A stretch of 45,335 bases of DNA, taken from an uncultured Bacteroidales bacterium. Lineage in GTDB: Bacteria > Bacteroidota > Bacteroidia > Bacteroidales > UBA932. Position numbers and translations under genes: made by a program. The stretch spans positions 1-45,335 of the forward strand of contig CAMVJR010000006.1 in NCBI GenBank assembly GCA_947167855.1. Reading direction: 5' to 3'. This document shows positions 1 through 45,335 of this stretch, piece after piece. Position 1 is the stretch's first letter. Each line of letters begins with the position of its first letter. The notes beneath the pieces are model-generated. The model saw only the letters and a program-made list of their open reading frames with translations. It did not search any database and was not told the DNA's origin.

Positions 1-296
1 ATGAAGTTGTAGGTGTAGATTTCCGGTTCGGGGGCATCGATGGTGATTTCCCAGATACCACCTTCACCCTTCTTCATTTCTTCTACGCCGGTCCAGGGAT
101 TGGCCATCCAGTTACCGGAGAGCTGTACTCGGGTGGCGTAGTTGGCATTGAGGCGGAAGGTAACCTTACCGTCCTTTACTTCGGGAGAGACGATGCGGGG
201 ACCGCGACCGCCAAAAGCGAAGTTGGTGAGTTCCTGAGCACCCAGGGAGCTCAGAGCGAGGGCTGCAGCAGCCAGAATTGTTAAGACTTTTTTCAT
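1..296 (-). CDS. Esterase, N-terminal part (signal peptide plus E-set/CBM48-like domain), truncated by window edge
   Basis: Reverse-strand reading from ATG at 296: MKKVLTILAAAALALSSLGAQELTNFAFGGRGPRIVSPEVKDGKVTFRLNANYATRVQLSGNWMANPWTG...PEIYTYNF. Clearly paralogous to the N-terminus of the 391-aa esterase at 8743-9918. Confidence 0.8.
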   Translation of the reverse strand, partial: MKKVLTILAAAALALSSLGAQELTNFAFGGRGPRIVSPEVKDGKVTFRLNANYATRVQLSGNWMANPWTGVEEMKKGEGGIWEITIDAPEPEIYTYNF

Positions 297-325
297 ACTG
301 TGTTTGTGTTATTAGGGATTTGGGT

Positions 326-2533
326 TTAGAGTCTTACGTTCTTCTTGAGACGGATGTCCTGGGAGGAGGCACCTACCTGGAGCTTCACCTTCTTGCCGGA
401 GAAGGCCCATTCGTGCTTGTCCATATCCCAGAGCTTGAGATCATCGGCCGGGATTACAATTTCCACGTCCTTGGTCTCACCGGCCTTCACGGCCACGCGG
501 TCAAAGCCACGGAGGCGCTTGGAGGCTTCGTCATTCTTGAACTTGGCGTATACCTGCACCACTTCCTCGCCGTCGCGGGAACCGGTGTTCTTGAGCTTGA
601 ACTTGACCACATAGTTGCCATCCTTCTTCTCTACCTTCATCTTGGAATACTTGAAGGTGGTGTAGCTGAGACCGTAACCGAACGGGAAGATGGGCTTGGT
701 CTTGGCATACATATAGGTACGGCCGTTGGTGATGTCGTAATCCAGGAGGTTCGGGAGATCCAGGATGTCGCTCACCCAGGTCTGGGTGGTACGGCCGGCA
801 GGGTTGTAGTCACCAAAGAGGACATCGGCCAGGGCGGTACCGAGCTCCTGGCTGCACTGGGTGATGTGCACAATGCCGGGAACGTGCTTGGCGGTCCAGT
901 TGATGGCATACGGGAAGCTGGAGATAAGGGCTACCACGGTGTTGTGGTTTACCTTCCAGATCACTTTGATGAGGTCTTCGGTCTCCAGCTGGAGGCTGCG
1001 GCGGTCCAGGGCTTCGCGGCCGTCACCGGCTACGGTACCCATGGCCCAGGGGCTCTGCACGGACATAGGGCCCCAGTCGGGGCTGGTGGCCGGGTGGTTA
1101 CCCACGCACACGATGCAGATATCGGCCCACTTGGCCAGTTCCTGGGCGCTACCGTCGGAGTCCCAACGCTGGAACTTCACTTCCACGTCGGTTCCCTCGA
1201 CCTTGGCCTTGATGCCGTCCAGGGCTGTTACCTTGTAAGCAGGCAGGGCGCCATACCAGTCCTTCAGAACCTGATCGGCCCTGTTACCAAATACGGCAAT
1301 CTTCTTGACCTTGTTCTTGTCGATGGGCAGGATGTTGCCCTCGTTCTTGAGGAGAACAACGGACTTCTGGGTTACCAGGAGGGCCTTGTCCTTGAATTCC
1401 TGACGCTCCCAAGGGATGTCTTCGTCGGAGCCGAAGTTCTGCTGATCGTAAGGGCATTCGGCATCCATCAGGCCGAGGCGCAGCATGGTGCGGAGGTTGG
1501 CCTTGGTGCAGTCGTTGATGGTCTGCTCGGAGAGGAAGCCGGCGTCATAGGCAGCCTTCACCTGCTCGAAGCGGGAGTCGATGAAGCGGGACAGACCGGC
1601 ATCCAGGGCCATCTGGATGGCCTCGTTCTCGTCCTTGGCATAGCCGTGCATTTCCGGCATATACATAAAGCGGAGAGCGCCGGCATCGTCAACGATGGTA
1701 CCCTTCATGCCCCATTCGTTAATGAGGACTTCTTTGATAAACGGAGCGGCAATACAAGGAACGCCGTTGTAAGCGTTGTAGGCGGTCATCACCGACATGG
1801 AGCCGGCCTTGGCGCCTTTCCAGAAGCCATAGCTATAATATTCGCGGAACTGCTTCTCGTCAAAGCGGGAATCAGTCTTGTAGCGGTTGTCTTCGTTACT
1901 GTTGGCCAGGAAGTGCTTCATAAGGGCGGCGCTTCTCCAATAAGTAGAATCGTCTCCCTGGATACCCTTTACCTCGGCGGCAACGAGCTCGCCCACCAGG
2001 AAGGGATCTTCACCAAAGCTTTCCTCGGTGCGGCCCCAGCGGGGATCACGGGCGAGGTCGGCGTTGGGAGCCCACAGGATGAGGCTCTTGCGGGGATTGT
2101 CCTTGGAATAGAAGCGGGCCTCGTAGGACATCACGTCACCTACGATCCAGGCCATTTCGCGGTCCCAGGTCTCACCAATACCGTAAGCCTGCGGGAACGC
2201 GGTGCTGTTGCGATACTTGGGCGGCACATAGCCGGGCCAGTTACCGCCGCCAAACTGACCGGCATTGCCGGCGTTGGGCAGTTCGTTGGAACCACCTTTC
2301 ACAATACCGTGGATGGCCTCGGCAGCGCCGGGGTTGGCAATGCCCAGACGGGGCACGCCCTGACCCACGATGGTTCCCAGTTTTTCTTCCACCGTCATAA
2401 GGGAGACGGCATTGTCCAGGCGCTCCTCCTCAGAGAGTTTGGGATCCTGGAAAGGATAAGTTACTTCCTGCGCACGAACCAGGGCCGATGTCAGGAGCAA
2501 CGCACCCAATGCAGCATAGAAATAGGTTTTCAT
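326..2533 (-). CDS. Glycoside hydrolase family 3 protein (beta-glucosidase/beta-xylosidase type)
   Basis: 735 aa, signal peptide; GH3 features: RDPRWGRTEESFGEDPFLVGE, KHFLANSNEDNR, TIVDDAG, C-terminal FnIII-like domain (FPFGYGLSYTTFKYS, RGFDRVAVKAGETKDVEI). Confidence 0.93.
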   Translation of the reverse strand: MKTYFYAALGALLLTSALVRAQEVTYPFQDPKLSEEERLDNAVSLMTVEEKLGTIVGQGVPRLGIANPGAAEAIHGIVKGGSNELPNAGNAGQFGGGNWPGYVPPKYRNSTAFPQAYGIGETWDREMAWIVGDVMSYEARFYSKDNPRKSLILWAPNADLARDPRWGRTEESFGEDPFLVGELVAAEVKGIQGDDSTYWRSAALMKHFLANSNEDNRYKTDSRFDEKQFREYYSYGFWKGAKAGSMSVMTAYNAYNGVPCIAAPFIKEVLINEWGMKGTIVDDAGALRFMYMPEMHGYAKDENEAIQMALDAGLSRFIDSRFEQVKAAYDAGFLSEQTINDCTKANLRTMLRLGLMDAECPYDQQNFGSDEDIPWERQEFKDKALLVTQKSVVLLKNEGNILPIDKNKVKKIAVFGNRADQVLKDWYGALPAYKVTALDGIKAKVEGTDVEVKFQRWDSDGSAQELAKWADICIVCVGNHPATSPDWGPMSVQSPWAMGTVAGDGREALDRRSLQLETEDLIKVIWKVNHNTVVALISSFPYAINWTAKHVPGIVHITQCSQELGTALADVLFGDYNPAGRTTQTWVSDILDLPNLLDYDITNGRTYMYAKTKPIFPFGYGLSYTTFKYSKMKVEKKDGNYVVKFKLKNTGSRDGEEVVQVYAKFKNDEASKRLRGFDRVAVKAGETKDVEIVIPADDLKLWDMDKHEWAFSGKKVKLQVGASSQDIRLKKNVRL

Positions 2534-2562
2534 TTGTCAAGTGTGTTTTGTGTTGAAGAAAA

Positions 2563-2597
2563 AAATACCGGTCCAGAAAATATCCGGACCGGTATTT
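2563..2597 (-). terminator. Intrinsic-terminator-like hairpin between the SusE-position gene and GH3
   Basis: 12-bp perfect inverted repeat aaataccggtcc (2563-2574) / ggaccggtattt (2586-2597). On the minus strand the stem is followed by a T-run (complement of the A-run at 2557-2565). Confidence 0.75.
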
Positions 2598-2609
2598 ATA
2601 AAGAGTAGA

Positions 2610-3518
2610 CTACCAGTCGGTAACCTCGGTGACTACACCTTTCTCAAGTTTGAAAACGTTGGAATAGTTGTAAGCACCGGAAGGATTGAACTTTCCGTCG
2701 GGAGCATATGCTGTAGGAACCGTCACTTCCACATCCATCCAGAAGTAATCCCTATACTGCTCAGGAGAGCCCCAGGCTTCGAAAGCCTCTTGATTGAACA
2801 CTCTCCGAATTTCCGTATGCTCGGGAACAATGTCATAATGGGCACCGATAGCGGCGATACGGATGTAGTGAGCGCGCTCGTACTGGAACTCTTCGGCGTT
2901 GGCAGCGAGCTGGGTATCCACATACAGGGTCACAGTCTGCTCCACAGAAGGATCAAGATTGGTAACGATAGCCTCAGGGTCGTTCTCGCACTTGTTATAG
3001 GAACGCTTTACAAAGCGGTCGGGATAGACGCAGAGAACAACGGCACCAATGTTATTAATCTTGTCTGCGGGGAAGTTGGCCTTCACCGTGCAGGTGGCCT
3101 TAATCTTCTTGGTAGCAGCATCGTACTCAACATGGGCATTCTTAATGGTAACAAAGGGAGTCACATTGAAGTTTACAGTATTCTCGCCTTTCTTAAGGAT
3201 GAAATCCTGAGGTTCAGCCATAAAGTTAGCGTTAGAAACCGTATTCATAGTGTATTCACCAGCGAAAACGAGGTCATTACGGTAAGTACCGTCGTTCTTA
3301 ATACGCCAGCTCTGGTTTGCCTGGGCATCCCAGCCATGTTCCACAACGACGATGTAATTACCATGTTCAGACTGAACAGGCTCGCCGGTGGTAGTATCAA
3401 GAAGCTTTCCCTGGACTTTTGCGTCCCAACCTTCCTGGTTGTCAAGCTTGAACCAGCTGCAGGAAGCAACCGTTACAAGCATCAGAGCGCAAGAGAAAAT
3501 AGATATAAGTCTTTTCAT
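2610..3518 (-). CDS. DUF3823-like lipoprotein in SusE position of a PUL
   Basis: 302 aa, lipobox (VTVASCSWF), EGWDAKVQGKLLDTTTGEPVQSEHG start typical of DUF3823; directly after SusD. Confidence 0.75.
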   Translation of the reverse strand: MKRLISIFSCALMLVTVASCSWFKLDNQEGWDAKVQGKLLDTTTGEPVQSEHGNYIVVVEHGWDAQANQSWRIKNDGTYRNDLVFAGEYTMNTVSNANFMAEPQDFILKKGENTVNFNVTPFVTIKNAHVEYDAATKKIKATCTVKANFPADKINNIGAVVLCVYPDRFVKRSYNKCENDPEAIVTNLDPSVEQTVTLYVDTQLAANAEEFQYERAHYIRIAAIGAHYDIVPEHTEIRRVFNQEAFEAWGSPEQYRDYFWMDVEVTVPTAYAPDGKFNPSGAYNYSNVFKLEKGVVTEVTDW

Positions 3519-3524
3519 AATCTT

Positions 3525-5480
3525 TTATTCCTGAGAAGGGTTAGGAGTAAGTTTGTTGGTGGTGTTCCAGTTGCTGATAGGACCATAGTAAGCGAGGGGG
3601 CTCCAAGAAGCAACAGACTCTTTCACATCAGTATCCCAATCGTAGTGGTTGGCGCGTACAAAGACGTACTTGGGCGTACCATCACGCAGATCGAGGATGG
3701 GAAGGAGAGCGTGCTTACGACCACCAGTAGGGTTGAGCTGTTGGTCACGCTCACGATTGAAGAAGGCACGTCTTCTGAAAAGAGTACGGGCATAGTCTTC
3801 TTCGAAAGAGAGTTCTACACGGCGCTCGTGAAGGATGTTGTCAATGGTAGCGTCACGCTGATCCAGGAAGTATGCGCGGCGACGGATGTCGTTGAGGTAC
3901 TTCTTGGACTGACCGGCGTTGGGACCATTCTTCTCTACCTGAGCCTCGCAGTAGTTGAGGAGGATCTCAGCGAAGCGGATGTCATACCAAGGGTTCTGGG
4001 ACTCAGATACAGACTTTGCGGAGTCTAAGTACTTACGAACACCGAAACCGGTGGTGTACCAAGAGCCGTCATTGGTGCTACCTCTCTTGTAGAAACCGGA
4101 GAAATAGGTTTCAGAAATAGCTCCATAGCCATAATAATCCTTACCGCCAACAGTTGCCTTGGGGTTGGACTCATCATAGACCACGAGCTTACCAGTGTTA
4201 TCCCACATACCAGCCTGGATAATGATGGGGGTGCTGCGGAATGTAACGCCAGGATAGATAATGAAGGCCTGGAAACGGGCATCCTTATTCTTGAAGGGGC
4301 CGTCCATGGAGTCGTACTTCTTGAGGTTGAGGCCCTTGATGGCATTCATACCAACCGTCTGGGAAGGAAGGGCAATTACGTAACCCTCGTCGCCGGCATT
4401 CAAAGTTTTGATGGTACCATCTACGCCACCGAAATTGGCATCGTAGTTGTCAAATACATCAACCAGATCAAGGGTAACACCGTAGCAACCGAACTTCCAA
4501 ACGCCGGTACCGGAACCGTGAACCTGGTTCGGAGAGTTCTTAAGGTCGAAGCCGTTAGAATTGGTAGTAACACCATTCTTGTAGCTACGTCCAAAAATGA
4601 ACTCATCATTCTGGCGGCTCTGGAAGAGAGCGTCAAAATTCTTAACAGCATCTGCGACACTGCCAGGAGTTGCTCCGTACAGCTTGAATTTACCGGAATT
4701 GATGATGGCCTCGGAGGCTGCAATGCACTGGTCGTAGTAACCGGCGGCATCGTCAGAGTTCATATAAGCGAGTTTCTCGTTCACTGCCTTATAGGTGTTG
4801 GCCAGACCGGCTTTATCCCAGTACTTACATACAGAAGCAGCCCACAGAGCAGCGCGGGACTTAAGGCCCAGAGCAGCCCACTTGGTGGCACGGTAGTTAG
4901 TTTGGCTACGGGATTCGGGAAGAAGGGTTGCGGCTTCATCCAGTTCGGAGAGCACGAAATCCCAGGTTTCCTTTTCCGTGGATCGGGGGATGTAAAGACC
5001 CTCATTCTTATCGCCGTCAAACTTATCGTCCAGGGGTTCGGTTACAATGGGAACACCACCGTAATAACGAACAGAAGCGAAATAGTAGTAAGCACGGATA
5101 AACTTGGCCTCGCCAAGAAGCGAATTATAAGTAGCTTCCGTGATGATTTGCTTTTCCTTGGCTTCGCTAATGGACTTGATGAAGAAGTTGATATCACGGA
5201 CATAGGTATAATTCCAGGAACCGCTAACACCACCGGAATAGGCACTGCCGCCGGAGGTCTCGTTGGCATTAGGCGTATTTTTCTCGCTTTCGGAGAAAGC
5301 GCCCATAGGGAGAGACTGGTACAACGCCGACATAAGACGGTCCAGTCCGGCTTCAGTAGCAGTAAGGTCATCGGCAGACATCTTGGTCAGGTCTCCTTCA
5401 AGATTATTGAAAATCTTGTCGCAGGAAACGAGGGCCAGGGCCGCTACTGCAGTGAAAACAAAAGTAAGTATCTTTTTCAT
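3525..5480 (-). CDS. RagB/SusD family nutrient uptake outer membrane lipoprotein
   Basis: 651 aa, lipobox (LALVSCDKIF), SusD motifs (AEAKFIRAYYYFASVRYYGGVPIVTEPL; RFAEILLNYCEAQ; ILHERRVELSFEE). Confidence 0.95.
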   Translation of the reverse strand: MKKILTFVFTAVAALALVSCDKIFNNLEGDLTKMSADDLTATEAGLDRLMSALYQSLPMGAFSESEKNTPNANETSGGSAYSGGVSGSWNYTYVRDINFFIKSISEAKEKQIITEATYNSLLGEAKFIRAYYYFASVRYYGGVPIVTEPLDDKFDGDKNEGLYIPRSTEKETWDFVLSELDEAATLLPESRSQTNYRATKWAALGLKSRAALWAASVCKYWDKAGLANTYKAVNEKLAYMNSDDAAGYYDQCIAASEAIINSGKFKLYGATPGSVADAVKNFDALFQSRQNDEFIFGRSYKNGVTTNSNGFDLKNSPNQVHGSGTGVWKFGCYGVTLDLVDVFDNYDANFGGVDGTIKTLNAGDEGYVIALPSQTVGMNAIKGLNLKKYDSMDGPFKNKDARFQAFIIYPGVTFRSTPIIIQAGMWDNTGKLVVYDESNPKATVGGKDYYGYGAISETYFSGFYKRGSTNDGSWYTTGFGVRKYLDSAKSVSESQNPWYDIRFAEILLNYCEAQVEKNGPNAGQSKKYLNDIRRRAYFLDQRDATIDNILHERRVELSFEEDYARTLFRRRAFFNRERDQQLNPTGGRKHALLPILDLRDGTPKYVFVRANHYDWDTDVKESVASWSPLAYYGPISNWNTTNKLTPNPSQE

Positions 5481-5493
5481 AGATGCGTCTTAT

Positions 5494-8400
5494 TTAGAAG
5501 TTGATATTGACACCAGCGCTGAAGTTCTTCATCAGCGGAGTACCGGCAATACCGAGGTAGCTACCCTGGTTACGTTCAGGATCGTAGGGCTTGAGGAGTT
5601 TGTTGCAGAAGGTCAAGAGGTTGGTTCCGTTGGCATAGACACGCAGGGAACGGACATGAAGCTTCCGCAGGAAGGTAGGATGGAAAGTATAACCCACCTC
5701 AATGCTCTTCAGACGGAGATAGGTACCGTCCACGAAGGTATAAGGCTGGTTGGCGCCGTAGGTAATGGCGTTATACTTACTACTAGCGTTACGTTGATCG
5801 TAAGCAGAGCTGGCGGGGATAAGGGCCGGCCAGTAACCGGCGACCCACTCGGTAGCAGGGTCAAACGGGTCAGCGGTGGCGTCTGCGGGATGCCAGCGGT
5901 CCATATAGTTCTGATAGAAGGTCTTGAAGAAGCCATAACCCATACCACCGGACAGAGGAACCTGCTTAGATACCAGCGTAGCAGCATTAAAGGTTACGTT
6001 GAAGTCCAGGTTCTTCCAGCTACCGGACAGCACCAGACCGAACTGGAGCGGCGGGTTGCCTTCACCCCAGGTGTAGTACAAATCGTTGCTGTCGATAGTA
6101 CCATCGGCGTTGCGGTCCTGAATCTTGTACATACCAGGCAGAAGCTTCTCCATATCATCACCATAATAGACATTGGTGCTGCTGATATCGGCCCAGCTGG
6201 TGAACTGAGGGTTACCGGGCAGCCAGTGATAAGTGCTGGAGCTGCGGGCGTTGGACCAACGGCCAACCATATGACTGGCATAGTAGTTGGCGGAGGAAGT
6301 GTATATCTTGGTCTCTTCCGTCTTCTGATAAGTGGAGCGATAACGGGAGAAGGAGGCGTTGAACTGGATGCGGTAGTTGAAATCCTTGATGTGATTTCTG
6401 TGATACAGCGTGAAGTCAATACCTACGTTTTGGTCGGCGTTAAGGTTCATCTGAGGGAGGGAGATACCCAGGAACTCAGGAACGGTGGCGGTGGAGGCAG
6501 CGGCGATACCAGAGGTGTTTCTCCAGAACCAGTCTACGCTACCACCCAGGAGGCCGCGCCACATTTCAAAGTCAAAACCGAAGTCCATCATACGGACCTT
6601 AGCCCAAGAAATAATGGTTTCAGCAGGGCTGTGATTGACATAACCGGCAACCTGACCGCCGTCTTCAAACACATAGTTACCGCTGCTGGAAAAACCGGAC
6701 AGGTAGGCATAGGCGTTACCCTGAGGACGACCGGTCAAACCATCAGACCAACGGAACTTGAGGTTGTTCACGAACGGGAGAATGCTCTTGAAGAATTTCT
6801 CTTCGGAGATACGCCAACCCAGGGAATAGGACGGGAAGAAGCCCCAGCGGTGACCGGGAGCATAGAGGTAGGTACCGTCGTAACGGGCCATGAGCTCTAC
6901 AAGATACTTACCCTGATAGTCGTAGTTAACACGGCCAACATAACCGGCAGAAGCGTTGGAAGAACGAGAACCGGAGTTGGAGGCAGTGGAAGAATCACCT
7001 TGGTCAATGATGTCGTGAGTGAAGAAGTCACCATACTCACGTCTGGCAAAGATGGAGCGAGACTGATTGATGGTTGCTTCGGCAGCCAGCGTTGCACCCA
7101 GATGGTGATTGCGGGCAATAGTAGTGTTGTAGTTGGCCTGAATGCGTCCGTAGTACTTGATATAAGAGTTCCAAGTCTCCTCATACGCGTTCTTGTCAGG
7201 GTTATAGGTGGCTAAATTGCCAGTAACCTGATCGTACAGAGGGAAATGCAGGGAAAGAGTGGAGCTCTTACGGTCTACTACGTCGTATGCAGCGGATGCC
7301 TGGAAGTTGAGGCCCTTGAGGAAAGGAGCGTCATACTTGAGGTCGGCATTGTTACGGAAGGTGATACCTCTATCCTTCTTGGAACCAGCCACGGAAGAGG
7401 TCATCAAGGCAGCCGGGTTACGATGCTCTCCACCCGGATCCACAAACTTGTTGGGATCGTCGGCCAGCGTTGCATGAACGGTACGATCGGTCAGGAATCC
7501 GTAGTACATGGCGTTCTGAGTGGTATTTGCCGGCGGCATTTCCTGGTCGGTCACGTTGATGGAACTCTGGAAAGTAAAGGTGAGTTGAGGGGTAAGATGG
7601 GTGGTAAAGTTAGCGGTGAGGCCGTAACGATTGTAGTCACCGGTATCGGCGCGATAGATAGCGTCCTGCTTGGTGAAGTTACCGCTCACATAGTACTGGG
7701 TGGCGTTGTTACCGCCGCGCAGGGAGACATTGTGAACCTGGGAGAAGGTGTGACCCTTGAATACGGCGTCGTACCAGGAGAAATCTTCGTAACCGGGATC
7801 GTGGTTGCGATAATGAGCGATGGTTTCGGCGTCATACTTGCTACCTTCGTGGTGGTTGCGCATCTGCTCGTTCACCATTTCCATATAGGTAGCTACATCC
7901 ACTTCCTTGGGAAGGGCGGTAGGTACACCGAAGGTAAGGGTGTTGGAGTAGTTGATGGTGGGCTTACCAATCTGGCCCTTCTTGGTGGTCACGAGGATAA
8001 CACCGTTCTGGGCGCCCAGACCATAGATGGAGGCGGAAGCATCCTTGAGCACGGTAATGCTCTCGATGTCTTCGGGGTTCAGTTCTGCCAGGGCGGCGCT
8101 GCTGGACTGATTATCAGACATCCAGCCCCAATACTGAATGGACTTGGAGGAACGGGCCACACCGTCGATGATTACAAGCGGGGCGCCATAGCCACGCAGG
8201 GAGATATCCTGGTCGAACCAGCCCACGGAACCGGAGTTCTGACGGATCTGGAGTCCGGGCACCTTACCCTGGAGGGAGGCAACGAGGTCGCTCTGCTTGG
8301 TGGAGGTGATGTCCTCGGCCTGGATATTGGTGATAGCGCTGGTCAGGGACGCTTTCTTCTGCGTACCGTAACCTACGACCACCGTCTCTTCCAGCTCGGT

Positions 8401-8706
8401 GGATTCCTCCTGCAGGGTGATGTTCATCGTAGAGGAGGTCACTTTTACCGTAAGGGTCTCATAACCAATGGCAGAAACCACCAGTTCGGCACCAGACGGA
8501 ACGGTGATGGTGAATTTACCATCGACGTCACAAGCAGCACCGTTAGAGGTACCGGCCTGCATGACGGCGGCACCAATAACGGGCTCCTTGTTAGCGTCGA
8601 GAACGGTTCCCTTCACCGTGAGGTTTTGAGCGGACAGAACCGATGCGCCCAGGACAAGTCCCAGACCCAGGGCTACGAGCCGCTTGAGGAAGTTGTTGGT
8701 TCTCAT
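5494..8706 (-). CDS. SusC/RagA family TonB-linked outer membrane protein
   Basis: 1070 aa; N-terminal carboxypeptidase-like domain (VKGTVLDANKEPVIGAAVMQAGT), TonB box region (EETVVVGYGTQKKASLTSAI), plug (SASIYGLGAQNGVILVTTKKG), C-terminal barrel ending in aromatic F. Confidence 0.96.
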   Translation of the reverse strand: MRTNNFLKRLVALGLGLVLGASVLSAQNLTVKGTVLDANKEPVIGAAVMQAGTSNGAACDVDGKFTITVPSGAELVVSAIGYETLTVKVTSSTMNITLQEESTELEETVVVGYGTQKKASLTSAITNIQAEDITSTKQSDLVASLQGKVPGLQIRQNSGSVGWFDQDISLRGYGAPLVIIDGVARSSKSIQYWGWMSDNQSSSAALAELNPEDIESITVLKDASASIYGLGAQNGVILVTTKKGQIGKPTINYSNTLTFGVPTALPKEVDVATYMEMVNEQMRNHHEGSKYDAETIAHYRNHDPGYEDFSWYDAVFKGHTFSQVHNVSLRGGNNATQYYVSGNFTKQDAIYRADTGDYNRYGLTANFTTHLTPQLTFTFQSSINVTDQEMPPANTTQNAMYYGFLTDRTVHATLADDPNKFVDPGGEHRNPAALMTSSVAGSKKDRGITFRNNADLKYDAPFLKGLNFQASAAYDVVDRKSSTLSLHFPLYDQVTGNLATYNPDKNAYEETWNSYIKYYGRIQANYNTTIARNHHLGATLAAEATINQSRSIFARREYGDFFTHDIIDQGDSSTASNSGSRSSNASAGYVGRVNYDYQGKYLVELMARYDGTYLYAPGHRWGFFPSYSLGWRISEEKFFKSILPFVNNLKFRWSDGLTGRPQGNAYAYLSGFSSSGNYVFEDGGQVAGYVNHSPAETIISWAKVRMMDFGFDFEMWRGLLGGSVDWFWRNTSGIAAASTATVPEFLGISLPQMNLNADQNVGIDFTLYHRNHIKDFNYRIQFNASFSRYRSTYQKTEETKIYTSSANYYASHMVGRWSNARSSSTYHWLPGNPQFTSWADISSTNVYYGDDMEKLLPGMYKIQDRNADGTIDSNDLYYTWGEGNPPLQFGLVLSGSWKNLDFNVTFNAATLVSKQVPLSGGMGYGFFKTFYQNYMDRWHPADATADPFDPATEWVAGYWPALIPASSAYDQRNASSKYNAITYGANQPYTFVDGTYLRLKSIEVGYTFHPTFLRKLHVRSLRVYANGTNLLTFCNKLLKPYDPERNQGSYLGIAGTPLMKNFSAGVNINF

Positions 8707-8742
8707 ACTTAAGATTTATTAATTAATAGGTTGATTGGTTTC

Positions 8743-9957
<1,215 letters not shown>

Positions 9958-9966
9958 TTATCGATG

Positions 9967-9974
9967 CAAATGTA
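9967..9974 (-). promoter_or_regulatory. Predicted Bacteroidota -7 promoter element (TACATTTG) upstream of the esterase-susCD operon
   Basis: Matches TAnnTTTG on the minus strand, 48 nt upstream of the ATG at 9918; no TTTG -33 element at about 20-nt spacing. Confidence 0.6.
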
Positions 9975-10006
9975 AAAACAATTAAATAGGAACACATTCT
10001 CACTTG

Positions 10007-10019
10007 TTCAATTGTTTTT
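10007..10019. promoter_or_regulatory. Candidate regulator-binding motif TTCAATTGTTTTT (copy 1)
   Basis: Identical 13-mer occurs at 12340-12352; each copy starts 32 nt beyond a predicted minus-strand -7 box. Confidence 0.5.
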
Positions 10020-10035
10020 CCATATGAACAAACCG

Positions 10036-10821
10036 CTATTTAAACGAGTTTCCAATAGCCACAAGGGCCTTTTTCAGGCACTCTGGCCAGAAATTCCAGT
10101 CGTGACCTCCGGCGCGTTCGATAAACTGATGGGGAATGTCATAGGACATCAGTAGCTGGTCGCAGTTGCGAACAGACTCAATGCTAACAGTATAATCCTG
10201 CGTACCGGACTCCAGGGTGATGAACGGAAAGACGGACTTGTCGGGCTGGGCAGAAATAAGGTTTCCCAACGAAACTGGATACCAGGATAAACTGGTGGCC
10301 GGACTCATAGCATAGCCATATGTAAACATCGTGGGATATTTGAGACCATAATATAAGGTACCCCAGCCACCCATGGAAAGACCGGCCAGAGCACGCTTTC
10401 CGTTGCAATGGTAAGTCTCTTCCAGAAAAGGCATCAGTTCCTTGAACATATAGTCCTCGAAATCGCCCACGTAGAAATCCTGAAGGCCGTCCGGCATTAC
10501 AATCACCATAGGCACGCCATCTTCCTTAAGATACTTGTTGGCTATGATATCGGCCCCACCTTTCTGGATCCAGGAGTTATTGTCGTCTCCATACCCGTGG
10601 AGAAGATAGAGGAAAGGATAGGTTTTCTTGGAATCATATCCGCCCGGGAGCCAAATCGTATACTTCATCTGCTTCTTCTTGTAGGTACTCACCATCGAGG
10701 AACTCAATACGGAGCCAGCGGGCGAATAATCACCCTTCTTTCCCCCGTCATTAGACAGTTTGTCGCAGGAGGGAAACAACATCACAAGGGCGAGGACCGC
10801 CCATAGCAACTTGTCTTTCAT
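10036..10821 (-). CDS. CE1-like esterase, lipoprotein
   Basis: 261 aa, lipobox (MLFPSCDKL), YPFLYLLHGYGDDNNSW, ALAGLSMGGWG, ERAGGHDWNFW. Confidence 0.9.
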   Translation of the reverse strand: MKDKLLWAVLALVMLFPSCDKLSNDGGKKGDYSPAGSVLSSSMVSTYKKKQMKYTIWLPGGYDSKKTYPFLYLLHGYGDDNNSWIQKGGADIIANKYLKEDGVPMVIVMPDGLQDFYVGDFEDYMFKELMPFLEETYHCNGKRALAGLSMGGWGTLYYGLKYPTMFTYGYAMSPATSLSWYPVSLGNLISAQPDKSVFPFITLESGTQDYTVSIESVRNCDQLLMSYDIPHQFIERAGGHDWNFWPECLKKALVAIGNSFK

Positions 10822-12278
10822 TAGTCTAATTTAGATTCAATATTGATTTTCAAGATTTTCGGCCAGGCCTGCCACTCGGGCATCCCTTCGGCCTGGGGCT
10901 TTCCGTCCTTGGCAAAAGAGGTCCAGAGGGCACTTACGCGGTGACCCAGTTCAACGGCATCCTCTCCCCCGCCGGTAAAGGTGCGGTGACGGAGCACATT
11001 GTCAAACACAAACGGGATCTCTATGCAGTGCGTGCTGCCCAGGGCGCCGTCCAGCACCGGCGACTCCCAGGTGAACTGATAAAAGTACACGGGAGCGCAG
11101 CCGGCAGCCGTACGGTCTGCAGCCTGCTTGCGGGCCAGGGGCTTGAAGATAGGGTCTTCCTGGTCCCGGGTAAATTCGTGATAGACGGTGCCGATAATGA
11201 CGGGCACTTCCTTGGAAAGCGCCAGTCCCTCCGGAGAAGAAGGCTGGGCGGGGATATCCTCGCCGTCCACTACCGGACACTGGCCGAAGAGAAGCTGGTT
11301 CAGAATGTTCTCCGGCAGAGCTCCGTCCTGACGGGCGTCTGCCGTCACCTCCTGGATGGCCTTGTGATAGGCCGCATACAATTTCTCATAAGGAACGGAG
11401 GCCATCTCGTCAATCTTGGCGGGAGAAATACCCAGGTTGGCCACCGTGGCTGCGCCAATGCGGCGGGAATACTTGGGGCTCATTAGGTTGGTGATGGAGC
11501 CGCTCTGCACAATGGCCTTGTGGAAAAGGCCCTTGGCGGCCGGCATGGCCATAAGGGTGCTCACCTTGCCGCCACCGCCGCTCTGGCCGAAGATGGTCAC
11601 GTTGGCGGGGTCTCCACCGAAGTTGGCAATATTCTTATTGACCCATTCCAGGGCCTTGACAATATCCAGCATACCCACATTACCGGAATGGGCATATTTA
11701 GCACCATAACCGCTCAGGTCCAGGAAACCCAGGGCGTTGAGCCGGTGGTTCAGGGAAACCACCACCACACCGTGGTCGCGGGCCAGGTTGGTGCCGTCGT
11801 AGCCGGCCTGTTCCTGCGAGGAGCCCTCCCGGAAGCCGCCGCCGTGCAGCCACACCATCACGGGAAGCTTGCTGCCGGCCTTGATGCTGGAGGTCCACAC
11901 ATTCACGCGGAGGCAGTCCTCTCCGGGATAGCCGTCGTCCCAATGCATGGTAAAGGCCTGGTTGTCGTCTCTCCAACCGGCACGGTCCGGATGGGGGCTC
12001 ACGGGGCCGTATGCGCGGCTGGCCCTCACCTCTTTCCAAGGGGCGGGATCTGTGGGCGGCATAAAGCGGGCCGCCTCACCGTAAGGGATACCTTTATAAA
12101 TGTACACGCCATCGTCAATGTAACCGGCCACGGGACCGGACACGGTATTGACGGTAGAAGCCTTTGCGGAAGTTTCAAGGCCGGACGCAGGAGACAATGC
12201 CTTCCTCTGGACGGGCTGTCCACAGGAGACCATCAGAAGAGCGGCTGCCATAAGGGATAAGTTTAGTTTCAGTGTCAT
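10821..12278 (-). CDS. Carboxylesterase family (type B) protein
   Basis: Start reassigned to MTLKLNLSLMAAALLMVSCGQ (ATG at 12278, lipobox). Motifs EDCLRVNVWT, VWLHGGGF, FGQSGGGGKVS, GSTHCIEIPFVF. Stop overlaps the next gene start by 1 nt. Confidence 0.9.
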   Translation of the reverse strand: MTLKLNLSLMAAALLMVSCGQPVQRKALSPASGLETSAKASTVNTVSGPVAGYIDDGVYIYKGIPYGEAARFMPPTDPAPWKEVRASRAYGPVSPHPDRAGWRDDNQAFTMHWDDGYPGEDCLRVNVWTSSIKAGSKLPVMVWLHGGGFREGSSQEQAGYDGTNLARDHGVVVVSLNHRLNALGFLDLSGYGAKYAHSGNVGMLDIVKALEWVNKNIANFGGDPANVTIFGQSGGGGKVSTLMAMPAAKGLFHKAIVQSGSITNLMSPKYSRRIGAATVANLGISPAKIDEMASVPYEKLYAAYHKAIQEVTADARQDGALPENILNQLLFGQCPVVDGEDIPAQPSSPEGLALSKEVPVIIGTVYHEFTRDQEDPIFKPLARKQAADRTAAGCAPVYFYQFTWESPVLDGALGSTHCIEIPFVFDNVLRHRTFTGGGEDAVELGHRVSALWTSFAKDGKPQAEGMPEWQAWPKILKINIESKLD

Positions 12279-12299
12279 GGCTTGGTTGGTTTGGGTATG

Positions 12300-12307
12300 C
12301 AAAGTTG
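12300..12307 (-). promoter_or_regulatory. Candidate -7 element (CAACTTTG, one mismatch to TAnnTTTG) upstream of the carboxylesterase operon
   Basis: Minus strand, 21 nt upstream of ATG 12278. Confidence 0.4.
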
Positions 12308-12339
12308 AAAAAAAGCACGAACACAGTCTTTTTCGCATT

Positions 12340-12352
12340 TTCAATTGTTTTT
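12340..12352. promoter_or_regulatory. Candidate regulator-binding motif TTCAATTGTTTTT (copy 2), in the divergent carboxylesterase/HTCS intergenic region
   Basis: Same 13-mer as 10007-10019 with identical spacing to the minus-strand -7 box. Confidence 0.5.
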
Positions 12353-12370
12353 TCTACTGTTCAAAATGCT

Positions 12371-12378
12371 TATATTTG
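12371..12378 (+). promoter_or_regulatory. Predicted -7 element (TATATTTG) for the HTCS gene
   Basis: Exact TAnnTTTG match 5 nt before the ATG at 12384. Confidence 0.45.
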
Positions 12379-12383
12379 CCTTC

Positions 12384-15300
12384 ATGAACCGCAATTTTAT
12401 TCCCCTCATTTTGGGTCTCCTGGCGTTAAGCGCCTGTGAATATGACGGAGGAGAAATCCCCGTACCGGAAGAAGGCAGCATCCTGGTATCCAACCGCCTG
12501 TCCAACCAGCGCGTCAACTGCATCACGGAAGACGCCGGGGGGCTCATCTGGATGGGCACCCAGCGCGGCCTCAACCGCTTTGACGGCCATGAATTCGTCC
12601 AATTCTTCTGCACGGACGACACCTTGGGCCTTCCGGACAACCAAATCTATGCCCTCCACCCCACCTCCAACGGCGCCGTATGGGTAACGGCCGTGGGCGG
12701 AGCCGCCGTTTCCACCATGGAGGGAGTCTTTGTCCGCGTCCCCATCGAAGACGCCAACATCAATCTCAACCAGATTATGGAAACCCGCAGCGGCAAGCTG
12801 CTCTTCTCCAACGGCACCAACCTCCTTACCTATATAGAAAGCCAGAACGTCATCCGCCCGGCCATCCGGGGCATGAACGCCTTCGGGGCACAATCCGTTT
12901 GCCTGGATGCCCAGGACCGCCTCTGGGTTATCACCGGCGGCGGCTGGGCCCTCAACTGCTACAGCGCAGAAGACTATTCCCTCCTGAGCACTATCCGTAT
13001 CCCCTTCCAGGCATACCACATAGCAGACGGCAAAGACGGCACCATCTGGCTCTCCGGCATGGGAGACCTGGGAATTTTAAGGGCCGAAGATGCCACGTGG
13101 CAGCCCCTCCCCTCCTCCATCCAGGCCGAAAAACGCCTGATGGACGGTGACATTGACCAGCTTTACGCCCTGGATCCCGGCAACATGCTGCTGGGGACCA
13201 TCGGTCATGGGTTCTTCCTTTATCAGAAAAACTTAAACCGAGTCATCTATCAGGCCGAGGACGATTTCCCGTACGAGATGCCCAATGCAGAAATCCGCAC
13301 CCTCTTCCGCGACAGCCGGGAAAACCTCTGGATGGGAACCACGGACAAGGGCTACAGCGTATCCTACCATACCAAGAACCTGTTCAGCAGCAACAAGCCG
13401 CTGGTCAAGGAGTTTGAAGACAAGACCGTTACCGCACTGTGCCCGGACCAGGACGGCAACCTCTGGATCAGCACCCTCATGGACGGTCTCTGGCGTTACG
13501 ACCTGGAATCCCGCAAACTGGAACAGATCCCGCTGGAGCCCTATATCCAGGACAACAGCCTGGGTTACATCCGCGTAAGCCGCATCTTCTGTGACGCCGA
13601 CGGAGACCTCTGGCTGGTCTTCACGGAGAAGATGCGCGTGATCCGCTGCCGCTGGAACGGCAAGCAACTGGCCGCTTCCGACGCCTTCTTCCTGTACTCC
13701 CCCATGGCCATCACCCAGGATGACCAAGGCTACATCTGGGTTGGCAACTACAGCCAGAACCTCCTCCGCTACAACAAAAACACCCGCGAGACCAAGTACG
13801 TGAGCCTCTCGGACCAGTGGACCTACGTATCCGACCTCGTAATGAAGGAGCCCGGCCGGCTCATCGTGGGCTGCTTCAACAGCCTGCCCATAGAGGTGAA
13901 CACCTATACCCTGGAAGTCAAGGACATCCCCATCACCGAGGAAGAATACAAAGACGCCGTACGCCGTTCCGTCCTCATTCCCAACAAACTGTTCAAAGAC
14001 AGCACCGGTGACATCTGGCTGGGCACCATCACCAACGGTCTCATCAAAAACGACCACCAGACCAACCAAAAACTTCCCGTGGAGGGCCTCCCCTGCCCGG
14101 ATGTCACCTCCATCGAGGAAGACCTCCAGGGCCATATCTGGGTCTCCACCATGAACGGACTGGCCAAGTACGACCGCACCGACGGCCGCTTCCGCTTCTA
14201 TATGAAGGAAGACGGAACCGGAGGAGACCAGTACAGCGACCGCGCCTCCTGCATCCTGTCGGACGGAACCCTGGTCTTCGGCGGCACCCACGGTCTCACG
14301 TGGTTCCACCCGCTGGACGCCCCGGCCAAACGCACCGTTCCGCTGGCCTTCGAGTACCTGAGCATCCACAACCAGATGGTGCAGCCCTGCGAAGGCGGCC
14401 CCATTGACAAAATCCTGGCCGCCAAGCCGGACATCACCATCCGCAACAACCACAACGCCTTCAGCATCACGTTCTGCGCCCTCGAATACAGTGACTTTGA
14501 CCAGGTGCGCTACGCCTACAAGCTGGAAGGCTTTGACAAGGACTGGATCCGCATCAACACCCAGCACAGCGTATACTTCTCCAACCTGCCTCCGGGCAAG
14601 TACAAGTTCCGCGTGCGCATAGCCAACGCCAGCCAGAGCATTACCTCCACCGAAGATTTCCTCAACATCCACGTGCTGCCGCCGTGGTACCGCAGCGGCT
14701 GGGCCACTGTGCTCTGGAGCCTGCTGGGCCTCTTCCTGCTGTCTGTAGCCTATACCTTCGTCCGGCACATCCGCCGCGTCCGCAAGGAAGCCGCCCGCCG
14801 CATCTGGCAGGTGCGCCGGGAGAGAGAAAGGGCCGAAGAAGCCGAAAAGGCCGAAAAGGAACTCAACAAGATCCAGCAGAACTACTTTGCCAACGTGGCC
14901 CACGAGTTCCGCACCCCGCTTACGATGATTGCCGGCCCTGCCCAGCAGCTTTCGGATTCCGAGGTCATCCAGGGGCAGGACAAGAAACTCGTGGACATCA
15001 TCCACCGCAACGCCACCTGGCTGCTCTCCCTGGTGAACCAGCTGCTGGACTTCAACCGCATCGGCAACAGCAAGCTGCAGATGAAGGTAGCCAACATAGA
15101 CATTGTGCAGCCCTTGAAGGACACCGCAGACCTGTTTGGCTTCAACGCCAAAACCAAGGGCATAGAACTCAACACCTATGGCCTGGAAGAGCCCTTCCCT
15201 ATGTGGGTAGACGCCGACAAGGTGCAGAAGATCGTGATGAACCTCCTGTCCAACGCCCTCAAGTTCACCCCCGCCGGCGGCCGCGTCTCCCTCTCCTTCG

Positions 15301-16442
15301 ACGTCCTTAGCCGGGCCGACGCCCTTCGCCGCTTCCCCCTCACCCAGGCCGACCAGGACACCCAGTGGGCCTGCATCAGCGTAGCGGACAGCGGCCCCGG
15401 CATCCCGGAAGACCAGTTGGAAAAGATTTTCGAGCGCTACTATCAGTCCGAGGCCGGCAAGAAATCCTATGGCTCCGGCATCGGCCTGTATTATGCCCGC
15501 GTGCTGTGCACCCTGCACCACGGCTATATCAAGGCCTGGAACCGGCCCGAAGGCGGAGCCCTGTTCTCCATAGCCATTCCCGTGAACGAAGCCTCCTACA
15601 CGGAGGAGGAGCGCACCACCCAGGCGCCGCTGCTCCAGACCCATCAGCTGGCCCAGGACATCACGGACGAGACGGCGGAGGAAGAGGCCAACAAGAAGCA
15701 CATCGTGGTCATTGACGACGATATTGACATTGCCAACTACCTGAAGGTGATGTTGAAGCCCCACTACAAGGTAACCCTCTACTACGACGGAGACAGCGCC
15801 CTCAAGGGAATGGCCGAAGACGCCCCGGACCTCATCATCTCCGACGTGGTGATGCCCGGAATGGACGGCTACGAGGTGTGCCGCCGCATCAAGGCAGACC
15901 TCCAGCTGAGCCACGTTCCCGTGGTGCTGGTTACCGCCAAGGTAGCCGTGGAGAACCAGGTGGAAGGCCTGGACAAGGGCGCCGACGCCTATGTGACCAA
16001 GCCCTTCCAGCCCGCCTACCTGATGGCCCTCATCAAGTCCCTGCTGGAAAACCGCGAAAAACTCCACCGCCAGTTGGGCAGCGCCACTTCCACGGAAGAC
16101 ATCGCCCCCGAGGCCCTGTCCCCGCGCGACGCCGCCTTTATGAAGGAACTCTACGAACTGATGGAAAAGGAACTGGCCAACGCAGACCTCGACATTGTCC
16201 AGATTACGGAAATGATGAAGATCTCCCGTACCAAGTTCTATTATAAGGTAAAGGGACTCACCGGAGAGAACCCGTCCGTGTTCTTCAAGCGTTACAAACT
16301 CAACCGTGCCGCCGACCTCCTCAAGGAAGGCAAGCACAATATGAGTGAGATTGCCTGGATGACCGGTTTCAACACCCTCTCCCACTTCTCCACCTCCTTC
16401 AAGAAACAGTTCGGAGTCCCGCCTTCCGAGTACGTAGGATAA
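12384..16442 (+). CDS. Hybrid two-component system (HTCS) sensor/regulator
   Basis: Start reassigned to MNRNFIPLILGLLALSAC (signal/lipobox). Beta-propeller repeats (IWMGTQRGLNRFDG, LWMGTTDKGYS), Y_Y_Y domain, TM, HisKA (NVAHEFRTPLTMI), HATPase (NLLSNALKFTPAGG, GSGIGLYYAR), receiver (VVIDDDIDI, ISDVVMPGMDGYE, TKPF), AraC-type HTH. Confidence 0.96.
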   Translation: MNRNFIPLILGLLALSACEYDGGEIPVPEEGSILVSNRLSNQRVNCITEDAGGLIWMGTQRGLNRFDGHEFVQFFCTDDTLGLPDNQIYALHPTSNGAVWVTAVGGAAVSTMEGVFVRVPIEDANINLNQIMETRSGKLLFSNGTNLLTYIESQNVIRPAIRGMNAFGAQSVCLDAQDRLWVITGGGWALNCYSAEDYSLLSTIRIPFQAYHIADGKDGTIWLSGMGDLGILRAEDATWQPLPSSIQAEKRLMDGDIDQLYALDPGNMLLGTIGHGFFLYQKNLNRVIYQAEDDFPYEMPNAEIRTLFRDSRENLWMGTTDKGYSVSYHTKNLFSSNKPLVKEFEDKTVTALCPDQDGNLWISTLMDGLWRYDLESRKLEQIPLEPYIQDNSLGYIRVSRIFCDADGDLWLVFTEKMRVIRCRWNGKQLAASDAFFLYSPMAITQDDQGYIWVGNYSQNLLRYNKNTRETKYVSLSDQWTYVSDLVMKEPGRLIVGCFNSLPIEVNTYTLEVKDIPITEEEYKDAVRRSVLIPNKLFKDSTGDIWLGTITNGLIKNDHQTNQKLPVEGLPCPDVTSIEEDLQGHIWVSTMNGLAKYDRTDGRFRFYMKEDGTGGDQYSDRASCILSDGTLVFGGTHGLTWFHPLDAPAKRTVPLAFEYLSIHNQMVQPCEGGPIDKILAAKPDITIRNNHNAFSITFCALEYSDFDQVRYAYKLEGFDKDWIRINTQHSVYFSNLPPGKYKFRVRIANASQSITSTEDFLNIHVLPPWYRSGWATVLWSLLGLFLLSVAYTFVRHIRRVRKEAARRIWQVRRERERAEEAEKAEKELNKIQQNYFANVAHEFRTPLTMIAGPAQQLSDSEVIQGQDKKLVDIIHRNATWLLSLVNQLLDFNRIGNSKLQMKVANIDIVQPLKDTADLFGFNAKTKGIELNTYGLEEPFPMWVDADKVQKIVMNLLSNALKFTPAGGRVSLSFDVLSRADALRRFPLTQADQDTQWACISVADSGPGIPEDQLEKIFERYYQSEAGKKSYGSGIGLYYARVLCTLHHGYIKAWNRPEGGALFSIAIPVNEASYTEEERTTQAPLLQTHQLAQDITDETAEEEANKKHIVVIDDDIDIANYLKVMLKPHYKVTLYYDGDSALKGMAEDAPDLIISDVVMPGMDGYEVCRRIKADLQLSHVPVVLVTAKVAVENQVEGLDKGADAYVTKPFQPAYLMALIKSLLENREKLHRQLGSATSTEDIAPEALSPRDAAFMKELYELMEKELANADLDIVQITEMMKISRTKFYYKVKGLTGENPSVFFKRYKLNRAADLLKEGKHNMSEIAWMTGFNTLSHFSTSFKKQFGVPPSEYVG

Positions 16443-16453
16443 AGTTTTATTCG

Positions 16454-16461
16454 TATCTTTG
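16454..16461 (+). promoter_or_regulatory. Predicted -7 element (TATCTTTG) for the DUF1538/PII-like operon
   Basis: Exact TAnnTTTG match 7 nt before the ATG at 16469; no clear -33. Confidence 0.4.
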
Positions 16462-16468
16462 CATAGAT

Positions 16469-18004
16469 ATGGAATCTGTTTGGAAATCGCTCGGAAGCAA
16501 ACTCAAGGAGGCGCTCATCTCGGTTATGCCGGTGAGCATCCTTGTGTTTGCGCTGTCGGTCACCCCGTGGGTAAACATCTCCCAAGACGAACTCTTTGTG
16601 TTTGTGGTAGGAGCCCTGCTGCTGGTACTGGGCATCGGCCTTTTCAATCTGGGGGCCGATATGGCCATGACGCCCATGGGCCAGTACATCGGCCAGGGAC
16701 TCACCGCCTCCAAACGGCTGGGCGTTCTCCTGGGCGTGGGCTTTGTGATGGGTCTGCTGATCACCATCGCAGAACCGGACCTCTCCGTGCTGGCAGAGCA
16801 GGTGAAGGCCGTCATGGACGGAACCCTGCTCATCACCACCGTGGGAGTGGGCGTGGGCCTGCTGCTCATGCTGGGCGTTTTCAAGATTCTCTTCCACCTG
16901 GACCTCACCACGCTCCTGCTGTTCTTCTACATGGTCCTCTTCTGCCTGGCCGCCCTGCTCATAGACCGGGGCAAGGGCTCGCTGATGGCCATGTCCTTTG
17001 ACTCCGGCGGCGTCACCACCGGCCCCATCACCGTGCCTTTCATCATGGCCCTGGGCGTGGGTATCGCCCTCACCGTGGGCGGTCGCAATGCCAGTGAAAA
17101 CAGCTTCGGCCTCATTGCCCTGTGCTCGGTGGGCCCCATCCTGGCCGTGCTGGCCATCTCCCTCTTTACCAAGGGAGAACTCAACTACGTGATTCCGGAC
17201 TACTCCATGGGCAACATCCTGTCCGAAGGCACCGGAGAGGTATTCAAGGACAAAGGCATCGACGTATGCCGGTCCCTGGGTCTGGTGGTAGTTTCCTTCT
17301 TTGTCCTGCAATTCCTGGTACTCAAGCTCCCCAAATCCAAGATCGTCCAGATCCTCTTCGGCATTGGGTATACCCTCATCGGCCTGGTCCTTTTCCTGGC
17401 GGCCGTGGAGATTGCCTTCATGCCCCTGGGCTTCCAGATCGGCACCCAGCTGTCGGCCCATCATCCCGCCATCATCATTGGTTTTGCCTTTATTATCGGT
17501 AATGTGGTGGTGCTGGCCGAGCCTGCCGTGCACGTGCTCAACAGCCAGGTGCAGGAGGTCACCGGAGGAGAGGTCTCCAAGCGCCAGATGATGATAGCCC
17601 TGTCCATCGGCGTGGGCGTTTCCATCGGCCTGTCTGTCCTGCGGGTCTATCTGGGTTTCTCGGTGCTGTATTACCTGATTCCCGGCTACATCCTTTCGCT
17701 GGGCCTGTCCTTCTTTGTACCCAAGCTGTACACGGCCATTGCCTTTGACTCCGGCGGTGTAGCCAGCGGTCCCCTCACCTCCAGCTTCATCCTTCCCATG
17801 GTCATTGGCGTATGCGCCACCATGCAGGGAGAGAGCGCCGTGCTGGACTTTGCCTTTGGCGTGGTGGCCATGGTGGCCATGACACCCCTCATCACCATCC
17901 AGAGCCTGGGCTTCAAGTCCGTGGTAGCCGTGCGCAGACGCAGCTACCTGGCCATGCGCCGCATCCTGGAAGCCGGAGACGACCAAATCATCTACTTCGA
18001 CTAA
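16469..18004 (+). CDS. DUF1538 family integral membrane protein (putative transporter)
   Basis: 511 aa, many TM segments; two related halves with FDSGGVTTGP / FDSGGVASGP and AEPDLSVLAEQV / AEPAVHVLNSQV motifs. Confidence 0.85.
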   Translation: MESVWKSLGSKLKEALISVMPVSILVFALSVTPWVNISQDELFVFVVGALLLVLGIGLFNLGADMAMTPMGQYIGQGLTASKRLGVLLGVGFVMGLLITIAEPDLSVLAEQVKAVMDGTLLITTVGVGVGLLLMLGVFKILFHLDLTTLLLFFYMVLFCLAALLIDRGKGSLMAMSFDSGGVTTGPITVPFIMALGVGIALTVGGRNASENSFGLIALCSVGPILAVLAISLFTKGELNYVIPDYSMGNILSEGTGEVFKDKGIDVCRSLGLVVVSFFVLQFLVLKLPKSKIVQILFGIGYTLIGLVLFLAAVEIAFMPLGFQIGTQLSAHHPAIIIGFAFIIGNVVVLAEPAVHVLNSQVQEVTGGEVSKRQMMIALSIGVGVSIGLSVLRVYLGFSVLYYLIPGYILSLGLSFFVPKLYTAIAFDSGGVASGPLTSSFILPMVIGVCATMQGESAVLDFAFGVVAMVAMTPLITIQSLGFKSVVAVRRRSYLAMRRILEAGDDQIIYFD

Positions 18005-18007
18005 GCT

Positions 18008-18379
18008 ATGGCACAAACCAGAAATAAAGCCCCCATGAAACTGGAACTGCTGATGGCCATCGTCCACAACGAGAAGGCGGCCTACTATTCCAGCATCATC
18101 CAGTCTCACCAGGCCAACCTGCAGTTCTCCATGGCCGCCAAGGGCACCACGCACCTGGTCCTGAGCTACCTGGGCCTCACCGAGCAGCCCAAGACCCTGC
18201 TCATCAGTGTAGTCAGGGCCGATGAAGCCCCCAAGCTCATAGAACTGCTGGACGAAACCTTCAAAAAGGGAAAGAATTACAAAGGCGTTGCCTTTACCGT
18301 CAAACTCACCAGCGTAATAGGCACCCTGGTATACGGCTTTTTAGCCAACGATAAACGAACCGTCAAGGAGGAAGCATAA
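18008..18379 (+). CDS. Small PII-like (degenerate) protein
   Basis: 123 aa; begins 3 nt after the DUF1538 stop; C-terminal KGVAFTVKLTSVIG parallels GQGIAFTVPVERATAI of the downstream PII protein. Confidence 0.6.
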   Translation: MAQTRNKAPMKLELLMAIVHNEKAAYYSSIIQSHQANLQFSMAAKGTTHLVLSYLGLTEQPKTLLISVVRADEAPKLIELLDETFKKGKNYKGVAFTVKLTSVIGTLVYGFLANDKRTVKEEA

Positions 18380-18380
18380 T

Positions 18381-18701
18381 ATGGCAGAAGTAACGACATT
18401 TGAACTGGTGGTCTGCATTGTCAATGCAGGATTCTCCCAGGTGGTAGTAGAAGCCGCCCGCAAGGCCGGTGCCCGGGGTGGCACCATCATCCGTGGCCGC
18501 GGATCGGCCAATCCGGAGGCCGAAGAATTCTTTGGCGTCACCATCCAGCCCGACAAGGAGATTGTCCTCACCCTGGTGCCCACCGACATCAAGGACGAGG
18601 TGCTCAGAACCATCTACCAGGAAAGCGGCCTCTCCAAGGAGGGCCAGGGCATAGCCTTCACCGTTCCCGTAGAACGGGCCACCGCCATCCGGACCGAATA
18701 G
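18381..18701 (+). CDS. P-II family nitrogen regulator-like protein
   Basis: 106 aa; FELVVCIVNAGFSQVVVEAARKAGARGGTIIRGRGSANPE...GIAFTVPVERA, a PII-like fold signature. Confidence 0.8.
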   Translation: MAEVTTFELVVCIVNAGFSQVVVEAARKAGARGGTIIRGRGSANPEAEEFFGVTIQPDKEIVLTLVPTDIKDEVLRTIYQESGLSKEGQGIAFTVPVERATAIRTE

Positions 18702-18704
18702 AAC

Positions 18705-18736
18705 AAAAAACCCTGGCTGGAAGGCCAGGGTTTTTT
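18705..18736. terminator. Bidirectional intrinsic terminator between convergent operons
   Basis: aaaaaaccctggc-tggaag-gccagggtttttt: stem ccctggc/gccaggg flanked by A-run and T-run, between stops at 18701 (+) and 18753 (-). Confidence 0.9.
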
Positions 18737-18752
18737 ATTCAGGTGTCTCTAT

Positions 18753-20084
18753 TTAAATAAAGACATACTTGCAGACAAACAGGACCGCCAGCACCCACAT
18801 GGTGATGGAGATATCCTTGAAGCGGCCGGCCAGGGCATGGCAGGCAACGTAAGTGATCACGCCAATGAGGATACCGTCGGAGATGCTGTAGGCCAGGGGC
18901 ATCATCACAATGGTGATGAAAGCCGGGATGGCTTTGCAATAGTCGTCCCAGTGGATGCGCTTGATGGAAGGCATCATCATCACGCCCACGATGATGAGGG
19001 CGGGAGCGGTGGCAGCGCTGGGAATGGCCAGGAACAGCGGGCTGAAGAACAGGGCCAGGGCAAAGCACACGGCGGTGGAAAGGGCGGTGAGACCGGTACG
19101 GCCACCTTCACCCACGCCAGCGGCGCTCTCTACATAAGTAGTGGTGGTGGAAGTACCCAGGCAGGCACCGGCCACGGTGGCGATGGAATCGGCCAGGAAC
19201 ATCTTCTCGGCGCCGGGGACGTTGTCGCGGGGACCGTCGTCCGGGATCAGGCCGGCGCCCTGGTGCACACCGATGATGGTGCCCATGGTGTCAAACATAT
19301 CCACAAAGAGGAAGGTGAACACAATCACCAGCATGTCCAGGCTCAGGACATTGTGCCACTCAAACTGGCAGAAGATGGGAGCCACGGTGTCCGGCAGGGA
19401 AACAAAACCGTTGAACTTGGTAATGGCCTCGCCCGTTGCAGGATCTTTGATGAAAAGGCCGATGACGGTGGTGATGAGGATACCCCACAGCATACCGCCA
19501 CGCACCTTGGCCATCACCAGGGCCGCCGTAACAAACAGGCCGATCATGCCCAGCAGGGCGGTGCCTTGGGTGATCTTGCCCAGACCCACCAGGGTGGAGT
19601 CGTTGTTCACGATGATACCGGCGTTCTGCATGCCAATGAACGCGATGAACAGGCCGATACCGGCGCCGATGGCTTTCTTCAGCGTGCCGGGGATGGCGTT
19701 CAGGAGCCAGCTGCGCACCTTGGTAACGGTGAGCACGATGAAGATGAGGCCTTCCAGGAGCACGGCCGTGAGGGCAAACTGCCAGGAATAACCCATACCC
19801 AAGCAAACGGTGTACACGAAGAAGGCGTTGAGGCCCATACCGGGGGCCAGGGCAAATGGCTTCTTGGCATACAGGGCCATGACCAGGGTACCCACAATGG
19901 CAGCCAGGGCGGTTGCGGTGAACACGCTGCCGGCCGGCATGCCCGGAAGGGCGCTGAAGATATTGGGGTTCACGGCCAGGATATATGCCATGGTGAGGAA
20001 AGTGGTCATGCCCGCCAGAATCTCTGTGCGGACATTGTTCACTTTGGAATCAAACCCAAAAAGTTTTTCAAACTTAGGCGACAT
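18753..20084 (-). CDS. NCS2 family permease (AzgA/GhxP-like adenine/guanine/hypoxanthine transporter)
   Basis: 443 aa; TEILAGMTTFLTMAYILAVNP, APGMGLNAFFVYTVC, VDMFDTMGTIIGV, TSTTTTYVESAAGVGEGGRTGLTA. Confidence 0.93.
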   Translation of the reverse strand: MSPKFEKLFGFDSKVNNVRTEILAGMTTFLTMAYILAVNPNIFSALPGMPAGSVFTATALAAIVGTLVMALYAKKPFALAPGMGLNAFFVYTVCLGMGYSWQFALTAVLLEGLIFIVLTVTKVRSWLLNAIPGTLKKAIGAGIGLFIAFIGMQNAGIIVNNDSTLVGLGKITQGTALLGMIGLFVTAALVMAKVRGGMLWGILITTVIGLFIKDPATGEAITKFNGFVSLPDTVAPIFCQFEWHNVLSLDMLVIVFTFLFVDMFDTMGTIIGVHQGAGLIPDDGPRDNVPGAEKMFLADSIATVAGACLGTSTTTTYVESAAGVGEGGRTGLTALSTAVCFALALFFSPLFLAIPSAATAPALIIVGVMMMPSIKRIHWDDYCKAIPAFITIVMMPLAYSISDGILIGVITYVACHALAGRFKDISITMWVLAVLFVCKYVFI

Positions 20085-20104
20085 AGTACTATGTTTAGAT
20101 TAAA

Positions 20105-20857
20105 TTAGAAGACCCACTTGATACCGGCGCAGGGACGTACCCAGAAGCCCAGGGAGGAGCCAAAGTCGTAGCTGAGTTCCACCTCACCGCCAATGTTGAG
20201 GTTGTTCACGCCAAAGTGCTGACCCACGTTGTACCAGAGCTGGGGCTCGGAGATGAACACCACATGGGAGAGCTGGGCGCTGGCCAGAGCACCGGCCTTG
20301 TCGTTATACAGCACATGGTCTTCCCACCAGAAATCGGCAAAGCCGCTGAAGCGGAGACCCTTGAGGCCGAAGAGATCCTGCATGCCCCAAACGAAGGTGA
20401 ACTGCATGGGAACCTTGCTCACGCCCTGGAAGATCTTCTTGTAGAGTACCTTGAAGTTGAAGGTGTTGCGGAAGTCGGAGGAGTGCACAAAGTAGTCCAC
20501 ACCGGCCAGGAGAGCGTGGTTGATGTAATAGTTCTTGTAAACACCGCCATTGTACTCTACCTGCAGGCTGAAGCCGTTGAGAACGGGAACCTTCTGCCAG
20601 AAATTGAGGCAGCGGGCCACCTCTACATAAGTACCGGTGATGGCCTGAACGCCCTCATTGGACTTGTGGTTGAAGTCGTGGTCCACAAAGAAGAAGGTAT
20701 TTCCCCAATTGTCATTGTAGAAACCCTCGATGGTGGTGGTAACCTGCTTGCGGTCGCTACCAAAATCGTAGAAAACCTGGATGTTGGTCTGGGCCTTGGC
20801 CAGCTGACCAAAGGCAAGCGTTGCAACGGCAACGGCAAGGATAGTTTTTTTGTTCAT
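20105..20857 (-). CDS. DUF5020 family outer-membrane beta-barrel protein (Tsx/OmpK-like)
   Basis: 250 aa, signal peptide; NIQVFYDFGSDRKQVTTTIEGFYNDNWGNTFFFVDHDFN, C-terminal barrel strand GIKWVF. Confidence 0.8.
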   Translation of the reverse strand: MNKKTILAVAVATLAFGQLAKAQTNIQVFYDFGSDRKQVTTTIEGFYNDNWGNTFFFVDHDFNHKSNEGVQAITGTYVEVARCLNFWQKVPVLNGFSLQVEYNGGVYKNYYINHALLAGVDYFVHSSDFRNTFNFKVLYKKIFQGVSKVPMQFTFVWGMQDLFGLKGLRFSGFADFWWEDHVLYNDKAGALASAQLSHVVFISEPQLWYNVGQHFGVNNLNIGGEVELSYDFGSSLGFWVRPCAGIKWVF

Positions 20858-20871
20858 AATATAGGTTATGT

Positions 20872-22224
20872 TTACTTTCTGAGGGAAGGATTGATTTCAA
20901 AGTCCACGGCTTTGTCGCCGCCGTCGTTGGAGCCAAACTCGTAGTCCTTACCGGGCAGCACGGCGTTGAGGATCACGCCCACCAGGGCGGCTATGGCCAG
21001 GCCGCTGAGGGTGGTGAAGCCCACGGAGACGGCGTCATTGGCACCGTACTTGATACCGATGGCCAGCACCAGGATAAGAGCCATCACAATCACGTTGCGG
21101 CTCTTGGTAAAGTCTACCTGGTTTTCTACGATATTCCGAACACCCACGGCCGAAATCATACCGTACAGCACCAGGGAAACACCACCGATGGTAGCGGCGG
21201 GCATGCAGCTGATGAGGGCGCTGAACTTGGGGCAGAAACTGAGGATGATGGCAAAGCAGGCGGCCACGCGGATCACGAAGGGATCGTAGACCTTGGTGAT
21301 GTTGAGAACGCCGGTGTTTTCGCCGTATGTGGTATTAGCGGGAGCGCCAAACAGGGAGGCCAGCATGGTGGCCAGGCCGTCACCCATGAGGGTGCGGTGC
21401 AGGCCCGGATCTTCCAGGTAATTGATACCGGTAGTGGAAGAGATGGCGCACATGTCTCCGATGTGCTCCATCACCGTGGCCAGGGAAATGGGAACGATGG
21501 CAATGATGGCGCTTACCACCAGACCCCAGTTGGGATTGACAAACACGTGGAAGGCCGTATTTTCCCACTTGAAGGGGACGCCCAACCATGCAGCGTCCTT
21601 GACAGCCGAGAAGTCACAAAGGCCAAAGCAGGCAGCCACCAGATAAGAGCCCAGCACACCCAGGAGGATGGGGATGATCTTGATCATCCGCTTGCCCCAG
21701 ATGTTGCAGACGATGATGATGAAGATGGCCAGGATGGCAATCCACCAGTTCTGGTTGCAGTTCTGGATGGCGCTGCCGGAAAGGGTAAGGCCGATGGAGA
21801 TGATGATGGGTCCCGTCACGATGGGAGGGAAGAAACGCATCACCTTCTTGGCGCCGTAGGCTGCAAACAGAGCCGCCAGGATGAAATAAATAATGCCTGC
21901 CGAGAATACTCCGATGCAGGCATAAGGCAATGATTCCGAGACGCTGAGTCCTTGGGCTTCACCCATGGAGACTATGGCTGCATAGCCACCCAGGAAAGCG
22001 AAGGACGAGCCCAGGAATGCCGGAACCTTCATCTTGGTTAAGAGGTGGAAAACGAGGGTGCCGATACCTGCGAACAGCAGGGTGGCGCTCATAGAGAGAC
22101 CGGTAATCACCGGAACCAGAACAGTGGCTCCGAACATGGCGAACATGTGCTGGAGGCCGAGGGTAAGCACCTTGCCCTTACCAAGCTGGCGGGCGTCGTA
22201 GATAGCTTGCTGATTCTGAGTCAT
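20872..22224 (-). CDS. Uracil-xanthine permease family protein
   Basis: Start reassigned to MTQNQQAIYDARQLGK (ATG 22224). QHMFAMFGATVLVPVITGL, PPIVTGPIIISIGLTL, ATVMEHIGDMCAISS, NTTYGENTGVLNITKVYDP. Confidence 0.93.
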   Translation of the reverse strand: MTQNQQAIYDARQLGKGKVLTLGLQHMFAMFGATVLVPVITGLSMSATLLFAGIGTLVFHLLTKMKVPAFLGSSFAFLGGYAAIVSMGEAQGLSVSESLPYACIGVFSAGIIYFILAALFAAYGAKKVMRFFPPIVTGPIIISIGLTLSGSAIQNCNQNWWIAILAIFIIIVCNIWGKRMIKIIPILLGVLGSYLVAACFGLCDFSAVKDAAWLGVPFKWENTAFHVFVNPNWGLVVSAIIAIVPISLATVMEHIGDMCAISSTTGINYLEDPGLHRTLMGDGLATMLASLFGAPANTTYGENTGVLNITKVYDPFVIRVAACFAIILSFCPKFSALISCMPAATIGGVSLVLYGMISAVGVRNIVENQVDFTKSRNVIVMALILVLAIGIKYGANDAVSVGFTTLSGLAIAALVGVILNAVLPGKDYEFGSNDGGDKAVDFEINPSLRK

Positions 22225-22275
22225 ATAATATGGTTTGTAATAGATTTCCAACCACACTGGCCTATTATGACCGCA

Positions 22276-22283
22276 CAAAGGTA
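22276..22283 (-). promoter_or_regulatory. Predicted -7 element (TACCTTTG) for the nucleobase-uptake operon
   Basis: Exact TAnnTTTG on minus strand, 51 nt upstream of ATG 22224, with TTG about 20 nt further upstream. Confidence 0.6.
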
Positions 22284-22344
22284 GTTATTAAGAAATTTTA
22301 TTACAAGCCATCCCCGGACTTTTTTCTAAACAAAGTTATGAACA

Positions 22345-22848
22345 CTATCGGTCCACGTAGTAGCCCATGGCTACTTCGGCGCCGGTCTCTTCAAAGTACT
22401 TCTTCAGGCGGCGGGCGCTTTCCTCCTTGTCGTACATTTCCTCGTAGTCGTGGTGGTAGGAGGCGTCCGGGACCACGTTCACGTCAAAGCGGAGTTCGGC
22501 CATGCCGCTGGGCGAGATATTGCCCCAGAAACGGATGGCATGTTCCACCTTGCCCACATTCTTGCGGCTGTCGTACTTGAGGGTCACGGTCATGGAGCGC
22601 TCCGGAGGCACCACCATTTCGTGGTCGCTCTCCAGGATGATACAGCCGCACGAAGGCTGGATGTCGCGGATCACCAGCGGAACCTTGCCCTTGTTGTCCA
22701 GACGGATCATGACCGACAGCTCCTGTCCCTGCAGGATGGGATAGTAGTGGCGCACCGGGTCCTTGATTTCCACGGTGGTGTACTGCACCTTGCGGCTGCA
22801 GCCCACCAGCGCTGTCAGCGCTATCAGAAGGAGGAGGATACGCTTCAT
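22345..22848 (-). CDS. DUF1573 domain lipoprotein
   Basis: 167 aa, lipobox ALVGCS; IRLDNKGKVPLVIRDIQPSCGCI signature. Start overlaps the upstream stop by 1 nt (TAATG). Confidence 0.85.
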   Translation of the reverse strand: MKRILLLLIALTALVGCSRKVQYTTVEIKDPVRHYYPILQGQELSVMIRLDNKGKVPLVIRDIQPSCGCIILESDHEMVVPPERSMTVTLKYDSRKNVGKVEHAIRFWGNISPSGMAELRFDVNVVPDASYHHDYEEMYDKEESARRLKKYFEETGAEVAMGYYVDR

Positions 22849-25037
22849 TACTGGAAATAGATTTCGTCAATACCTACGTTACGGGTGTGGGAGGCCACAA
22901 AGCGCAGCTCCACGTGCTCCGGACGGCTGAAACCGATGGCTCCCTTGAACACCACTTTCTCCCCTTCATCCACATAGTCCACGAGGCCTTCGCGGCGGAG
23001 GACCCCGATGCTGCGGTCATCGGCCCATACTTCCACCGACTTGGGCGGAGCCATGCGGTGGCGCTCACTGTTGAGGAAGGAGATGGTGAATTCACCGGAC
23101 TTGCCGGCCAATACATCGGCCGGGAGCTCGATCACCAGGTCTTTCTGGGGGTAGACCTGCCAGCCCCAGTGATAGTTCTGGGAGATACCGGCCACCGCAT
23201 CCGTGAGCTTGGTGGTCTTCTCGGAGCCGCCTTCGTATCGCACCAGAAGCGGGTGCCGCAGCAGGAGGTCGTTGTTCCAGGCACCGCTGGCCAGCCACAG
23301 TTCCACTTCGTTCTCATAGTCCGCCACATACACACCCTGTTCGTTCACACGGTCCATGTGGTCCATGGCGGCGTTTTCGTTGTCCGTCAGGATCCAGAGG
23401 TCGTCTTCCGGGGTCATGATCTTGAGGTCTTCTACGGCCGACCACACCTCGGGTTTCACCACCCATTCGTCACCCACCAGCTCTGCAAAACCGCCCGATC
23501 CCAGGCCATGGATGCGGCACATCTCCAGGAAGGAGAAGCTCACAAACTGGCGCGTCTTCTCATACAGCACACGCTCGCGATGGGTCATCTCCATGGCGCT
23601 TGCGCGCAGGAACACGGAGTAGAACTCGCGGAAGTCCTTCTCCGAGAGGTAAGACCGCAGGGATTCCTCCATGCCGCCGTACAACGGGAGTTCGGAACCG
23701 CTTTTGCGGGCCTGCTGCTCCATGGACAACACCACCGAGGCATAGAACTGGCCCACATTGGGCATGGCATCCTGGTAATACTCCTTGACCATGCGATCGA
23801 TATCGGCATCGGGGTTGATGAGCAAATGGGCCAGCAGGAAAGAATACATCTCCTGCTGCATGGAATAGAAGTAGCCGGAACCATTGAGGAACAGGCCCTT
23901 CACGCCCCTCTTGCGATACTGGCGGAAACGCTCCTGCATCACATACAGGATGGGATAAGGGGTAAGATAATCGTCAAAGTTGGAAACGTAGTCCCAGATA
24001 TAGACATTGTCCGTCAGCGCCTGCCACTCTTCCAGCTCCCGGAAGAATTTCTGGCTGCGCTCATCCTGGGAATTCCAGTTACGGGGATAGTCTATAGCCG
24101 ACAGAAATACGCCCACATTGTGCGCCAGATGGTGGTCCGGAAGGGCTTTAGTGGTGGAATAACCCGGAATAAAGAAGGTGTGCGCCGGGAAACGGGCCGC
24201 CAGACGCTCCACAAACTGGACCACCGCCGGCGTGGCGTTGTTTTTGGTATTGCCGGCCGTCTCGCAGCGGCGGCACAAGCACACCCAGTCGTTATCGGCC
24301 GGGCCGATGGTCATGCGGTAAGGGAACTTGGAACCGTCTCCGTACTGGTCCATGATGTACTTCTCCGTCAGGTCCAGGAGTTTGTCGGAGGAGAAGCAGA
24401 ACTGGTTCTGGTGCACCACGCCGTCGGCTCCGCGGGCAAAGAGTTCCTGGTCCATGTTCTGGTAACCGAAGGAAAGGTCACCGTTACTGCCCAGCACACG
24501 GGACAGGTTGTGTCCCCAGATGCCCCAGTCCACTTCCAGATTGTTCAGGGCCAGCAGATAGGTCATGTCTATGTTCTGGTTGGTGGGCATATAGAGGTCA
24601 CGGTACTCAAACGGGAAGGTAACCACCGTGTCACGGCCGCTCAACAGCAGCGGCGGGAGGTCTTCCGTGTTGATGCCCTTGTCTTCCCGGCCGGCCATCT
24701 TGATAAACTGATACACCAGCCAGACCATGGTACGCTCGTCCTTGGCGCGGAGGTCGTAACCGCCGCCCGGCAGACGGGAGAAACCGAAATCTCCCCCGAA
24801 ATCATCGGCCACGTGGATGCAGACCTCTACCCCCTTGCGGTCCAGGATATTGGACTCGCTGCGGCGCTGGAGGTGCCTCTTGAGGTAGTCGCTCATCTTG
24901 GCATCCAGGGCACGTCCCTGCACGTCCGGGTGAACGTAATACTTGTGCACGGCATCCGAGCCACGCACCAGGTTGTTGCATCCAACGCTAAGAAGACCAA
25001 CCAGCAGCAGATTAGAAAGAAATCGAAAGAGAGACAT
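22848..25037 (-). CDS. DUF4838 domain lipoprotein (putative glycoside-hydrolase-like)
   Basis: Start reassigned to MSLFRFLSNLLLVGLLSVGC (ATG 25037, lipobox). Contains the GPADNDWVCLCRRCETAGNT core and RYRKRGVKGLFLNGSG, plus a C-terminal beta-rich domain. Confidence 0.75.
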   Translation of the reverse strand: MSLFRFLSNLLLVGLLSVGCNNLVRGSDAVHKYYVHPDVQGRALDAKMSDYLKRHLQRRSESNILDRKGVEVCIHVADDFGGDFGFSRLPGGGYDLRAKDERTMVWLVYQFIKMAGREDKGINTEDLPPLLLSGRDTVVTFPFEYRDLYMPTNQNIDMTYLLALNNLEVDWGIWGHNLSRVLGSNGDLSFGYQNMDQELFARGADGVVHQNQFCFSSDKLLDLTEKYIMDQYGDGSKFPYRMTIGPADNDWVCLCRRCETAGNTKNNATPAVVQFVERLAARFPAHTFFIPGYSTTKALPDHHLAHNVGVFLSAIDYPRNWNSQDERSQKFFRELEEWQALTDNVYIWDYVSNFDDYLTPYPILYVMQERFRQYRKRGVKGLFLNGSGYFYSMQQEMYSFLLAHLLINPDADIDRMVKEYYQDAMPNVGQFYASVVLSMEQQARKSGSELPLYGGMEESLRSYLSEKDFREFYSVFLRASAMEMTHRERVLYEKTRQFVSFSFLEMCRIHGLGSGGFAELVGDEWVVKPEVWSAVEDLKIMTPEDDLWILTDNENAAMDHMDRVNEQGVYVADYENEVELWLASGAWNNDLLLRHPLLVRYEGGSEKTTKLTDAVAGISQNYHWGWQVYPQKDLVIELPADVLAGKSGEFTISFLNSERHRMAPPKSVEVWADDRSIGVLRREGLVDYVDEGEKVVFKGAIGFSRPEHVELRFVASHTRNVGIDEIYFQ

Positions 25038-27825
25038 GGACCATGAGGAGATTACGATAACTGACGGTGGCACGCTGGTCGTACAGGGTGTTCCAGGTGC
25101 CGGATAGCTGAATGGCGAGGTTATGGGTAAGGGCCCACTGGGCCGTACACGCCACAAAGGAGTTCAAATGGTTGAAGACCGAAGAGGTCTGGTAGTAATT
25201 GAGGAACAGGATTTCCGGGGCCGTACCGGCACCTACCTGCGCCTCCACGTAGGAACGGCCTCCGTCAAACGGGAAGAACCGGTAGCGGAGCATTCCATTG
25301 AAGAAAACGACGTTGTAGATGGTACCGCACGTAAACTTGGCCCCGGCATACATGTTTTCCCACGTATGCGTGGCGCCAATATTGCCGGCGTACATCTGTG
25401 CCTTATCCTGCAGATAACGGAACTGGAAGCCCAGATCCATGTCCCAGTCGTGGTGGAAATGGATGGTGCCCGTAAAGTCTCCGTTGGCAATGGGGAAGAA
25501 AGCCGTGCCAAAGGAGCCGCCCAGCTGCGCGCTGAAGCGCTGGCCAAAGTGGTGTGTCCAAGAGGTCTGGAACTGCAGACCACGGCCGCCGGCCGACAGG
25601 TACATCTGCTTCTCCTCGTCAAACTCGGGGTCGCGGCTGGTATAGTTGATGCGGCTCTGGAATTCGTCATGCCTCCAGTTGTGGCTGTAACCCACCGTGG
25701 CGATGCCCATCACGTTGTATTTGTCCGTAAAGCGGAGGATGTCCACACCGGCATCCACGGTATTGTGAAGCGTCTTGGCCCGCAGGGCATTCATCCGGGA
25801 CTTGTACTCCTTCTCCTCCAGCAGCGAAGGCTGGTAGTTCCTCTGATACACATAGGCCGAATCCCAATCCTTGCGCTTTTCGTACACCAGGCCGCGGGAA
25901 TACCGCACCGCAGGGTCGTTGGGACGAACCTTCAGGGCTGTTTCCAGGACCCTTTCGGCCCGGTCTATTTCCTTGGATTTGAGGAGCTTGGTGGCAAAGG
26001 AGTCAGAGATGCCGGCGAAGGCCTTCTGAAGGTCGTCATCGGCCGGGAATTCCAGCAGATAGGGCGACAGGATGGCCAGGGCCTCCTCTTCCCTGCCCTG
26101 CTCTGCGTAAATGGACGCAGCCTTGATGGGGAAGGTCAGGTCTCCGGGATAGGCTTCCATACCGCGGAGGGCGTACGGGAGCGGCGACTCGGAGGTACGC
26201 AGGGAATACCGCAAGCCCCAGTAGTCGTTGGGATCCATCAGGAGGATGGTTTCGCAGATCTCACTGAGTCCCGTCAGGGCACCGGCCTGGAGGCGGTCCC
26301 TCAGATAGGTGTAAGCCGTTTCCTTGTAGGCGCCGGACAACAGTCGGGTAGACAGGGAGTCGGTGGCGTCCGTGTAGGACGAATACAGGGCCTGGAGGGC
26401 GGCATCGGTCTGCCCCTGCTTCACCAGCAGGGCCGCGTAATCCATGGTTACCTGGGCCTCGGGATCGGTCTTGAGACGTTCCCGGAGCATGGCCACGGCC
26501 TTGTCGGGCTGGTTGGTTTCGCGATAGCAGATGGCCAGACGGCGCACCGCCAGCACCCGGAGGTCCGGATCCACGGAGGACTTGCGCACAAACTCCAGCA
26601 GCGGGATGGCCTGTCCATAGGCTTCCTCGTTGATGTAATCCGCGGCGTCGCTGAGGCGCTGCCGGCTGATGGCCAGGTTGAGATCGTAGTCGTCAGGGTA
26701 CAGCTGGAAGCCCAGATTGAGGCTTCTGGAGGCCGATTCGTGGCGTCCCATCCGGGTATAGACATCGTACTCCATCATGTACCAGCGGGGGCTGTCGCCC
26801 TGCTTCTGGCGCATCTCTGAGATGTAGTGGATGGCGTCTTCGTAGTATCCGCGCTTGATGGACTGGTTCAGGAGGAACTGGAGGGATTCCAGGCTCTTTT
26901 CGGCATCATAAGTGCGGGTGTAGAGCTGGTAAACGTCGGATTCATATTCTACCCGGGCGCTTTCGGCCAGCAGCTGCTGATAAAGGTCTTCCAGGGCCGT
27001 GGAGCGGTGCAGGGCCAGCTGGGTGCGGGCCAAGGTGAGGGCGGCAGCGCTCCGGCCCGTCTCCATGAGGATGTCCGTGGCTTTCTTGACCAGGGGCACG
27101 TTGCCCGGATTGGCATTGATGGCGGCCGTCAGGTTCTCCAGGGCGTCGTTCATCTTGCCCTTCCGGATGAGGAGGTTGGCATAGGCCAGCTGGTAGTCCA
27201 CGTCGTTGGGGGTCATGACCACAATCTCCCGCAGGGCATCTTCGGCAGTAGTGGCATCTCCGCTCAGACGGGCCTGCTGGTAAGTGGCCTCCAGCACGTC
27301 AAAGTAGTCGCTGCTGATGGACGCGTCGTTGGGGTAGATCTGCGACAGACGGCGCAGGAGCTGGTTGGCCTCCTCAAAGTTGCCCATCTTCCTGTACAGG
27401 TCCACTTTCCTTAGCCACAGACCCTTCCAGTAAGGGTTCACCTCCAATAGCTCATTCACATAACAGATGGCGCTGGAGTAGTTGCCGGTCATTTCTTCCA
27501 GGTTTACCAGCAACGTCTTGGCGTCCATGTAGTGGTAGTTGATCTGGCAGGCCTTCACCAGGTGGTATCGGGCCTTGTCGTAGTCCTTTCCGTTCCACCA
27601 GTAGCGACCGGCCAGGTAGTGCAGACCGGCTTCTTCGGGGTAATACTCCATGGCCTGGTCCAGGAGTTCCTTACCCTTGGCCCAGCGGTGCTGGGAGAAG
27701 AAGTTGGAGATCTTTTCGGCGTACTCGCCGGGGGTATCACGCTGCGGGATAAGGGCACGGTTCTTCTGTGCCTGCATTACTACAGACACCAGAACAAATG
27801 CTATGACCATCATCCATTTACGCAT
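25012..27825 (-). CDS. TPR-repeat protein with C-terminal YaiO-family outer membrane beta-barrel
   Basis: Start reassigned to MRKWMMVIAFVLVSVVMQAQ (ATG 27825). Long TPR array then beta-barrel (NAVDAGVDILRFTDKYNVMGIATVGYSHNWRHDEFQ-type strands ... LMVHVSLSISF terminus). Confidence 0.85.
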   Translation of the reverse strand: MRKWMMVIAFVLVSVVMQAQKNRALIPQRDTPGEYAEKISNFFSQHRWAKGKELLDQAMEYYPEEAGLHYLAGRYWWNGKDYDKARYHLVKACQINYHYMDAKTLLVNLEEMTGNYSSAICYVNELLEVNPYWKGLWLRKVDLYRKMGNFEEANQLLRRLSQIYPNDASISSDYFDVLEATYQQARLSGDATTAEDALREIVVMTPNDVDYQLAYANLLIRKGKMNDALENLTAAINANPGNVPLVKKATDILMETGRSAAALTLARTQLALHRSTALEDLYQQLLAESARVEYESDVYQLYTRTYDAEKSLESLQFLLNQSIKRGYYEDAIHYISEMRQKQGDSPRWYMMEYDVYTRMGRHESASRSLNLGFQLYPDDYDLNLAISRQRLSDAADYINEEAYGQAIPLLEFVRKSSVDPDLRVLAVRRLAICYRETNQPDKAVAMLRERLKTDPEAQVTMDYAALLVKQGQTDAALQALYSSYTDATDSLSTRLLSGAYKETAYTYLRDRLQAGALTGLSEICETILLMDPNDYWGLRYSLRTSESPLPYALRGMEAYPGDLTFPIKAASIYAEQGREEEALAILSPYLLEFPADDDLQKAFAGISDSFATKLLKSKEIDRAERVLETALKVRPNDPAVRYSRGLVYEKRKDWDSAYVYQRNYQPSLLEEKEYKSRMNALRAKTLHNTVDAGVDILRFTDKYNVMGIATVGYSHNWRHDEFQSRINYTSRDPEFDEEKQMYLSAGGRGLQFQTSWTHHFGQRFSAQLGGSFGTAFFPIANGDFTGTIHFHHDWDMDLGFQFRYLQDKAQMYAGNIGATHTWENMYAGAKFTCGTIYNVVFFNGMLRYRFFPFDGGRSYVEAQVGAGTAPEILFLNYYQTSSVFNHLNSFVACTAQWALTHNLAIQLSGTWNTLYDQRATVSYRNLLMVHVSLSISF

Positions 27826-29311
27826 CGGTTTTCTTTTCTTCGAGGGCATGCTGGGCCACGGGCGCCGCCGGCTTGGGAGCGGCGGGCTTGGCACTCTGCA
27901 CACCCTTACGGGTCATGTTACCCCATACCATCTGGGTGCCCCAGATGTGCTTCCAGTAACCCTTCAGGCTAAAGAACACATTGAGCGGATGGTACATAAT
28001 CGGTTCCAGCAACGAGGCCAGCACAAACCACAGGTAATCCCTCTTCTTCTTGAAGGAGGTGCCCACCCATACATCGTAGGAGATAATGACCATGGTGAGC
28101 AGTTGCGCAAAGAGGTACACGCCCACATACGCAATCCAGATGGTGCTGTAGTTGATGGCACCCCGGATGAGGAACCAGATAATGGTGAAATATCCCATGA
28201 ACTCCACTACAGGAGCCATCAGTTCAAAGATGAGGATATAGGTGAGCGTCAGAACGCCGTAACGGCGGTAGTTGCGGTTGCCCACCATATCCCGGTGCAC
28301 GCCGAAGAACTGGAACAGGCCACGGCCCCAGCGCGTACGCTGGCGGTTGAGCACCTTGAGGTTGGGCGGACCTTCCGTCCAGCAGCAGGTTTCGGGGATC
28401 TGGACAATGCGGTAGTCTTCACCCGCATCGCACATGTATCGGATCATACGGGCCACCATGTCCATATCCTCGGCAAAGGAGTCACCGTCATAGCCGCCAG
28501 CCTTGATCACGATATCGCGGTCAAACATACCAAAACCGCCGGATACGTTCTGCAGAGCATTGATACGGGCCAGGGCCGTCTTGCCGATGAGGAAGGAACG
28601 GGTGTACTCCAGATCCTGGAAAAGCGGGATCAGGTCGTGGGGCGGACGGGCGTCCACCATCTTTCCTTCTTCCACGATACTGCCGTTACTCATACGCATG
28701 GAAGCACTCACAGCTATCACGCGGCGGGTAGAGGCCATGGTGGGCCAGATAATGCGGTACAGGGCGTACTGGTCCAGCACGCAGTCCACGTCCGTACAGA
28801 CAAAGAACTTGTTGGACACCACGTTTACGCCGGCGTTGGAGGCATCGGCCTTGGTACCACCGTTGACCTTGTCCACAACGGTGAGGCGTTTGAAGGCGGG
28901 ATTGTCGCTCTTGGTCTTGTACAGGCCCTTGAAAGGCTTGGTCTTGATCTTTTCCACATAGGCATAGGGAACCTTGACCAGGTCAAAATTCTCTATGAGC
29001 AGCTGGAGCGTCTTGTCCTTGGAGCCGTCGTTCACAATGACCACCTCAAAGTCCGGATAGTCCAGGCTCAGCAGGGACTTCACGTTGGTGATCACGGTCT
29101 TTTCCTCATTGTAGGCCGGAGCCACAATGGAAATACCGGGCGTATAGGGAGACTTCTTGAGCTCTTCGATGGTGTAGGCGTCGTCGTGGTACGTGTAGTG
29201 CTTCCGGTGTTCCAGGAACGCCAGGATAGCCATGATCACATAGCTACCTATCACGAAGGTGGAATACACCAACACGAAGTAACTGAATACAGTATCGAAC
29301 CACTCAAGCAT
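27818..29311 (-). CDS. Processive-type family 2 glycosyltransferase, multi-TM (PgaC/hyaluronan/cellulose synthase-like)
   Basis: 497 aa; SIVAPAYNEEKTV, VIVNDGSKD, CTDVDCVLD, SFAEDMDMVARM, RQRTRWGRG (QxxRW), N- and C-terminal TM segments. Confidence 0.92.
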   Translation of the reverse strand: MLEWFDTVFSYFVLVYSTFVIGSYVIMAILAFLEHRKHYTYHDDAYTIEELKKSPYTPGISIVAPAYNEEKTVITNVKSLLSLDYPDFEVVIVNDGSKDKTLQLLIENFDLVKVPYAYVEKIKTKPFKGLYKTKSDNPAFKRLTVVDKVNGGTKADASNAGVNVVSNKFFVCTDVDCVLDQYALYRIIWPTMASTRRVIAVSASMRMSNGSIVEEGKMVDARPPHDLIPLFQDLEYTRSFLIGKTALARINALQNVSGGFGMFDRDIVIKAGGYDGDSFAEDMDMVARMIRYMCDAGEDYRIVQIPETCCWTEGPPNLKVLNRQRTRWGRGLFQFFGVHRDMVGNRNYRRYGVLTLTYILIFELMAPVVEFMGYFTIIWFLIRGAINYSTIWIAYVGVYLFAQLLTMVIISYDVWVGTSFKKKRDYLWFVLASLLEPIMYHPLNVFFSLKGYWKHIWGTQMVWGNMTRKGVQSAKPAAPKPAAPVAQHALEEKKTDA

Positions 29312-30497
29312 AACGTCTGCTGTCTATGAGGTCACACTCAATATGGGCAAAATACGGCTGAAGCTCCGGACCGGCTTCCTGTTTGAGCTTCTCATATTCT
29401 GCCCGGCCGATGCTGCCGTAGTTGTAAATCACACGGAGCAGCACCATACGGGTCACATAGTCGGTGGTCTGGAGGAAGTCTTCCTTCATGAAACGCACCA
29501 CATCGGGGTTACCGGAGCCAATGGCTCCCAGGGCTTCGGCCAGCACCTGGCGCTCCGTGAAGGAAGCACTCAGGTAGCGGCGGCAAAATTCGCTCTCGGC
29601 CGGGACGTATTCCATCTCTCCCAGGGCACGGATGAGGGCGCAGGAGAAGTCTTCATCGCGGCTGGTCATAAGCATGCTCAGGAGTTCGGCGCAATCTTCC
29701 TTGCGCTTGAAAAGCCGGATCTCGTTCACCGCAAAGATGCGGAGTTCCTCGTTCACGGGAACGCGGTTGCACCAGCGGATGAAGTTGGGCATGGTAAGGC
29801 CGTTCTTCTGCCTGTAAACCAGCACGTTGTGGTACTTCACCACCATCTCTTCCGTAAACACCAGGTTGGGGTCTTCCTCCAGCACTTTGAAGGGATAGGA
29901 CGTGCCGAAACGCGCCGCATGCAGACGCGCATGCATCTGCAGCTTGCGGTTCTTGGTAAAGAGGTAACGGGACGCCACGGCTTCCTTCAGGGTGGCATCC
30001 AGATCGGCCACATCCTTGAAGGCCTGCACTTTCTTGCGGACCTTGCGGGAAAGCACCTGGCTCTCGAAGTACGCAGGCATCTTGAGCGCCTGCAGCAGAC
30101 GCAGCCAGTTCTGGCGGCTCAACGCCGGGCCCAGATCCTTGCGCAGATCCATCAGAATGGGTACAAAGCTCCGGTTCTGCCTTTCCTTCATCTTGAAGTT
30201 CTTGGGCAGTTCCATGATGGCCGATATCTCCGTGGGCTCCAGGGTACGGGTCTGTGAAGCCACGGACCGCATCCGGTTGTAGTAGCGGGCACGGTTGTGG
30301 GAGACAATTCGGTCGAAGCGATAGGCGGCTATGTAACGGAGGATGTTCCCAATCACAATCAGCACCAGCAGGAGCATACAGACGGAGCCGAAGAAGATCC
30401 AACCCCGCACGTTGGCAGGATATTCTGCCAACTTGTAGTACAGGATCAAAAAGTAGTACTTCCAGTACGCGTATCTACTGAGAGTATAGTACTCCAT
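29304..30497 (-). CDS. HEAT-repeat membrane protein
   Basis: 397 aa; N-terminal TM (GWIFFGSVCMLLLVLIVIGNIL) followed by helical HEAT-like repeats (DCAELLSMLMTSRDEDFSCALIRALGEM...). Overlaps GT2 start by 8 nt. Confidence 0.75.
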   Translation of the reverse strand: MEYYTLSRYAYWKYYFLILYYKLAEYPANVRGWIFFGSVCMLLLVLIVIGNILRYIAAYRFDRIVSHNRARYYNRMRSVASQTRTLEPTEISAIMELPKNFKMKERQNRSFVPILMDLRKDLGPALSRQNWLRLLQALKMPAYFESQVLSRKVRKKVQAFKDVADLDATLKEAVASRYLFTKNRKLQMHARLHAARFGTSYPFKVLEEDPNLVFTEEMVVKYHNVLVYRQKNGLTMPNFIRWCNRVPVNEELRIFAVNEIRLFKRKEDCAELLSMLMTSRDEDFSCALIRALGEMEYVPAESEFCRRYLSASFTERQVLAEALGAIGSGNPDVVRFMKEDFLQTTDYVTRMVLLRVIYNYGSIGRAEYEKLKQEAGPELQPYFAHIECDLIDSRRYA

Positions 30498-30521
30498 CGC
30501 TATTAGTTTTTCCTTTCAGGT

Positions 30522-30542
30522 GCTTTTGTGTGGTGCAAAAGC
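30522..30542. other. Perfect 7-bp hairpin in the leader of the HEAT-GT2 gene set
   Basis: gcttttg-tgtggtg-caaaagc. Confidence 0.55.
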
Positions 30543-30564
30543 AGCGTCTCTTAAAGCCACTGCC

Positions 30565-30607
30565 CCCTCCCAAGCGTCTTCCAAAAGCGAAAAAACACGT
30601 GGGAGGG
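30565..30607. other. GC-rich 8-bp hairpin in the same leader
   Basis: ccctccca (30565-30572) / tgggaggg (30600-30607). Confidence 0.45.
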
Positions 30608-30624
30608 AACTGTGTGTCAATATT

Positions 30625-32775
30625 TTACCACTCGCAAACGAGTGCGGTGGTGTTTACATCGGCGTCCTTGTACCAGTCTTTGTGGGACTGACCGTTGGAA
30701 TGAACCCATTCTTCGTAGTGAGGATAGGCCACATTGAAAGGCATCAGCTCCCAGGCGTGACGGGTAAGGGTAGGACACTTGAAGCCCCACACCATGCCGT
30801 TCTTGGCCTTGTAAGTGGTGGTCATGTCCATATCGTCCGAGTGGGCGTTCACAATCTCCTCATACTTGGCCTTATAGCCTTTGCTGAAGTCCTTCACGGC
30901 GCAGTCCAGCGGCTGATAACCTTTCAGGCCCACGGCGCCGTAGTCTCCCTTCACCAGGAAGAAGTTCTGGTTGGTGGTATTCACCACGGTCTCCATCATA
31001 TTGGCCTTGCAGGCTTCACGCTCCTCGGGAGTCATATCGGCACGGGCCTTCATATGATAGATGACGGTGTAGGTGTACAGACCACCGGCCACGTTCACAA
31101 AACCGGGGATGGTGTTGTACAGTTTCATGGACTGGACGTTGGCGAGCGTTCTGTTGGATTCCTTCTGGTAGAGGGCATCCAGGTCTGCACTGTACTGTTC
31201 GGGATCCGGGCTCTGCCAGGCAGCATACTGCCGGCGGGCGGGGTTGAACACGTGGTCTTTGCCCTTGTACTGATAAACCTCATTTCCGGAGGTCTTTCCG
31301 CCGGTGCTCTTCCCGTCTTTGTCATTCAGGGCCTGCAGGCGGCCAATCTCAAAGGCCGGACGAAGCGCAGTGCCGGGGCCCCAGGCATCTCTGCCCTCAC
31401 CCGCCTTGAGACCGTCATAACGGAGGGAGTTTTCTACCAGGGTAGTCTCCGTCCACTCGGGCAGCAAGCCGTGGGCATTCTGCCAGCTATCCAGCGTATA
31501 GTACTCATCCACGTAGTCCACATAGTCCGTATTGAAGTTCTCCAGGACAACACCCACGCGGTTACCATCGTTACCGCCCAGGGCACGTACGTGGAGAACC
31601 ACCTTCACCTGCTCTCTCCAGCCTTCGCTTTCCAGCAGCTCATCGGCCACGGTGAGAGCCTCGATATCATAATCGACCACCACATCGTTGAAGTCGTAGC
31701 GGTAGCCTTCTGCGTTGATGCTGGGCCAGCGGTCGTCGAACATCACCACGCCACTGGAGTGATACATGGTTTTGTCTTCGTCTGTGGTAGTATAGGGGGC
31801 AGGCTCCGGAAGAGTCACAGATGTCACATCGGTGGGGGCATAGTCCACATAAATGGTGCCGTTTTGATCTACGATGACGGTACCGCCGTCACCGGTAGGC
31901 GTCTCAGAAGGCGTTTCGGGATCCACGACAATGGTATTGGGATCCTGCTCGGCCTCCTTGGTGAGGTCACCGGAGGGCTCAAAATAGGGATTCGGCGAGA
32001 AGACGGGGGAACCGTTAGGGCCCCAACCGCCACAGCCGCAGTCGCAACCCCAAGGCATGCATCTCATGCAACCCGTACAATTGCTTCCGCAATAGTGGTT
32101 CTTCATGGCTGTAACCACATGATCCTCCACCTCGTAGAAATACGTTAACACGTAGGCTGCATCTCCTTTCACGTTACCGCCATAAGCAAAGGTATAACGG
32201 AGGGTTTCGTTGTGCTCTTCGTCATAAATGACCACGTCCTTGGGATAAGTAGGAGTGTTCTGCCAGCCGGTAGAGGCGTTGTTCATCATGTAGAAATCCC
32301 AATTGACATGAACATAGCGCGTCTTGCCGAATTCGCTACCATCACTTTCAATCTTATCTACCGGGAAGTTCTCCAGCGTGTAAGGGTCATCTTCCGAATC
32401 TTCCACCGCCTTGGTGCTCTCCTCCATGGTGTAGAACACCTTGGACACCTTGGCAGGGGTCTCAGAATGGAACATGAGCTTCACGGTACCGAAGGGTTCC
32501 ACGTCCTTTCCATCGGTGGGCACGGTTACCTCGGGCGTAACCGGCTGCTCAATGATCCTGGTAGAACCATCCTTGTACTGGTACTTGATGTAGACCATGT
32601 CCGTTGCTGCAGGAACCGAGATCTCTGCATAACTGAAATAGCCCGTAGGGACGGATCCAGAAAAAGGATCGTCCACCGGAATGGGCTCTACATAACGCTC
32701 ATAATCCTTGTTGCAGGACGTCATCGCGACGACTGCGAGAAGAACAGAGCAACTGAATAAAACTACTTTCTTCAT
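30625..32775 (-). CDS. LruC/DUF4842-domain lipoprotein with an internal Cys-rich segment
   Basis: 716 aa, lipobox VAMTSCNKD; VMFDDRWPSINAEGYRYDFNDVVVDYDIEA typical of LruC domain; CGSNCTGCMRCMPWGCDCGCGGW internal motif. Confidence 0.8.
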   Translation of the reverse strand: MKKVVLFSCSVLLAVVAMTSCNKDYERYVEPIPVDDPFSGSVPTGYFSYAEISVPAATDMVYIKYQYKDGSTRIIEQPVTPEVTVPTDGKDVEPFGTVKLMFHSETPAKVSKVFYTMEESTKAVEDSEDDPYTLENFPVDKIESDGSEFGKTRYVHVNWDFYMMNNASTGWQNTPTYPKDVVIYDEEHNETLRYTFAYGGNVKGDAAYVLTYFYEVEDHVVTAMKNHYCGSNCTGCMRCMPWGCDCGCGGWGPNGSPVFSPNPYFEPSGDLTKEAEQDPNTIVVDPETPSETPTGDGGTVIVDQNGTIYVDYAPTDVTSVTLPEPAPYTTTDEDKTMYHSSGVVMFDDRWPSINAEGYRYDFNDVVVDYDIEALTVADELLESEGWREQVKVVLHVRALGGNDGNRVGVVLENFNTDYVDYVDEYYTLDSWQNAHGLLPEWTETTLVENSLRYDGLKAGEGRDAWGPGTALRPAFEIGRLQALNDKDGKSTGGKTSGNEVYQYKGKDHVFNPARRQYAAWQSPDPEQYSADLDALYQKESNRTLANVQSMKLYNTIPGFVNVAGGLYTYTVIYHMKARADMTPEEREACKANMMETVVNTTNQNFFLVKGDYGAVGLKGYQPLDCAVKDFSKGYKAKYEEIVNAHSDDMDMTTTYKAKNGMVWGFKCPTLTRHAWELMPFNVAYPHYEEWVHSNGQSHKDWYKDADVNTTALVCEW

Positions 32776-32793
32776 AACGCTACTATTTAGATT

Positions 32794-33282
32794 TTATTCC
32801 TTGGTTTCTGGTTGGGCAGGGGCCTGCTTCATCTGGGCCTTCAAAGAGGAAGCCGCCTGATTGAATTCATTCTCCCCTATCATCTGGCAGGCGCCGCTGT
32901 AGGAAGCTCCAATCTCCACCTGCAGGCGATGGAAGTTGAGGTCTCCCTTTACCTTGCAGCCGGACTGGAGCGTAAGGGCGTCCTTGACATAGAACTTGCC
33001 ATGCTCCATGGTGCCGCCAAAATCTACGACGGTGCTGTATACTTCTCCGTTTACCACGGCCTTCTCTCCCACCACCACGCGGGATCCGCAGAAGAGCCTG
33101 CCTTCAAAGGTTCCATCAATGCGGATATCGTGGTCCAGGACCAGGTCTCCCTTGAAGCAGGAGCCCATGGCCAGACGGCTGACCTCGTTGATGTCTACCG
33201 TCTTGGGAGCAGAGAAAGACGTGCTCTGGGGTACTTCCGGCTTGGCGCCGGATTTGAAATTGTTATTATCGAAAAGTCCCAT
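32794..33282 (-). CDS. Bactofilin family (polymer-forming cytoskeletal) protein
   Basis: Start likely MGLFDNNNFKSG (ATG 33282). GSCFKGDLVLDHDIRIDGTFEGRLFCGSRVVVGEKAVVNGEVYSTVVDFGG, a right-handed beta-helix bactofilin pattern. Confidence 0.9.
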   Translation of the reverse strand: MGLFDNNNFKSGAKPEVPQSTSFSAPKTVDINEVSRLAMGSCFKGDLVLDHDIRIDGTFEGRLFCGSRVVVGEKAVVNGEVYSTVVDFGGTMEHGKFYVKDALTLQSGCKVKGDLNFHRLQVEIGASYSGACQMIGENEFNQAASSLKAQMKQAPAQPETKE

Positions 33283-33287
33283 AACTT

Positions 33288-36200
33288 CTAAACAATTCCT
33301 TTTCCGTGACAATTTTTATACTTGAGACCGCTACCGCAGGGGCAAGGGTCGTTTCTTCCCACCTGCTTGTCTACGCGGACGGGCATGCGGCTCTGCTGTT
33401 CTCCGTTGGTAGAAAGCTGGGAAGGATCCGTCTGGCGCATCTGCTGGAGGTTGCGGCGGGGCTGCTGGGCCGGACGGGCCTCGCGGGCATCGGCGGCATC
33501 CCTCAGCGGGATGAAGGCGCGCAGCAGGAAGCTGAGCACGTGCTCATTGAGGTTCTCCAGCATCTCGGTGAACAGGTTGTAGCTTTCCAGCTTGTACACC
33601 ACCAGCGGGTCTTTTTGCTCGTAGGTTGCATTCTGCACGCTCTGACGGAGGTCGTCCATATCGCGCAGGTGCTGCTTCCAGTAGTCGTCGATATAGTACA
33701 GGATGATGCTGCGGCTCAGGGCCTTGGCAATTTCCCGGCTTTCGGTTTCGTAGGCTTTCTTGAGGTTCACGCTCAGGCTCAGCTGCCGCTTGCCGTTGGA
33801 GATGGGGATGGCTATGTTCTCGTACATGCTGCCCTGCTTCTCGTACACGGTCTTGATCACGGGGTTCACCTTCTCCACCATGGTGTTCATACGGCGCTCG
33901 TAAACTTCCTGCATATGGGCGGCGAGCTTCTGGGCCAGTTCGGCGGGCTTGGCTTCCGTGTAGGAGGCTTCGTCCAGGCCGGAATCCATGGAGAGCTTGC
34001 TCATGATGAACTCTTCAAACACGTCGAAGGGCATTCCTTCGGCCTGCTGGACCAGGATGTTGGCGGTGTCCTCCATCATGTTTTGGACATCAATCTCGAT
34101 CCTTTCTCCAGAGAGGGCGTTGCGACGGCGGGCATACACAGCTTCACGCTGGTAGTTCATGACGTCGTCGTATTCGAGGGTGCGTTTGCGCCAGCCAAAG
34201 TGGTTCTCTTCCACCTTCTTCTGGGCGCTTTCGATGCTCTTGGACAGCATGCCGGACACCAGGGCTTCGTCGTCGGCCATACCCAGCTTGTCCACCACGC
34301 CGGCTATACGCTCGGAGCCGAACTTACGCATGAGGTCGTCTTCCAGGGAGATATAGAAGCAGGAGCTACCGGGGTCTCCCTGACGGCCGGCACGGCCGCG
34401 GAGCTGACGGTCTACTCGGCGGGAGTCGTGGCGGGTGGTGCCGATGATGGCCAGACCGCCGGCGGCCTTCACCTCCGGTGTGAGTTTGATATCCGTACCA
34501 CGGCCAGCCATGTTGGTGGCGATGGTTACTTTTCCTTTCTGTCCGGCCTGGGCAACGATTTCTGCCTCGCGGGCGTGCTCCTTGGCGTTGAGCACGTTGG
34601 CCGTGATGCCACGGATGCGCATCATGCGGGCCAGGAGTTCGGAAGTTTCCACGTCGGTGGTACCTACCAGGCAGGGACGGCCGGCGTTGGAGAGTTCCAC
34701 CACCTTGTCAATCACGGCGTTGAACTTGGCCTTCTTGGTCTTGTAGATGATGTCGTCCTGGTCGTCCCGGATGACGGGCCGATTGGTGGGGATCACTACC
34801 ACATCCAGCTTGTAGATGTCCCAGAATTCTCCGGCTTCCGTTTCTGCGGTACCGGTCATACCGGCCAGCTTGTGGTACATACGGAAGTAGTTCTGGAGGG
34901 TCACGGTGGCAAAGGTCTGCGTGGCGGCTTCCACCTTCACGTTTTCCTTGGCTTCCACGGCCTGATGCAGACCGTCGCTCCAGCGGCGGCCTTCCATGAT
35001 ACGGCCGGTGGACTCGTCCACAATCTTGACCTTGTTGTCCACAATCACGTAGTCGATGTCCTTGGTGAACATGGCGTACGCCTTGAGGAGCTGGATCACG
35101 GTGTGCACGCGCTCGCTCTTGAGGGAGAAGTCCTCCATGAGGGCGTCCTTCTTTTCGGCCTTTTCGGCGGGGGTGAGGGAGGCGTCGTTGGTGATATCGG
35201 CAATGGCGCTGCCCATATCCGGCAGCACAAAGAAGTTGGCGTCGTTGACGCTGGCGGCCAGGGCGTCGTGGCCCTTGTCCGTCATGTCCACGGAGTTGAG
35301 CACCTCGTTGATGACGAAGTAAAGCTCGTCCGTTACTTTGGGCATCTCACGCTCGTTGTCCTGGAGGTAGTAGGCCTCGGTCTTCTGCATGAGCTGCTTC
35401 ATACCGGGTTCCGAGAGGAACTTGATGAGCGGCTGGTACTTGGGCAGACCCTTGTGGCAGCGGAACAGGAGTTTTCCGCCCTCGGCCTCATCGCCGGCAG
35501 CAATGAGCTTCTTGGCCTCGTTGAGGGTGGTGTTGACCAGGGCGCGCTGCTTGTTGTACAGGCTCTCCACAAAGGGCCGATATTCCATGAACTGCTCGTC
35601 TCCGGAGGACTTTTCCATGGGGCCGGAGATGATCAGGGGGGTACGGGCGTCGTCGATGAGGACGGAGTCTACCTCGTCCACGATGGCGTAGTGGTGCTTT
35701 CTCTGCACCAGGTCCGTCATGCGGGTGGCCATGTTGTCACGGAGGTAGTCAAAGCCGAACTCGTTGTTGGTACCGAAGGTAATGTCGCACTCGTAGGCGT
35801 TCTTGCGGGCGTCCGAGTTGGGCTGGTGCTTGTCGATGCAGTCTACGGACAGGCCGTGGAACTGATACAGCGGGCCCATCCACTCGGAGTCACGCTTGGA
35901 CAGGTAATCGTTCACCGTCACCACGTGGACGCCTTTGCCGGCCAGGGCGTTGAGGAAGACGGGCAGGGTGGCCACCAGGGTCTTACCCTCACCGGTTGCC
36001 ATTTCTGCGATCTTACCCTGATGCAGGACAATACCGCCGATGAGCTGTACGTCGTAGTGGACCATGTCCCAGGTAATCTCGTTACCACCGGCCTGCCAGT
36101 GGTTGTGCCAGATGGCATCCTCTCCGTCAATTTCCAGGAAATCCTTACCGGCGGCGGCCAGATCCCGGTCAAACTGGGTGGCCTTCACGCGGAGGTTCTC

Positions 36201-36575
36201 GTTCTGGGCAAAACGGCGGGCGGTGGACTTGACGATGGCGAAGGCCTCCGGAAGGACTTCCATGAGCACCTTTTCGATGGCCTCATCCTCGTCCTTGACC
36301 AGTTTGTCGCTCTCCGTGGCCAGTTTTACCTTCTCTTCCACGGGGGCGTCCTTTTCCAGTTCCTGCTTGATTTCCGCTATGCGGTCCTCGAACGGTTTCT
36401 CCACCAGGGCTATCTTTTCCCGGATGGCGGCGCTGCGCTCTCGCAGGCCATCTGCCGTAAGTGCGTCAATTTCAGGATAAACGGCCAATACCTTGTCCAG
36501 GATTGGCCTGACTTCTTTCATGTCCCGGTCGCTCTTGGAACCGAAGACTTTCTTGAGTATATCAGCTAAAGCCAT
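33288..36575 (-). CDS. secA: Preprotein translocase subunit SecA
   Basis: Start MALADILKKVFGSKSDRD (ATG 36575). GEGKTLVATLPVFLNAL, TFGTNNEFGFDYLRDNMA, TNMAGRGTDIKL, C-terminal zinc motif CPCGSGLKYKNCHG. Confidence 0.99.
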   Translation of the reverse strand: MALADILKKVFGSKSDRDMKEVRPILDKVLAVYPEIDALTADGLRERSAAIREKIALVEKPFEDRIAEIKQELEKDAPVEEKVKLATESDKLVKDEDEAIEKVLMEVLPEAFAIVKSTARRFAQNENLRVKATQFDRDLAAAGKDFLEIDGEDAIWHNHWQAGGNEITWDMVHYDVQLIGGIVLHQGKIAEMATGEGKTLVATLPVFLNALAGKGVHVVTVNDYLSKRDSEWMGPLYQFHGLSVDCIDKHQPNSDARKNAYECDITFGTNNEFGFDYLRDNMATRMTDLVQRKHHYAIVDEVDSVLIDDARTPLIISGPMEKSSGDEQFMEYRPFVESLYNKQRALVNTTLNEAKKLIAAGDEAEGGKLLFRCHKGLPKYQPLIKFLSEPGMKQLMQKTEAYYLQDNEREMPKVTDELYFVINEVLNSVDMTDKGHDALAASVNDANFFVLPDMGSAIADITNDASLTPAEKAEKKDALMEDFSLKSERVHTVIQLLKAYAMFTKDIDYVIVDNKVKIVDESTGRIMEGRRWSDGLHQAVEAKENVKVEAATQTFATVTLQNYFRMYHKLAGMTGTAETEAGEFWDIYKLDVVVIPTNRPVIRDDQDDIIYKTKKAKFNAVIDKVVELSNAGRPCLVGTTDVETSELLARMMRIRGITANVLNAKEHAREAEIVAQAGQKGKVTIATNMAGRGTDIKLTPEVKAAGGLAIIGTTRHDSRRVDRQLRGRAGRQGDPGSSCFYISLEDDLMRKFGSERIAGVVDKLGMADDEALVSGMLSKSIESAQKKVEENHFGWRKRTLEYDDVMNYQREAVYARRRNALSGERIEIDVQNMMEDTANILVQQAEGMPFDVFEEFIMSKLSMDSGLDEASYTEAKPAELAQKLAAHMQEVYERRMNTMVEKVNPVIKTVYEKQGSMYENIAIPISNGKRQLSLSVNLKKAYETESREIAKALSRSIILYYIDDYWKQHLRDMDDLRQSVQNATYEQKDPLVVYKLESYNLFTEMLENLNEHVLSFLLRAFIPLRDAADAREARPAQQPRRNLQQMRQTDPSQLSTNGEQQSRMPVRVDKQVGRNDPCPCGSGLKYKNCHGKGIV

Positions 36576-36599
36576 TGCGTAAATTCGTAAATAAACATA

Positions 36600-36631
36600 C
36601 AAATATACGCAAAATTTAGGGATTCGCCAAA
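36600..36631 (-). promoter_or_regulatory. Predicted Bacteroidota promoter for secA: -33 TTTG and -7 TATATTTG
   Basis: Minus strand: TTTG (36631-36628), 20-nt spacer, TATATTTG (36607-36600), ATG at 36575. Confidence 0.75.
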
Positions 36632-36632
36632 C

Positions 36633-37484
36633 TTATCGCGCGCATATTGCACGCGAACGTACACGGGAGCGTAGCTCCCTGACCCGCGGCAGATCCTTGA
36701 AGATCCGACCCAAGTACTTGAACGGCAAAAGACTACGGTACTTGACCGCCTTTACGAACGTAAACGGAATGATAAAAAAGAATTTTTCAAAAATAGGCCT
36801 TCCATGCTGGCAGAGCCGCACCAGGGAGCCCGTATAGTAATTGCGATGCGCGAGCTTCTCTTTGGATTCGGGCCGATACGCCCGGTCATGCACGGCGCGG
36901 GCCTCGGGAACAACGCCCACTTTCAGGCCGAAAAAGTGCAAACGATGACACCACTCGTCATCCTGCCCGTACAGCGGGAAAAGGTCCTCATCAAAAGGGC
37001 CGATTTGCTCGATCACCCGCACAGGCACCAGCCAGTGCGCGGCCATCACGCGCTTTACCTCATACACGTCATGCCCGGCAACGACCGGGCATCTCTTGGC
37101 AAACTGGGCATCCAGGGCCTTATAACCATCGGTCATCTGGAGAGGACTCAAGACGCCGTACTCCGGATGGGCCTCCGCGGCCACCACCAGTTTCTCCAAG
37201 GCACCGGGGTCCAGCCAGGCATCCTGATTGAGGAGATACACGTACTCGTACCCCTTCTTGATAGCATATTCAAACCCCAGATTATTGGGTTTGGAAAATC
37301 CTAAATTTTCAGCGCTTCTTACCAGCTTGGCAGAAGGGTACCGGGCCGCCACAAAATCGGCCGACCCATCCGTGGAATCGTTGTCAAAAACGTAAATATC
37401 GGCCTGGTCATACACCGAGTCCAGGCAGCGCTCCAACCAGCGCATCCCGTTATACGTAACAATTATGGCCAGGACCCGTTTCAT
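36633..37484 (-). CDS. Family 2 glycosyltransferase (rhamnosyltransferase-like)
   Basis: 283 aa; AIIVTYNGMRWLERCLDSV, FDNDSTDGSADFV, NLGFSKPNNLGFEYA, LLNQDAW. Confidence 0.92.
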   Translation of the reverse strand: MKRVLAIIVTYNGMRWLERCLDSVYDQADIYVFDNDSTDGSADFVAARYPSAKLVRSAENLGFSKPNNLGFEYAIKKGYEYVYLLNQDAWLDPGALEKLVVAAEAHPEYGVLSPLQMTDGYKALDAQFAKRCPVVAGHDVYEVKRVMAAHWLVPVRVIEQIGPFDEDLFPLYGQDDEWCHRLHFFGLKVGVVPEARAVHDRAYRPESKEKLAHRNYYTGSLVRLCQHGRPIFEKFFFIIPFTFVKAVKYRSLLPFKYLGRIFKDLPRVRELRSRVRSRAICAR

Positions 37485-38305
37485 TTGCGATGGAGAAGTT
37501 CCTTGACGCCCATCCTCAATTGCCAGCCCAGGGACTTGGAAGCCTTGAGGAAAGCCCGCTGCATCCGCTTGTACTCAACGGTTTCGGTGGGATTGCAGAA
37601 GTACTTGCCATACAGGGCTTTGTGCTTTTCCCAAAGCTTGAGCCGGATCTCTGCCAGGATCTCATCGGACACGCCCTTGTTCCTGGAACCGGGACGGGTT
37701 CTGTAGTGGAAAAGGACCTCCGGAAGCTGCAGGACGCGGGGCTCATCGGGGAGGCTCTCCAGGAAGCTGAGCCAGAAATCCCAGTCTTCGTAACCGTTCA
37801 CAAAGGAGGTGTCGAAGCCGGATCCGTAATACAGTTCCAGCTCCTGCTTCTTGAAAAAGCAGCTCACATACAGGCAGTTGCGGGCCAGCATGGTTCCCAT
37901 GTCAAAGGGCGGAAGATCCCAGGTGGTTTCTTCTCCAAAGCGGTCGGCCTGGGCGTAGACGATATTCAGGGAAGGGTCTTCCTCCAGGGCCTCCACGGCC
38001 TTTTCCATATAGTGCGGATCTATCAGATCGTCCGCATCCAGGAAGAGGATGTATCGGCCCAGACAGCGCTGCATGGCCAGATTGCGGGCCGCCGCTACGC
38101 CAATATTGGAAAGGAGCGGAATCAATTTGAACCGGGCATCCAGCGACACGAACTCCCGGATGATATCCTTGGAGTTGTCGGAGGAGCCGTTTTCCACCAC
38201 CAGGCATTCCCAGTCCTGGAATGTCTGGTCTTTCACGCTCTGGAGCGTTTCTCCTATGTACTCTCCCAGGTTGTAGCTGGGAATGATGACACTTACTTCC
38301 GCCAT
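37481..38305 (-). CDS. Family 2 glycosyltransferase
   Basis: 274 aa; VSVIIPSYNLGEYIGETLQSV, VVENGSSDNS, YILFLDADDLIDP. 4-nt overlap with the next gene. Confidence 0.93.
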   Translation of the reverse strand: MAEVSVIIPSYNLGEYIGETLQSVKDQTFQDWECLVVENGSSDNSKDIIREFVSLDARFKLIPLLSNIGVAAARNLAMQRCLGRYILFLDADDLIDPHYMEKAVEALEEDPSLNIVYAQADRFGEETTWDLPPFDMGTMLARNCLYVSCFFKKQELELYYGSGFDTSFVNGYEDWDFWLSFLESLPDEPRVLQLPEVLFHYRTRPGSRNKGVSDEILAEIRLKLWEKHKALYGKYFCNPTETVEYKRMQRAFLKASKSLGWQLRMGVKELLHRK

Positions 38306-39285
38306 TATCTGAACAAATTAAGGAGATGGTCGTTTGCTTTTAAAACCCACTCGTGGATGGAGAACTTGCCGGAGCGGAACTTGCGGCGCAGCCACTTGTA
38401 CCGGCGGCTCTGGAAGAAATACAAATCTTCCCCCGCAAAGACGCGGACAGACAGGGCATAACCTTTCGATGGGTCTTCGATGATTTCCTCCACGGGCTCC
38501 AGGCCCTTCTCCCTCACCCGGAGAAGCAGCTCTTTCCCATTGAGGGCATAGAGTTTATCTTCCTCTCCGGAGGAGATATTGGTAACCATATAATGCAGGA
38601 TATACGCATTCCGGAGATAGCGGATACCGTTTTGCACCTGGCAGTTCCATTCTCCCGGAAGCTGCTGCACCGGGAAGCCCAGAGCCGCATCCGTCTGGGC
38701 AAAGGAAGGCTGGTCCGGCTTGATGCCCACGGCCTGTCCCTTGAGGTAATTCTCCTGCCAGAGGGCAAAGAAACGGTGGTTCTCCGGCGTATCCTTCACC
38801 AGCAGCACGCCGCTGTTGAAGTAGCTTTCGCTGCCGCTCACATCAAAGCCAAAGCGCTTGCACATATTGATGGTGGCCCGGCGATGCGGATGCTCCCGGA
38901 AAGGAGCGTGCAGATCCCGGCAGGCGGCCAGCGAAGCCTCCACCGAATCAATGTCTTCCAGCCCGCGCATCACCACCGTATCGGCATCGATGAAGAGGAA
39001 ATCCCCCTTCACATATTCCCGCATGCCAGTTTTGAGGAGGCGGGAACGCTTCATGGCCGGGAGCGACGGATCCAGCGGCGCCACCACTACCTCGTCAAAC
39101 AGGGCCCGGAAGGCCTCATCCTGCGGGCCGCGGGAGCCCAGGGTAGCCTCCGTAGCGGTGTCTGTCAGAAGGGTCAGATACGCCTGCGGATTGCGCCTGC
39201 GGGCCGATGTGGCCGACACATAGGCCTGCTCCAGATAGACATCTTCCGGAGAGCTTACCAGAATATAGAGCAGCTTAATCTTCAT
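38305..39285 (-). CDS. GT8-like/nucleotide-diphospho-sugar glycosyltransferase
   Basis: 326 aa; GDFLFIDADTVVMRGLEDID (DxD), YFNSGVLLVKDTPENHRFFALW. Confidence 0.7.
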   Translation of the reverse strand: MKIKLLYILVSSPEDVYLEQAYVSATSARRRNPQAYLTLLTDTATEATLGSRGPQDEAFRALFDEVVVAPLDPSLPAMKRSRLLKTGMREYVKGDFLFIDADTVVMRGLEDIDSVEASLAACRDLHAPFREHPHRRATINMCKRFGFDVSGSESYFNSGVLLVKDTPENHRFFALWQENYLKGQAVGIKPDQPSFAQTDAALGFPVQQLPGEWNCQVQNGIRYLRNAYILHYMVTNISSGEEDKLYALNGKELLLRVREKGLEPVEEIIEDPSKGYALSVRVFAGEDLYFFQSRRYKWLRRKFRSGKFSIHEWVLKANDHLLNLFR

Positions 39286-40804
39286 TTCTCTTCAGTTTAC
39301 TTTTCACAAACGCCTTTTCTCCGGACGTGAGGCCGTAGTTCCAGATGCCGACGGCTATCACGCAGGCCCCTATAAAGGCCGATACCAGGAAGCGCCACCA
39401 CAGGGCCGGGATGAGCTGGGAGGCGGAAAAGACCACCAGCAGGGCCAAGATCCCCGGGAACAGCGCCGGCCAGAGCCCCTTCTGCCAATATGCCCGGAGC
39501 GGCAGTCCGGTTTCCTGGTGGGCGATGCGCATCATCACCACGGATTTGCCCACATAGACCACCGCAAAGACCGCATAACCCACCCAACCGGGCATGCCCA
39601 GCCGGTAGGCTACATAGGTAATGGGGAAAGCCAGGCCGGCCACCAGGCTGGTCCAGAGATAATAGCGGCGGATACGGCCGCCGGCCTGCACCAGCACATT
39701 GAGCGTGCCGGGCGTAAAGTCAATGACAAAACACAGGAGCGTGAGCTTGGTAAACAGAGCCGCCTCCGGAACCACTTCTCCCAGCCACAGGCGCAGGATG
39801 GTATCGGCATCCGTGAAGAAAGGCAAGGCCAGTACCCACAGGATCCAGAAATAGTACTTGGACCCCTTGCACACCAGTTCAAAGGCGTATTCCTTATTGT
39901 CGGAAACGTAGGCCTTGGTAAGGGCGGGATTCAGGGCCAGGGCTATGTTGGTGGCAAACTGGCGCACCACCTGCTCCACTTTATCGGCCACTCCCCTGGC
40001 GGCGTTCATTCCTACGCCAAAGAAGAGGTTCATGAGCTGGTTGATACCCTGGGTATTGAGCATATACGCCCCGCTTCCCAGAAAGTTCCAGCCAGCGAAC
40101 ACGCCCATCTCCCGGACCAGGGCTCCGGACACGCGCGGCACCCCGCGGCACTCCGGATAACGGGCTATGGAATAAAGGGCATAGGCGCCCCTGGACACCA
40201 CGGCCACCGCCACCAGCAGCCAGGCGTAGACCACCAGTTTATCGGCCGATGCATACCAAACGCCGGCGGCCACCGCCAGCTTGAGGACCGCCTCCAGGAT
40301 GGAAATCCAGGCATAGGCGCTCATATCCTCGTGCGCGTTGATATCGGCCGTAAAAGGAATGCTCATCAGGTTAACCACCAGCACCAGCAGCGAGGTCTGC
40401 AGGACCACCCCGGCGGCCGCCATCCGGCCTTCCGGGATCACCATCTTGTGGTGCAGGTACCAAAGGCCAGCCGTTTCCGTCAGGAGGACCAGCAGCAGGC
40501 AGAAGCCCGCCATCACGGCCATACTTGTGCCGAAAATGACTTTGAGGCGCTCCTGGTCTCCCTTTCCCAGCCCCACGGTGATGTAGCGGCTGATGGCCGA
40601 TGCCACCGTATTCATCACCAGCATGAACAGGGTAACCACGCCACCCACCGCGCTGTAGACGCCGTAATCCGTGACGCCCAGCGCACGCAGGATGATGCGA
40701 TAGGTAAACAGGCCGATGATCATCATCAGCCCCATCCGGAAATACAGGAGAACCGTATTTCTTGCGATTCTTCTGCTGTTTTCCGATATGTGGGAGCCTG
40801 CCAT
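39275..40804 (-). CDS. Oligosaccharide flippase (MOP/Wzx-like lipopolysaccharide biosynthesis protein)
   Basis: Start likely MAGSHISENSRRIARNTVLLYFRMGLMMIIGLFTYRIILRALGVTDYGVYSAVGGVV (ATG 40804); about 12-14 TM. Confidence 0.88.
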   Translation of the reverse strand: MAGSHISENSRRIARNTVLLYFRMGLMMIIGLFTYRIILRALGVTDYGVYSAVGGVVTLFMLVMNTVASAISRYITVGLGKGDQERLKVIFGTSMAVMAGFCLLLVLLTETAGLWYLHHKMVIPEGRMAAAGVVLQTSLLVLVVNLMSIPFTADINAHEDMSAYAWISILEAVLKLAVAAGVWYASADKLVVYAWLLVAVAVVSRGAYALYSIARYPECRGVPRVSGALVREMGVFAGWNFLGSGAYMLNTQGINQLMNLFFGVGMNAARGVADKVEQVVRQFATNIALALNPALTKAYVSDNKEYAFELVCKGSKYYFWILWVLALPFFTDADTILRLWLGEVVPEAALFTKLTLLCFVIDFTPGTLNVLVQAGGRIRRYYLWTSLVAGLAFPITYVAYRLGMPGWVGYAVFAVVYVGKSVVMMRIAHQETGLPLRAYWQKGLWPALFPGILALLVVFSASQLIPALWWRFLVSAFIGACVIAVGIWNYGLTSGEKAFVKSKLKRNED

Positions 40805-40824
40805 AAATGCTGTTTCTATTCTTT

Positions 40825-40832
40825 CAAAGGTA
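40825..40832 (-). promoter_or_regulatory. Predicted -7 element (TACCTTTG) for the GT/flippase operon
   Basis: Exact TAnnTTTG on the minus strand, 20 nt upstream of ATG 40804. Confidence 0.5.
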
Positions 40833-40903
40833 AGGATTTTTTTCAGCATTCAGAAGATTTTTCTTATCTTTAGGGCTATAAACCGTAACCAAACACTAAC
40901 CAT

Positions 40904-42679
40904 ATGATTATTTCCCACCCCAAGATTGGCATCCGTCCCACCATCGACGGACGCATGAACGGCGTCCGGGAGTCCCTGGAAGACCAAACCATGGGCATGG
41001 CCCAGGCCGTGGCCGCCCTCCTGCAGAAGAAACTCCGCTACCCCGACGGTGCCCCCGTCGAGTGCGTCATAGCAGATACCACCATCGGCCGTGTGGCAGA
41101 GACCGCTGCCTGCGCAGACAAGTTTGCCCGGGAAGGCGTAGCCGTCACCATCACCGTCACCCCCTGCTGGTGCTACGGAAGCGAGACCATGGACATGGAT
41201 CCGCACACCATCAAGGCCGTCTGGGGCTTCAACGGAACCGAGCGTCCGGGAGCCGTCTACCTGGCCGCCGTCCTGGCCGCTCATGCCCAGAAGGGCCTGC
41301 CTGCCTTCGGCATTTACGGACACGACGTGCAGGATGCCGATAACCAGACCATCCCGGCCGACGTAGAAGAAAAGCTCCTGCGCTTTGCCAAGTGCGCCGT
41401 GGCCGCCGCCTCCATGCGGGGCAAGAGCTACCTGTCCATTGGCGCCGTCTGCATGGGCATCGCCGGTTCCATCGTAAACCCGGACTTCTTTGAAGACTAC
41501 CTGGGCATGCGCTGCGAAGGCATCGATGAGGTGGAGATCATCCGCCGCATGGAACGCGGCATCTACGACCACGAGGAGTTTGAGAAAGCGCTGAAGTGGG
41601 CCAAGAAGAACTGCAAAGAAAGCGAAGATATCTGCAACCGTCCGGACCTCAAGAAAACCCGCGAGGAGAAGGACAAGGACTGGGAGTTCACCGTGAAGAT
41701 GGCCCTCATCATCCGGGATCTCCTGCAGGGCAATCCCAAGCTCAAGGAGATGGGCTTTGGAGAAGAATCCCTGGGCCACAACGCCATCCTGGGCGGTTTC
41801 CAGGGCCAGCGCCAGTGGACGGACTTCTACCCCAACGGAGACTTTGCAGAAGCCATCCTCAACTCTTCTTTTGACTGGAACGGCATCCGCAAACCCTTTG
41901 TCCTGGCCACGGAGAACGACAGCCTCAACGGCGTAGCCATGCTCCTGGGTCACCTGGTTTCCCAGACGGCCGCCATCTTTGCCGATGTCAGAACCTACTG
42001 GAGCCCGGAGGCCGTAGAACGCGTGACCGGAGAGAAGCTCAAGGGCCAGGCCGCAAATGGCATCATCCATCTCATCAACTCCGGAGCCGCCTCGCTGGAT
42101 GGCAGCGGGCAGTGCAAAAAGGACGGCAAGCCTGCCATGAAACCCTTCTGGGAAATCACGGAGAAGGAGGCCCAGGCCTGCCTGGATGCCACCGTCTGGG
42201 TACCCGCCAACCGGGAATACTTCCGTGGCGGCGGTTACTCTTCCAAGTTCCTCAGCCAGGGCAGCATGCCCTGCACCATGATCCGCGTGAACATGGTCAA
42301 GAACCTGGGACCGGTCCTCCAGCTGGCCGAAGGATGGACCGTTGATGTGAGCGAAAAACAGTTCAAGATCCTGGACGACCGCACCGACAAGGGCTGGCCC
42401 ACCACCTGGTTTGCCCCGCGCCTGGACGCCACCAAGGCCCCCTTCAAAGACGTCTACAGCGTCATGAACGCCTGGGGAGCCAACCACGGAGCCATTGTCT
42501 ACGGCCATGTGGGTGCAGACCTCATCACCCTCTGCTCCATGCTCCGCATCCCCGTGTGCATGCACAACGTCCCGGAAGAAAATATCTTCCGTCCCGCCTC
42601 CTGGCGCGCCTTCGGCATGGACCCTGAAGGGGCCGATTATCGAGCCTGCCAGGCCTACGGCCCGCTATTCAAAAAGTAA
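40904..42679 (+). CDS. fucI: L-fucose isomerase
   Basis: 591 aa; [78 protein letters not shown]. Confidence 0.97.
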
Positions 42680-43980
42680 TGGAAAACAAAAGCATATTCA
42701 AGTACAACGGAGTAAACTATTTACTGCCGTTCATACTCATTACGGCTTGTTTTGCTCTTTGGGGATTTGCCAACGACATTACCAATCCCATGGTAAAGGC
42801 CTTCTCCAAGATCTTCCGGATGAGCGTAACGGAAGGCGCCCTCACGCAGGTGGCCTTCTATGGCGGGTATTTTGCCATGGCGCTGCCGGCAGCGATGTTT
42901 ATCCGCAAGTTCACCTATAAGAAAGGTATCCTGATGGGATTGGGCCTGTATGCTGCGGGGGCTTTTATGTTCATAGCGGCCCGTTCTACGGGTGAATACT
43001 GGCCCTTCCTCCTGGCGTACTTCATCCTTACCTGCGGACTCAGTTTCCTGGAAACCAGCGCCAATCCCTACATCCTGGCCATGGGTTCCCCGGAAACGGC
43101 CACCCGGCGCCTCAACTTTGCGCAGTCGTTCAATCCCATCGGCTCGCTGTGCGGCATGTTCGTAGCCATGAACTTCATCCAGGCGCGGCTCAATCCGCTT
43201 AGCAGCGCGGAGCGGGCCGCCCTCCCGGAAGCCGAGTTCGAGGCCGTCAAGCAGAGCGACCTGGGCATTCTCATCAAGCCTTACGTCATCATCGGCCTGG
43301 TCATTGTGGTCATGTTCCTCCTCATCCTGCTGGTAAAAATGCCCCACGTGAAGGAGGAGAACAAAGGCAGCATCCGGGAAACCCTCTCAGATCTCATTGG
43401 CAAACAACGCTACCGTGAGGGCGTTCTGGCCCAGTTCTTCTATGTGGGCGTGCAGATCATGTGCTGGACCTTTATCATCCAGTACGGCACGCGGATATTC
43501 ATGGAAAGAGGCATGAGCGAGATTGACGCCGAGGTCCTGAGCCAGCGGTACAACATTGCCGCCATGATCATCTTCTGCTGCAGCCGCTTCATTTGCACCT
43601 GGCTCATGAAATACCTGCAACCGGGCAAGATGCTGCACATCTTTGCCCTGGCGGGCATAGCCTGCACGCTGGGCGTGATTTTCCTGCAGGGCATTGCCGG
43701 ACTGTACTGCCTGGTGGCCGTGAGCGCCTGCATGTCCCTGATGTTCCCCACCATCTACGGCATAGCCCTGGACGGTCTGGGAGAAGATGCCAAATTTGGC
43801 GCGGCGGGCCTCATCATGGCCATCCTGGGCGGCTCCGTGCTGCCTCCGGTACAGGCTATGATCATTGACCGCGGAACACTCTTTGGAATGCCCGCGGTCA
43901 ACGTATCGTTTGTATTGCCTATGCTTTGTTTCGTGGTAATTGCCATTTACGGCTACCGCGTATTCAAGCAGAAGATCTGA
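42679..43980 (+). CDS. fucP: L-fucose:H+ symporter permease
   Basis: 433 aa MFS; FILITACFALWGFANDITNPMVKAF, FLETSANPYILAMG, RLNFAQSFNPIGSLCG. Start overlaps the fucI stop by 1 nt (TAATG). Confidence 0.95.
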   Translation: MENKSIFKYNGVNYLLPFILITACFALWGFANDITNPMVKAFSKIFRMSVTEGALTQVAFYGGYFAMALPAAMFIRKFTYKKGILMGLGLYAAGAFMFIAARSTGEYWPFLLAYFILTCGLSFLETSANPYILAMGSPETATRRLNFAQSFNPIGSLCGMFVAMNFIQARLNPLSSAERAALPEAEFEAVKQSDLGILIKPYVIIGLVIVVMFLLILLVKMPHVKEENKGSIRETLSDLIGKQRYREGVLAQFFYVGVQIMCWTFIIQYGTRIFMERGMSEIDAEVLSQRYNIAAMIIFCCSRFICTWLMKYLQPGKMLHIFALAGIACTLGVIFLQGIAGLYCLVAVSACMSLMFPTIYGIALDGLGEDAKFGAAGLIMAILGGSVLPPVQAMIIDRGTLFGMPAVNVSFVLPMLCFVVIAIYGYRVFKQKI

Positions 43981-45335
43981 TTATTCCGGTTTGTAGGAGT
44001 CCTTCAGGGACGTGGTTTTGTTAAAGACAGGGTGCTCCGGCGTGGAGTCCTTGTCTTTTACGTAATAGCCGGTACGCTCAAACTGCACGGCAATGCCGGA
44101 GTTGTCTTCCAGGAGGGCAGGTTCGGCCCAGCCTTTGCCCTGCACCAGGCTCTCGGGATTCAGAAAATCCTTGTAGTCCTTATCCTCGGGGACCTGGGAC
44201 ATATCGGCCAGGGTGAAGAGGCGGTCGTAGTTGCGGAGTTCCAGTTCCTGGGCGTGGGCTTCGCTCACCCAATGGATGGTGCCCTTGACGGCGCGGTACT
44301 CAGTGGACGGATCGTAGGTGCACTTGAGCTCCGTAACTTCTCCGTTTTCATCCTTAACAACTTCGTTACATTTAACGATATACGTGTATTTGAGGCGCAC
44401 TTCGCCGTCCGGCTTGAGGCGGAAGAACTTCTTGGGAGCGTCTTCCATGAAATCGGCCCGGTCTATGAGGAGGTTGCCGGTGAAGGGGACGCGGCGCTTG
44501 GCACCGTCCGGGTCTGCGGGATTGAGCGGGCAGTCAAACCATTCCACCTTGCCTTCCGGCCAGTTGGTGATGGTGAGCTTGATAGGATCCTGCACCACCA
44601 TGTAACGGTTGGAACGCTCGTTGAGGTCCTGGCGGACGCACCATTCCAGCAGCTGGATGTCCATGAGCTGATCACGCTTGGACACGCCAATCTTGTCGCA
44701 GAACATCTTGAGGGCGCCAGCGGTATAACCGCGGCGGCGCACACCGCAGAGGGTGGGCATGCGAGGGTCGTCCCAGCCGCTTACGAGGCCCTTCTGCACC
44801 AGCTCCAGGAGCTTGCGCTTGCTCATGAGCGTATAGGTGAGGTTGAGGCGGGCAAACTCGTACTGATGGGAAGGATAGATGCCCAGGGTCTGGATGAACC
44901 AGTCGTACAGGGGTCTGTGAACGTCAAACTCCAGCGTGCAGATGGAGTGCGTGATGTGTTCTATGGAGTCGCACTGGCCGTGGGTATAGTCGTACATCGG
45001 GTAGATGCACCACTTGTCTCCCGTACGGTGATGATGGGCAAACTTGATGCGGTACAGCAGGGGGTCGCGGAACATCATGTTGGGATGGGCCATGTCAATC
45101 TTGGCACGGAGCACCTTCTCCCCTTCTGCGTACTTGCCGGCCTTCATCTCACGGAAGAGCTTGAGGTTTTCCTCGGGGGTACGGTCTCTCCAGGGGCTGG
45201 GGGTACCGGGCTTGTCCACGGTTCCGCGGTTGAGACGGATCTCTTCCTGGGTTTGGTCATCCACATAGGCCAGGCCGCGCTTGATGAGGTCTTCGGCCCA
45301 CTCGTAGAGCTGGTCAAAATAGTCGCTGGCATACA
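43981..45335 (-). CDS. glnS: Glutaminyl-tRNA synthetase, C-terminal portion (5' end beyond window)
   Basis: Reading frame continues through the window edge (YASDYFDQLYEWAEDLIKRGLAYVDDQTQEEIRLNRGT). IYPMYDYTHGQCDSIEHITHSICTLEF, LMSKRKLLELV, GWDDPRMPTLCGVRRRGY. Confidence 0.96.
   Translation of the reverse strand, partial: YASDYFDQLYEWAEDLIKRGLAYVDDQTQEEIRLNRGTVDKPGTPSPWRDRTPEENLKLFREMKAGKYAEGEKVLRAKIDMAHPNMMFRDPLLYRIKFAHHHRTGDKWCIYPMYDYTHGQCDSIEHITHSICTLEFDVHRPLYDWFIQTLGIYPSHQYEFARLNLTYTLMSKRKLLELVQKGLVSGWDDPRMPTLCGVRRRGYTAGALKMFCDKIGVSKRDQLMDIQLLEWCVRQDLNERSNRYMVVQDPIKLTITNWPEGKVEWFDCPLNPADPDGAKRRVPFTGNLLIDRADFMEDAPKKFFRLKPDGEVRLKYTYIVKCNEVVKDENGEVTELKCTYDPSTEYRAVKGTIHWVSEAHAQELELRNYDRLFTLADMSQVPEDKDYKDFLNPESLVQGKGWAEPALLEDNSGIAVQFERTGYYVKDKDSTPEHPVFNKTTSLKDSYKPE

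Follow-up and report, generated by a model that had tools for sequence, protein, structure and literature searches.

Among the glycan-responsive switches of Bacteroidota, HTCSs form a major class, and to our knowledge few of their operators are known at the level of single bases. In the window, by which is meant the whole stretch of 45,335 nucleotides that was analysed, an HTCS gene stands beside two minus-strand PUL operons, and the same 13-mer, TTCAATTGTTTTT on the forward strand and AAAAACAATTGAA on the minus strand, precedes both. The question that this locus raises is whether the shared word is the operator through which the HTCS controls the two operons, as an earlier note had proposed. 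The answer reached here is a divided one: the 13-mer does appear to mark the HTCS operator of both operons, but the predicted operator unit is a tandem pair of half-sites with a 20-bp period, and the 13-mer is only the junction between them. The features on which this reading is based are collected in Table 1.

Table 1. Predicted operator sites, promoters and genes of the HTCS locus (window coordinates).
Feature	Position	Strand	Basis or remark
P2 distal half-site TTTTGAACAGTAGAAAAA	12349..12366	-	Matches ortholog consensus TTTTGAACAAATAGAAAA
P2 proximal half-site AATTGAAAATGCGAAAAA	12329..12346	-	Exactly 20 bp past distal; conserved in L154-L159
13-mer copy 2, junction of P2 half-sites	12340..12352	-	Exact-copy search
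P1 distal half-site GTTTGTTCATATGGAAAA	10016..10033	-	Conserved in L110, L154, L157; weaker in L155, L159, L160
P1 proximal half-site AATTGAACAAGTGAGAAT	9996..10013	-	Ortholog model match
13-mer copy 1, junction of P1 half-sites	10007..10019	-	Exact-copy search
Predicted -7 box CAACTTTG, carboxylesterase operon	12300..12307	-	TTTG starts 41 nt downstream of proximal TTGAA
Predicted -7 box TACATTTG, esterase-SusC-SusD-GH3 operon	9967..9974	-	TTTG starts 41 nt downstream of proximal TTGAA
Predicted -7 box TATATTTG, HTCS gene	12371..12378	+	Sequence; 5 nt before ATG (12384)
HTCS gene, proposed regulator	12384..16442	+	Pfam Reg_prop, Y_Y_Y, HisKA, HATPase_c, Response_reg, HTH_18
Carboxylesterase, P2 operon gene 1	10821..12278	-	Pfam COesterase
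Putative esterase, P2 operon gene 2	10036..10821	-	Pfam Esterase
CBM48-like + esterase, P1 operon gene 1	8743..9918	-	Pfam
SusC-like TonB-dependent receptor, P1 operon	5494..8706	-	Pfam
SusD-like protein, P1 operon	3525..5480	-	Pfam
DUF3823 protein, P1 operon	2610..3518	-	Pfam
GH3 glycoside hydrolase, last P1 operon gene	326..2533	-	Pfam

The two copies of the 13-mer lie precisely where the earlier note had placed them, and exactly 32 nt separate each minus-strand copy from its downstream -7 box, TACATTTG (9974-9967) or CAACTTTG (12307-12300). Both boxes are of the TAnnTTTG type and are predicted from sequence; direct reading found no -33 TTTG 17-23 nt upstream of either, in agreement with the same note. 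When the whole of the organism's own assembly was searched (1,986,069 bp in 173 contigs, 82% complete), no exact copies of AAAAACAATTGAA were found beyond the two in the window. With one mismatch allowed, it occurred at 7 places, fewer than the 13 found for the reversed control, showing that the 13-mer is not enriched at loose stringency. A word of at least 13 nt shared between the two intergenic regions arose in 4 of 2000 dinucleotide shuffles (P ~0.002, with the equal distance not yet counted), and the 13-mer pair, taken alone, is suggestive only as evidence for an operator. The minus strand also holds a diverged copy that had escaped the earlier note, TTTAATTGTTTTT at 9974-9986, in the opposite orientation. 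This copy is probably incidental, since it is not kept in orthologs, and a palindromic operator built from the inverted P1 pair (9974-9986 with 10007-10019) was dropped for the same reason.

Comparison with related loci shows why the 13-mer behaves in this manner. Two half-sites contribute to it, one with its 3' portion (GAAAAACA) and the following one with its core ([AT]TTGAA), and no exact 13-mer is common to the HTCS upstream regions of the orthologs. Even among the close relatives that share the compact arrangement of P2 (L154-L159), the exact word is found only in L154, most of the others carrying ACATTTGAA, and the A of CAATTG, which is the source of the identity between the window copies, is a T in many relatives. 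As it varies even among close orthologs and is unenriched at one mismatch, the 13-mer was rejected as the operator unit. The predicted operator is a pair of ~18-bp half-sites with the consensus TTTTGAACAAATAGAAAA and a period of 20 bp, and it extends over 9996-10033 at P1 and 12329-12366 at P2. At the distal half-site of P1, GTTC replaces GAAC and the match is about equal when read inverted; its true orientation may be the inverted one. The 45-kb window was scanned with a model whose training set consisted solely of more distant orthologs, of the extended layout described below, and which made no use of promoter distance. It scored P1 at 27.2 and P2 at 23.7, followed by the reverse strand of P1 at 8.5, with the remainder at about 0 or below (the next at -0.1). 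Direct repeats seen by eye at 17, 21 or 36 bp had no support in the lag spectrum of the orthologs where it reaches (lags 12-31), and were set aside.

Of 400 genomes of the genus, 75 had an HTCS ortholog at a strict cut-off, and 60 loci were retrieved. In these loci, strong half-site pairs numbered 52 at a lag of 20, compared with 0-4 at each of the remaining lags in the range 12-31. Furthermore, in 37 of 58 HTCS upstream regions the -7 TTTG lies 41 nt from the TTGAA core, and the next-best distance accounts for 6. The constant spacing from the promoter is a real constraint, kept in orthologs. Phylogenetic footprinting, which the earlier note had put forward as a check, upheld the tandem repeat and its promoter distance, but not strict conservation of the 13-mer itself. 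Such operators are conserved upstream of PUL operons in genomes with an orthologous HTCS, and two layouts recur. In the compact layout, the half-sites start 61 and 41 nt upstream of TTTG; it is held by P2 in the window and in L154-L159, and by P1 (the Est1 promoter) in the window and in L154, L155, L157, L159 and L160, where the P1 site is likewise at 41 nt, with a 42-nt variant in L110. In the extended layout, which most of the more distant orthologs have, a strong pair at ~103 and ~83 nt is accompanied by a lone ATTTGAA at 41, and it is from this layout that lags of 61-62 bp originate. Across both layouts the half-site slots are ~20.5 nt apart, which would place the half-sites on one face of the helix. 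A few orthologs (L117, L186, L187 and L189) encode the same recognition helices and have no clear half-site pair beside the HTCS gene; exceptions such as L117 and L186 indicate that the site does not always adjoin that gene.

The association can also be followed at the level of whole genomes. Exact TTTGAAC-N13-TTTGAAC has 57 matches across the 400 genomes of the genus, as opposed to 7 for the reversed control and 18 at a lag of 21. This exact tandem occurs in 43 of the 75 genomes with a close HTCS relative and in 9 of the 325 without one (Fisher P ~2e-28, kinship ignored), counts that are not independent because genomes of one genus are related. Farther away, in the upstream regions of 75 distant HTCS loci (L012-L087), repeated 9-mers peak at lags of 21 (39 regions) and 22 (24 regions) over a background of ~6, which is consistent with direct repeats being a family-wide property of HTCS operators. 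Among these 75 loci, those with a recognisable TAnnTTTG are too few to show whether the distance to the -7 box is constant throughout the phylum.

The proposed regulator belongs to the HTCS class by its Pfam domains, which place a periplasmic propeller sensor, a histidine kinase, a receiver and an AraC-type HTH in a single protein. Its DNA-binding domain is the only one of HTCS type found in the organism's own assembly (82% complete). The putative recognition helices, SRTKFYYKVK and NTLSHFSTSFKKQFG, hardly change as overall identity falls to ~42%, a range in which the repeat is present; in relatives at 38% identity or less, the helices differ and the repeat is absent. At its N-terminus (window 12384-12450) the protein reads LLALSAC, a lipobox-like signal peptide that would be unusual if it meant that the sensor end is lipid-anchored.

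Direct repeats with a mean spacing of 21 bp were predicted for 16 HTCSs by Ravcheev et al. 2013 (PMC3878776), and by its predicted form the window operator is a new example of this known kind. Like the operators predicted in Bacteroides thetaiotaomicron in that study, which pair two sites of 12-16 bp, it is a tandem direct repeat upstream of PUL operons, with the gene of a regulator carrying an AraC-type HTH nearby, and its two similar sites are about as far apart, the orientation of the distal site of P1 being ambiguous. The operator described here, from a different, uncultured genus, has a different half-site, a sharply defined period of 20 bp and, additionally, a fixed distance to the -7 box. 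No published HTCS motif containing TTTGAAC was found in the literature searched. Receiver-HTH fragments of HTCSs bind susCD promoters in gel shifts, and are inhibited when not phosphorylated (PMC11253607). The pairs BT4124/bt4114 and BT4663/bt4662 were bound in this way in the same study, while binding by the window HTCS is a prediction. The α3-β4 loop of its receiver is SHVP, which agrees with the S/CHIP consensus (PMC11253607) at three of four positions.

Taken together, these features suggest a route by which the HTCS might act. Upon binding of a glycan fragment by the sensor domain, the HTCS would be phosphorylated, and its AraC-type domains would sit next to each other on the two half-sites as a dimer, the 20-bp spacing being equal to two helical turns. 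As the proximal half-site starts 41 nt upstream of the -7 TTTG and ends ~26 nt upstream of it, it reaches with its 3' end to the edge of the empty -33 position. This placement points to activation through a direct RNA polymerase contact, in which the proximal AraC-type domain would recruit the Bacteroidota sigma factor to a promoter that has no -33 element. The esterase-SusC-SusD-GH3 operon, the carboxylesterase operon and a third, distant esterase-GH3 operon would thereby be turned on. AraC-type sites such as araI1-I2 of E. coli consist of two same-strand half-sites approximately two helical turns apart, of which the proximal one abuts the -35 element. The window operators resemble araI1-I2 in both respects, the neighbouring upstream promoter element here being the vacant -33 position, but differ in the sigma factor, in the -33/-7 promoter and in the fusion of the regulator to a histidine kinase. 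The repeat, its period, its fixed distance, its conservation in both operons and its co-occurrence with the HTCS are all read from the sequences themselves, and from these it is very probable that P1 and P2 are operators of the adjacent HTCS, a regulator that would switch on both operons and the distant third.

It is improbable, by comparison, that this HTCS serves mainly to repress its own gene and the divergent operon. The distal half-site of P2 does lie a few nucleotides upstream of the HTCS -7 box, between that box and its -33 position, and repression has been reported for some HTCSs whose receiver motif departs from the consensus (PMC11253607), the loop here being SHVP and not SHIP. However, P1 keeps the same layout where there is no divergent HTCS promoter, and the proximal half-site abuts, rather than covers, the -7 box of promoters that lack a -33 element. 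Moreover, the distance from the HTCS -7 box to the distal half-site is variable in orthologs, mostly 13-15, 34-35 or 45 nt, values that are approximately one or two helical turns apart. The same position of the distal half-site makes autoregulation of the HTCS gene possible, as had been suggested for copy 2 of the 13-mer, but not with an offset that is constant between orthologs. A TAnnTTTG also precedes the ATG in 29 of 58 orthologs, mostly by 4-5 nt, and with a gap this short (5 nt in the window, 12371-12386) the HTCS mRNA may have no leader, or almost none.

A still less probable reading accepts the tandem repeat as real, but assigns it to a different regulator, such as a SusR-like or AraC-family protein encoded elsewhere in the genome. 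Binding by the HTCS is predicted only, an unseen second regulator is possible because the assembly is 82% complete, and a weak AraC-like domain (28% identity) is present at C12. Conversely, the repeat adjoins the HTCS gene and co-occurs with the HTCS across the genus, and no second HTCS-type domain is found in the organism's own genome. The geometry also fits published HTCS motifs; SusR-type operators are likewise direct repeats upstream of PUL operons, but they serve a different regulator family and have 67 or 77 bp between sites (PMC3878776), a spacing far from the 20-bp period seen here. Finally, the idea that the shared 13-mer arose by chance in A/T-rich promoter DNA, such as UP-element-like A-tracts, and serves no specific regulator draws on the low complexity of its letters, on the one-mismatch counts and on the shuffled pairs with an equally long shared word, but is highly implausible, as dozens of orthologs keep the GAAC core, the exact 20-bp period and the 41-nt distance, the lag and distance spectra contradict chance, an independently trained model picks exactly P1 and P2 in 45 kb, and an A-tract would not preserve TTTGAAC.

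Under the preferred reading, in which the HTCS activates from P1 and P2, the regulon appears to extend beyond the window. A composite model, whose training sites included P1 and P2 but not the third site, returned from the organism's whole genome P1, P2 and then, scoring far lower but clear, a site at G000:C75:8829-8856. This site, TTTGAACAAACGAAAAAACATTTGAAC, is a near-consensus tandem 42 nt from TTTG, and it stands before a CBM48-esterase and GH3 pair (L233 5404-8857). A matching operator recurs with the same 42 nt in three other genomes (L234, L235 and L237), and in L237 it again precedes a CBM48-esterase gene. The esterase-GH3 operon at G000:C75 is a probable third member of the predicted regulon, unlinked to the other two. 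The esterases and GH3 enzymes would fit a decorated plant polysaccharide, such as xylan or pectin.

Two further observations were made in passing. On the plus strand of L233, at ~1004-1072, a weaker tandem pair, ATTTGAAC / ATTTGTAC, with a lag of 20 and also present in L234, precedes a 221-residue secreted-looking protein with no Pfam match. Elsewhere in the window, at 25012-27903, a 963-residue ORF, rich in TPR matches and with a YaiO β-barrel domain at its C-terminus, adjoins a glycosyltransferase (27818-29311) and a HEAT-repeat protein.

The analysis provides an explicit, predicted operator consensus, half-site spacing and promoter distance for the HTCS of a large uncultured gut genus, and would assign to that HTCS a third operon, unlinked to the other two. 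Simple predictions about spacing, helical phase and the proximal slot follow from the layout. More tentatively, and with doubt outweighing support, HTCS operators may occupy fixed slots at ~41, 61-62, 83 and 103 nt from the -7 box, one for every two turns, with the slot at 41 always filled. If this slot reading is true, the extended layout, with its distal pair and lone proximal half-site, would represent two HTCS dimers cooperating on one promoter; and if the slot geometry is general in Bacteroidota, PUL regulons would become readable straight from raw sequence.
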